From contig OX578145.1 in NCBI GenBank assembly GCA_951213105.1, forward strand, positions 6,375,191 through 6,439,190: DNA of 64,000 nt, in the 5' to 3' direction. Position 1 is the stretch's first letter. Every line of letters starts with the position of its first letter. The translations under genes and the position numbers were made by a program. This document shows positions 1 through 64,000 of this stretch, one piece after another. The notes under the pieces were generated by a model that saw only the letters and a program-made list of their open reading frames with translations, was not told the origin of the DNA and ran no database searches. Origin of the DNA: Amaurobius ferox. Its lineage: Eukaryota; Arthropoda; Arachnida; Araneae; Amaurobiidae.

Positions 1-128
1 TCTCGTATGTTAGAGAGGGGGTGGTATTCGATAAAATGTCCTTTTTCTATAGCTGTCTGAGTAGGTGGGGTCACGAATAAATCCAATTCGCTCTTGGTAC
101 AGGGTGAAGAATCTTTATGGATAGACAT
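1..128 (-). CDS. Polinton major-capsid-type protein (F54H12.2-like), N-terminus only
   Basis: An ATG at 128-126 opens a frame that runs off the left edge of the window after 42 residues. It contains KSELDLFVTPPTQTAIEKG and then HFIEYHPLSNI. This start is typical of the family annotated in many animals as 'uncharacterized transposon-derived protein F54H12.2-like', encoded by Polintons next to the penton-like gene and thought to be the double-jelly-roll major capsid protein. The gene begins three bases after the stop of the upstream virion-type gene, as expected for a compact viral gene block. The jelly-roll part lies outside the window, so the capsid role rests on family knowledge and gene order. 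The part seen is intact. Confidence 0.7.
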   Translation of the reverse strand, partial: MSIHKDSSPCTKSELDLFVTPPTQTAIEKGHFIEYHPLSNIR

Positions 129-130
129 CT

Positions 131-553
131 TTAGGAGAAAATATCTCGTGTTCTCGCTTTCTTTGCTGAAGTGGGAATGAAGTGATTCTCGGATCGCTTC
201 CTCTTTTTATTGCTTTTTCCAGAACCAATCATAGTCTTCATCTGGGTTGCAGCCTTGTCTGTTAAATTACGACCTGCTTCTTTCAAATGGCGCTTGGCTG
301 CCACTTTTAAATCTTCTCCTCTGGATACATCTCCCATCACATTGAGTCCACTCTGCCATATTTGCTTTCCCACGGCTTTGGCACCCGATTTTAGAATGGG
401 TACAGCCGCTCTAAAAAAGGAACGAAACAAACTTCCAAATCCATATCCTTTTTGAAATGCAGATCCTTGATAATAATCCAATCCATTACCGGTTTGCTGA
501 AGATAGTAGTCTTCAAAAGATTTCTGGCAACATTCATAAGGCACATACATCAT
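131..553 (-). CDS. Polinton small basic virion-type protein
   Basis: 140 residues starting with two successive ATGs that overlap the TGA of the penton-like gene (ATGATG at 553-548). Residues 35-75 are a Gly-rich, amphipathic stretch (GYGFGSLFRSFFRAAVPILK and on). The C-terminus is strongly basic, with a KKRKR nuclear-localisation-type run. Small proteins with this design sit between the penton and major capsid genes of Polintons and recall adenovirus core or membrane-lytic proteins (VI/X type). I infer a role inside the particle or in membrane penetration; no catalytic motif is visible. The frame is intact, although the neighbouring penton gene is broken. Confidence 0.6.
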   Translation of the reverse strand: MMYVPYECCQKSFEDYYLQQTGNGLDYYQGSAFQKGYGFGSLFRSFFRAAVPILKSGAKAVGKQIWQSGLNVMGDVSRGEDLKVAAKRHLKEAGRNLTDKAATQMKTMIGSGKSNKKRKRSENHFIPTSAKKARTRDIFS

Positions 554-1288
554 GAGAGATACTTTTGACGAAAGTGTAGCTTCACGTACGAGCGCCCGCG
601 TTCAAATGGCGTGAGTTCTCCTGTGTGCGTCCTTATAACGATTTCCAAAGTGTCAATCATCTTTCTACTCACAGGTAAATAGTGGGGGCGGTCGAATGTT
701 AGAGAAACCAATTCACCGTCGTTTCCGGCCACTTTCACTATGCGTAAAAGGGGTGCTAGTACATCTCCCACAATTTGGGGTTCCACAATGTCGGAATACA
801 CAAACAGTACATGATAATGAGCGTTCACATCTGCAACGTAGGGTCCTTCCACACTGGTTTCTAAATGAGAGTCCGATTCAATCACCATGGGATTAAAACC
901 CAGTACTTGGGCCATTCCTTTGTCTAAAATCACTCTTGCTTTGTTCTTTACTTTAATGCGTACTCGTTTCGTAACAGGATTATAATGAAAAGAGATCTTG
1001 TTTTGGTGGTCTTTGATGAAAATAGCTTTCAAAATGTCTGGGATGGTTTCGTAATATCCCGCTGGTATTCTACGTACAAGCATTTTACCATCTCCTAGAT
1101 CAAATCCAATAAAATTGTTCTCGGCAGTTATATTCATCCACGTATGGGGGTATAAAAACTCTAATTCCAATCTCCCAGCTTCCCTTTAGCTCTATAGGGG
1201 TGGGTAATCTCGTAATAAAATGTGAAATTTTATTCTCAGGAAAGTAGCTCATCGAGCTATCACTAGGAAGTGTCACGTAGAAACTCAT
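550..1288 (-). pseudogene. Polinton penton-like minor capsid protein gene, frameshifted
   Basis: Two overlapping minus-strand frames together match one protein. The first (ATG at 1288-1286) carries the family's characteristic opening, SFYVTLPSDSSMSYFPENK, and the conserved block up to GSWEIG. The continuation LEFLYPHTWMNI lies in another frame and runs to a TGA at 552-550. The frame changes between about 1160 and 1180, equivalent to one extra base. Genes starting this way are standard Polinton neighbours of the major capsid gene and are regarded as single-jelly-roll minor capsid (penton) proteins, usually about 240-270 aa, consistent with the length here. The frameshift may be decay or an assembly error; no slippery heptamer or stem was evident, so programmed shifting seems unlikely. 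Confidence 0.7.
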
Positions 1289-1325
1289 CGTATCAACTGA
1301 TTTCAGAAACAGACGTCCCTTGCTT

Positions 1326-2369
1326 TTATAGGGCGGATAAATCAGAGGCAGGTATCCACTGATTAAACTTGTGGGGATAACCTCGGTATTTTACAAAGTA
1401 TTCCATATTATTCTTCTTGAAACGTTTCTTTAACACTTTTTCAATGGGGAATTCCTCTTTCATTCTCACTTTTTGTAGTTCTTGCAGGTAAAAGGTACCT
1501 TGTATGGGTTCTCCTAGTAAATCTTGGATTCTGTATACAGCAGGTTCTCGTTTCACGCATTCTGTCACTTTAAATAATTCTTCTGACCAATTTGTTTCAT
1601 ACCCCTTCTCAAAGGTCATTTTAATCTTGGATACTCGCACAGTGTCCCCCGCATTTAAAATACATTTGGATACACCCTTAGGCAGGTTACCATAGAGCGT
1701 AAACCACACTTCTTGTTCATTGTCCGAATTCACATTCACAGGGGCTTTCTTAATGCTGGAGTGATAGGTATGATTATAGCTATCCATCAACGAGTCCAAT
1801 ACATCCAAATAGCGATAAGTATTCTGATTGGTAAAGTATTTCCACATTTTTGTCTTAAGGGTTCTGTTAAACCTCTCAACAACAGATGCTTTTGTGGTGT
1901 TAAACGTTGTAAAAAACCTGATATGATGTTCTTTAAGTAATTTTTGAAATTTCTGATTCTTAAATTCTGTACCTTGATCCGTCTGCAGAGATTTTGGAAT
2001 GCGCTCTTTAAATATAGTCTGAAAGGCGTTCACGATATCTACCCCTCTCTTGTGCTTCAGGGGTATAGCCCATGCATACTTGGATAAAATGTCAATGCAT
2101 GTTAAGATGTAGCGAAATCCATCATTCTGTCGGCTGAGCGTTGACATATCAGCTAAATCGGCTTGCCATTGCTGATCTATAGAATACACTATAACACGGT
2201 TGGTTTTAAATTTCCGCTGAACTGGCTTGTGTAATGTATAGGCATCCACACCTTGTAACCAATTCTGAATTTCCTTCTTGGGTACTTTTCCTTGAAGAGC
2301 ACGATATATGCTATCCACTCCACCGAAACTTGCGGGGTGCTTGGGGTCTTGATAGGTTCCGTCCATCAT
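1326..2369 (-). CDS. Polinton integrase with C-terminal chromodomain
   Basis: 347 aa, retroviral-type DDE integrase that inserts the linear element into host DNA in the nucleus. The N-terminal part (HPASFGGVDSIYRAL, WLQGVDAYTLHKP) is the conserved Polinton block preceding the catalytic core. The core has WQADLADM (D71), SLQTDQGTEF (D131) and VVERFNRTLK (E165), with 33 residues between the last two. The C-terminal 45 residues (IEKVLKKRFKKNN, YFVKYRGYPHKFNQWIP) form a chromodomain, which in related integrases binds histone tails and can bias target choice. All catalytic residues and the reading frame are intact. The ATG overlaps the stop of the upstream small membrane ORF (2368-2366). An intact integrase next to a broken capsid gene suggests a fairly recent insertion. 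Confidence 0.93.
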   Translation of the reverse strand: MMDGTYQDPKHPASFGGVDSIYRALQGKVPKKEIQNWLQGVDAYTLHKPVQRKFKTNRVIVYSIDQQWQADLADMSTLSRQNDGFRYILTCIDILSKYAWAIPLKHKRGVDIVNAFQTIFKERIPKSLQTDQGTEFKNQKFQKLLKEHHIRFFTTFNTTKASVVERFNRTLKTKMWKYFTNQNTYRYLDVLDSLMDSYNHTYHSSIKKAPVNVNSDNEQEVWFTLYGNLPKGVSKCILNAGDTVRVSKIKMTFEKGYETNWSEELFKVTECVKREPAVYRIQDLLGEPIQGTFYLQELQKVRMKEEFPIEKVLKKRFKKNNMEYFVKYRGYPHKFNQWIPASDLSAL

Positions 2370-2518
2370 TCCAACATGGAAATATTCACAGATTCGTTTA
2401 AATGCAGAATAAAATCCCTTGGTATATTTAAATCAATCAAAACTTCCGTTGTAATGTATACTATTAAAACAGTTATCAGATAGACACACGTCACAATAAC
2501 CTCCTCTCTCGAAGACAT
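2366..2518 (-). CDS. 50-aa putative membrane protein
   Basis: A short open frame from ATG 2518-2516 to TGA 2368-2366, ending inside the integrase start codon region, an ATGA-like overlap typical of compact viral gene blocks. After a short polar start (MSSREE), residues 7-29 form one hydrophobic segment, VIVTCVYLITVLIVYITTEV, long enough for a single membrane span. The tail has N-x-S sites near its end. I do not recognise a family. It lies 15 bases after the end of the GADD34-like gene. It could be a small viral membrane protein or a leader peptide that reduces integrase translation. Support comes only from position, overlap and the hydrophobic segment. Confidence 0.4.
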   Translation of the reverse strand: MSSREEVIVTCVYLITVLIVYITTEVLIDLNIPRDFILHLNESVNISMLE

Positions 2519-2532
2519 GACTTTAAATAAAC

Positions 2533-2697
2533 TTAATCGCTCTTCTCGCCTCTTTTATATACAGATTTAAAAATAACGCCAAATCTTAAAATTCGCTCTC
2601 TGAAACGCTGGGCGTCAATTTCCCAGAATCCCTTGCGATCTTCATCTTTGGGTACCTCTATAATGCATACCTCCTCACGAAATCTAACTCGCTTCAT
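2533..2697 (-). CDS. PPP1R15/GADD34-like eIF2-alpha phosphatase adaptor (minimal)
   Basis: 54 aa from ATG 2697-2695. The frame is open upstream to about 2763, but only from a GTG, so I choose the ATG. Residues 3-6, RVRF, are a perfect RVxF docking motif for protein phosphatase 1. They are followed by EEVCIIEVP and EDRKGFWEIDAQRFRERI (residues 19-36). This order (RVxF, acidic/Arg-rich stretch, Gly-x-Trp-Glu, Arg-Phe-x-x-Arg-Ile) is the signature of the PPP1R15 C-terminal domain shared by GADD34, CReP and viral adaptors such as herpesvirus ICP34.5 and the asfarvirus DP71L protein. Those proteins bring PP1 to phosphorylated eIF2-alpha and restart translation. Here almost nothing but the core is kept. 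It lies just upstream of the integrase block; host capture or viral inheritance are both possible. Confidence 0.7.
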   Translation of the reverse strand: MKRVRFREEVCIIEVPKDEDRKGFWEIDAQRFRERILRFGVIFKSVYKRGEKSD

Positions 2698-2749
2698 CCT
2701 GACCGACCTCTTTGAATCCCAAGACTCAAAGACCGGTTGAGGAAACACA

Positions 2750-2933
2750 CCCCTCCTATACACTCAATTCCCGAGATTCCCGAGATTCTCGAGATTCCCA
2801 TACACCCGATTCACGCGATCCTGCTACTCTAAAAACATCAATTCATGCGATTCTGCTACTTTAAAATACCAATTCACGCGATTCTGCTACTTTAAAACAC
2901 CAATTCATGCGATTCTGCTACTTTAAAAACGCG
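2750..2933 (-). promoter_or_regulatory. Upstream region with 10-bp and 31-bp tandem repeats
   Basis: On the minus strand this lies directly upstream of the GADD34-like gene. It has a TATA-like GTGTATAGG near 2755-2763, then about three copies of a 10-bp unit (CCGAGATTCC, 2769-2799), then four copies of a 31-bp unit (starts about 2809, 2840, 2871, 2902; core GCGATTCTGCTACTTTAAAA). Tandem short repeats just upstream of the outermost gene of a viral element suggest transcription-factor sites of an early promoter. That role is inference. Confidence 0.4.
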
Positions 2934-2953
2934 TTTTTGTTAGTTTTTTACAA

Positions 2954-3580
2954 GTAAAAAGTATGTTTTTGTGAAAAAACGTTAAAAAATAGCACAAGTG
3001 TGAAAACCTATGTTAATTTCCATAGAGAAAACGGCACAAGTGTGGTTTTTGAAAAGTAAAAAAATTACATTTGCGAAAAAATATAAGAAAAAAAACTTGC
3101 ATTTACGAAATTTTGTTAGTAAAAAGTATGTTTTTGTGAAAAAACGTTAAAAAATAGCACAAGTGTGAAAACCTATGTTAATTCCCATAGAGAAAACAGC
3201 ACAAGTGCGGTTTTTGAAAAGTAAAAAACTTACATTTGCGAAAAAATATAAGAAAAAAACTTGCATTTACGAAATTTTGTTAGTAAAAAGTATGTTTTTG
3301 TGAAAAAACGTTAAAAAATAGCACAAGTGTGAAAACCTATGTTAATTCCCATAGAGAAAACAGCACAAGTGTGGTTTTTTAAAAGTAAAAAATTTACATT
3401 TGCCAAAAAATATAAGAAAAAAACTTGCATTTACGAAATTTTGTTAGTAAAAAGTATGTTTTTGTGAAAAAACGTTAAAAAATAGCACAAGTGCGAAAAC
3501 CTATGTTAATTTCCATAGAGAAAACGGCACAAGTGTGGTTTTTGAAAAGTAAAAAACTTACATTTTTAAAAAAGAAAAAA
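2954..3580. repeat. 164-bp tandem repeat, about 3.8 copies
   Basis: GTAAAAAGTATG recurs at 2954, 3119, 3283 and 3447 (periods 165, 164, 164). Each unit holds AATAGCACAAGTG, ACCTATGTTAATT and CAAATGTAA-type blocks with few differences. It sits between the outermost Polinton gene and the terminal region. Similar GCAAATGT/TTTTTACT wording in inverted orientation recurs in 47530-48060. Confidence 0.9.
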
Positions 3581-3599
3581 AAAAAAATGCGAATATTTC

Positions 3600-4265
3600 A
3601 TACTTAGTCGCTTCATTTAGAAAAAAAAAAAAATTCCCAACTATCAGAAAAATCCCAATTTTAATTCTCCTTTCTACCGCTAGGGGGCGCTGATGGTTCC
3701 ATACCGCCTTCGCAGGTGTTGCCACCCTGAAAAAAGTTTCTACCCCACAGGTGTTACTATGGTAACCGAAACAGAAAATATTTCTAAGTTCTATCCCCGA
3801 TAGTTCCAATTTTCATCGCTAGGAGGCGGTTATGGTTCCATACCGCCACCGACGGTGTTGCCATCCCCCAAAAAAGTTTCTCTCCCACAGGTGTTGCTAT
3901 GGCAACCCAAACAGAAAAATATTTCTAAGTTCCGATTTTAATTCCGCTTAATTCCGCTTTTCGCCGTTAGGAGGCGCTGAGCATCGCTGAGCCTCTGTTG
4001 GTGTTGCCACCCTCAAAAAAGTTTCTTCTATACTTAGAAAAAATCTCATTCCAAAAAATTTATTTCCCCCTCAACCCCTCGTACAAGACTACGACATCGT
4101 TGCCACCCGACAAAAAGTTTCTCCAAAATTTTTACCCCCACTTTTTCTCATTTACCCCCCCCTTTACACCCCCGTCCAGGATTACGGAATTCAAGATGGC
4201 GGCCATTTTGCTCAGCGCTGAGCATTGCTGAGCCTCCCGTGCAGAACGCCCCTATTCTTACTACT
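3600..4265. repeat. Polinton terminal region: about 143-bp units with X-box and CTCF-like motifs
   Basis: Three to four degenerate units follow one another. Each combines a CTCF-like site (CCGCTAGGGGGCGCT at 3677-3691; weaker at 3817 and 3963), GTGTTGCCACCC, GAAAAAAGTTTCT, and in two units an RFX/X-box palindrome (3753-3766 and 3893-3906), then AATATTTCTAAGTT. The last part, 4110-4265 (GATTACGGAATTCAAGATGG), is homologous to the inverted ends at 45710-45815 and 50170-50264. Confidence 0.75.
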
Positions 4266-5990
4266 GCCGACAGTAGAATGGAGAGCTAAAAACGACAGTT
4301 GTAGATCCCTAATTCCAATGGACGCTAACTACTCCGTACTCTGCCTGACGATGAAAAGGACCTCTGCTTCAGAACATCGATATGGTGAAAATAACACGAA
4401 TGACCGAATAACATAGTGCTCACCGGACAAAGTGAATTACAAAATAATTAAGTGCTTACCTTACAAAATGAATTAGTGGAAAACTAAGTGTCTCCTTCTC
4501 AAGTGTGCCATAAACAAAATGCTATTTAAGACGATGTCCTGTGAGTATGTGAATTTTAGATTTGGATTGGATAACTAAATTTGCAAATCATATAAAATAA
4601 GTAAGCTGATTGACCAATAATGAAAATCCCCATATCAGAGGGAAATCATAACAATACAATCATAGTGTATAGATATAATTGTGAATTCTTATAAATGGTA
4701 GAGTCATAATACTCCAGAGATAATTGCTATAAATATGATATATAATTAAACTCCATTTTGTGTATATATATTATGAATAGTATAAAAGTAACACACTTGC
4801 ATTAATTATTAGGATAAGTAATCATAGTGAAAGATATTAAATACAAAATGATAATTGAATTAGAGATATAATGAGTAGTTACATAATGGCCACGGTCAGA
4901 ATTTTCAAGGGTAGCGAACAGGCTGGTCGCCGAAGGCGGCTAGTAATGAATAAGTAAATTGATAAAATGAAATAGTTTTAATAAATCAGTACTTAGACAC
5001 ATTTTACATTTTTGAGAATTGAATTATGAGTTATTAGCAGATTGGATTTATGAAAGAAAAATCGAAGTATATTAATTTTAAATGAGTTCTGATTCGGTGC
5101 TTAGAAGCATCATTTTTCCACTTTTGCTATGCGCAATATTCATACAGGTTTTAATTATAGAAGTTAACTATAATTCGGAATAAATGGCTATACTCGCTGA
5201 ATTATACTTAGAGGAATTTAAAATACTAGAGATACGAATATTCATTAAATTTTGATTTTAACATAAACATTTTGATTTTTAAAAGAGCAGGAGAAACAGG
5301 TGCTTACCTTATACTTAATGCAATTCATTTATCCTAAATGCTTACTAGATAAAGATTTTTAAAAGATATAGAATGCTATCAAGGTCTCTCTTAAGTATCC
5401 TGACATAAAAATATAAATTCAAAATTAATACTGTTAAATTAAATTTTAAGAAAGATAAGATGATGCATGAATGACACACGATGAGCAAGATATAAGAAGA
5501 ATTAAGATAGGTTGATGATTGATAAAGTTGAATCTGAAATGAATTGAGATTGATCTATGAATTTACGAATATAACGAATTGATGTGTATGAAGTATAAAA
5601 TGAAAAGCATTTTAAAAGTATGAACAAAGTTAATATAATGATTGATAGGTGTCTTAAGTTAAATATTAAAAAAAATGGGGTATTAAATACGGCATCTATG
5701 AAATATGGCAAATTTATGAATTAAATGATGAATTGAATTTTAGTAAACAAATATTAAAATATTGATATTATTTTGAATGACACTTAATGATGATGATATA
5801 GGCATATTAAATATATATATATGAATTGATATGTGCAATTTTAATAAAATTTCAAATTAAGGTACCCTAAATTGGAAGTTTTTATTTGTGATTTAATTGG
5901 GTGACTTAAAATGTGATAGTAAGATTTGTGTAGAGCAACTAGGTAAACTACACGGCCTTTTCATGTGACGTATTGACTGGCTTTATATCA
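4266..5990. other. AT-rich DNA without a recognised gene
   Basis: No supported coding frame. There is a small GC hairpin (GGTCGCCGAAGGCGGC) near 4926. Otherwise I see nothing. Confidence 0.5.
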
Positions 5991-6119
5991 GTTATTTCAA
6001 TTGGAATTTAAATTTAATAACTTTAGCATAGGTAATAGATATACCTCATTCCTGACCAGGAGTAACCAGGTAAGTGGTTACTTCCATTGTCTAATGACAT
6101 TAGGGCATGGGGGAACGAG

Positions 6120-6312
6120 GGCCTTGCTCCTTGTCATTCGAATCGTTTTATTCGTTCATGAGATATCGTCTCCAGACTTATTGACACACACACAGACATC
6201 ACCTCAAAAATGTTCGATTCGTGATCAGGGATGCTCTCCCCTCGAATTCGAATGTTCGACCCCGTCCCAATGCTTTCCTTATACATTATACCATGTATAT
6301 AAGGAAAGTAAA
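6120..6312 (+). repeat. Interspersed repeat with TTTCCTTATA palindromic end, copy A
   Basis: Contains ACACACAGACATCACCTC, TGTTCGATTCGTGATCAGG and a palindromic end near 6270-6310 (CTTTCCTTATACATTATA then ATATAAGGAAAG). The same words occur inverted at 42965-43100, so this is a dispersed repeat family. The frames across it are not protein-like. Confidence 0.65.
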
Positions 6313-9300
6313 AATAGCATCTGTATTGAGCTTAAGAGTACACGATCCCAAATATTTAGAGAGCACGCTTCGAATCGTTCCGCCCCTGGATGAACGAAAC
6401 GTAAATGGAACGCCGAACGAACGAGTTGTCCACAAAAGTGCCTTTACGTTCCCGGTTCAAAAGACACAGAAAAAGGAAAGGCGCTCTATGCGGATGCGTA
6501 AAATTTCAAATGGAAGAATTGTCATGGTAAGGGTTCTGAAACCTTGTTGATTTGAAAAATTCACCCATTCAATTTTTGAAAACTCATTCAAAAACAGGAT
6601 CTTCAACATAAATAATCCTTTCATACGTCATGTCGAATGCACACACTTTAGAACGCTAGCCTAAACCGTTCTAGAAATACTGCTCGTTTTTCAAATACAT
6701 TACATAAAATTGAAAAACAAAAACAGCATACAATTAAAAGAAAATAGTAAGTACATTAAAAGCTATTCCTTTGACACACGTGTTCGCATCCTTTCGCGAG
6801 AAAGGTTACTTTGCGTAATCGTTTGTTGATTGGCCGCCCAAGAATTCGTCGCGGGATAATCATTCTCTGTTTGGACCCATAAGTAAGCCCCAAAATTTCA
6901 ATGGACGTGGGTGTGTAATCAATGCCAAAACAAAACATGGGGCCTCGTTTTGTTGGTCATTGCATGATGAGGATTCCCACATCCGATTCCTGTTGTATTC
7001 GGAATCCAATGGAATGGGCATTAGGAAATTAAAAATATTTTGTTGAACACAATTTGCTTTCTTGTATTTAGATTTTACAAGAGACGACGTTTTCTTAGAA
7101 TCGATATAATGGATGCATCGTGGATTAAAAATGAACGTCCATCGATCCATGCAGTGTTATTCATGCGTTGATGAACCGTTATCGATCCTTCATCCTGACT
7201 CCTAACCGATTTTAAATCATGATCACTCTTTAAAACAATATCTTACCACACAATGTATTTGTTATACAAAATCACTAGGAAAATAGCCTAGGGTATAATA
7301 ATAAAATATATAAGGGTATACAATTTGGCAAACCGCTGTTTTCGACTCCATAATCCATCAATGACTGCAATTGAGTTCGTTTTAAATTCAATTCCGAGTT
7401 CATCTATATTTCAGAACCAGCACGTTATTTTAGACACCATTTCATTTATTTCCTTGATATTTAAAGCGATACGTTTTGAAACAAAACTGCACTGTTTTCC
7501 AATGTTTTTCTGCGAAGTGACGTCACAAGTCGACCAGAAATGGTATCATGGGCGGATAGCGAAAGAGACAGCTTGCATTGTGACAGTCATTCATAATAGT
7601 CTCATAAAAGAAAAGGGATTCCATGGGACTACGCCACTGCACAAAACGGGCGAGACATAAAAAGTGATGCCGATGCAAACTAGTTTGGCGCCCAAGAAAA
7701 ATGTTCTTTTCCGTCCTCACTCACTTATGAAAACCGAAAAATGAGAGAACTTATTGGAGACGATATCCCCCCCATCAGCTGTTTCGAAAGCGCCCCTCGT
7801 CATTAAAATAATATTAATTTTGGATGTTTCATCTTTATGCAAGGAAATATTTCATTTAAAGAAGCGGCGGGGGCCACATTGGGTGGGCAAGATCCATTCC
7901 GAGGAGCGTCGAAAACAAAGAAAGGGGATAAATCTAATTTTTCCTCCATCTCTTTTATCGGGAGGCTCGGTCGGTAGAGTAGACTTTATTTAACTCCGGT
8001 GGCCCTCTTATTCTAAACACAGCCTGTCTGGCGCCCTCTAGTAGACGCCCATGCAACAAAAAATCTCTCATTGAAGGACACAAACCATAAGGCAAGGAAG
8101 GAAAAAGGAAGACACAACTTTTTGGAGTCGTTTTTTAACTTTGTTCCTCTCGGAAAGGTTCCTTGTTGTATCTCGAGCGTGTCTGGTGCTTTGGGTGCCA
8201 ATCGTTCTGTTTGTTTGGGTACCTGCCAAAGGGTTGGCGTCGACTTGTTGCTGAGGGCACATTTCGAATGCTAAATGAACCGCTTCCCACATATCATACG
8301 ATTCTTCTAAAAGTGGGACTGGAGTGTGGCTGTTGCTCTGTCCGATTTTTCTGTCACTGGCTTTTCTCGAATTCAAGAGGTCGAAGCTTGCTATCAGGGC
8401 AAAATATCGGTGCGTCAGTAAAATGACACTCGTTGGAATCAAGATTTCAGAGCAGTTTCATTCTTGTTGGAGCTCAGGAGTGGTGAGTAGCCACTGGCCG
8501 CAAAATGAAAACATAAATAAAAACTTACCAGGACTCCAAACCATGGAATAGTAAGTTGACTGCCACTTCCGTTAACAGCAGTGAAAAAACTCGATTTTTT
8601 GTTCAACACTTTGCTTTTACGTAATAAGCGGAGAAGGGATAAGAGTCAGCTATGTTTTGCTGAATTGGAACATATTTTGAACCCCTACAAATGGAATGTT
8701 TGAATCCCAAGAGAAAGAAGAGGGAGACCTTAGTAGGAAATAAAGGGTGGGGTGGTGAAACAGATGCAAACAGAGCAATTGCGTACAAGGGGACTTTAAA
8801 ACAGATGTAAAATGATCGGACAAGAGAGAAACAGGACTACCTTTGCACTTTCACGACCTGAGTACGCCCGTGTAAAAATGAGTGGATTGCGAAATTAACA
8901 TTTTTTAAAAGAAAAATAATTTAAAAAAAGTCCTTTTTACTTTCTCTATGCACAACAATACTGTGAAACTTCGATGGAACGAACGTTAGAAAAAAGTCCT
9001 CGTTTGAGAATACTTCGGTTTGTAATAGTGGGTCTTTTCAGATGCTAACAAACAGACTGTTGACACATTTCCCCTACAAAATGGACCCACGAATGGCTTC
9101 AGCCCAAAAAAGAAGTCAACTGCAAAACTCATCTAGATAACGTACCATCGAGAGATGGACGAGAAGAAACGGAATTTCTGGATGGTATTAGCACAAGAAA
9201 GATGTGCCATCTTATACATCTTTCTTGCGCTTGTACGTGATCAAAAATGTTTCCAGACCACTGATCTAGTGCCAGTGATACCCTTGTCACCATTTCATCA

Positions 9301-9318
9301 TTTTCCCCATAGCGGAAC
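6313..9318. other. No recognised gene
   Basis: Only short random frames, with no domain signature, intron structure or tandem repeat seen. Confidence 0.45.
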
Positions 9319-9326
9319 ACTGTGCC

Positions 9327-9502
9327 CAGTGTTTCTTTCAGGACTTTTTGGCCGGGGGGGGGGGGGGGCAAATTTTCTATTTTCCCTATATAAATATATC
9401 TGAATGCTGCGTTACATAAATACAAACTAGGTTGACATAAAATTTCTCCGGGGGGGGGGGGGTGAAGCCCCTCCGCCGGAGGTATGCCTAAAAGAAACAC
9501 TG
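9327..9502. mobile_element. hAT-type MITE, copy 1
   Basis: 176 bp bounded by the inverted ends CAGTGTTTCTTTCAGG and CCTAAAAGAAACACTG. The flanks are an 8-bp target duplication with one mismatch (actgtgcc / actatgcc). Two long G runs and the core TATAAATATATCTGAATGC are shared with the other copies. The 8-bp duplication and CAGTG ends indicate hAT mobilisation; there is no coding capacity. Confidence 0.88.
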
Positions 9503-11286
9503 ACTATGCCACGAGTTAAATAAGTTTGAGAATCACTGCCATAGAGTGACCTTAATCTTACGAAACTTTCGTCACCGAGTTAATACACTCATCATGTGCA
9601 ATACTGTCCGATCGAAAAGCAGCATTCTCCGGATGGATCCTTCCGGCCATTTCTACCTTGCAATGGATTGTAAAGTCAAGACATTCGGCTTCGAGTGAGT
9701 TACGCAGCCTGCAATTCCATTTCGTTTACCATAAATCCGCTTTCAGTGGAAGGTTAGAAGGGGCCACACATTAAGGGAAGAACCTTTCGCCGAGATATTC
9801 ATTGGAGGGAGTCTGGTAAAAAAGGCGCCACGTCTACGTTTGTCCTACTCCCAGAGAAGATAATTATTTTTTTTCTACCCGCAAAAAGGCCTACTTTATG
9901 AGTTGTGTTTGCAAGTCCGGGGTTACAATGTATATTTAGATCACGGCCAAAATATTTTTAACATTTTTCTACAGAAACACGGGTGCGGAAATCGTGGCGA
10001 AAAGTCACTATTTCGGAGTTTAAACTGAAATGAGATCTGAAAATGGTTCGGATGAATGAGAAACCGAAAAATGATTGCAAAGACATCCCTCGAGAAAAAG
10101 AACTATCTGATAAAAGGATCCATCCATTTCGTTGACACCAGAATGGATGGTTTTCGCGGACGTCACAGTCGTCAGGTCCTCCAATAAATAGAATGACTTC
10201 GTAGATATATTTCTAGTATAGGTGCTTTTCTTTATACTAGCGGAAAAGCTAAATCCAGTTCAAAAGTGTTGAAAAAAAAAAAACCTGCAAAATTCCGCTA
10301 ACTTCGTGTCCATCTATTATGATTTCACGTGGGTGGAGATTGTATATCCATTTGTATTCCTCTGTACCACGATTTTCCAAACTATTCCACCTTATATATT
10401 GTATTATAGTATATTGTAAGACATTTCTCGTTTGTAGGTTGTCATAAGGTAAATTGTCCTTACCAAAAATTACTATACCAGGACTTACCTTGGATGCCTT
10501 CACTAAGGGTGGAGCATGGGAACGCCTGGTTCTCAAGCCGGAGAGACAAATACACAAGATATAAAATAAACACACTTATTTACATTGATCAATTTCTTTA
10601 ATATTTAATTTCATAGATATCTATATATCTTGATTATTAAGATTATTCATAAATCCATTTTTTATGACACCTCTAGCTCTACTAATATTTCATTAACAAA
10701 CATATTTATACACATAATTTAATTGACACATATATTTAGACACTTTAGTTTAATCTACCCAAAACATCTAAGTAGTTCTTTTAGCTTAAAATACAAGAGC
10801 TCGTTTTTACGATTGGGATTCGTACGAACTAATTGTTAGTTATGAGATAACCGTTATGTGTGCCTTCCGTGATAACTAGTGACAATTGTAACACATAAAT
10901 ACCTATTCTCTTGCATTTTGACATTTAATCGCGCCATCACTATGCTGGATGATACGCATCCCATTCCCGAGCCACGCTTTCTTTATGCGCTCACCGAAGA
11001 TATAACCGTAGATATTTTTTTGAAACACTAAATTGGCATGTTGCTAGGTCGTTGTCGAAAAATCAAATCTGTCGAACTTTCTGGAACAAACTTTGGGACA
11101 ACTTTTTTTGTTTCCCCCTTTGGTTTCATGCCACCTTCTCCCATTTGTCGTTGATGAAGGAGATGAACGCTGTTTATTTATGTTTGCGTTCCAATTGGTT
11201 TCCTCTGCTGCATTTACAGTACTCATTATCTTGCTTGTCATCCGTAATTGCAATATCAACATGTCGTACTAGTATCGTACGACATA
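9503..11286. other. No recognised gene
   Basis: No supported coding frame, RNA gene or repeat array seen. Confidence 0.4.
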
Positions 11287-11735
11287 GGTTATACTAAGGC
11301 TCCTCTATATACGAGCTGACTCATCAAGCATATTGAAGCCCACCATAGCTGGATGCGCAATCCATTAGCATTAACTCTATTCGTATTTTTAATTTAGGAA
11401 GTATAATTGAACTAATTATGGGTGATTGTTCTGCACCGAACTGCTCTAATCATTCTAAAAAGGGTTTTAGGCTATTTCGCTTTTCTAGAAACGAAGAAAG
11501 AAGAAAACAATGGCTAATAAATAATTGGATACCCGATAGTGGAGCATACTTGTGCGAACTAAGTTCTACAATATTCTAATTGAAACGTCTTTTTTCATAT
11601 AAAGTATTTATTTTAAACACATGTTTTATAATTTCTGTAACTGTAGTATGGAACCCTATGGGCTTGATATGCTTGATAAGTCAGCCTCAATATGCTTGAT
11701 AAGTCAGCCTGTAGTAGAGGAGCTCTAGGTTATAC
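11287..11735. mobile_element. MITE-like inverted-repeat unit enclosing a THAP fragment
   Basis: An inverted repeat of about 55 bp bounds the unit. On the left is CTCCTCTATATACGAGCTGACTC through CATCAAGCATATTGAAGCCCA (11307-11342). On the right is TGGGCTTGATATGCTTGATAAG through GTAGAGGAGCTCTAGGTTATAC (11657-11735), where the AATATGCTTGATAAGTCAGC segment is duplicated. Because a THAP domain lies inside, a P-element-like origin is plausible. No target duplication was clear. Confidence 0.55.
11418..11579 (+). pseudogene. THAP zinc-finger fragment
   Basis: A 53-aa frame begins MGDCSAPNCSNHSKKGFRLF and continues FRFSRNEERRKQWL, then WIPD and LCEL. This is the start of a THAP domain, a C2CH DNA-binding zinc finger found at the N-terminus of P-element transposases and many animal regulators. 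The first two cysteines (C4, C9) and the third (in LCEL) are present, but the final zinc-binding His (normally in a Cys-x-x-His pair) is missing and a stop follows after STIF. The fragment would not fold as a complete finger. It could also be an exon cut at a splice site. Position between inverted repeats favours a relic of a DNA transposon. Confidence 0.65.
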
Positions 11736-14390
11736 AGTCCGGAATAATAAAGGAGAGCGGGGTCATCTAGGGGAGATGGTTGTAATAGTAGTTTGTTTAC
11801 AAGATAGTGCCATTTAATGGTAGATCAGCCGTACTCCATCTAAAGGTGTACTCTAGTCTCACAACAGAAGATCCACTCAGTTCGGTGAAGGACGTCGAGG
11901 TAGAATGATTTTTTTTTTTACAAATGTCAGAATTTTTTGCAAATAAGCATTTTCGCTTATTTTTTTTGAATGAGTAGGTCTTTGAAATAACACATTAAAA
12001 TGAGCCGTTTAAATGTCCAGAAATCGAATTCGTAGGTCAACCGTTTTTAGATAATACACAAACATGCCGATTCCATTTTACCATCGGATTTACTCAGACC
12101 TAAATATTGTAATTATTTATAATTTTTATTTCGTCCATATTTCTCGACTTGTTTATTATTATTATTTTTTTAAATTTAGTATCTTTTAGACACAAAATGT
12201 TCCATACCGGAGTAGTGTCATTATGACCATCTCGCTTGATTTTCAGCCCGATAAAAGATACCTCTCTCAGACTGATTGAAACGGGTCTGAGCTACTTGCA
12301 ACATGATCTAAACAGCATTTCGTCTCAGCGTAGGTGCTCCCGATATGAAGGGGGTGCAGAGAGAATGAGATCAGTCTTCTCACGCGGGTGGTATTGAGAG
12401 ACCCGGAAGAAGAGTTGCTCCTCGGGAGACAGCTTTCCTTTGTTGGAAAAACCATTCACAAATAGTAAAGTAAGAGTTCGATATTACTTGCAGCTTTTCT
12501 TAACGTCGCAGTGCTTCAATATTCAAACGATGATACTTTCGGTGATGACAATGACACCTTCGGTGATGACAATACCTTCGGTGATGACGATGATACATAC
12601 GTACAAACGATGATACCTATATACATCTGGCTCAAGCAAGCTTGGCCGGGTCGATGTGTGGAAAGCAACTCATTAAAGAAATAAAACTGAAACTGGAGTT
12701 GAGAATGTAAAAAATATAAGAGCGGAAAAAGAGAAAAGGGGCAGTGTTTAACTTTTCATTCTATTAAAATTTAACTCAATTTTTAATGATGGAATGCATA
12801 AAAGGGAGCCATCGCTCAGTTAGAAATAATGGCTCACTCGAATGGTGAGATGTTTTGGGAATAATATTGGTTATTTTGTGAATTATTTGAGCATTTCATG
12901 GCTGTTTCATGATATTTGACAGTTGAATGACCTTGTAAGATCACTCAACAATTGTCGAGTGTTTAAGATTAGGAGTGCTTGTCAATAAACGTGTTAGTTA
13001 TTCAGAAATTGCATCCTGAGAGCACACCCACGATTCCAGAGGATGTAACACTATCCAATAATCAAACAAAATTAGCAACTTTCGATGTATATTAAAAAAT
13101 ATTAGAGAATTCTGCTGATCCCAATTTTTCGAATAGGACGATATATATCGGATCAAGTAAAAAATGCAAATTTCGATGTACTTAGAAAAATAAAATAGGG
13201 AAGGGAATTGTGCCACGCATTCGGTTGAAACATCGTTGGAAAGAGCGTCCTTCGATCTCTCCGAGAGTGTCAAGATGAAAACTCTGTGATAATATTTCAA
13301 ATCATTGAAAAATGTATTTGTGCGAAATATAAAATAACTAAAATAGAATGGCTGAAGTATAAACTAACTAAAAAATGAATTCAAAATTAAAAAAATAACG
13401 CGGAGGTGCACTTTCCCGGGTCCTTAAACAAGTACCTGTGTACCCAATCACGGTCGTACGACACTTAGATGGATCGCTACAGACTGCACACACGCACATT
13501 TTCCTTTATTATGCAAGATTGGATCGTTGAAATTTGTAACTGAGTTTTAAGTAGATTTTTTTTTTTTTTTTTTTTTTTTGCAACACCGCCACAAGAAAAA
13601 ATGAATTTAAACCGCACATTGGGTGTCATTTTAAATAAATATCCACGGTACTGTATGCCATTAGACTCAATGAATGCAATATGGAAGAAAGAAAAGAAAA
13701 TACAGTTGAGTCTGTAGGGAAAGCTGCCCACATCCGATTTTTTGAGTCAACAACATTTGAAATGATATAGAGCGCAAAAGACGCGAATACCCCCAGCGAA
13801 ACATCTTTAAAACATTTTCTGCGTTTGAGTCCAATATCACGTGTTGCTTCGGGGTAGAGCGGCAGAAAAAAACTCGTCTCCTATTCCGAATGTACCAGAG
13901 TCTGACAGCTTCCTCGCATAACGGGTTTTGCGTTTCACAACAAACTCCCCCGTAAACGTCCTCGGGAAGGAGAAGAGAAAGAGTCGGTTGACTCCGGTGA
14001 ATGTCATAACCGTCTTGTCGAGCCTCCAAACACCGCGTATGGCTCGTGGCCAAAGGGGACACAGGGCGAGACGTTTGCTTCAACTGGGACAGCCACCAGC
14101 AACACATCTAAATAAAAATCGAACACAAGTGAGCGTAGAAACATAACGGTGCCCGAATAATACGAATGGCCAAGCATCTGTATCGCCTCGTTGCGAATGC
14201 AGGGCTCCCACTTTAGAAGCCCCCATTTCTCGAGATTTGAGGGGCTTGGATACGATTACAAAATTTTAGTTAATTGCGTCATTCTCTAACTGGGAGGAAA
14301 TTATCTTATTTGGCGAAATTCCTTAATTCTCATAAATTCTCTTATTTGGGGAAATAAAAAAAAAAACAAAACATAAACAAAAAATTCTAT
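11736..14390. other. No recognised gene; minor simple repeats
   Basis: A short degenerate repeat (TTCGGTGATGACAATGA-like, three to four units) lies at 12537-12590 and a poly-T run at 13557-13579. No supported gene. Confidence 0.45.
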
Positions 14391-14395
14391 GCCAG

Positions 14396-17300
14396 AACCC
14401 AAAGAGACAGAACTTAATGCAAGAACCTAATGCAAGACTCTAAAGAGACAGAACTTAATGCAAGAACCTAATGCAAGACTCTAAAGAGACAGAACTTAAT
14501 GCAAGAACCTAATGCAAGACTCTAAAGAGACAGAACTTAATGCAAGAACCTAATGCAAGACTCTAAAGAGACAGAACTTAATGCAAGAACCTAATGCAAG
14601 ACTCTAAAGAGACAGAACTTAATGCAAGAACCTAATGCAAGACTCTAAAGAGACAGAACTTAATGCAAGAACCTAATGCAAGACTCTAAAGAGACAGAAC
14701 TTAATGCAAGAACCTAATGCAAGACTCTAAAGAGACAGAACTTAATGCAAGAACCTAATGCAAGACTCTAAAGAGACAGAACTTAATGCAAGAACCTAAT
14801 GCAAGACTCTAAAGAGACAGAACTTAATGCAAGAACCTAATGCAAGACTCTAAAGAGACAGAACTTAATGCAAGAACCTAATGCAAGACTCTAAAGAGAC
14901 AGAACTTAATGCAAGAACCTAATGCAAGACTCTAAAGAGACAGAACTTAATGCAAGAACCTAATGCAAGACTCTAAAGAGACAGAACTTAATGCAAGAAC
15001 CTAATGCAAGACTCTAAAGAGACAGAACTTAATGCAAGAACCTAATGCAAGACTCTAAAGAGACAGAACTTAATGCAAGAACCTAATGCAAGACTCTAAA
15101 GAGACAGAACTTAATGCAAGAACCTAATGCAAGACTCTAAAGAGACAGAACTTAATGCAAGAACCTAATGCAAGACTCTAAAGAGACAGAACTTAATGCA
15201 AGAACCTAATGCAAGACTCTAAAGAGACAGAACTTAATGCAAGAACCTAATGCAAGACTCTAAAGAGACAGAACTTAATGCAAGAACCTAATGCAAGACT
15301 CTAAAGAGACAGAACTTAATGCAAGAACCTAATGCAAGACTCTAAAGAGACAGAACTTAATGCAAGAACCTAATGCAAGACTCTAAAGAGACAGAACTTA
15401 ATGCAAGAACCTAATGCAAGACTCTAAAGAGACAGAACTTAATGCAAGAACCTAATGCAAGACTCTAAAGAGACAGAACTTAATGCAAGAACCTAATGCA
15501 AGACTCTAAAGAGACAGAACTTAATGCAAGAACCTAATGCAAGACTCTAAAGAGACAGAACTTAATGCAAGAACCTAATGCAAGACTCTAAAGAGACAGA
15601 ACTTAATGCAAGAACCTAATGCAAGACTCTAAAGAGACAGAACTTAATGCAAGAACCTAATGCAAGACTCTAAAGAGACAGAACTTAATGCAAGAACCTA
15701 ATGCAAGACTCTAAAGAGACAGAACTTAATGCAAGAACCTAATGCAAGACTCTAAAGAGACAGAACTTAATGCAAGAACCTAATGCAAGACTCTAAAGAG
15801 ACAGAACTTAATGCAAGAACCTAATGCAAGACTCTAAAGAGACAGAACTTAATGCAAGAACCTAATGCAAGACTCTAAAGAGACAGAACTTAATGCAAGA
15901 ACCTAATGCAAGACTCTAAAGAGACAGAACTTAATGCAAGAACCTAATGCAAGACTCTAAAGAGACAGAACTTAATGCAAGAACCTAATGCAAGACTCTA
16001 AAGAGACAGAACTTAATGCAAGAACCTAATGCAAGACTCTAAAGAGACAGAACTTAATGCAAGAACCTAATGCAAGACTCTAAAGAGACAGAACTTAATG
16101 CAAGAACCTAATGCAAGACTCTAAAGAGACAGAACTTAATGCAAGAACCTAATGCAAGACTCTAAAGAGACAGAACTTAATGCAAGAACCTAATGCAAGA
16201 CTCTAAAGAGACAGAACTTAATGCAAGAACCTAATGCAAGACTCTAAAGAGACAGAACTTAATGCAAGAACCTAATGCAAGACTCTAAAGAGACAGAACT
16301 TAATGCAAGAACCTAATGCAAGACTCTAAAGAGACAGAACTTAATGCAAGAACCTAATGCAAGACTCTAAAGAGACAGAACTTAATGCAAGAACCTAATG
16401 CAAGACTCTAAAGAGACAGAACTTAATGCAAGAACCTAATGCAAGACTCTAAAGAGACAGAACTTAATGCAAGAACCTAATGCAAGACTCTAAAGAGACA
16501 GAACTTAATGCAAGAACCTAATGCAAGACTCTAAAGAGACAGAACTTAATGCAAGAACCTAATGCAAGACTCTAAAGAGACAGAACTTAATGCAAGAACC
16601 TAATGCAAGACTCTAAAGAGACAGAACTTAATGCAAGAACCTAATGCAAGACTCTAAAGAGACAGAACTTAATGCAAGAACCTAATGCAAGACTCTAAAG
16701 AGACAGAACTTAATGCAAGAACCTAATGCAAGACTCTAAAGAGACAGAACTTAATGCAAGAACCTAATGCAAGACTCTAAAGAGACAGAACTTAATGCAA
16801 GAACCTAATGCAAGACTCTAAAGAGACAGAACTTAATGCAAGAACCTAATGCAAGACTCTAAAGAGACAGAACTTAATGCAAGAACCTAATGCAAGACTC
16901 TAAAGAGACAGAACTTAATGCAAGAACCTAATGCAAGACTCTAAAGAGACAGAACTTAATGCAAGAACCTAATGCAAGACTCTAAAGAGACAGAACTTAA
17001 TGCAAGAACCTAATGCAAGACTCTAAAGAGACAGAACTTAATGCAAGAACCTAATGCAAGACTCTAAAGAGACAGAACTTAATGCAAGAACCTAATGCAA
17101 GACTCTAAAGAGACAGAACTTAATGCAAGAACCTAATGCAAGACTCTAAAGAGACAGAACTTAATGCAAGAACCTAATGCAAGACTCTAAAGAGACAGAA
17201 CTTAATGCAAGAACCTAATGCAAGACTCTAAAGAGACAGAACTTAATGCAAGAACCTAATGCAAGACTCTAAAGAGACAGAACTTAATGCAAGAACCTAA

Positions 17301-19405
17301 TGCAAGACTCTAAAGAGACAGAACTTAATGCAAGAACCTAATGCAAGACTCTAAAGAGACAGAACTTAATGCAAGAACCTAATGCAAGACTCTAAAGAGA
17401 CAGAACTTAATGCAAGAACCTAATGCAAGACTCTAAAGAGACAGAACTTAATGCAAGAACCTAATGCAAGACTCTAAAGAGACAGAACTTAATGCAAGAA
17501 CCTAATGCAAGACTCTAAAGAGACAGAACTTAATGCAAGAACCTAATGCAAGACTCTAAAGAGACAGAACTTAATGCAAGAACCTAATGCAAGACTCTAA
17601 AGAGACAGAACTTAATGCAAGAACCTAATGCAAGACTCTAAAGAGACAGAACTTAATGCAAGAACCTAATGCAAGACTCTAAAGAGACAGAACTTAATGC
17701 AAGAACCTAATGCAAGACTCTAAAGAGACAGAACTTAATGCAAGAACCTAATGCAAGACTCTAAAGAGACAGAACTTAATGCAAGAACCTAATGCAAGAC
17801 TCTAAAGAGACAGAACTTAATGCAAGAACCTAATGCAAGACTCTAAAGAGACAGAACTTAATGCAAGAACCTAATGCAAGACTCTAAAGAGACAGAACTT
17901 AATGCAAGAACCTAATGCAAGACTCTAAAGAGACAGAACTTAATGCAAGAACCTAATGCAAGACTCTAAAGAGACAGAACTTAATGCAAGAACCTAATGC
18001 AAGACTCTAAAGAGACAGAACTTAATGCAAGAACCTAATGCAAGACTCTAAAGAGACAGAACTTAATGCAAGAACCTAATGCAAGACTCTAAAGAGACAG
18101 AACTTAATGCAAGAACCTAATGCAAGACTCTAAAGAGACAGAACTTAATGCAAGAACCTAATGCAAGACTCTAAAGAGACAGAACTTAATGCAAGAACCT
18201 AATGCAAGACTCTAAAGAGACAGAACTTAATGCAAGAACCTAATGCAAGACTCTAAAGAGACAGAACTTAATGCAAGAACCTAATGCAAGACTCTAAAGA
18301 GACAGAACTTAATGCAAGAACCTAATGCAAGACTCTAAAGAGACAGAACTTAATGCAAGAACCTAATGCAAGACTCTAAAGAGACAGAACTTAATGCAAG
18401 AACCTAATGCAAGACTCTAAAGAGACAGAACTTAATGCAAGAACCTAATGCAAGACTCTAAAGAGACAGAACTTAATGCAAGAACCTAATGCAAGACTCT
18501 AAAGAGACAGAACTTAATGCAAGAACCTAATGCAAGACTCTAAAGAGACAGAACTTAATGCAAGAACCTAATGCAAGACTCTAAAGAGACAGAACTTAAT
18601 GCAAGAACCTAATGCAAGACTCTAAAGAGACAGAACTTAATGCAAGAACCTAATGCAAGACTCTAAAGAGACAGAACTTAATGCAAGAACCTAATGCAAG
18701 ACTCTAAAGAGACAGAACTTAATGCAAGAACCTAATGCAAGACTCTAAAGAGACAGAACTTAATGCAAGAACCTAATGCAAGACTCTAAAGAGACAGAAC
18801 TTAATGCAAGTACCTAATGCAAGACTCTAAAGAGACAGAACTTAATGCAAGAACCTAATGCAAGACTCTAAAGAGACAGAACTTAATGCAAGAACCTAAT
18901 GCAAGACTCTAAAGAGACAGAACTTAATGCAAGAACCTAATGCAAGACTCTAAAGAGACAGAACTTAATGCAAGAACCTAATGCAAGACTCTAAAGAGAC
19001 AGAACTTAATGCAAGAACCTAATGCAAGACTCTAAAGAGACAGAACTTAATGCAAGAACCTAATGCAAGACTCTAAAGAGACAGAACTTAATGCAAGAAC
19101 CTAATGCAAGACTCTAAAGAGACAGAACTTAATGCAAGAACCTAATGCAAGACTCTAAAGAGACAGAACTTAATGCAAGAACCTAATGCAAGACTCTAAA
19201 GAGACAGAACTTAATGCAAGAACCTAATGCAAGACTCTAAAGAGACAGAACTTAATGCAAGAACCTAATGCAAGACTCTAAAGAGACAGAACTTAATGCA
19301 AGAACCTAATGCAAGACTCTAAAGAGACAGAACTTAATGCAAGAACCTAATGCAAGACTCTAAAGAGACAGAACCTAATGCGAGACCTTAAAGAGATAGA
19401 ACCAA
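14396..19405. repeat. 41-bp satellite array, about 121 copies
   Basis: A perfectly regular 41-bp period runs for 5 kb: the CAGAAC word is at 14408, 14449 and so on to 19369 (121 steps). The monomer is three parts: acttaatgcaaga (13), acctaatgcaaga (13), ctctaaagagacaga (15), so the first two are themselves a duplication. I noticed only one internal change (A to T at 18811). Both ends break down over about one unit; the right edge reads CCTAATGCGAGACC, then AAAGAGATAGAACC. Since 41 is not a multiple of three, it has no long frame. Confidence 0.98.
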
Positions 19406-21410
19406 AACAGACTAACGTAATGAATCCGTATTTAATTTGAACTTATAAATTATAGGATAATCGGTTTTTCGGCTCGGGAGTTTTATCTGGACAGTTAATA
19501 GGATCGCACTGCGTGAGGTCGCGGTTTAAATTCGGTCAAAGTTTCATATCTGGTACTTTTCTCATTTGAATCGGACGAGAAAGTATAAACAATGCGCTTC
19601 TTAATCTCTTTTCGAACAAGACATTCGTGAGTTGGGAATCATTCCCCTGACTTCCTGCGATGTGATTGGACATAAACTAGCCGTTGTACAATGAGAGCAG
19701 TTCCGCAGAAACGTACTCGAGATAAAGTGTCAGTCGGGAAAACAATGAATCCTGCAAGAGACTATTCTTGGCCTATACGACCTCATACGTTGTATTTATT
19801 TTCCGACGAGGATTCTGGCAGCAGTTGGAGCTCATTTTTATATTTGCACTCTCACTTTGTGATGGGATAGAAAATAATTTCTTTATAAGCAGTAAACATA
19901 TTTTTACTTTTTCATAAATATAATGTTGTTTAAAGACTATTCTAAGTAGCTACAAAAGAGGATGGTTGACATCTTTCGCTCATTCGGTTTACTTAACTTT
20001 GCGTGAGCTGCATCTTACGTCGTGATCTAGTTAATTGTGGAAGGTGCGCAAAGTTACTTATATATAAATTGTTCTTCGATGAATAATGGATTTTTATGGT
20101 TTACTTCATTTTTTATATGACAAAGGTTAATATCTTTATTCAAAAAAATAATGAGTAGCGACGTACAAAATGCGAGCCGCCAGTCCTCAGTCTTTGGATA
20201 AGAAATAAACGTTTCGCCGTCGAGGTCTGGTCGATGTCATGTCGTCTGTCATGTGTCGTAAGTACTCTTCTAAAAAAATAGGCTCGAAAAATAATGCATG
20301 CATAATTTTCCCATCGTGTCTGCCACTAAGTGAGTTTAGGGAACGATAACTTAAATGTCCCCTGGGTAGAGAAGAAAAAGCGGATGGCTGTCTGGCATGA
20401 AGCATAAAAAGCTTGTTCATTTCTGAACTTCAATTTTTCAAGTCTTTTCAAAACAATATATTTCTATATTATCTGACTGAGCAACCGGAATTTAGACTAG
20501 CATTCGGAGGAGGGGGGGGATGACTCGTCTTTTTGAAAGAATGTGACCCGTCCATTCATTAAACACATTCATTTTTTTTTTAATTGTACTACCACGTTCT
20601 GTTTTTCGAGAACTTTTATAGCATTTTGTCTGCGAATGACAGCAGGTCAATGGAAAATCAACCCCCAGTCATTTCTGCGAGGGTTGCCTTACGAGAAAGG
20701 TCATTTTTACGTTGTTTAAAAATTGGGAGCGCGATTTGGGAAGGTCTCCTTTGAACGTTTTTATCCTGCATGAATCTAACCTTTGCAACCTGAGATCAAT
20801 TTTCTTAAAATTGTATGCCGGCTACACGGTAGAACTGAGTGCTTCGGTCTCCACCAGAAGAAGCTCGGTCGATGTGTTCCTTTCTGCCCTTAAAGGTATC
20901 TGCTACTCCGTGATAAAATGGCCGAAAACGAAATTGGATGAGTGTCCGGATGAGATGAGGGATTTGTCCGTCATTAAAACTATTTTCGGCGATAGTCATC
21001 TTAAAGTGTATGGAATATTCCGAAATAACAGTTCATTTATTTCATTCATATGTTTCGCAAAACGTAATATTTGCAGAGAAAAATTTTAGAACTTTAAACG
21101 CTGCCCCATCCCCTAGCGATATTCTCAGCTAGGACCCCTATATCTTATCATTTCGTTTATTGACCACCATTTCCTCTGGGCCCCCTTTCGCATGACGGAG
21201 TTTAGAGGTATGGTAGTGCCATCTCTACAGTGACCTAAGAATCCACACAGGGACATTTATTTCGGGTGCAATTTACATACATCCAAGAACAGTGTCGTAA
21301 CAGCCCCAACCCCGACTACTCCATGAGTTAGTTCCTCATAGGGTCCCTATTGGAAAACGAAATCCACCATTGTCACTATACTATTGTCGACCCTTGCCCG
21401 TAAAACCTTG
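19406..21410. other. No recognised gene
   Basis: The frame at 20712-21089 (125 aa) has no recognisable domain or start context and looks random. Nothing else seen. Confidence 0.4.
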
Positions 21411-21418
21411 GCTACGCC

Positions 21419-21646
21419 CAGTGTTTTTTTCAGGATTTTTCAGTCGGAGGTGCCAGGTGGGCCAAATGAAATTTTAGGGGTGGGGGGTGGGGGCAAGTTT
21501 TCTATTTGCCTTATATAAATTATCTAAATGCTGTGTCTCATAAATAGAAACTAGGTTAACATAAAATGTCTCCGCGAGGGGGGGGGGGCGAATAATCGTC
21601 TCCAGGGGGCTTCGCACTCCCGGAGGTATGCCTGAAAGAAACACTG
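21419..21646. mobile_element. hAT-type MITE, copy 2
   Basis: 228 bp with ends CAGTGTTTTTTTCAGG and CCTGAAAGAAACACTG and a perfect 8-bp target duplication, gctacgcc on both sides. The core TAAATAGAAACTAGGTTAAC and G-rich tracts are as in the other copies. This is the best-preserved member. Confidence 0.92.
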
Positions 21647-23862
21647 GCTACGCCTACGTTCCATCTCCACGTTGGTTAGTTCACTCTCTCTCCTTCTCAT
21701 GGAAGGAAATTCCCCGCATATTCTCGTCTCATTCCAATTCGAATCCATAAAATTAAGCGAGGATTGTCTCTCAAAGAATTGAATGAAGTGAAACATTTTG
21801 TTTGGGTCAATGATAAAATAGCTTTGCTTTAGAATTCTGTATTCAATAGAAAAGTAGTGCAAATTAATTTTTAGTGCTGCCATCTATCGTTAGAAATATC
21901 AAGCGAACCGTCGTGGGTATTCATAAAATACTTAGATGGACACTCCTACTAGGCATAACAGCAAGTCACTCGTTGCTAAACAAATGAATCTCAGAATCAA
22001 TTGCTGTTAGAACGGTGAAACAATTCAATTTTCTAAACAAAATCGGGCCCAGTTACAGCGATCCGCTTTTCAGCACCGATAACCGTACTTGCAACCGTAA
22101 CGCTTACCGTGTGCCCAACATTTGAAGGGAACCTTTAAGGTGATCGATGACAACTTTGGAACGCCTCCTATAGATGGCATTTTTTAACCGCGAATACTTG
22201 TCTATTTTTAAATCAGTTTACATAATATGAATGCATAAACTAAAAGGATCCAATGGCACCTTATTTCAGTTCCAAGACTATTTTTAAAATGTTACTCCCA
22301 AAATTGTTGCTACGACCCATTTCTCATTCACAGAATATTTATTGGTTACCCTAGCATCCAAGCGCCCTCGAATGCCATTAAAATAAAATAACCACGAGTC
22401 CTGTGAATTGACTCGACCTTTTAATGGATCGAGTAACGCAAATGAGGGGGAAAATTATTGTATTTTATTTTATTTTTGCACAACATGGGAAAAAATAACT
22501 TTTCATTTAAATAAGTGCAATCCCTGAATTCGGTCTTTCTGCGAAAGCGCGCAAACGATCGCTGCTTTTCCATATGAAGTAATACTATCATTGTTCTCGA
22601 AAATATTCCCAAAATTAGGAAAGCGTTCTCAATCTAGATACACCCGTTTCGCTCTTTCTTACCGCAAAATGGCCGATTCCTGCAATGACTTGCGACGTGA
22701 CGCCATTTTGTGAACCTCTATGGATAAGGCTCCTAAATATAACAACGGCCATTTGGACTCCCGCGACTGCACGGTACAAGGCGAAAAAAGGGTTGCTTTC
22801 TAGAACTTTTAAGGGATTTCGAGAAAATCTAAACATTCCAAACTTGTTTCTTGAAGGATGGCAGCAAAAGCACCCATTTGACAGTCCATTTCCGTAACCA
22901 ATATCAGCTACGTAACATGCGCGCGCCATTGAAATAGCACAAGCAGATGGCAATTAGCTGCATTGAAATGGAGGTTGCGTCAGCCTGTATATTGAGGAGC
23001 TTTATCTATGGAGATGGACCCATTCTATTTCGGTACACAGTTGGCATTCCATTCATAAAGATTGAGCTCCAGCTGCAATAGCCAAACACTCGCAGAATAT
23101 TTTTCCACAGGCCTATTTGTTCTACTAGTTCTAGTTCTTCTTTTTTACCTCACGCGACGGCCCACAAAATTTAAAAACTAGATATGGATTCGTTCTCGAG
23201 GGATTGTGTCTACTCTCCGCAAGCAAACGGTCGAATCTTCCTTGAGTCCCACATTCTGCTCCTAAAATATCGTTAGTGGAAATGTCCCTCACGAGAAAGG
23301 AATCCTGGAAAGTGGAAACCCCAATTCCATCCGTTAAGATCCTTTTGTTCTCTCGACTCTGGATTCTCCGAACAAGAGTCTGATGGCGCCCTTGAAATAA
23401 CGATCCCGCGCCCGGTGACGAGTCTTTTTAGCATTCCCTTTTTTTACCCCACACCCGTGTTAATGACCCGCTTGATCTGGAACGGGATCCAAAAGAGCGG
23501 CAACAAGTTCCACTCGGTCTAAAGTTCTCGAAGAATATTGATCAGCAGCGAACGGGTGGTGGTGGTGATCACTTTAACCTTGGACGCCAATGTCTGCAAA
23601 GGGACATCGAACTGTTTGGGATAGGGTATGTCAAATGCCTGTATTTTGAGAGGTTCTTCGTTTGGGATGGACACCGTCTCACCCGTAAGCAAAAGATTAA
23701 ATGGGCTTGCTGCGACTTCTCTTTCAAATCGGATTCAATGTGGATACACGCACAAACGCGTATAAGTTTGAGCTAAAAAACTACGTTCACAGAAATCAAA
23801 ATTGTGAGAGAAGCCTGCTTTAATCAAATAATAAAAGGTCTTCTAATTTCAGAAACCGCGAA
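21647..23862. other. No recognised gene
   Basis: Contains GTGCTGCCATCTATCG near 21875, a word also found in the SINE-like sequence at 57280. No supported coding frame. Confidence 0.4.
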
Positions 23863-23949
23863 ATGGACGCATTGTCCTTGAAAGGCAAGACGCTTTCGCA
23901 GAGTGAGTTAAAATTGCCATCTTCTATAGCATCGCAGTTCGGGACTCCT

Positions 23950-24090
23950 GCGAGGTACAATGGGCTCGAATTTTACAGGAAGTACAACTGGCTCGAATAT
24001 AGCAGGAGGTACGACAGGTTCGAGTTTCATAGAAGGTACGACTGGTTTGAGTTTCATAGAAGGTACGAATGATTTGAGTTTCGTAAGGCA
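23950..24090 (+). repeat. 27-bp minisatellite, first block
   Basis: About five copies of a 27-bp unit, ggtacgactggttcgagttt plus catagaa. The unit is nine codons long. In one frame it reads G-T-T-G-S-S-F-I-E/G repeats and in another R-Y-D-W-F-E-F-H-R repeats (within an open frame from 23863). Further copies are at 24465-24495 and 24645-24730, separated by a GGGGCCCCCTGAAGCGGGGC-containing stretch. Either a decayed repetitive-protein exon or a plain minisatellite. Confidence 0.7.
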
Positions 24091-24639
24091 GGACTCAACT
24101 TAGCCTAACTGGAGCCCTGGCCAGACATTCTTCAGGAGCCACCTTCACCTCTCGATATATGTGAAATGAACAAAAATATTTTTCAAAACGTAATTGCATG
24201 CTAAAAAAATGTATACAAAATGGGGTTCTATACATATTTGAAAGAAATTTAAATTATTGGCAAATTTCATTACACAGTCCACATGTATATCCCCAAAATG
24301 CTTCTGGCCAAACGTAGTCCAATGGCATACTTTTTGCTTTCTTTTGTTTTCAGAAAGCAGCCGTTAATTTTACGATATTGCGATTGCTTAATTTGGGGGC
24401 CCCCTGAAGCGGGGCCCGGGGCAGCCGCCCCGTATACCCTTGCGTTAGTCAGGCCGTGCGTAAGAGATACAACTGGTTCGAGTTTCGAAGGAGGCAGTGG
24501 CGTCGCCAAGGGAGGGAATCTGGGGGTTGAACCCATCAGAACCCACTGAAATTCGTAGAAATGATACTTGAAGAAATTACAAAAATGATATTGGGTTACC
24601 AAGATCCCACCCAAAATTATTTTCTGGCGACGCTACTGG

Positions 24640-24732
24640 AAAGAGGTACGATTGATTCGAGTTTCGTAGGAGGTACGACGAGTTCTAGTTTCATCGGAAG
24701 TACGACGAGTTCGTGTTTCGTAGGAGGCTTTT
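24640..24732 (+). repeat. 27-bp minisatellite, second block
   Basis: Three further copies of the unit seen at 23950-24090, here in an open frame reading GTIDSSFVG, GTTSSSFIG, STTSSCFVG. The sequence between the two blocks has no such repeats except one unit near 24470. Confidence 0.7.
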
Positions 24733-25290
24733 ATGCAATTCAAAATGACATAAAATAGAAATTTAAATCCAATGACAACCCAAATTGGAGAGGATATATG
24801 TTACAGAATATTAAATCATGATGCAAAATTTTAAATGATTCAATGTCATAGCAATATCAGAAGTTAGTAGTTATAGGGAAATAAACGATACTAACAAGAA
24901 ATCTCTAACTATACTTTGCATTTTGTACACCCCGACCGTCCGACTCACCCATAAAAGTTAAGAGCATCTGAGTGGACGGAAGATAATTCTCAACACAACT
25001 TCCAGTCCTGCCAGCCGACTTTTTTTTTGAGGGGGTTGATTTTCAAAAGAAGGCAAAACCGAATAACATAATTCATCTACCAACATGGTAGGGAACAAAG
25101 GATTTCCTATAAATAAGGCCCAAAGGTTTCCTCTAAAGGTATTCCAACTATACTTTAACTATATACATTTGTTGCGTTGGAAGTATTGACGCGTATATAC
25201 ATAAATGCGGCATCAGAACTCTTATTTAAAAGAAAGTTTATTTAAAAAGAAAAACATCGCGCTATCGTCTGTAGTGCAAGTACTCCAAAA

Positions 25291-25462
25291 CAGTGTTTCC
25301 CTCAAGCATACCTCTGGGGGTCCCCTCGGAGACGTGTATTCACTCCCCTGGAGACATTTTATGAAACCTAGTTTCTATTTATGTGACACGTCATTTAGAT
25401 ATATTTATATAGGGTAAATGGAAAATTTGCCCCCTGGCCAAATGGTCCTGTAATAAACACTG
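25291..25462. mobile_element. hAT-type MITE, copy 3 (reverse orientation)
   Basis: Ends CAGTGTTTCCCTCAAGC and TAATAAACACTG, with flanks ctccaaaa / ctccgaaa (7 of 8). The core AACCTAGTTTCTATTTATG is the reverse complement of the core in copies 1 and 2. Confidence 0.85.
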
Positions 25463-26253
25463 CTCCGAAAAATGCCCGACTATGAGCTCGGAAACAACAG
25501 CGGTACTTCACGATACATCAAAGCTCTCAATGGATGCTCTTTTACCGAAAAGGATTTATTTTTACCTTTATTGCCGACATCTCTGAAGAACAACAGATGG
25601 ACTCTCTTCCACTCCTGCGCTCCATTTTTATCCATATTTATAGCGTTACGACCTTAACTATGGAAGTAATGATAGAAGTGCATTTGGCACCCGTAGGTAA
25701 CTTTCTTTTGCGCCAAACCACTTCCAATGGTAAAAGAAACGAAGCAGCCTACAACCGTATCGAAAATACTTTGAATCTCCTTCTTCAGACAAAGCAAGAC
25801 GAAATGGGCCCACCGGTCAGAACCGAGGTGCGAGCAGCGTGGAGCTCATATAAGAAGTCGGTGTGTCTTCCCCAGACATTCTCTATCCCGAAATGTGACT
25901 GGCCAAACCCTCCTCCGAACAGTCTCGCTCTGCTGATTATGCCAGCCAGGTAAGGTCCGATGGAGTCGTCATGCAAACGAAATGACACTCCGGATAGCTT
26001 TCAAGACAGGTCTCGGGGATTGTGTCCCGAAACGAAGCAAGCGAATGGACTTTCAGTTTTAAACATTGAACCTTATACCACGTTTAAGAAAATAGGACGA
26101 ACATTTTCGACAGTACACAAGTCACACGCGAGTTCCAGGTGTGCTTGATATTCAATAGAGTTGAGACTCCCTTATGAAATGAACCGCGTCATCCTATCGA
26201 TCCAAGTCTCACGCTTGAACATTTGAGGAAAAACAATGCATTCTCTTTAAAAA

Positions 26254-26287
<34 letters not shown>

Positions 26288-26744
26288 GACGAATATTGGA
26301 TCTATGCATGGAATTCTAAACATGCGAAGAAGAGAACGATGCTTTTATTCGGAACCCAAAAGGAAACAAAAGGGCGCAAGAGTTTATAACAAGGATCGGA
26401 ATTCTCAGAAACAAAGGTAGGAGCTCCCACCGCACGATGGATCCATACTCGATCTCATTTTGAATCGAAAGCAAACTATTTCCCCGGTGGATCCGACATG
26501 GAGTGAAAGAAAACGGTGCTTTCCTCAAACTTTCATTTCAGATGACGCTAAAGGGGGAACATTTTATTGGCACGTAGCATTGCGGAAACCCTTCGACGAG
26601 CGATATCAATACCAAAATCCAATCTTGTTCTGCGAGCGCCTTACGGTGGGAAACCCTTGTCTTCTAAATGAGAGTTCCGTTTGAATGCAGGCCTCCAATA
26701 TTTTGGATGACACGAGAGCTTACAAATGAACCTTTACGGTACTA
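25463..26744. other. No recognised gene; poly-A tract
   Basis: An A run of about 30 bases at 26257-26285. The frame 25534-25953 (139 aa) has no recognisable domain. Confidence 0.4.
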
Positions 26745-26749
26745 AAAAA

Positions 26750-27190
26750 AGACATATGAACAAGAAAGATCCATCATGCATAAAACATTGATTATGAAAC
26801 ATTTTATGGAAACATCTCTAAAACGCGATCCATATTTTTAAGGATCGCAGAACGACAATCATTTATTTTACTTAAAAACTTCGTCGAAAAAAATGAACTG
26901 GATTCAAATGACGTCATCGAACTATAAATCGTCTCTATGTAAAAGCAGTAAGTATTTCATTCATACACTTTCATTCCAGACTCCAGAGCTCAATCATTTC
27001 GCGAGAAAAAAATTCAGCCATTCTTATAAAACTCATCTTACAGTCACTTGTTTATATTATGTTACCGTCTCAACATACTAAAACTTCATTCTGACAAAGT
27101 CATTTTTACGACAGTCATCATGCGAACGGACAGACAGATGGAATGAACCAAGTCATAAACACTTTTCAACTATTGTAAAGTGTTAATAAA
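26750..27190 (+). repeat. Interspersed repeat family R1, short copy
   Basis: Shares with 29490-30455 and 54715-56022 the words CATAAAACATTGATTATGAA, GGATTCAAATGACGTCATCG near the start and CGAACGGACAGACAG, AACACTTTTCAACTAT at the end. This copy lacks the middle portion. A (TTA)n run follows at 27222-27253. Confidence 0.75.
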
Positions 27191-27220
27191 ACAGAAAACA
27201 AAAATCTATTTACGTAGCAT

Positions 27221-27253
<33 letters not shown>

Positions 27254-29485
27254 CGTTTCAAGTAGTCAGTCAAACCAAATGACCGATCTTAATCATTCGG
27301 ATATAAACGGTTTTCTGTGTCTAGAGCAAAATCGTCTCGTCCAGGGGACTGCCATTCTCGTGAACCAAAATGGGAACCCAAATGAAAGAGCGCTCGACTG
27401 CATTCAAAATCCCATTTGAAAATGTCTTATTCAGTTTTACTTTTTATTATATTAACATCGAATAACTCATAAAATGATCCATACGAGCCCGCGAAATGTT
27501 CGGTAGCCTTTAGAGCGTTCATATACGTTCTTACCGGTATAAAAATAAAAAATAAAAAAAGATCTTTCTTTACCTCTCCTGTCTGACGTTCTTCACTGTA
27601 AAAGTAACAATACACTTTCGCCGATCTTTCTCTGTTCAGCAGGATAAATCTCTCGAGGTTTGGCGCTCAACACATATTTGCCTATGCAATCTATTTTTTA
27701 ATTCCTTTCTACCCGCGACGGATCGTGGTTTCTCGGGTTCAGGAAATTCAAGCTTTCCGTTTGGTTCATTTCATTCGAATTGGATTCAAATATTTCGTAT
27801 ATGGATCATTTTCTGTAAACGGGAGTTTTACATGTCCCACGTGTTTTAGTAAAAGTTTGCATGACTTGGAACTGATTTTGGACACAAATTAGTTTTACTA
27901 GATTGTAGTCCATATGTGTCACCCACTAGCTAAAGAAACAATTTATACTTTTAATATTTAAAAATTTAGCTTTTTTATTAAATGCCATTCCCCTGCGTGT
28001 CCCAACAGCCAAATAATAAAATCACAACTTCATTTACAAACCTTCAGTTTCTAGTTTTCTTTTATTGGGATGCTCTATGTTAAATTAGATAATTTTAAAT
28101 ACAAACAGTCATAAAAAAAATCCACTCTTCATTAGAGCATTATTTTAAATTAATTTTTTACAACTGTCCCCTAGATTTTTTGTCATTCACCTGTCGTTCA
28201 ATTTTAACACCCTTTTTGTACATAATGACAATAAAATATAATTAAAGTATTATTCTTTTATACTAAAGTCCATATCCTCCATTTCAAGAGTTCGACTATG
28301 TTCCATTCTGTGCAGGGAAATATTATAAAACTGAACAATTTTGTGCAAGTATTTTTATTCCTGTTTTTAATTATTCTCAGAATGAAAAAGTAAATATTTT
28401 TTTTTAACATATATGTGTGCCAAGTGAGTGGAGTAAACTGAATACCAAGTTAGGTTTAGCAACACATAAAACTCATATGCTCAGAAAGTAAAATCACATG
28501 ATTTGTCATTCCCCTGTCGTCATTCACCTGTCTTCTTGGCAGACAAGGGAATGGCATTAGAACAGGTGAATTACATTTAAAAACTAGATTTTTTTTTTTT
28601 TTAGAAGATAAAACAAGCAAGAAGTTAATTCTGAATATAAGATTGAAATTGAAGCAAAACATTTTTTTTTATTTCTCTAATTATGCATACCAACAAAGCA
28701 GTTACTATATATTAAGTGTCATTCCCCTGTCATGCTGTATTTACTTGTCTTGAAAATAAAAATTTGCATTTTCTATTTAATTTCTCCAAAATCATCACTA
28801 CTACTGTTTTTTGTTTTTTTCTTAGTTTAAACCACCCATGTTAAAATATAATGAAGAAAGCAGGTTGAAAAATAGAAAAAAAATATATTGCAATAAGAAA
28901 AATTAAAAATCCCGTTCAGAGAAAATGACCCATATAAAATCAAATAAAAATCCAGATTTACAGAGCTTAGGAATATTGAACAGCAAATACGTTTATTGAA
29001 TCGTGGAGACACACTGCAGAAGACGAGTCTCGTCAGACGGTATCGCGTTTGTCAGGTTTTCATAGCATGTAACGGCAATACGGCCCAGTTTCGCATATTA
29101 AGTACTCCAAGAAAGGAAATCTGCTTTTGCTTCGTTTGATGTTCGTCGAATGAATCTCCCTCGCTCCTTGAACGACCTGGATCGAGTGAATCCTAGAAAC
29201 GAGGAAGCGGCCAGGTTCGTTTCCGAGTCAGTTGGCAGGCTCTTCATTAAGAAAAAGAATGAAAATGAAGTGAATCAGAGAGCCGAGACATGCCAGGTAA
29301 CCAATATAAACAGACCTGATAAATGAATACACCTTTCGTCGTGTAATCCATTTAAACGAAGTCGTTACCGCACTTTATAACATGCACAGTTTGCTTGAAA
29401 AACTTCCAATAAAGTTTGCTAACAAAAGGTTGGCTCAGTTTATGTCAATGAAAATGATGACAATTTATTAAACGATTGCATTAAA
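27254..29485. other. No firm gene; inverted CATTCCCCTGTC motifs
   Basis: The words CATTCCCCTG(T)C or CATTCACCTGTC recur at about 27985, 28188, 28507, 28520 and 28719. At 28505-28575 they form an imperfect hairpin with GACAAGGGAATG and GAACAGGTGAAT. No gene recognised. Confidence 0.4.
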
Positions 29486-29489
29486 AACA

Positions 29490-30455
29490 AAAAAGATCAC
29501 TCATGCAGAAAACATTGATTATAAAACACTTTTCAACTCAAATGCAATCCGCTGAATGTAGCATTTCTAAAATGAGATACATTCAGCGATAATATTTTTA
29601 AAATTATTACAGAACTACATAATTTATTTTACTTGAAAACTTAAAACTTCATCGAAAGAAAATGAACTGGATTCAAATGACGTCATCGAAATATGGAATC
29701 ATCTCGCTCTCTATGTAAAAGCAGTGAATATTTCATTCTTATCACTTTTATTCCAGAGTTCAATCATTTTGCGTAAAAAAATTCAATTCTTATAAACTCA
29801 TCTTACAGCTTGATGTGTTTACATTCTGCATCCATTAAAATGAGGTTTCGTTGTAGAAATAATCCAAGTTGGATGATTCTTTAAACTCAAAAATAGCGTC
29901 ATTGCGTTGGCGCAGAATATAGAAGCACAGAAAATACGCAAAAACAAAGCGGTTTTAGACGGATGCAACACTCAATGTAAGTTTAAAAGAACTTTAAAAA
30001 TCACGATTGTCACTCTGGGAAGATAGATGGATACCCTTTTTATTTTGAAGTGGGTCACGTGATCTCTTCCATTATTTATATAGGTGTTATTATTATTTTA
30101 ATTTTTACTTAGAAAACGGCCGAACCTATTTTGCTGAATTTTTCTTTTATATATTTTATGAGATTATTTGAATATTTTCTAAGATTTTCGAAGCTATTTG
30201 TGAATTTTAACGTCACTTAAAAATGTTTAAAAAATGAAGTCTCACAGGTTTCAATGTATTTCATTTTTTTAACCCGGGTTCCATCCAAAACGAATTAGGT
30301 GATATTATTTATTGACATTCCCATAGGTCCCACAGACCGTCTTAACAACCTACTAACATTTCATTTCGATAAAGTCATTTTTACGGCAGTTTTCGTGCGA
30401 ACGGACGGGCGGAATGACCCAAGTCAAACACTTTTCAACTATGTTGTGTTAAAAA
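29490..30455 (+). repeat. Interspersed repeat family R1, long copy
   Basis: Matches 54715-56022 over nearly its full length: start ATTGATTATAAAACACTTT, middle GAAGTGGGTCACGTGATCTC, end GTGCGAACGGACGGGCGG and CACTTTTCAACTATGTTGT. Non-coding, with an unclear mode of transposition. Confidence 0.8.
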
Positions 30456-32958
30456 TCGGATGTGGCCAGCACATGACTTTTCCTACAGACTGAAATTTAG
30501 TTTCTCTTTATTTCTTGAATTCATTCAATTCAGTTGAATGGCACACAATAACACCCATCCTTATTTGATATAACACTGAAGGGGTACTTTTAATTCCATT
30601 TCCGTTCTCATGGGCTCACTGGACGTATTTTCAAAGGCGATTTAGCAAACGTGTGAGAAAAACTAAAACATCTCGAGAACATTTTGTCCTAAAATAATCG
30701 GAAGGGTCTTTGTCAAAAATGACGTATAAAACAAGTATTGAATGGATACATTTGAGTCTACGGAGGCTTTCATTTTAAATTTGGACGAGTTTTGCGAACT
30801 TTTTCATGAAAATGGCAGACCCCCCCCCCCTTTTTTTGAGTCGTACCCAAATAGAATCAGCACCAGGGACACCCACAAGTAAATTACCTATAGAATTTTA
30901 TGAAATGATGCCCATTCGTTTTTGAGTTAGAGTGGAACGTACACTGCATACACAGACGTCACCCTAAAAATAGTTTTTTTTTTTCGTGTTCTAGAGGTTC
31001 CGAAACGTGTCGATCCGTCGAGTTGTAATTTTCGATACGATTTGAATACTTTAACTATACATTATCATGCATTGTAGGGAAAGTCAAAAAACAAAATCGG
31101 ATTTTAAATGTCAAATATAAATGATACATTGAAATCTCATCTGAAACCCTCAATTTTTTAATTTTTTTTCAATATAGGATGTTTGACCATTATTTCTTAT
31201 CGCTCTCTTCTCCATGATGGACCCTTCCGCAAGCCAATAGACCGCTTGTTCGCGTCTCCCGATCCCAAACGATTCTCCGCCATCTCGGCGGCCCCGAGCC
31301 CATCCCCACTCTCTTTGCCCATTTTTGATGCCATAAAGCCGATCTTTTAATGGCATTCACTCCACGGGAGTCGCTATCTTCCGAAAGAGGTGATCTGCGA
31401 AGGAAGGAAGGCCACTGCCGGGATATTTCGGTTAACCGTCCTATTGAGACAAAAGTGATAGAGATATTTCGGGAGCCCTGCTGTGCCTTTTTAGAAGCTA
31501 GAAGTTAGAAGCTGACGTCAACATGGACTCCTTTCGAGGGGAGGGGGAGGTCGAGGACTTCGTAATCTCGTTTTTCATTTGCGCTGCAAGTATAGAGCAT
31601 GGGCACGTGACGTCACACGAACCCTTTTGCCCCCGAAACAAAAGACTCGTTCGCTTGGCAGTATGGAAATGTTCATGATTTCTGTATTGAAAACGGCAAC
31701 CTCTCATTTGAGTAGACTATCTCTATGTATCTTCTTGGATGAATATTTTCAATAAACCGAAAAATAAAATAATCCCTTTCATTAATATAGATACGAGTTT
31801 TCTTTTAGAAGTAAAATCGTCATATATCTTTCTCTTCTCGCTCGCATGTACGTTGCAGACTTTTCCAGGCAATGTATAACAAGTTTAGAACGCTAGCGAG
31901 TGACTACGGTCAAATGGAGTGGTAGTGTCCATTCACTTAAAATCCCTTAAAGTGCACTTTAGTACATGAAATAACATTCTATATTTAGAGTGTTATGCAA
32001 GTATTCTGAATAACTTATTTTCACCACAAACATCAATTTCGACGTTTAATGGGTTTATTTTCGATTTTTATGGATCATCATCGTCTGTTTACCATTCCAT
32101 GCTATGGTAAAAATAATGCCCTTACTTTTCTGCGCATTCTACTACGCAGGTTTTTTTATGGCCATGCTCTGTTGGGTCGAGACTCGGATGGACGGACATT
32201 CAAAACATCTTGCGTGCGAAATTGCGTAGGATTCTTTCAATCCAAGCACGTGCCTATTGGTTTTCGCGTCCCTCGAACCCGGGATAGCCTTCTATATTTA
32301 ACAAAAATCTCAAACATTTGACATTTTTTTAGACAATCTTTTATTAAAAATGATCCCAGAAGGTGCCCTTTGCGGGGTCACGATGATTTAATGAGGGAAA
32401 ACCTTCAAAGTACTTTTAACCAGCAAGAAATGGAAATGCTGGTTCGACATTTCCACCGAAAGAATGCATCGATTTCCATCGAATTCTCCTCGGGACTGAG
32501 TGACCAGGAAGTGCTTGTGGGTGTATCTCTGCTTGTCCTGAAACGTCCCTTTCTTAAGGCAGGCGAGAGAGAGAACCGTTATTTCGCCATGCAAAAAATA
32601 AAGTCATTACATTATGTAGGGAAAGTCATGTGCTGTCTACATCAGATTATTATTATTATCATCATTATTATTATTTTTTTTTTACGCACGCTTCCTGTAT
32701 GTAAAATGCAAATTGTATTTTGAAAAACAATGGAGTTGTTCTGTGTAAAATAGACCCGTGTTTTTAAATGTATCGGTCCCCTAGGGCGTTCGTGAAATCC
32801 TCGGGCTTAGTTTCGGACGATTTATTTATCTTTGTTTGAACGAAAAATGCGTTTCATAAAGTAACGAGTGAGACCCGTGGGCATTTTGCCCTATAAGTAA
32901 TAAACAAAACACGCAAGAAAATTTCCTACTTTTGTTGGAAAAAGCTTGAAATATTTTG
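30456..32958. other. No recognised gene; repeat fragments
   Basis: 30940-31085 contains a fragment of the TTTCCTTATA repeat family (ACACAGACGTCACCC, GTGTTCTAGAGGTTCCG). An (ATT/ATC)n run lies at 32647-32675. No supported gene. Confidence 0.4.
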
Positions 32959-32997
32959 AATGTGGAACAAGTTAACACACACACACACACACACATT

Positions 32998-34607
32998 TGC
33001 AAAACATCAGCACTTGTTGCCAGTAAAAGAAATCAAAATACAAAATTCATTCAAATATAATTTACCAATTGGTAGAACTATTTACAATTACAATGAAGTT
33101 TCCAAGACATTAAACTCCGATGACCTTACATCATGTGCATGCAGCAATAAAAATCTTGCCCCTTATGTCAACTCCTCTCATGGACACATTATTACTGGGG
33201 ATCTCAGTATAGTTCAGGATGATATACTTAGGGATATTATGAATAAAGGGTCTAAATTTCGCATTCCATTCTGCCATCACCCTAAACAACTTCTTCAGTC
33301 TATATCTTTTGATTTTGATAAATTCATATATCAACTTGCTTGTTCACATTCCATTCCTATTGAAGCATTCCATCTATGGAAGTATACTACCTTACATCTA
33401 CTTAAAAATGTTATATATTATAAACATTAAATTAACGAAGCCTAGGTATCTTTATAAACAACTCCTATCTGCTATTAAAGAACTACAACAACATTTTGTC
33501 ATAACTTATGTAGATAAAGCTTCCAATAATTATGCCATCATTTGTAAAAAATATTATGTTTCTCTGTTACAGAATTACTTAAAAAGTAATCACATTTTTA
33601 AACCCATTAATAATCAGTCTATCAAAATCAAAACTAAAATGCTAAAATTATATACACAATTAAATATTAATTTTAAGTTTTTTAAATTTCCTTATGTTAC
33701 TTTGGTTCCTAAATTCCATAAATCACCTCTCAGTTTTAGAACGGTCACTTGTGGACATACCTTTACCACTACAGCTAGTAAGTTTTTGCTTAACTGTTTA
33801 AATAGAATTAATGAATCTCTTAAATTTAGGAATTCAGGATATTTCATTTTAAACAATAGTTTTGATTTAGTAAATCACTTTAGCAAGCCTCCACACATTC
33901 TTGGTTTCCATACCTTTGATTTTAAAGACCTATTTAATAATATTGTCATTAACGATTTATATAAAGTTATTATCTCTCTTTATCATGACTATCTATCTTC
34001 CAATAATGTTGCATTTAATGTCAAAAACTTTCCTATGCTCTTGCACTTTGTGTTATACAACAATTATATTATCCAAGGTGATAACATTTATTTACAAACA
34101 TCTGGTGTACCACAAGGTGGCTGTAGTAGTAGTATACTCGCTAACTTACATCTTTATTATCATGAATGTCATTTTAACTCTAATTCATATATTATATATA
34201 GATATGTTGACAACTTAATTTGTATTATCATTGATGATTCCGAACCAATTAATATTGATTTTTACCCATCTAACCTAGAATTAATTCCTAATGAGCTTAG
34301 CGTTAGTCAAACTGTAAACTTTTTAGACCTAAATATAGATACCCTCCATAATCATGTAATCACCAATCTATATGATAAAAAAGATTCTTACAACTTCACT
34401 ATCATAAAGTTGCTATCATACCAATCTTGTAATTCTATTCAATTGTTTAGAAACATCATTTTAAACCAGCTATTTCGAATACATCGACTTTCTGATCCTC
34501 GGTTTCACTTTCTCCACATCAATAATCTTAAAAGCATTTGTCAAAATTACCAATATCCGGAAGTATTTGTAAATAATATTATTAATAATTTCAAATATAC
34601 CACGTAA
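32998..34607 (+). pseudogene. Penelope-like-type reverse transcriptase, copy 1, 5'-truncated and frameshifted
   Basis: Two plus-strand frames give one RT. The first (to 33430) starts in a (CA)n run and carries FKYNLPIGRTIYNYNEV and SHGHIITGDLSIV. The second (about 33415-34607) carries TYVDKASNNYAIICKKYYV, PKFHKSPLSFRTV, FDFKDLFNNI, GVPQGGCSSSILANLHLYYH (RT motif B), RYVDNLICI (motif C) and VNFLDLNID, then NLYDKKDSYNFTIIK. These blocks match a widespread invertebrate RT family that I assign tentatively to Penelope-like elements. No GIY-YIG endonuclease was found. The second catalytic Asp of motif C is Asn (YVDN for YVDD), so this copy is dead. It shares its layout with copy 2 on the opposite strand. 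Confidence 0.7.
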
Positions 34608-36160
34608 TATTTTTCCACATGCATTATTTATCTTTGATTGGATAACTCATTTTTGAGAATTCACCCATTCTTATCACCTAACTTACCACTTGGTCTGAGT
34701 CTATTACTGTTTACTATTTTCGAATGACTATTTTCCACTTGTCCTCAGTCCTATACTGATTACTATTTTTGAAAGTCTCCATACATATTATGTATCGTTC
34801 AAATGTATTCATTCCGGTGCCCACTCGCATTGACAAAGTGAGGTGAAATGCTCAGTCGCTTCTTCCACTTACACGTGGTAACTATGCTTCTGAGTTCATA
34901 TTTCTGTTCGAGGAGGTATTAATTTTCTGATTTGTAATTCAATTGATTTATTTTTCTCCTTCCACTAGCCAGTAGACAGTTCCAATGGTGTCTATAGTTA
35001 AATACTATCGCCATCGTCAGAAACTGGCTATTCTATCGGTTTTAATTCGAATTGCATGGCTGTCCTGATGAGAATGCAATTTCGAACTAACCGCCATTTT
35101 TTGTGTAGTTTCAATTGATTGTTCTCTATGTCTTAATCTTTTATCTTGAGCTAATTATTATTGCCTTTTCTCATTTTTGTCGTGTTTTCTTTTTAATTTT
35201 ATTTTTATTTATATTTATATACTTTTAATTGTGAATTTTGTATCCTAATATTCTTCTCATCCCCCTTTCCATTGTAGTGATATGTTACCTTCTATTTTTA
35301 TCCTTAGTCTTGGTCTATAGTTACTCATTTGTAACAGATATGCTAGAGATGGGTTTTTTTGTTCATACAGTAGTTTATGCATAATTTACGATTAAAATCT
35401 TTCATTATATATATATATATATATATATTAAAAAAATATAACAATAATAACCAATTCCAAGTAATCATGAAATATTAAAATCACCGAGGCAGTCAAACCA
35501 AGGCCACTATGCCGACAAAAGAAATAAACAGCACCGACCCAAAATCGGAGATTAACCAGAATTAAATTCCTCTCCAAGTCTGAGCATCTCATTCTCATTA
35601 ACCCAAATAAATGCCTGTTTCAGATTTGGCAATAGTAAGTTACAGACTACAGACACCAAAAGAGGAAGAATTGAAGAAAAGAAAAATAGGAAGTCAAGCA
35701 TTACCATGAACTCTCGTACACGTGTGAGTGCAAGATGAAAAAAGTCGACAAGCATCGAGAAGAAGTATGACGAAATATATCATGGGAAGTAGAAGAGATC
35801 TTCCCTAGAACCCGTCCAGTGAGTTAAGAGTACGAGACAGGACAATTACCCATATAAGGAGAACAGAATATGAACATGTAGCATAGATGAAAAATCTTAC
35901 TATACAAGTGATTCATAGATGAAATGAATAAACGAGAATGCCACTATCACCATTATAAGGGGGCTCAAATCGTAGTATCAAACTGGCGAAAGTTACATAT
36001 TTTTAGCGAAAATAAAACTCAAAACATTAAATATTAATGTATCTTATTTTCAAATTTTATTATTTTTCAAATTTTTTTAGTTTATTTTATTATTATTCAT
36101 TTTTTATTTAAATATATAAATAATTATAATAATTTTTTAATGTTTTTTGTCCTATATTAT
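34608..36160. other. 3' flank of RT copy 1 and AT-rich DNA
   Basis: Holds an inverted repeat at 35046-35087 (TTCGAATTGCAT / ATGCAATTTCGAA) containing CTGATGA, and an (AT)n run near 35407-35430. No protein-coding gene recognised. Confidence 0.4.
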
Positions 36161-38251
36161 TAGTCGCCATAATTGAGAAAGTTGGCCTGGATGTTATCGA
36201 TGGGTAGTTGATACACTGAGTTGATCATTTTAATTACGAAATTAGGAGGATACGCATTATTAATCGCTGCATTTAATAATTCTATAAAATGTGCTCATTT
36301 AAAATGGTCATCACAAATTTTATGGATTCTAAGAATCTGATTTGATATAATATTTCTAAACACTGAAATATGCAAACAAGAGTCAAAGTGTAGAATTTTA
36401 GATGGATTAAAATTCTGTCTTTTATCATATAAGTTTATAGCCAGATGACAGTTGGTAAATCTAAATTCAAATCTAAAAAGTTTGCTACATTCGAGTTATT
36501 ATTACTTGCATTTAATTGTAAATTATTAGGATAAAAGTTAAATACTATAGGATTATTATTATGGGATACACATAATATATCATCTAAATATCTATACATG
36601 TGCATATTATGAAACCCTGGATTAATGTTCTTTTCATAGAAGAATAAATACAGATTGGCCAATAATGGTGAGGCACACCTCCCTTGTGGGATGCCAAACT
36701 GTTGCTTAAAGAAAGAACCACCATGTTGAATCTAATTCTCATAGAGAGTGAAATTAAGTCATTTTTTAAAAGGAAAAGTTGAGTATTTTAGGGTGATATT
36801 ATATTTTTCAAAAATTTCTAAAATAATTCTATACAGATCATCTATATCAATATTATTGAACAAATACTTGAAATCAAAAGTATAAATACTATAAGTAAGA
36901 GTTTTTAATTTCTTAACTCACTGAAAGCTGTTTTTCACGATATGATAATTATTTGAGATGTTATCTGACACGGAAACTTCATTTAAAATTTTTAATAAAA
37001 ATTTACCAACATCAATAATATAAGAATTATGCCCACTTTGGTTCAAAAAGCTACAGGGTATTTATAAAACTAAAACAAGATATGGAATTTTATTACAACT
37101 ATTTTTTAGATGGATTTGCTTATATTTGGCTGAGATTTTAAAGTCAGTGTTATGTAAATTATAGATTGAATTATTAAGTAAGTGTGACTGGAGGGTACTT
37201 ATATAGTAATATTTACAAATGATTGAGTAGTTACTACTAGCCTTATCGACATAAGTAATAACAAAATCATTTTGAATTTCTTTAAAATCCTTTTTTGTAA
37301 TTGAATTAAGTTTATATGATTTATTAATTTGCTGAATATAGTTATTTAAGTATTGCTCTATTAAGAAGCCCCAGGGTTTGAAGGTTTCTACAGGAATTTG
37401 ATATTTGTAGTTGATTTTATAGATAAACTTATTTCAGTCAAGAATTAAATCTTTACCAATTAATTTATGTTTAAATTTAGTAGGTAAACGGTACTTAGTA
37501 CCCAGTAACATCAGTGATCTCAGTGCATCACTATTAATAATATTTAGTTTTCCCGTTATAATATGCCCATGGTGTTTATCTAGGTAATCTAATAGACAGT
37601 GGTCATTCATCCAGTTCATAATTTTTATTAATATCTATTGATTTGGCTATTTGATTATAATTGAAAATATAACGTCCTAGCGGTTTATCATATTTAAATG
37701 CAATTTTGGAATTGACATGTTTGACTGGAAAGAAAGTGGAAACCGATTTTAAAAAATTATTTATCTTCAGATTATTTATAACTGGATGAGTGAAATTCAG
37801 GGTACAATATTCGTTTATTTTAGTATATTGTTTTGATTCGTCGTTTAGATTTAAGTCAGTGACGTATAAATAAACATTAAGAATTTTACTTCTGGTAATA
37901 AGCAAATCATAGAATAAATGCTTAAAATGAATATTATCAAATGCAGTAGTAATAGAAGGGTTATAAACCAAATTTAATTGTTTTTTAATTGCTAAAATCC
38001 AGTTCTTATAGTGTTTCCACTCAAAAGTAATTTTGAAAATTTACATGTTGCTGCAGGATGGTATTTTTTAGATCAGATAATGAGGGCACATTTTTATTAT
38101 ATTTACTTGCTCTTTTAGTTCTTTTTGATTTATTGTTAGAAATGTTAAAGAAATTATATACATTAAGGTCATCATGAGGATATTTAAAGGATTTTTTAAG
38201 AATGCTATGATGATTGATTGAGTCCATATGGAAATAGTTTTGTGTGCACAT
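36160..38251 (-). pseudogene. Penelope-like-type reverse transcriptase, copy 2, multiply frameshifted
   Basis: Minus-strand relic, longer at the 5' side than copy 1. In order: a basic N-terminal part (KRTKRASKYNKN, 38021-38251), PVKHVNSKIAFKYDKPLGRY (37603-37971), HHGHIITGKLNII (37434-37619), a degraded palm region, then FGIPQGRCASPLLANLYLF near 36680 and RYLDDILCV with FLDLNLD (36435-36662). Motif C here keeps both aspartates. Frames change at least three times and stops are frequent. It faces copy 1 tail to tail, and both copies have a CA/TG run at their 5' side. Confidence 0.72.
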
Positions 38252-38286
38252 ATGAATTTACACACACACACACACATATATATATA

Positions 38287-39384
38287 CAGGGTGAATTGCA
38301 CCTAATCTGCTAAACGAAAGGGTATGATAGAAGAGCCCATGTGCAGTACAAAACACCATAGCAACCCTGTCCTATCTCCGACTGTTTCCGAGTTAGGGAG
38401 GGAAAGTGCGTCCAGTCTGAAAAAACACAAATTTGTGAGGTTTCTGAAAGGTCTACACTCAAAATAAGCACACATTAGGAAAAAGCAGAAAAAATCCTAT
38501 AAGATGACACCCTTTCCATCAGGATATCTGGATGTAACGGCGAGTTCCAAGCGCTGAAACATTGGAGAAGTGCCAAATCGAAATTCTGATAAAATCTGTA
38601 ACCGGCTCTATCGCAAAAACCCTTCCAGCTCCAATCGGTCCAATTTACCAAAAACTTTTCCATTCCGCCCGCTTTCGAATGAGCCTACAATAAACCATAT
38701 CGGTGTTTTAGTTCGGGAGAAATTTAACTTTTTCCTTGTAATACATCCCCTATCTCTGACTGTTTCCGAGTTAGGGTGGAGAGAAGGAAAGTGCGTCCAG
38801 TCTGAAAAAATCCAAATCCGTGAGGTTTCCGACCTATGCCTATCCGACAGAGCTCATATGCAGATAGTGACGGATTTCCATTCACGCACCATCGTTTCAT
38901 GTGCCGCATGTTCGTCGAACGCCGATTTCAATGATGGATTGCTATACAAAAAGCTAAATTTCTCCAGAACTAAAACACCGATATGGTTTATTGAAGGTTC
39001 ATTCGAAAGCGGGCGGAATGGAAAGATTTTGGGTAAATTGGACCGATTGGAGATAGAAGGGTTTTTGCGATAGAGCCGGCTACAGGTTTTGATAACATTT
39101 CGATTTTGCAAATGTTTCAATGCTTGTAACTCGCTGTTAAATCCACATATCCTGATGAACATGATGTCATCTTATAGGATTTTTTCTGTTTTTCCAATTA
39201 TGTACTTATTGAGTATAGACCTTTCAGAAACTTCACAAATTTGTGTTTTTTAAACTGGACGCACTTTCCTTCTCTCCACTATAACTCGGAAACAGTTTGA
39301 GATAAAACAGGGTTGCTATGGTGTTTCATACTGGGCTGTTCTATCACCCCCTTCCGTTTGGTAGATTAGGTGCAATTCACCCTG
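38287..39384. mobile_element. TA-flanked foldback MITE (Tc1/mariner-like)
   Basis: 1.1 kb in which almost the whole left half is the inverted complement of the right half. Outer ends are CAGGGTGAATTGCACCTAAT and the complement ending TTAGGTGCAATTCACCCTG, each flanked by TA. Inner arms still pair (CGATATGGTTTATTG with CAATAAACCATATCG, and GCTCTATCGCAAAAACCC with GGGTTTTTGCGATAGAGC). The TA duplication and CAGGG ends fit Tc1/mariner mobilisation. Frames inside are by-products of the palindrome. Confidence 0.88.
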
Positions 39385-39504
39385 TATATGTATACATTAT
39401 ATATATATACACACACACACATTTTCCGTATTTGATGTCACACGCTACTTAAAACTTCATGGTCACATAATAATTTCGCTGTAAAATAAGCATAGTGTTA
39501 AGAC

Positions 39505-39843
39505 ATGTCCTCCGGAACCGCGGGTGTGCGTTCAGGATACATTTACAGTCACGGCGTAAACAGGAACATTCTACAGCCAATAATATTACAAGATCACTCG
39601 ATAACTGTCGGGTACAGTACAACAGCTGTCAAGTGCTCAGCTAATTTCACAAAAACAGTGGATGCTATTTTCAAAAATGCACCATTTAATGGGGCTCGTA
39701 TTACGTCAATTGTCTTCCAACGGAGTGATGACTCCTTTTATAAACTCTTTGTAGAAATTTACAGAAATGGCTTGTACTTCGTAGATAATTCGTTATATCA
39801 AGAATGTTCTCGAACATTCAAAATGTCGCCAAATGGGCGATAA
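39505..39843 (+). CDS. Hypothetical 112-aa ORF
   Basis: An intact ATG-to-stop frame (opens MSSGTAGVRSGYIYSHGVNR) with balanced amino-acid composition and a fair start context (AGACATGT). I do not recognise the family and see no domain, signal peptide or intron signals. It lies between two similar 45-bp stretches (39423-39467 and 40037-40080, both containing a TGATG-C-A-ACGCTAC core), so it may belong to a repeat unit. May be chance. Confidence 0.22.
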   Translation: MSSGTAGVRSGYIYSHGVNRNILQPIILQDHSITVGYSTTAVKCSANFTKTVDAIFKNAPFNGARITSIVFQRSDDSFYKLFVEIYRNGLYFVDNSLYQECSRTFKMSPNGR

Positions 39844-41600
39844 ATCACTCAATCTGGCAACCTTGAAACGACAGTCCTGAAATTGCAACTCTAAATTTAC
39901 ATCATGGAAAAGGTTGCATGTACGGTATTTTTCCCTTCTAGCTCTCGGAAGAGCTTCCAATGAGGGAATTTTTCATGTTCGTAACAATAGTCACTGCATT
40001 ACGCAATGAACGGGTTGCCCACATCATGGCCTCGCTTTCAGTATCTGATGCCATACGCTACGTAAAGCTCCATCTTTATATATAAATTACAGTGTGTGCT
40101 ATTTCGCGTACTGTGTTGCGTTCTAGACTATTCGATAGTTCGAATTCCTGAGAGAAAACGACCGCTGAATAAAAGAGAAACATAATAAAAGAGGGTGTCT
40201 GCGTGTGTTGTTTGCAGCGAGAAATCGAGTCGTCAGACAGAGACGAAATTGACTTCATGACTCTGGAGGTGTGTGTCTTAGCGAGACTTTTTTTTTTTTA
40301 AATTCGAATTAAAACTTTTAGGCATGTTTAGAACAATCACGAGCGATTTTCACACCAATCGATTCCTTAGCGATCGAACCTATTATTACAGAGTTTCCAT
40401 CTTGACGCCTTCCGATAGATCTTTCCAGCGACGTTCGAAACAATTCATCCCTATTTATTTATTTATTTTAAATACACCGAGATATGCATTTAAGTTATTT
40501 AATACTATCCAAAAAAGGAAGATGAGAGTAATTCTATAGCTTAGCAAAAATGTGTGCATATATCCTCGCATTCTAAAAAAAAGAGATGTTTTTGAATGAC
40601 TACATTATTTTATTTTCTGTGATTAAGTAAAAACATAAAAAGATATTTTCGATTCCGCTCGCGGAAGAGCTTCTTTCTCTGGTAGCCCTACAGCTTTTCT
40701 GCACACGCCTGCCTTAGAACTCACGGCAAATTTTAAGCCACGAATTCTCTCCTGTAGAAAGGATCGTTTCTTTTATTCATTTATTTAATCAATTATATTA
40801 TTTATTTGTATATTTATTTATTTTACATATCTAATTAATCAATTTATTTTGCTTTCCACGTTTACTTCTCACGATTTGAAAAGCCAATTCTGTAAATGTA
40901 TAATTTAAGTAGAGGTCGCTCCTTTGGGAGCCTGTCATTCGTTCTGGTACTATTCATGAAAAGGTTGTTAGATGGACTCCCACACTGCGAAATTTCGAGA
41001 CTGATTCCGTTACTTCCATAACAAAAAGATAAGAGTTAAAAGAGTCTAAAAATGAGCTTTTGGGGACCCAACTTTGAATGGCCCTCTGTACTGGTGAATG
41101 TGCGCTTTTGCCATGATGGTTTTAAATAAGAACCCCCGTTGGGTGGGCTTTGACTGAACCCCATTTTGATGTCCCGCAACATGCAGCGTTTAAAACGCAT
41201 TCAGATGAGTTCTGTTCACCGGTTGTTGGAAGTTACCTTTTCCACATTATCACCTATTCTAGCGAGTGACTGCGTCCTCCCCGGATTCGAGTATTTTTAG
41301 ATAGGGAGCGCAGTCGCTGCCCCAGCCGAGCGTCTAAATTCACGCTTGTTTATGGGACAAAGTAGGGAAAAAAGAAATACAATCTGACTCGCTCACCAAG
41401 GATTTTAACATTCAGTGGCTCTTTTAAACAGTCGTCCCGCTATGCAATTCCTGTGAATCTGATTTGGGGCCGATCGTCCCCACCGGGAGATTCACTCTTT
41501 TGCAACGTCTAATCCATCCTCTAGACTTATCCATTATCTAATTATCCTCTAGTAGACTTATCCTCTAGACTTAACTTTTATCGCCTAATCCATCCTCTAG
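39844..41600. other. No recognised gene
   Basis: AT-rich short repeats (ATTTATTTATTT-type at 40455 and 40775-40855). Nothing else supported. Confidence 0.4.
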
Positions 41601-41608
41601 AAAAACTG

Positions 41609-41854
41609 GACTTAGTACAATTCTGGCGTACACAGTTAGAACCTTATTCACGGCTGCCAAAAGCAGCATTGCAGACACTTTTGCCATTTGAAACCACCTA
41701 CCGGTGTGAAATGGGATTTTCATCCCTTTTGCACATAAAAACGAAAGCCAGAAATCGTTTGAATGCAAGTGATGACTTACGCGTGGCTCTTTCAAAAAAG
41801 AAGCCTCGCTTCAAAAGCATTATTATGATTAAACAACAACACCGTAGCTATTAA
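41609..41854 (+). pseudogene. hAT transposase C-terminal fragment (ZBED5-like/Charlie type)
   Basis: An 80-codon open stretch ends in a stop. It reads FWRTQLEPYSRLPKAALQTL, then LPFETTYRCEMGFSSLL, then IKTKARNRLNASDDLRVALS and KPRF. This is the hAT dimerisation domain: the LPF-x-TTY-x-CE-x-GFS and IKTK-x-RNRL blocks are hallmarks of the ZBED5/SCAND3-related Charlie group. The DDE core and BED finger are absent upstream, so this is only the last exon-like piece. A hAT-type right end, GGGTTAAGAACCACTG, follows at 42019-42034, which supports a 5'-truncated element. Confidence 0.85.
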
Positions 41855-42034
41855 AAATTGAGATACTGTTTTGTATGTATAATATGTATGTGTTTATTTT
41901 TCACTCAATAAATTATCTCGCAATAGATGTTATTTCCTAAATAAAGAAATCGAAACATATTTTTGAAGGGGGTGCGAAAACTTATTCTTAGATTGAAGGG
42001 GGGTGCCGATCACTAAAAGGGTTAAGAACCACTG
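41609..42034 (+). mobile_element. 5'-truncated hAT-Charlie-like element
   Basis: Comprises the transposase tail, an AATAAA at 41907-41912, and the terminal GTTAAGAACCACTG ending at 42034. Its complement CAGTGGTTCTTAAC is typical of hAT ends. No matching left end was found upstream. Confidence 0.6.
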
Positions 42035-42964
42035 CTCTAAGGTGACGGGTTCTCGTGTACGCGGAAAGAAGGGGAAAAGACCTACCTGAAGTGCAAAGCA
42101 CCTTCGAGCTATGTGTAGATGAATGATCATGATCCAATGAAGGATCCAACTACCTTTCTACAATAAAGCCATCCGTCCATAAATAAATCCGTCTATGACC
42201 TCGACTCCCTCCATCGCAGCGCGTTCAAAATCTCACGTCGTGCCACTTCCGTTTTCACGTTGAACGACTGCTTCAGAAAACGACTGCGGAAGGGGAAAAA
42301 AAAATTCTGAAATCGCAAAATGCAGACAGTCGTTGAGCTTCCCCATCCATTTTTGGATCCTACCTTGAGCGACGTCCTTCATTGACTGGCTATTCAACTA
42401 TTCGGGGGTTGATGTGCGGATGAAATAGCATTGAAATACTCACACTCATTCATTTCAATTTCACTCAAATATAATGTTTGAGACTGAAACTGTGGACATC
42501 AGCACATTACAGAAAAATAATTAAATAGAATAAATCTCTAAAATTTCAAGCCGTTCTAAAAACCCTCAGAAGTAGGATCAAATATTTGATCTATGTTGTC
42601 CTTTTCCTTCATAGCAAATATTTCTGTTTTCTTCGTGCTTCGAAAGAGTCATCTCCATACACTCTATCCCATCCCGATCCATGAACCAACGGAGGTATGA
42701 AAAATTGTATTAACGCCTCTACCCTGTGCTGTTTCAACGATCATCATTTTTTAGTCTTCTTAAAGTCAAAAATGACCTGCAGACTCACGCTATTGGCCCC
42801 AAAAGTACTGCAGATCAATTTAGCAACACCAAAATGTCTGAAACTGAATTTTTTTTCTCCCAGTCTTTCGAAGCATCTTCTGCTTTCCTTACGATTCGGC
42901 CCTATTTCGGCAGCATTCAATCGAGCTTACGCCTGTTGTTTCTTTTATCAAGCTTATTGGATGG
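42035..42964. other. No recognised gene
   Basis: Overlapping short frames at 42697-42996 have no domain features. Nothing supported. Confidence 0.4.
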
Positions 42965-43111
42965 ATTTTTACTTTCCTTATATACATAATGTATAAGGAA
43001 AGTATTGTGACGGGGTCGGAAACTCGAATGGGAGAGCACGTTTCAAGCAGCCCTGATCACGAATCGAACATTTTTGAAGTGATGTCTGTGTGTGTGTGTG
43101 TGTGTGTGAAA

Positions 43112-43146
<35 letters not shown>

Positions 43147-43895
43147 AGTGAGTCTGTGGAGACGATAACTGACGAACGAATGGACCGATTCGAACCAAAT
43201 TTGGTACAAAAATCACAATCCGTAAACGCTGGAAGTCTATTGTTTTTATATGCAATCGAATGTTCAGAACCTCCATAAATTTTCGAATGAAATTTTGAAA
43301 AAATCGTCAAAAAATCAAAACCGCTAATAAAGTTACACAAATAGACATTTCGTATGTAATTTTTCTTTACAAAACGATTGACATAAATTTTAGAACGCTA
43401 ACATGAACCTTTCTCGAGATATTGTACATTTTTCAAAAAAATTATCAAAAAGTCATATAAAATAAAAAAAAAATATTTCCTATTGAGAAACATGTTCACT
43501 TTTCATATGTAATACCATGCGATACATTGGGTGACATTATTCTCGTGGATCTAGCTCGTTCCATTCATGAAAAAAGATACTTTAAGTAATACTTTTGTAT
43601 TTGAACGCCAATAGTCATTTTTCTGCTCTAAGAATAACTTATTTCTTCGTCCATAACGCTTGACGAGATTTGGGCGACGAATTTGGCGGAATGTCGCCAA
43701 CTTGGTGACTTTTTGAAATGTTGCCAAATTAACGAAAATCTCGCCAAATGGATAAAACTGACGCTAAATCAATTAAAATGACGACTAATAGTCGAAAATT
43801 CAATATCTTGAAAAGAATATAAGTATCTACTATAAGAAAAACCTATTTTTTTTACTGTAAAAGTAGTAAATTCATTACATTATATAAGGAAAATC
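42965..43895 (-). repeat. Interspersed repeat with TTTCCTTATA palindromic end, copy B
   Basis: Starts with the palindrome ACTTTCCTTATATACATAAT / ATGTATAAGGAAAGT and contains CCTGATCACGAATCGAACAT and a (TG)n run (43087-43143). It ends near CATTATATAAGGAAAATCATG (about 43880). The complement of the start matches 6180-6312, and end-like words recur at 32620. Probably non-autonomous. Confidence 0.65.
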
Positions 43896-44247
43896 ATGTG
43901 TTGCCCACATTCTTATTTCGAATCGGATTGCTTAGTTTCCGAGGGACCTCCTTCTGGCTACGGCGATAAGAGCGAGAAAACTTACTATGTGCATTTTGCT
44001 AACTTCTATAAGAACCTACACATTCAGTCAGAATGGACGTTCGCAAAAGGAGGGAAATTCAAGGAGGACTCAACCAGTCTTAAGAGGGGCTCACCCAAAA
44101 CACGATCAATCATTAGCAACCATAACAGTTACGTATACTCCAATTCATATAAATTATTAGAAAATAATTGCATATTTATATTTGCAAGCTAACAGCTGAT
44201 TATTAATATCCATAGAGCTACTATACAAATACATCCATATTGATATA

Positions 44248-45282
44248 CAGGTGAACCTCGATATGCCGAACCTCGGCATCTCGAAATATTTTCATCTCCC
44301 TTCACGCACGGTATAAAACTAATGTAAAACAAACTCGTTAACTCGACATTTTTCTAATCAAACTCTCGATATCTCGAATTTCTTCATCTTACCATTTGGA
44401 TCATCTTAACCATTTTCAACTTTTCATTTGGAAAAATATGATCCAAAAAATGTGTTTAATGCAGATGAAACAGGACTATTTTTTAAGCGTATGCCTGATA
44501 AAACTATGGCCATTAAAGGTGAAGCATGTCATGGCGGGAAAAGGAGCAAAAGAAGATTAACTGTGCTGTTTTGCACTGATATGGATGGTTCAAAAAGACT
44601 AAAACCTCTTATGACTGTTAAATCTGCTAAGCCCCGATGTTTTTCAGGTATGAAATCTTTTCCAATGACTTATTGGCTTGGATGACTGCTGAAATTTTCA
44701 CCAATTGGTTGAAGGAACTAGATAGAAAAACGTTCCGTAAAAATGGCGATATTGTTCTCTTCTTAGACAACGGTACAACGCATAATAGTGTGCCGAAATT
44801 AAAATCCGTGAAAGTTCATTTTATGCCACCAAACACAACTTCTAAGTAACAGCCTTTGGACCAAGGTATTATTCAGAGTTTTAAAGTAAACTATCGCCAC
44901 AAAATTAAGCTCATTTGGAAAATGTGAGAGATATTGAAGGATTCAGTAACTGTAACCAAACTGTCATTGATGACTATTTTGCAAAGTAAAGAAATGCAAG
45001 ATTAAATTTTAATAATGTATGTACGTAAATAGTATTACATTAAATGTGTATCCAATCATTTCAAACTTTGCTTTATTTGTTGTCTGCATTTTCTTGGGTA
45101 ATACCCAATTCTCTGTCTGCAAGATAAAAGTAAGTGATTCTTTTAAAAATGTGTGAAGTACAGGACTAATATGTAAAGTATAAGACTAGTGCCTTTTATG
45201 AATTCCTTAAATTTTTTTAATTTTTCGATATCTCGAATTTTTTTTCTTCTCCCTTCAAATTCGACATATCGAGGTTCGACTG
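44248..45282 (+). mobile_element. Tigger/pogo DNA transposon, internally deleted
   Basis: 1.03 kb with inverted ends CAGGTGAACCTCGATATGCC and the complement ending ATATCGAGGTTCGACTG, flanked by TA on both sides (44246-44247, 45283-45284). The CAGTCGAACCTCG-type end is characteristic of Tigger/pogo. Full-length relatives are about 2-2.5 kb, so the N-terminal DNA-binding half of the transposase gene has been lost. Confidence 0.9.
44428..44936 (+). pseudogene. Tigger/pogo transposase remnant (DDE core)
   Basis: The first frame (44428-44685) reads NVFNADETGLFF, the first catalytic Asp block, then GGKRSKRRLTVLFCTDMDG. The frame shifts near 44680 and goes on with TAEIFTNWLKELDRK, DIVLFLDNGTTH (second catalytic Asp) and HFMPPNTTSK. 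An in-frame TAA at 44847-44849 precedes QPLDQGII, another conserved word of the family. Frameshift, stop and missing N-terminus make it non-functional. Confidence 0.9.
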
Positions 45283-45709
45283 TATAATAATTACACTTGA
45301 TTTTAATGGAAGCATTAACTAGTAACAAAGCTGTTATTGATGTGTAGAAACATCCTGAAAGTGAATCCAAGTGAATGCTTAATATTAACTCTTACCTACT
45401 TAGCAGTTGATTTGGACTCTAGAATGGATAACAGTCATACAAAAGTATCCTACATATTATTGTCATCGTTTTTAAATATGTAAATAAATTGATATTAGTA
45501 TAATCACACATTCAGCTCAATTAAAAAGCCTTTAAAATGAAGTCATTTATAAAAAAATGTCAAAAAAATGTTTATGCAAAATTTAAACGGCATTTTATAT
45601 GAAATTTCATATTACTACTAAAAATTTAATTATTTTATCAGGGGGGGGGGGAACATACCTCTTGTGGGGAGGGCTTAGCCCTCTCTGGCCCCGACCAAGG
45701 TACTGCAAA
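45283..45709. other. No recognised gene
   Basis: AT-rich, with a G run at 45640-45650. Nothing else seen. Confidence 0.4.
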
Positions 45710-45839
45710 AGTCAAGAATTGTATGGTCACCGGCAGAGGAGGAATAATGAGGAATGAAGAATGGCTGCCATCTTGGATTCCGTAATCCTGGAGGGAGGGG
45801 GGGGGGGGGGGTAGTTTTACAAAATGGTAAACATTTTAG

Positions 45840-46760
45840 GGTTTTAATTTTTTTTAGAAACTTTTTTTTGGGTGGCAACGATTTTGTAGTTTTGTACGAG
45901 GAGTAAGTGAATTTCAAATATTGAGGATTGTTGAGGATTGTTTGGGTTGCCATAGCAATGCTTGGGGAAAGAAACTTTTTAAGGGGTGGCAACACCGGCA
46001 GAGGAGGAATGAAGAATGAAGAATGACCGCTATCTTGGATTCTGTATGAATTTGAAATAATGAGGTTGGAACTTAGAAATATTTTTGTTTGGGTTGCTAT
46101 GGTAACGCTTGGGGAGATAAACTTTTCAAAGGGTGGCAACACCGGCACAGGAGGAATATAAACTTTTTGATGGTGACAACACCTGGGTTTCTGCGACAGA
46201 GGCGTAATGCAACCATTAGCGCCTCCTAGCGGCAGAAACTTAAAATGTTAAGAACTGGGATGTATACACGTTTTAGAAATGTCTAAGACACCATATAGTT
46301 GTATTTTGGGATTTAAATGAATAATTAAGAACTAAGATGTATACACCCGCATTTTAAGATTAACATGAATGTGATATTACCCACTTAAATGGTTTAAAGA
46401 AATACTTAGAAATATTTTTGTTTCGATTGCTATGGCAACGCTTGGGGAGATAAACTTTTGAGGAGGTGGCAACATGCCAGAGACGGAATAGAAACTTTTG
46501 AGGCGATGGCAACACCTGGGGATCGATTCTAAGTTAATTAAATTTGCAATATTAAATATTGTAAGGCAGTGTGTTTAGCTTTGAGTGTGTTTAGCATTCA
46601 GGTTATTACGGTAACACCTGGAAGTTCTGAGGCGGAATCTATGTTAATCCTAAAATTAACAAATACCTGTTTCAAACTTTCTAAGATGTGGTATATGCAT
46701 ACCGCAGCGCCACATCGTGGTGGAAACTTAAAGATGGAGCTTAGAAATTAAATATTTCTA
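45840..46760. repeat. Terminal repeat units with X-box palindromes (inverted relative to 3600-4265)
   Basis: Units combining GGGTGGCAACACCGGCAGAG, TTAGAAATATTTTTGTTTGG and X-box-like palindromes at 45946, 46093, 46426 and 46602, plus GCGCCTCCTAGCGGCAG at 46221-46237 (a CTCF-like site in reverse). Confidence 0.7.
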
Positions 46761-47275
46761 AGTTAGTTAAATTAGAATTCCAACACTATCATGATGGGGA
46801 GGGGGGGACTACCCAAGCTTGTAATATCCTTGCACCAAGGACGTGCCAAGGCCATTTCTAAAAGTAGCTCCTGCAATATTCCTCCGATATATCGCGGTTA
46901 CGAAAACTCGAATAAAGACGGTTAGTGGTCTTATACGAAGTTATTGTTTTTTTAAGTTAACAAACTGTTACGAACTGTGAATTTAATTTAATGAATCAAA
47001 TTTAATTAAACGAATCGAATTTAAATGCGAGAACTTAACATGTTTTCTAAGAATGAACAAAAGCGCATGTTTGAAACTAGTTTAATCTCAGGGATTTATA
47101 AAAATATGTGTTTTAAACCACTTGAAATCGGTTCTTTAATGGCGATTTGTAAAACATTTAAGTGGGTAATATCACATTCATGTTAATCTTAAAATGCGGG
47201 TGTATACATCTTAGTTCTTAATTATTCATTTAAATCCCAAAATAAAACTATATGGTGTCTTAGACATTTCTAAAA
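46271..47275. repeat. 121-bp inverted repeat enclosing 763 bp
   Basis: 46271-46391 and 47155-47275 are reverse complements with about one or two mismatches (start TTTTAGAAATGTCTAAGACA). Better preserved than the outer ends of the surrounding element. No target duplication is obvious, and no gene lies in the loop. Confidence 0.9.
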
Positions 47276-47529
47276 TAGAGGACCCCCGCTTAAAGTTCCC
47301 GCGGTGCTAGAAAGGGGGGTGGGATAAGAGTATGAATGGGGACATTTCATTGTTTATCTTCGCAGGCCAAAATACAAAGCGCTCAAAGTACAATTCACCC
47401 AAAAATTAATTACAAGTTTTCTGCATTTACCAAAACATATGTGTTTTTTCCAGATGCTAGAAATAATACGTATAATATAATTGATCTAAAAATAATACTT
47501 AGAGTGTGTCTGCATTTAAATTTCTTGCC

Positions 47530-48060
47530 TTAGTCGATATATGTTTTGAAGTGTTTGAATTTCACAAATGCGAGTTTCGAACTTTAAAAATTTAGCAAAT
47601 ATGTGTTTTGAAGTATTTGAATTTCGCAAATGCGAGTTTTTAACTTGTAAATTATAGCAAATGTGAATTTTTTACTTTCAAAATTTTACAAATGTATGTT
47701 TTAAACCACTCGAATTTGCAAATGTTGGTTTTTTTACTAGTTGAATTTTACAAATATGTGGCTTGAAGTGTTTCAATTTAATGAAAATGTGTGTTTTGAA
47801 CGAGTTGAATCTCAGGAATTTCGAGAATACGTATGCTGAATGAGGGTAGCATTCGCTCATCATAAAAACCTGTTTTGAAGTGTTTGAATTTCACAAACAG
47901 TGAAATAGAGCTGTTTTTTACTTGCAAAATTTTACAAATGTATGTTTTAAACCACTTGAATTGAGTGAATACATGTTTTGAACTACTTGAATTGGGTGAA
48001 TATATGTTTTAAACTACCTGAATTGAGTGAATTGATGTATTGAGTTAAGGTGGAACTCAT
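47530..48060. repeat. Degenerate short tandem repeats (CAAATGT/TTTTGAA type)
   Basis: Roughly 45-60-bp units such as TTTGAATTTCGCAAATGCGA, GTTTTTAACTT and AAATGTATGTTTTAAACCAC. Related in wording, and inverted, to the 164-bp repeat at 2954-3580. Confidence 0.6.
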
Positions 48061-48819
48061 GGGTTGCACACTAAACACTTCGTGGAACCATTAGCACCGC
48101 CTATCCGCCGAAAGGGGTACTACCCCAGTTGGAACGGAGATTTTTTCTCATTTTAAATATTGTATACGGCACTTAGGATTTTTTTGTTTATCATTCAGTT
48201 TGCTATGGAAACACATGGAGTTATGCAACAGAGACTTAGCATAACCACCTAGCGGTCGAAAGAGATATTGGAATTAAAGATTGGAAACAGGATTTTTTTT
48301 CTAATTTTAAATATTTAAAGCTGGTTATGAATATTTAACTATGGATCGAGGCATTTCTTAAAATACAAACAGTGGATTAGAGATATCAACAATGTAAAAA
48401 TTTAGCAAATATGGGTTTTGAACACTTTAAGTATTAGAGTACTTACACGTCCAATCCTGTTGAAAGATATAACATCACGCACAGGATCATCAGTAATGAT
48501 GGATTTATTATCACCAACATTACTACTTAACGAAGACATGCGAATGGGAGAAGGCGCTCGAAACACAACCTACCAACTCGAAATTCTCGTCGAGAATAAC
48601 CAAATCACAGCCTAAAAACTACTAACACCCCCTTCATACCCATCCGTAACGAGCAAAAAAATAGTTCTTGGAATATCCCTATGCCAAGGTTGTGACAAGA
48701 TCACCACGTAATCATTTCTAAAGAAAAAATAGCTCTTACAATATCCCTCCGCCAAGTACATACAACGATTACTGCTCAGTGATTTTAAAGACGGTTACGA
48801 ATACTTAACTGAGAAATGA

Positions 48820-50060
48820 ATGCTAGAGCAGTTTTTTAAAGACGAAACTTTGGGATTTCTTAGTAAATAGGTAAATAGAATGTTTAGGGCTATTTAATGG
48901 AAAACACATACTGATAAGGTATGCGTGATATGAATGATCAGAGCATGGCAATAAAATGAGGAGGCTACGATAGTTTCTTAAGAACGAGACTTTAAAATTT
49001 TCAACTTTCTAGCCAAAACTAAACTTTTTGTGAGGCGAGATCACATGCAGAGGAGAGATCCATCACAGACACATAAAGGTGAAATGTTGAACTCGATAAA
49101 TATTGTTATGGCAAGATTCGAAATTCTTTAAAGACGTGTTTTGAAACTTTTAAAGGCCGAAAACGCTTACTGAGGTGACATGCATGATGCATATAATCGA
49201 TACATATATGTTAAATGAATGGAGAACTAGCAGAGTTTTTTAAAGTTAGAACTTGAATTTTTACGTAAATACGATTTCTACTAACTGTTAAAAAGGAAGA
49301 AATACCTATAGTGAGGGGGGCATGTACGACGCATATAGTCAGCACCCAACGACGGAATATAGATCTAAGGTAGTATTCTTAGGAGAAGACTTAGAATTTC
49401 TCAAGTAAATAGGGTGTTTAGGAATATTTAAAGAGATATAAACGTATAAGGTAGTATCCATGATACACACAACTAATATAGGACAGCGAAGGGGAAACTG
49501 CAGTATTTTTTAAAGACCGAACTCCAAGTTTTAAATAAATGTAGGTGCTTGAAAACTTTTAATGGGCTATGCTTAATACTCATACCCGATCATAGTGATG
49601 GAAAAGTAATACCAGAGTAGTTTTTAAAGATAATACTTTAAAATTTTTTCAGTTAAGTTAGGAAATACAGCAAATCTTGAAGACTGCTAACGTTTACCGA
49701 AGGGGTGTGTATAATACACATGACAGGCAAATAGCATTTGAAAGGGGGATTAGAGTCATTTTACAAAGATGAAACTTTAGGTTTTGAAACTAATTGAGAT
49801 ATTAAGAAACATATAAAGGGATAAAAACATCTAATGAGGCAGAATGGGGTGTACTCGCCCAAGACACCTAATGGTGAAATTATGAACTAGAGTAGATTTT
49901 TAAATTTGAGGCTTTGGAAGTTTCAGATAAATACCAATTTAATTTTTAGGTAAATACGATGTCTACTAACTACTGAAAAGGGGGAAATGCTTAGTGAAGG
50001 GGGGGGGGGGTATATACAATACATATAATCGACACCCACCCATGGAATTTAGATTTAAGG
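48820..50060. repeat. Degenerate 110-150-bp tandem repeat, about nine units
   Basis: The block 'agTTTTTTAAAGAcgaaacTTt' recurs near 48833, 48974, 49120, 49232, 49373, 49507, 49617, 49753 and 49887. In each unit it is followed by AGTAAATAGG-like, GTTTAGG-like and CATGATACATAT-like words. Heavily diverged, no coding frame. Confidence 0.65.
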
Positions 50061-50757
50061 TAGTATTTCTAGAAATATCTTCTATTACGAAAGTTACATT
50101 ATAGACATTTGATATGATCCGAATAAATCTATGTTTAAATTTTATATTTTAAATAAATCCCCATTTTGCAAATGTACCCCCCCCCCCCTCTAGGATTTCC
50201 GAATCGACGATGGCGGCCATTCTTCATTATTCCTCCTCTGCCGGTGAACATACCATTCTTGACTACTTACGGCCCTGAGCAAAGTGCTTTGCTGCGGAGG
50301 CATGGTGCTATCTTTAGGAAGATCTCTTATACAGGCCTATTTTATGAGCATGAACAGAGAATAACATTGAGGGGTCATTCGTAGTGCTCCACTGATTGAA
50401 CATTTTAACTTAACAGGAGATCCTATTTCAGTATAAGTTCAAGAACGGCCCCTTTGTTAGCGAGAGACCTCCATCCAATTACGGGCCTGAGTCAGATGAG
50501 TCTCAGGAATTCGTTATTTCGAGGACCACAAGTCGACAGCTCGAGTCAGCGTAATGGCTTCTACCTGTCACCTAACGTCGCTTGACTCCCCCACCAGAGC
50601 TAGTTACGCAATCCAAACAAACCATCTCGGAAGTGAGAATTTCGCTATCAAGAACAAACAAACTTCCTCACCTTATATGCTGTAAGGCGGGGAAAAGGAT
50701 ACTTTGGCGAATCTCACAACTTCTTGCTATCACTTTCTTCAGGAATTTTAATGAGCC

Positions 50758-50934
50758 CAGTGTTTCCTTCAGGCATATCTCCGGGGGGGGGAGTAAGCCC
50801 CCCGAAGACATTTTACGTTAACCTAGATGTGATAGCATTTAGATATATTTATATAGGTCAAATAGAAAACTTGTCTCCCCCCCTTAAAATTTAATTCGCT
50901 CCCCCCCGGCCAAAAAGTTCTGAGAGAAACACCG
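50758..50934. mobile_element. hAT-type MITE, copy 4 (degraded)
   Basis: Left end CAGTGTTTCCTTCAGGCAT, core AACCTAGATGTGATAGCATT, right end GAGAGAAACACCG (degraded CACTG). The flanks do not match as a duplication. Confidence 0.75.
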
Positions 50935-50987
50935 CGATCCCCTACCAGCACAGTTTTAAATTTCTTCAATGAGTCAATATTCAATAT

Positions 50988-51614
50988 TTATCTAATTTTA
51001 TACTACACACTTATTTTACTTCACTTGAAATTAATATTGGGACTGACGGGATACTTAAAAATGATATTTATGAACGATACTTGAAATGGAAACTTTTTAA
51101 AGAGTTCAAGTAACATATGCATGTACCTAAAATATACCATGTATTTTCGATTCAATGATGTATGCCCAACCTATATGTAATGGATTCGCAACCCCTTCTT
51201 GTCGGCATGTCATCGTACTATGGCATTGTTTTTACAGAATAATCTTAACTGCCTGACCGATTCCCCAGTAAGCGGAGGAACAGATACTTCAAGAATTAAT
51301 ATTTCTCTAATTTTATACTACACACTTATTTTACTTCACTTGAAATTAATATTGGGACTGACGGGATACTTAAAAATGATATTTATGAACGATACTTGAA
51401 ATGGAAACTTTTTAAAGAGTTCAAGTAACATATGCATGTACCTAAAATATACCATGTATTTTCGATTCAATGATGTATGCCCAACCTATATGTAATGGAT
51501 TCGCAACCCCTTCTTGTCGGCATGTCATCGTACTATGGCATTGTTTTTACAGAATAATCTTAACTGCCTGACCGATTCCCCAGTAAGCGGAGGAACAGAT
51601 ACTTCAAGAATTAA
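50988..51614. repeat. 315-bp tandem duplication
   Basis: TCTAATTTTATACTACACAC is at 50991 and again at 51306, and about 310 bases appear identical between the two copies, ending AGATACTTCAAGAATTA in both. No gene inside. Confidence 0.93.
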
Positions 51615-53019
51615 AAAAACTTCCGAAAATACGTTATTTATTGAACAAACAAAATGGATATTAATAAGCCCATCATTATGAAAAGAACGGGAATTTCTGA
51701 ATGAGTGACGGATTCGGAAGAGAAAAAAAAAAGATGTTCATCATTGAATGCGCTACTTTCTAATAGTTTGTCTGGGCTTTCCTCCTTTGCAGAAGGGGGA
51801 CCCGTTCCGTCGAAACTTTTAAGAAACAAGCTACTATACCATTCCGTATTTTTGAATCTCCCCAGGCATGTGGCATATTAACCCAGGCCATGGCGGGTCT
51901 ATCGCTGTAAAATAAGTCATTAAACATCACTCTTAGCATACTTTAATCTGACTCGCTGGACACACTATAAGAGAACTCTCTAAAAACGTAGAGCAACCCA
52001 TGCCACCCGACTGCTGAAAACACTCATTCGACCCTGCCTAATTCCAATCTGAAACCTGTTTTTTAAACGAACCTTTCTATCTGGAGAAATAGCCTCTCAA
52101 AGTTTGGCCGATTTTGATATTTTTGTGCTTATAATCTCAGGCCGTAGGCGTTGCGCACCATAATGCCATTATCTGGAGACATAAAAGAAAAACTGCATTC
52201 AGTTGATGTTAGAGATGAGACCCCCCTACATTATTCAGCGGAATAGGAAAGTTAATATTGAGAGTGCTGCAGGGATGACTTCCAGCAGCGGACTTTTTGG
52301 CAAATTTTAGGGTGGTGGCGGCAAGTTTTCTATTTTCTCGATTTGCCCTATAGAATATATATCTAATATAGTATATCTAAATGCTGTGTCCCATAAATAG
52401 AAACTAGGTTAACATAAAATGCCGCCTTAAAGAACAGTTTAAAAATTCAGAGCCATGCGTATTTTCTTCAAATGCCCATTTTAAACAACGCAGTGAACGC
52501 GAACTATAGATGATGGTACGGCCCATTCAGATAGACAGGGAGTGGTTTCCTTTCCTCGCATGGTACGACTAGACACTGGAAACTTGAGATTAAAAGCGGA
52601 TCCATTCGTTTGCTGAAGGGTCCAATGAATCGTAAAAGAATGGCGTTATTAGTGTAAAATGCCTGTTTCGATAGGGAGTCGTGCCAGAGATACTGAATGG
52701 GCTCGCATGTGATATTAGGAGAGGATGGCAGGTTCCTGTTTCGTGGTGTACTTGCACGGCTTTGTTCGTACAGAATAAAATTTCAGACATCCCACTTCAA
52801 GTTGAGTGGGAAGAGGCTTTAAAATGATAAGGAAACCGTAAGAATGAGTGAATAAACATGCCTGCCAAAATGTTCGAGATTAAGCTAGAGACGAAATGGT
52901 ATGGGCTGCCAACTCAATTTTCAAACTGCTTATAAAGATGTAAGTAGGAACGGCAACTCGTGGGTGGGAAATAAATTCAACACATGGTGTTGAATTTACA
53001 CACAGAGAGCAATTTTTAT
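51615..53019. other. No recognised gene; MITE fragment
   Basis: 52300-52430 is an end-truncated fifth hAT MITE copy (GCAAGTTTTCTATTTTCTCG, AAACTAGGTTAACATAAAATG). Nothing else supported. Confidence 0.5.
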
Positions 53020-53595
53020 TGCCGAACTTCGGCAATTCCGCCCGTCAATCATACTTTAGGCCCCCTCCTCTTTAACAGTCCCTTTCTCTCTAATGTCGCT
53101 GATTTCATTTCAGAAAGCATTCTTTGGTGTATTTTTCGTATAATTTGAATCTTTTATATCCCAAAGGTGTCTGTAATTTGTTAGAAGTTCTATTATTATT
53201 TTTCCATCTCCAGATTTTAGCAATTCCTCCTGGCAATAAAACTTTAGGCCCCGCCTTTCTAAAACGCCCCTCCTGCCTAATGCCCCTCCTGTTCATACCA
53301 AGAAGCATTATTTAGTGAGGATTTTTTTCGTATAATTTGGATCTTTTATATGTCACAGGTGTCTGTAATTTGGTAAAAGTTCTATTATTTTTACATCTCC
53401 AGACTCAGCAATTCCGCCCGGCAATGATACTGTAAGCACCTCCTTTTTAACAAGCCCTCCCTGTTTAATGCCGCCAATTTCAGGAAGCATTATTTAGTGA
53501 GGATTTTTTTCGTATAATTTGGATATTTTATATCCCACAGGTGTCTGTAATTTGGTAGAAGTTCTATTATTTTTCCATCTCAAGTTTCTAACGCA
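53020..53595. repeat. 182-192-bp tandem repeat, three copies
   Basis: CGTATAATTTG is at 53137, 53329 and 53511. Each unit carries GTGTCTGTAATTTG, AAGTTCTATTATT, CCATCTC and a C-rich GCAATTCC(T/G)CC(T/C)GGCAAT block. Confidence 0.85.
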
Positions 53596-54714
53596 ATTGA
53601 GCTGCTTCGATGTGTTTGCATTACAGTCACCATCGCCATCTTGAATGCAAACGAGGAGAGGAAAGGCGGAGCGGAGTGACGTCCAATTTCACCGTCCTCT
53701 GATCGGTTCGCCGCTCAGAAATTGAGCCATTTTTATCGCCGAATACGAACGAATTGCGGCAATTCGGCGGCAAGATTTCTTCCCATTGAAATGTATGGTG
53801 TTGCTGAAAAATTGCTGAAAGGAATTGCTCCGCGTAATGACACCATAAGTTAAGGTAATACATGCTCCTGACCTCGACTTACTCTATAAGAAATCAGGAC
53901 TCAGTCGAATGCATTCCTTTCATCGACGGGGCTGAGTTTTTTTCCACATTAAAAAATTAAATTTAAAGAAATCATCCGAATTAAAATGCGTTTCCAAAAA
54001 CTTCCCTATTTATTTCATTCTGACACGGTCCGGGCACGAGTGGACCCATATGAATGTATGAGAAAGCCCAGACGTTTTAAATCGCGCAGACTTCCAGAGA
54101 CGATCTGAACAGGATGAACCCGTTGGGTGGATCTTTTCCACAAGACCTATTTCCCTCCCCTCATCCAAAGGATCCTTTATATTTGTCCTTTGGTAAAGGT
54201 GGGTATCTTCAATGTCATCTTTCCAGGACTACGACCCCCGTGTTGCGGTATGCGCGTCGGTTAAAAAAATGAAAGAGTAAGGATATCTGAAAAACAAAAG
54301 ACAGTTATATTTAGATTTTGCATAACGCGTGACACCCTCTCCCACAACCACACAGCCATTTACCCACCCAGGGGCAGAAAAGGTTTAAGCTAAAAGGAAG
54401 ACGGGAGGGTGATGACAAAATTGACAAAGAAGAGAAAGATGAATCTCGCGTCGCAGCGATGAAACGCGGAAGATTCTGCCTGTTGGAGACGGTGAGGAAT
54501 GGCCTGAAGGTGCGCGAAAGGTCCAGTGTTACGATTTTAGGGTTCGATAGAGTATTCCACATCACGTGGCCTCAGCTCGGGCAACTGCACAGCAACCGGG
54601 AATGTAGGGTAGACCGTTAAAACAATCTTTGCGCTAATATGCATTTTGCAGTGGCAAAAGGTTATCAAAATAAAATTTCTATCATAATAGTATGGATCCA
54701 TATATTTTAGATTT
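53596..54714. other. No recognised gene
   Basis: Short frames only, no domain signatures seen. Confidence 0.4.
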
Positions 54715-56022
54715 CAACAAGAAAGATCAATCATGTATAAAGCATTGATTATGAAACACTTTCCAACTGCAATGCAATTTCATTTAAACATTTTTAAAAT
54801 GCGATACATTCAGCGGTAATATTTTTTAAATTATCACAATACTACAATAATTTATTATATTTGAAAACTTAAAACTTTATCGAAAAAAAAAAATGAACTT
54901 TATCCAAATGACGCCATTGAAATATACATCGCCTAGCTCTCTATGAAAAGCAGTAAATATTTCATTCATACACTTTTTCTATTCCTTTCATTCATCACAA
55001 TATTACAATAATTTATTTTACTTAAAAACTTAAAACCATGGAGGTAAAAGTAATTTAACTCTATGCTTAAAACTTCATCGAAAAAGACTGTTATAAAATA
55101 GTCTGTGTCTCTATGTAAAATCAATGAATGTTTCATTCATATCAGATATATTGCAGACTCTAGAGCTATATAATTTTGCATTAAAGAAATTCAGCAATTC
55201 TTATACAACTCATCTTACAGTTTCATGCGTTTGCATTCTCCATAGGTGTGTGTGTGATTAAGCTTCGTTGTAGAAATAATTAAAGTTTGATGATCATTTA
55301 AACTCAAATATATTCTAATTGCGTTATTTCAGAATACAGATACAAAGAAATTAAGCAAAAATAAAGCAGTTTTAGGACGGATAAAACACTAAATATATAT
55401 TAAAAAGAACTTTAAAAATCACGATTTTATAACAAGATGGATGGCATTGATCGTTTAAACTCAAATACATTGTAATTACGCTATTTTAGAATATGGATGC
55501 ACAGAAATAAAGTAAAAATAAAACGGTTTCAAGACTCCTACAACACTAAATATAAATTAAAACACTAAATATAAATCACGATTTTACACAAGATAGATGC
55601 CATATTTTATTTTGAAGTGGGTCACGTGATCTCTTCATACGATATGGGTGTCATTCTTATTTTAATTTTTATTTAAAAACTACCGAATACATTTTGGTGA
55701 AATTTTTTTTATATTTTTTATAGGATGATTTGAATTTTTCCTAAAACTTTCGAAGCAATGTGTGAATTTTAAATTCGTTTAAAACATGTTTAAAAAATGA
55801 GGTCCCATAGGATTCAATGCATTTCATTGTTTCAACCCGATTTCAATTCAAAACTGATTGGGTGATTCATTTATAACAATTAGTCTGAACAAATATTCTG
55901 AACAACATACTAAAATGTCATTTTGATAAAGCCGTTTTTACCGCAGTGATCGTGCGAACGGACGGACAGACAGACAGAACTAAGTCATAAACCCTTTTCA
56001 ACTATGTTGTAAAGTGTTAAAA
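54715..56022 (+). repeat. Interspersed repeat family R1, longest copy
   Basis: 1.3 kb matching 29490-30455 and the ends of 26750-27190. Contains an internal duplication of the ACTCAAATA-TAATTACG-TATTT-AGAATA block (about 55305 and 55460). Ends CGAACGGACGGACAGACAGA then CCTTTTCAACTATGTTGTAA. Confidence 0.8.
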
Positions 56023-56754
56023 ATGGATTAACATCTTCTCGAGCTACATGATTGCCGATTCCAACGCTACTTAAGCTCAATATGATTGAGAAACATTTCA
56101 AATTTAATACTTTATAAATAAATAAGTTATTTCACATTAATATAAAAGAATAAACTTACCTGTTATAAGATGTTTATCACACATTAAATTTTCAAGGATA
56201 TGAGAACTTCCATTTTGAAGTTGTCATATTATCAGATCTTTCCTGAAATCTCTTCTTCACGTCTTTCCGATTTTAATATTAATATTACCAGGTTTTCCTG
56301 TTGGGGAATACAGGAGATTCTAAAAAAAGAAACAGAATCTCTACCACCTCGACTACCCCCTCCCAAACAGCACATATTTATAAACTTGTCCTTCCAATCT
56401 CACGCTTTTCTTACAAAATCAAATGGATCCAGTCAAAGAATGATCACGGGGTGTCCTACAAACGGTTTTGAAGCAGACGATAAAGAACGTGTGACGTCAT
56501 GTTGTAAAGCTCTATAGAAGAAAAATAAAACTATGGGAAAAGGACCCAATGAAATTAAAAAAGAAGAGAGGGTTGCAGTTTGGAACACAATTTTCATTTA
56601 TGACTAGATTGTAAAACAATGCATGTTATAGGATTCCGGGTGGTGAACCCACTGCGTCCTTGTGATGGCAGAAGGACGTCAAGGCCAGTTGGCTTTCTTT
56701 GAGGGCGAATGAAGCAGGTATAAGAGTAGAAGAGAAATGACAGTTGAGCCTCCG

Positions 56755-56970
56755 CAGGAGGTGCTGGGGTGCTGCACCCCCTGCCTCTTTTGGGAGGATG
56801 CCTCTTTGGGAGGATGCCTCTTAGAGGGTCTTGAGACCCCCAGGAGGATCCTCTTTGGAGTGTCTTCCCTCTTTTGAGAGGAAGCTCCTCTCAGAGGGTC
56901 TTGAGACCCCCAGGAGGGAGGATGCCTCTCTTGAGAGGATCCTCTTTGGGAGGATGCCCCCCTCCCCTCT
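56755..56970. repeat. Degenerate CCTCTTTTGGGAGGATG minisatellite
   Basis: 17-25-bp purine/pyrimidine-skewed units, with a palindromic GAGGGTCTTGAGACCCCCAG at 56824 and 56896. On the minus strand it gives open frames of SSQKRE-like repeats, which I regard as a by-product. Confidence 0.65.
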
Positions 56971-57254
56971 TTTGGAAGTTTGGTGAGGCGATGCAGCACC
57001 GGATGCCTCTTTCCTAGTATTGCGAAAGTCTTTCACAGAGGCATGATGACTCATACGGAGTGAGTTTCACTCGGAGTCTTGAGAGGGAGTGTCACAATCG
57101 CTGACTGACCCTTGACCTGAGGAAGTGGTTTCAAGGGATTTCGCAATCACATAATCTGGAAATGACGTGTCGCGCCTTGGAGCTCCTTAGCACACGTCTT
57201 CCCTCTCTGCTGTCTGGAAATAAAGTGAAAGATCTTATCAGCGTGACGTAGTTA

Positions 57255-57420
57255 AAGCGCCCTCTGGCGAATTTTGATGAAGTGCTGCCATCTATCGGCA
57301 TTTTTTTTCCAAAAGAAATTAATGTTTCACTGGTCAGGAGCTGGATTCGAACTTGGGCCCAACTGATTAGAAGCCGCGCGTCTTACCATCGTGCCAAAGC
57401 ACCCGTGCTTTATAAGAAGT
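57255..57420 (-). repeat. tRNA-derived SINE-like sequence (tRNA-Arg-TCT type)
   Basis: On the minus strand, 57413 to about 57343 resembles a tRNA: A-box-like TGGCACGATGGTAAGACG, anticodon loop GGCTTCTAATC (TCT), B-box-like AGTTCGAATCC. The T-stem and acceptor stem do not pair, so it is not a working tRNA. The following tail GTGCTGCCATCTATCGGCA recurs at 21875, which fits a SINE. Confidence 0.6.
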
Positions 57421-57559
57421 TATCTTCGAAGTGTACCTTATCAGCGGAAGCTAGATTATTTTTCAAAGTTCATTCGAATCGCTCGGTGAATAGCGATGCA
57501 AGGGTGCGTTTTAAAACAGAATGCTACGGAGTGAATATAAATCTGTGTATTATAACAGT

Positions 57560-58765
57560 ATGATTTTTTTTTTAAAACAAATGTATACACAAACTTTAAA
57601 AACATGAATGTAATACATAGCTGAAATTATGTTTTGTGAATAGGATTCGACCCTTTATGTGTTGTGTATCTAAAAACAAATGTATACACAAACTTTAAAA
57701 ACATGAATGTAATACATAGCTGAAATTATGTTTTGTGAACAGGATTCGACCATTCTAAGTGTGTGTGTGATTTTTTTAAAATAAATCTAACTATCAATAC
57801 GATTTTTATAATAATAACGAAATGATTTCGAATGTTTAAAAACAAATTGATTACGGATTTTCAATGAACACACAAATTGTGTTCAGTGAATAGGATTCAA
57901 CCATTCTGAGTGTTGTGTATCTAAAAACAAATGTATACACAAACTTTAAAAACACGAATGTAATAATTAGCTAAAATTGTGTTCAGTGGACACGAAACTT
58001 GTATTCAGTGAATAGGATTCGACCATTCTAAGTGTGTGTGTGATTTTTTTTTTAAAATAAATCTAACTATCAATACGATTTTTATAATAACAACGAAATG
58101 ATTTCGAATGTTTAAAAACAAATTGATTACGGATTTCTAATGAAAACACACAAATTGTGTTCAGTGAATACCATTCGACCATTTTAAGTGTTGTGTATCT
58201 AAAAACAAATGTATACACAAACTTTAAAAACATGAATGTAATACATAGCTGAAATTATGTTTTGTGAACAGGATTCGACCATTCTAAGTGTGTGTGTGAT
58301 TTTTTTAAAATAAATCTAACTATCAATACGATTTTTATAATAATAACGAAATGATTTCGAATGTTTAAAAACAAATTGATTACGGATTTTCAATGAACAC
58401 ACAAATTGTGTTCAGTGAATAGGATTCAACCATTCTGAGTGTTGTGTATCTAAAAACAAATGTATACACAAACTTTAAAAACACGAATGTAATAATTAGC
58501 TAAAATTGTGTTCAGTGGACACGAAACTTGTATTCAGTGAATAGGATTCGACCATTCTAAGTGTGTGTGTGATTTTTTTTTAAAATAAATCTAACTATCA
58601 ATACGATTTTTATAATAACAACGAAATGATTTCGAATGTTTAAAAACAAATTGATTACGGATTTCAAATGAACACATAAAAATTGTGTTCAGTGGACACA
58701 CAAATTGTGTTCAATGAATAGCATTCAACCCTTTGTGTGTTGTGTATCTAAAAATTAATGTATTA
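57560..58765. repeat. Higher-order tandem repeat (529-549 bp made of 251/278-bp halves)
   Basis: GTTGTGTATCTAAAAA occurs at 57661, 57912, 58190, 58441 and 58739, giving steps of 251, 278, 251 and 298. Odd and even units differ consistently (ACATAGCTGAAATTATGTTT versus AATTAGCTAAAATTGTGTTC), so pairs were duplicated together. The word GTTCAGTGAATAGGATTC recurs throughout. Confidence 0.9.
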
Positions 58766-59127
58766 CTACATTGTACTTAGGCATTTTCAAAAATGGTGCG
58801 ACAAGCTACTCACAATCTGAAAAGAAAGTTTTCACTAGAAAATATATGTTATTTCGAACTGTTACATATATACTAATATTTAATTAACTGCATTAAATAA
58901 TACACATAATTAGTTAAAATTGCAATGGCGACCCAAAGATTGAGAATATATGTAAATAAAACACATCAGAGAAGTAGATATGAATTATGTTCGAAAATAA
59001 AACTATTCAAATTCTAGCCATTTCTAGAACCTCATCGAATGTTCCAGCTTATCGGAAATCATGTGCTTTTGACTTTTCGGAGGACGCTGTTTGTTTAGCA
59101 CAAAGCAAAGGTCCCCTCCGAAAAGGG

Positions 59128-59134
59128 TATAAAA
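59128..59134 (+). promoter_or_regulatory. TATA box of the spliced mini-gene
   Basis: GGGTATAAAATGCGG: a strong TATA box, 82 bases before the ATG at 59216, leaving room for a start site near the GGTCAACT at 59156-59163. Confidence 0.55.
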
Positions 59135-59215
59135 TGCGGTTCTTATCGAGCTATGGTCAACTGCTCTTTCTTTTAGATTACAGCAAGTAATTATCACCGA
59201 AACTATTTTGATAAG

Positions 59216-59846
59216 ATGTCTTCATCCCGTGCATTTGAAGTAAGTAAAATTTTGATTTTCATTATTTTATGATTTATTATATATGACATTTTATGATTTA
59301 TTATATATGACGATTAGCACTTGAATTTTATATTAATTATTTTTTTTATGGATTTTCAGTTCGACTTCGGCATCCCAGTTGAGGAGATGGATTTAATTTG
59401 TGCAAACAATTCCACGACCAAAGACGATATAAATCAGGTGAGTTATTTTAATAATTTTTTTAATTGAAAAATGTATTTGTTTTAATTTTACGCATTTGTG
59501 AAAATATTGTTCAATACAGTTTGAAATTAAACACAACAATTGAATTAAACCATGAAAAATATAAACATTTACGCTCCATCTGAGCGAAGCCACCGCTGAC
59601 TTTATTAAAACATTTAATAACACCCACACACATATTTTTTAATGTTTCACATATTGAACCATTCAGTTTAATTGTACTTTGAAAAATATAACGTTATTTC
59701 CATCGGAGTGGAATCATTTTTTTTTTTTTTTTTTAATGATAGATTTGTGTGGGCTTCTAAAAATTATACCTTTCAACTATAATTTTTTTTTTATATCAAC
59801 ATTTTAGTATGTGGTTTTAATAACACTTTTAAATTTAAATAAATAA
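59216..59846 (+). CDS. Spliced mini-gene, about 46 aa, unknown function
   Basis: Predicted exons: 59216-59239 (ATG to GAA, then GTAAGT), 59360-59437 (after TTTTCAG, ending CAG before GTGAGT) and 59808-59846 (after CATTTTAG, ending TAA). All three join in one frame. The second exon reads FDFGIPVEEMDLICANNS and TTKDDINQ, an acidic peptide I do not recognise. The third exon is hydrophobic and its stop overlaps an AATAAA (59839-59844), so this exon is the weakest. Strong consensus donors and a TATA box upstream argue for a real transcript. It converges on the 3' end of the AlkB-PC4 gene. Confidence 0.4.
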
Positions 59847-59969
59847 TGAGTTTAACACATAACTTAAAATAAAACTAAGAATGAAGCAACCTTTAAAGAA
59901 AAAACATTTTTAATGAAAGCTGTGTAATACATAGATTTTTACAAAAGTAATATTCTACTAACTTGTATT

Positions 59970-61472
59970 TCACATATGGAACAGCGCAATCATCGCTGTA
60001 TAATAGTCCTTTGCGGTGAGACTTTTAAAAAATTCAGGTGAAACATTGTTTTCATTTGTTTCACAAAACTCTCGCGCAATTTCTTGAATGTTTATCATTA
60101 AAAGTTCGTGATCGACTAGTTCATAATCCACAAATTGCATATGAGTGGATAGCGTGCAGCACTTGTGTTTCAAATCGGTACACCCGTGACTTTTGCATGT
60201 TTCGCGTTGATATAATTTATACAACTCTCCACATAAATTTTTATGTACACACTGCATTAAAGTGTGTTTTAATTCATAGGGTAGCAAAGTCGGTAGTGCT
60301 TCGACAGGTTTTTGATACTTCACAATACAATTGGGTAGGATATTTGTCAGTAACTGATCCAAAACACAATTAGTAACATCTTGACTAATGTACTGAAGAG
60401 TATGAAAATTATCCTGATTTAATAAGATTAATTTCTTTTTGAACTGTCCACTGCAAGGTGGTAATTGTTGTAAATATAGATTGCTTTCACACACACAAAC
60501 TAAGAGTTCGTTATTAATTGTGAAAGATGAATTTTCACTGTCCATATTTGAAATGCGTTTTAAAAATACACTCCATGTATTAGGCGTGAGTGTTACTCCA
60601 TGAGGGGTAGGCACGATAACATCAGAAGCATTCATCCTGTAGACACGAAAGTGTACTTTCACATTTCCTCGAAAATGTTGCACGGTAACGTAAATGTTAC
60701 AGCCCAAATGGTAACGGAACTTTTCAGATGAGGATAATTCTATCGAAACCGATCCACTTTGAGAAGTAGCATAGTTCAGAGCCGACGACACCAAATCACT
60801 TTGCGAATCTGTAGTAGATATAGATGGAGTATGCATATGGCTCCAATCGATTTCAGGTATAGGCGAAAGCGCTGCAGGCGGGACATACATTGGAAACTCG
60901 CACTTGCGTTTCTGTACAGGCGTTTTAGGTAGAATTTTTCTAAATGTTAGACTTATTCTAGCTTCTGAGACTTCGGGTTCCGCAGCAATTCCATGAGAAT
61001 AGAATTTGTTGGTTGGTGATTGCATCGCATAAAGCGATCCGTGTTGGAGTGGAATACTTAGAGGAGATTGTCCTTTTCTTTCGAAAATGATGGATCTCGT
61101 AGCACCGAAACTGAGAGCCGCTATAGGTGTTTTAGAGCATAGGGAGGATTCATTGTCCTTGTGTTGTCCTATTTTAGCATGTCCATCCACATAGTGGTTT
61201 ACTAACACAAAATTGTAGCTGTATCCCATATGTTCTTCCACACGTGATTTTATCTCCGATAAGAGAGGTGTCCATCCCTCAGAGCTGTTTCCACCGTCTC
61301 CAAATGCATATGCTTTTTGAGCTGGTTGGTATGGATGACCATGCACCACCCCTTGTGATTGTTGAAAGGGCAGACTTTTCAACTCTTGAAAAATTAAATC
61401 GGCTACATTTACCGAATAAAATTCGCGAACATATTCTACATTCAACTTCTCGCGTTTAAAAAAGATAGACAT
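59970..61472 (-). CDS. AlkB-type dioxygenase fused to a PC4-like ssDNA-binding domain
   Basis: 500 aa, intact. Residues 1-180 are an AlkB-family 2-oxoglutarate/Fe(II) dioxygenase, which removes alkyl groups from DNA or RNA bases: NHYVDGHAKIGQHKDNE gives the HxD pair (H104, D106), the distal His is in NKFYSHGI (H160), and ARISLTFR gives both arginines (R172, R178) that hold 2-oxoglutarate. SFGATRSIIFE and LQHGSLYAMQ are also typical. After a Ser-rich linker, residues 248-312 resemble the PC4/Sub1 single-strand DNA-binding fold: FRYHLGCNIYVTVQHFRGNV, VHFRVYRM, VPTPHGVTLTPNTW. The C-terminus has a Cys/His cluster (C426, H429, C431, H436, C438, C439) of zinc-site appearance. It is divergent from the polymerase gene and shares its promoter region. 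A possible ATTAAA polyadenylation signal lies at 59913-59908. The AlkB call is secure; the PC4 call is by motif pattern. Confidence 0.85.
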   Translation of the reverse strand: MSIFFKREKLNVEYVREFYSVNVADLIFQELKSLPFQQSQGVVHGHPYQPAQKAYAFGDGGNSSEGWTPLLSEIKSRVEEHMGYSYNFVLVNHYVDGHAKIGQHKDNESSLCSKTPIAALSFGATRSIIFERKGQSPLSIPLQHGSLYAMQSPTNKFYSHGIAAEPEVSEARISLTFRKILPKTPVQKRKCEFPMYVPPAALSPIPEIDWSHMHTPSISTTDSQSDLVSSALNYATSQSGSVSIELSSSEKFRYHLGCNIYVTVQHFRGNVKVHFRVYRMNASDVIVPTPHGVTLTPNTWSVFLKRISNMDSENSSFTINNELLVCVCESNLYLQQLPPCSGQFKKKLILLNQDNFHTLQYISQDVTNCVLDQLLTNILPNCIVKYQKPVEALPTLLPYELKHTLMQCVHKNLCGELYKLYQRETCKSHGCTDLKHKCCTLSTHMQFVDYELVDHELLMINIQEIAREFCETNENNVSPEFFKSLTAKDYYTAMIALFHM

Positions 61473-61539
61473 TTTTAAAAATAAGCAACGACAACCTTCT
61501 AGGAGAACAAACGTTGAATGAATGAGCTCTTATCTAAAT

Positions 61540-61780
61540 AATATCCCTTATCGTAACATGTCACGTGATATTTCTTATCATATCACATGACACATCATAT
61601 CTGTAAATCACATGATATTTCTTATCGCATCATGTCACATGATATTCCTTATCGTATCACGTGATGTATCACGTGACATCTTGTTAGCGAATCACATGCT
61701 TCCACGTATGGAATCACGTGACATCTTGTTAGCGAATCACAAGGTTCCACGTATGGAATCACGTGACAAGCCAGATAAGG
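61540..61780. promoter_or_regulatory. Divergent promoter region with 45-bp repeats and CACGTG boxes
   Basis: Between two divergent ATGs (61472 and 61897). Palindromic TCACGTGA boxes have CACGTG at 61562, 61658, 61670, 61715 and 61760; the last three are exactly 45 bp apart in a tandem repeat (ACATCTTGTTAGCGAATCAC, TTCCACGTATGGA). Weaker variants (ATCACATGAT) lie between. TCACGTGAC is the core bound by MITF/TFE and USF-type bHLH-zip factors. No clear TATA box was seen on either side. Confidence 0.7.
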
Positions 61781-61896
61781 TTTCCGCCCACTATACATGC
61801 TACGTGGAGCTCACTTTGACTCGAGACTTGCACTAGGAAAGACGTCCTTTTAATTTGCTCCTCTCTATTAAAATATCGACAAACGAATTTACCACA

Positions 61897-64000
61897 ATGA
61901 TGGTTGTTTCAAAAGTGAGTTCAAAATGTTTTCGAATTAAAAATAAAGATACATTCTTAAAAATTCATAACACAAGAACTTTTAAAATGTACAACACAAA
62001 AATTAGCTTCATACACATTTCACTCTTTTACATGTTCTGTGTTTTTAATATTTAGGATATGACTGTGGAAGCTTCTGTTACACCCCTTGAGAAAGTTAAT
62101 GTACTGCCTGTGGCAGCACCCCTTGTGGAAGCCAATGCAGCACCGACCGTGGTGGGAGAGGCCGGACCTAGTGGAGTTCATGTAAGTTATTTTATTTCAT
62201 CTTTTGGTGGAGATAGGGAAAATCGGCTGTTTTGGGGAGTATAGGATTGTATCGTATATATTTCGCATTTCAGAATTTTAAAAATAATCAGCTGATTCAA
62301 TATCTACCTCATTTTTAGATTGCATTTAGATAGTTAGGTGTTTGAAGCAGACGCTAATATTGGAGTTTTGTCTGTTTTACAGATGTGTCCCACCTGCCAC
62401 AAAGTCTTCACTGCGAAGCGTAGTTTAACACGCCATATGAAAATTCACAGTGAAGAAGATTCTTTTTCTTGTGACATCTGTGAAAAGGCATTTTCGAGGA
62501 AGGATCATTTGTACAGGCATTCCAAAACCCACACCAATTCTAAGTCACTCCAATGCAACATTTGTAATAAAACGTTCACGAGGGAAGATAATTTAAACGC
62601 ACACAGGAAAATACACGTACAGATAAAGACATATCCCTGTTCCCTTTGCGAGAGCACGTTTACGAGAAAGGGGGACCTAGCACACCATGTGCGAATTATG
62701 CATAAAACTCCTGCCCCTGTTGGATTGAAACGCAAGATCACTGATGTGGCTTCCGCTTCTAGGAAGCTTGTAAAACGTAGTAATAGGGCTTTGGGGGTTT
62801 TCTTACCAGAAACATTGGAACCCTCCGAAGAAAATTGCCACGATTTACTACTATCCCTGGAAGAAATGAAGCCGCATATGGAAAATCTTATCCTGACAGA
62901 GTTGAATACGCGCCAAATTAAATGGTATGCCGTTCTAAATGTCAGGATGAGCCGAATTAATTCTGATGGGGAGGAGGAGTTTGCTACACCGCATTTTCGC
63001 ACAAAGTGCGCAATATCACTACAAGAGTTTAACGTAGAGGAGCATGTGAAACAAGGCATTCAAAAAATTTTGAATTCTGTGGAAGACTTTCACCAGCTCG
63101 GATCCGGATGGACCTTGGATCGAGTATTGAATATGGATGTCTACATCGGGTCCTATCGTCCATTGCGTCCGTCCAGCTTCATTCCGCTACCTCCCAAAAT
63201 AATGGCAAAGAAGGCAGTTCTGAACATACAGAACGAAGACCAAAAGTGCTTCGTGTGGTGTCTCATCGCACATTGGAAGAATTTAGACTCTTCTAACAAT
63301 CCTAATCGCGTGAGTCACTACTTGCCATTTGAAGGGGAGGTGAATCTGGGAAACGTGGAGTGTCCAGTGGCAGTGTGCAAGATCCCAATTCTCGAGAGGC
63401 TGAATGATTGTCGCATTAATGTGTTCGGATATGAAAAGGGGGAAGTTTTCCCCCTCCAAATATCTGAGCGGGAGGATTCCGACGTTGTTAATTTACTTTT
63501 AATCAGCGACGGGGTCCAACAACATTATTGCCTTATACGCAATTTTTCACGCCTTCTCGGGGATGTGTCAGCTCATGATGGAGAAAGTTACACATGCTAC
63601 CGATGTCTCCATAGATTCTGCAGGGAAGATCTTCTCCAGAAGCATACACCTTTTTGCAAAGAGCATGCTCCTCAGCGGGTTTCGATGCCAAGTCCTGACA
63701 AAAGTCTTTTAAAGTTTAATATGGAGCACTACCAGCATCCCGTACCGTTTGTATTGTATGCAGATTTCGAAGCGCTTCTGGTGAAGCTAAACAGTAGTGA
63801 ACCCTCTCGTGAGAATGCCTTTACAGAGAAGATGGCTGTTCACGAACCCTGTGGATATGCTTACGTAGTGATCGATCCGCAGGGTAAGTGCCTCAAAGAC
63901 CCCAAGGTGTACCGAGGCACTGAAGCAGTCATTAACTTTATAGAAGATGTCTTGCGAGAGAAGGATGAATTGATCCCCAAGATCAAGGCCAACAGGCCGA
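61897..64000 (+). CDS. DNA polymerase B (protein-primed, Polinton type) with four C2H2 zinc fingers, 5' part
   Basis: Three predicted exons join in frame: 61897-61914, 62056-62181 and 62383 to the window edge, with introns bounded by AAA|GTGAGT..TTTAG|GAT and CAT|GTAAGT..TTACAG|ATG. Exon 3 stays open for 539 codons. It begins with four C2H2 fingers (CPTCHKVF, CDICEKAF, CNICNKTF, CSLCESTF; each with a His pair). Then come blocks typical of Polinton polymerases: GWTLDRVLNMDVYIGSYRPL, SSFIPLPPKIMAKKAV, VNLLLIS, a further Cys/His motif (CYRCLHRFC) and PFVLYADFEAL, the exonuclease I motif (D-x-E). Exo II/III and the palm motifs lie beyond the edge. Exon 3 also starts with ATG, so translation could begin there. 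It copies the element's linear DNA; the fingers may target its ends. Confidence 0.88.

Follow-up and report, generated by a model that had tools for sequence, protein, structure and literature searches.

An AlkB-PC4 fusion gene is carried by two complementary types of Polinton-class elements in a spider genome

Adenovirus-type protein-primed replication requires a single-strand-binding protein. To our knowledge no such protein has been assigned to Polintons, and the matches listed for Polinton with single-strand-binding terms concern prokaryotic viruses only. Vertebrate Mavericks carry the PolB and the capsid/integrase modules in one element, and AlkB and PC4 have no mention in the available part of the report (PMC8097293). 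Adintoviruses are defined, in the accessible text of PMC11071296, by a PolB with an N-terminal OTU-like domain and an integrase with a chromodomain; neither AlkB nor PC4 is named in that text or in the accessible text of PMC11071308. Bidnaviruses and Vesanto-type viruses possess a PolB of Polinton origin and divide their genes among segments, according to the sections at hand (PMC4061559, PMC8363768). An orchid Ty3/Gypsy lineage took up an AlkB that removes m6A from RNA in vitro, as its abstract reports (PMC9289625). A fusion of AlkB with PC4 was not described in the literature searched, a scope outside which lie the gene tables of the adintovirus proposal (PMC8502044). Full-text searching for PC4 together with Polinton gave no match, and the matches for AlkB with Polinton were unrelated to such a gene, as judged by titles and the starts of abstracts. 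Among the listed adintovirus, Maverick, polintovirus and PC4-like matches, AlkB appeared in a chromatin review only, and no title among the matches listed referred to a bipartite or segmented Polinton. A first-pass annotation of the DNA studied here knew of no Polinton with an AlkB-PC4 gene, which holds for the literature searched.

The window, a 64,000-nucleotide stretch of Amaurobius ferox DNA (C14:6375191-6439190), was analysed together with the genome of 3.56 Gb in 276 contigs. A 41-bp tandem repeat of about 122 copies occupies 5 kb at 14401-19385, with a 99% match and a strong skew of A over T on one strand. Long frames at 33243-34607 (plus strand) and 37062-38040 (minus strand) resemble Penelope-like reverse transcriptases by eye. 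The gene under study has the following parts.

59970..61472, minus strand: AlkB-PC4-Cys/His gene, an intact ORF of 500 aa
60930..61472, minus strand: AlkB (ALKBH2-type) domain, residues 1-181, with the nine-residue substrate loop absent
60537..60722, minus strand: PC4/Sub1-like domain, residues 251-312, from Pfam, a profile match and the strand order of the model
59973..60536, minus strand: C-terminal region, residues 313-500, with a predicted second bbbb-alpha unit and a helical Cys/His-cluster region

The proposed fusion of AlkB with a PC4-like domain is real. Pfam places 2OG-FeII_Oxy_2 (E 1.3e-20) and PC4 (residues 256-305, 29.2 bits against a cut-off of 25) in the same 500-aa frame, and PDB sequence matches were obtained to ALKBH2 (2.3e-24), ALKBH3 (3.2e-17) and PC4 (about 2e-5). 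The PC4/Sub1-like block had been placed at residues 248-312, and a profile search of it matched 6ycs/1pcf at 1.2e-11 to 2.6e-11. The predicted structure has a bbbb-alpha unit at 251-308 (block pLDDT 65-85) in a model built on three sequences with an overall pLDDT of 64.6 and pTM of 0.47. Fold comparisons of this modest model were filled by matches to the AlkB half; no PC4/Whirly chain was among the 50 matches listed, which does not count as evidence against such a fold. The terminal Cys/His cluster was also confirmed (C426, H429, C431, H436, C438, C439, H444), and the C-terminal region of residues 313-500 is common to stand-alone PC4 genes.

Two proteins with source tag lgn, P0001 and P0002, align with the window protein over 96-98% of its length at 31% identity by BLASTP, so the fusion is not a chance event. 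PC4 falls below threshold in P0001 (20 bits) and was undetected by Pfam in P0002. Six further AlkB frames of the genome were examined with Pfam, and 4/6 possess AlkB and PC4 both over the cut-off. The frame at L031 has AlkB only and ends ahead of a PC4-like stretch lying in the next frame; the host-like ALKBH at L002 also has AlkB only. We take L002 and L004 to be ALKBH1-like and ALKBH2-like host candidate exons, respectively, outside the elements. By profile and structure comparison the AlkB of the elements is ALKBH2/3-like, not ALKBH5/FTO-like. In the AlkB tree 2/12 inner branches are well supported, and an origin of the element AlkBs from host ALKBH2 is not separable from alternatives. Viral contigs scanned with AlkB, as single and as aligned sequences, yielded one locus, whose AlkB frame of 204 aa is not long enough to hold the fusion; scans with the PolB N-part and PolB core yielded no PolB relative.

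The gene lies in a bounded element, here called P, which also carries a PolB and extends beyond the window.

56719..56724, no strand: target-site duplication (TSD) TATAAG of the P element, repeated after C14:6444666
56725..64000, no strand: left part of the P element, continuing to C14:6444666 for a total of 12,752 bp; 5' terminus AGTAGAAGAG
56725..58869, no strand: left terminal inverted repeat (TIR) with inner tandem repeats; matches L014 5567-3852 inverted, best segments 84-99%
59216..59437, plus strand: possible small spliced gene with an ATG and two GT/AG-type junctions, TATA and TTCTAGAA-type elements upstream, by eye
61473..61896, no strand: divergent promoter region of AlkB-PC4 and PolB, with repeated (A)TCACGTGA blocks
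61897-61914 and 62056-62181, plus strand: a pair of putative 5' exons of PolB; both are open, share the frame of 62383 and are joined by inferred splicing
62383..64000, plus strand: PolB, an open frame of 1291 aa including its continuation beyond the window, transcribed divergently from AlkB-PC4

The inverted counterpart of 56725-58869 was found just beyond the window. The element runs from AGTAGAAGAG to CTTCTACT, with AGTAG termini and TATAAG on either side. A second copy (C23:8412869-8425929, 13,061 bp) has the TSD GACCAT on both sides. Both copies thus bear the marks of Polintons/Mavericks, namely inverted repeats, AGT-type termini and a 6-bp TSD. Within the two TIR-bounded copies, tblastn matched AlkB-PC4 and PolB alone; integrase, capsid, protease and ATPase were not found with C- and F-type queries, which derive from the two families described below. 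At 59010-59440, ahead of the possible spliced gene, lie a TATA box and heat-shock-like elements of the TTCTAGAA type. TCACGTGA-type palindromes are repeated at 61547-61768, and other PolB subfamilies conserve part of this region.

Pfam identifies four C2H2 fingers in the PolB frame, together with an insert resembling endonuclease VII (4.7e-6). Its translations contain DFEALL, NLKNYD and YVKTD, read as exonuclease motifs, and DANNLYG, KLMNNAVYG and DTDS, read as polymerase motifs, six in all. Searches of Pfam, PHROGs and PDB sequences recognised the fingers and the insert and did not recognise a polymerase, therefore the polymerase call rests on motifs. No N-terminal OTU-like domain was detected by Pfam. 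Among the matches listed, 38/80 PolB frames are intact over 1280 aa or more.

One P copy has an AlkB 97.8% identical to that of the window and a similar promoter region beside a PolB merely 54-55% identical. Near-identical AlkB beside divergent PolB suggests that PolB lineages have exchanged the AlkB cassette. At L025 and L017 AlkB-PC4 is 93-98% identical to the window's and the adjoining PolBs are just 45-55% identical. Two AlkB and two PolB stretches at L017 resemble a tandem duplication.

The genome was then surveyed for these genes. The survey covered the best 150 of 444 AlkB candidates, with the window's own copy outside these; the best 80 of 9340, 59 of 8314 and 80 of 9127 PolB candidates, which are P-type polymerases only and form 163 distinct places; the best 111 of 10781 integrase candidates, which comprise only copies resembling that of the window by 80% or more; and the best 150 of 1914 PC4 candidates. 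All genome copy numbers are therefore lower bounds. PolB and integrase of other families were covered solely by the direct tblastn scan of two copies per element. The best 150 of 444 AlkB places fall into open-frame classes of about 368 (54 places), about 535 (22) and about 519 residues (18, the window's class), with 56 fragments or others. Among the matches listed, PolB lies within 20 kb of AlkB in 14/18 of the 519 class, 12/22 of the 535 class, 11/56 of the others and 0/54 of the 368 class. All 37/37 such pairs are in opposite (divergent) orientation and 33 lie within 6 kb, again among the matches listed. The virus-like element with an adjoining B-family polymerase, as first proposed, is bounded by TIRs and a TSD, and its gene neighborhood recurs.

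Fourteen of the 40 copies in the 519 and 535 classes lack a PolB within 20 kb among the matches listed; they are unexplained, or the partner lies outside those matches. Inverted AlkB pairs a few kb apart were seen at L028, at C19:78601444 and 78608362, and at C17:28463156 and 28464164; the L028 and C19 pairs have no PolB near them among the matches listed. An integrase lies within 15 kb of AlkB in 48/54 of the 368 class, 0/22 of the 535 class and 0/18 of the 519 class among the matches listed. Conversely, 0/111 integrases have one of the 163 PolB places within 15 kb, and the second-nearest integrase-PolB pair is the window's own at 61 kb, both among the matches listed. Orthologues that are ordinary host genes away from any PolB would, according to the first-pass annotation, have spoken against its reading; such an outcome was seen only in part. 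Many copies do lack a nearby PolB, but the 368 class adjoins an integrase and not host genes.

The integrase-linked copies belong to a second element, here called C, whose right end lies at the start of the window.

1..4265, minus strand: right end of the C element, which starts at C14:6363791; TSD GCCGAC; terminus ...TTACTACT
1326..2432, minus strand: integrase with a C-terminal chromodomain (Pfam rve 2.3e-12, Chromo 1.3e-9)
550..1185, minus strand: penton-like minor capsid protein, no Pfam match, 47% to its family F counterpart
131..601, minus strand: pX-like minor virion protein, no Pfam match

The capsid names, penton-like and pX-like included, were given from gene order and sequence features, with no profile match. 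Beyond the window the element encodes a major capsid protein, a protease (weak Peptidase_C5 match, E 0.02), a packaging ATPase (Pox_A32 and Adeno_IVa2 matches), a 368-aa AlkB-PC4 and a 340-aa stand-alone PC4. This copy, with the ends AGTAGT...ACTACT, measures 15,665 bp and seems to have received an insertion close to the left end. Another copy, on C1, measures 12,190 bp and has the TSD TACGCG on both sides; the first bases of its two ends differ (AGTAGATGAG and AGTAGTAAAA). Degraded scraps of other PolB families lie right outside the repeat of the C1 copy (L035). The C element thus possesses the Polinton/Maverick set of integrase, major and minor capsid proteins, protease, ATPase, TIR and TSD. 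No PolB was found in the pieces read of the two copies using P- and F-type PolB queries. Integrase match rows without an inner stop number 89/113 among the matches listed. AlkB-PC4 of C and of P are 37-38% identical over residues 3-337, and blastn between the parts compared revealed no shared repeat beyond the AGTAG start of the termini. AlkB-PC4 is clearly mobile within bounded, TSD-flanked elements of two complementary types, one with PolB only and one with capsid/integrase only, and these separate gene sets were seen in two copies each of P and C.

A third family, F, was reached through a PC4 match on C3. It carries PolB in exon-like pieces, capsid genes, a protease, an ATPase, an integrase and a stand-alone PC4; its major capsid and integrase are 57% and 53% identical to those of the C element. 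No AlkB match was obtained within the 14 kb read, and the AlkB-PC4 query matched family F solely through its PC4 and Cys/His part. In the three families examined, few as they are, AlkB is present in the two that each possess only one half of the Polinton genes, and was not matched in the part read of the full-set F. The stand-alone PC4 of C aligns with residues 211-347 of the window protein at 26-30%, and those of F and of an array on C23 align with residues 255-488 at 22-23%. These frames retain the Cys/His cluster. Because the stand-alone frames align with the PC4 half, the window gene looks like an AlkB joined to a Polinton PC4-type gene. No relative of the stand-alone PC4 protein was found at E<=0.001 among 1816 candidates. 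The array (C23:16052565-16211421) has a spacing of often about 13.8 kb, with penton-like frames beside the two copies read, and is perhaps a tandem array of another Polinton.

The AlkB active site, originally described as complete, is so only in part. The HxD...H iron site and the two 2OG arginines of an ALKBH2-type dioxygenase (H104, D106, H160, R172, R178) are present in 8/8 aligned AlkB frames. Nine residues (SYEFSGNS-like, SYxFSG... in relatives) are absent from the alignment of the window's subfamily, including the tyrosine that corresponds to ALKBH2 Tyr122 by counting from the ALKBH2 alignment. Tyr122, a substrate contact of ALKBH2, was placed with His171, the first iron ligand, as anchor. 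Among the loci read, the loop is lost in 6/6 distinct places of the window's subfamily, the window's own copy included, and intact in the 368, 527, 531 and 535 classes. The iron and 2OG ligands are retained in 3/3 loop-less full-length copies aligned. The absence of the loop argues against normal AlkB catalysis in the window's copy, which may bind yet not demethylate normally.

Selection was estimated with our own Nei-Gojobori script on five pairs of the 519, 527, 531 and 535 classes. Between classes dN/dS is 0.16-0.28 for AlkB, 0.14-0.30 for the linker, 0.10-0.21 for PC4 and 0.19-0.31 for the C-terminal part; the AlkB-PC4 gene is constrained between frame classes. Within the window's subfamily AlkB gives 0.28 and 0.45 on 4 and 8 changes, too few to assess constraint, and the comparison of P-type with C-element AlkB-PC4 is saturated.

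We are evenly divided on whether the gene would be an accessory replication factor of Polinton-class elements that combines an ALKBH2-type DNA dioxygenase with a PC4-type single-strand-binding module. The PC4 and C-terminal half would coat single strands exposed by the strand-displacing, protein-primed polymerase, and an AlkB half that retains the loop would reverse lesions of the 1-methyladenine/3-methylcytosine type on displaced strands. In the window's loop-less subfamily the protein would probably be mainly a single-strand-binding factor. A role in single-strand-DNA repair, as first proposed, is plausible. The ALKBH2/3-like ancestry of the domain speaks for DNA repair more than for erasure of RNA marks, and an m6A-type eraser was not favored on this ground. 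DNA methyltransferases leave 3-methylcytosine as a by-product, and we considered whether AlkB might counter silencing by stripping host-added methyl groups (6mA/m6A or 3-methylcytosine) with PC4 as coactivator or tether. The orchid gypsy elements, with the m6A RNA demethylase activity reported for their AlkB in vitro, are a precedent for AlkB uptake (PMC9289625, abstract), and database match names also call PC4 a transcription cofactor. The ALKBH2/3-like domain, as opposed to ALKBH5/FTO, and the divergent linkage with PolB, which suggests replication, make this function unlikely in our view. Alternatively, the AlkB half may survive only as a structural part or a DNA clamp, in which case the protein would simply be the single-strand-binding protein of the elements. 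Loss of the loop throughout the window's subfamily would fit, as would the stand-alone PC4 and Cys/His genes of F, where AlkB was not matched, and of C, where AlkB adjoins them. However, the loop-less copies keep their iron and 2OG ligands, the other classes read keep the loop and dN/dS is low across classes; we consider a remnant rather unlikely.

The searches detected no polymerase in C and neither integrase nor capsid genes in P, so that either element probably relies in trans on proteins of its counterpart, judging from gene content. P (about 12.8-13.1 kb) and C (about 12.2 kb) might then constitute a bipartite Polinton whose shared AlkB-PC4 is its own single-strand-binding and alkylation-repair factor. 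As segmented PolB viruses exist, a bipartite Polinton is not far-fetched (PMC8363768, sections at hand), though we propose it only tentatively and on balance lean against it. Somewhat short of an even chance is given to P and C being unrelated degenerate Polinton derivatives, with independent losses and separate AlkB-PC4 captures, mobilised by full elements like F. Such a full-set family exists in the same genome, P and C have only the AGTAG start of their termini in common, and the 14/40 AlkB copies without a nearby PolB among the matches listed are in keeping with it. Against independent derivation stand the many long intact PolB and integrase frames among the matches listed, the lack of AlkB in the part of F read and the alignment of the C and P AlkB-PC4 proteins. 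Chance capture of an ordinary host ALKBH2 gene beside a transposon has a virtually nil probability. Host-like ALKBH genes do occur elsewhere in the genome (L002, L004), but AlkB has at least 150 copies at fixed positions inside bounded elements, and the PC4 fusion recurs in distant families. Copy number, element boundaries with TSDs and recurrent PolB/integrase linkage rule out a host gene, and AlkB-PC4 is a repeated mobile gene.

A concrete candidate for the Polinton single-strand-binding protein is offered by the PC4-type gene, which C and F carry by itself and P and C carry as a fusion with AlkB. If C and P are interdependent, a Polinton genome can exist in two parts; this would connect Polintons with the segmented PolB viruses and provide a testable route for viral uptake of host DNA-repair enzymes.

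Compared with Polintons/Mavericks and adintoviruses, C shares the rve integrase with chromodomain, the latter as in adintoviruses, together with an adenovirus-type protease (weak match), a packaging ATPase, capsid genes, AGT-repeat termini, inverted repeats and 6-bp target duplications. F has the gene set of C by homology plus PolB, and P shares a putative B-family polymerase, by motifs, and like termini. In contrast to those systems, PolB and capsid/integrase reside here on two elements with AlkB-PC4 on both. The element AlkB has the fold and the iron/2OG residues of ALKBH2/ALKBH3; unlike them it is fused to PC4 and a Cys/His region, and the window's subfamily is without the Tyr122 loop. PC4/Sub1 coactivator is matched by Pfam and profile, but the window's domain is one part of a longer protein, for which another bbbb-alpha unit is predicted and which also has a helical Cys/His region. 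The orchid Ty3/Gypsy lineage is likewise a mobile element with a captured AlkB dioxygenase, but a retrotransposon with an RNA demethylase type of enzyme, and its abstract does not mention PC4 (PMC9289625). Bidnaviruses and Vesanto-type viruses are parvovirus-like, whereas both halves here are integrated Polinton-class elements, one of them with Polinton capsid genes.
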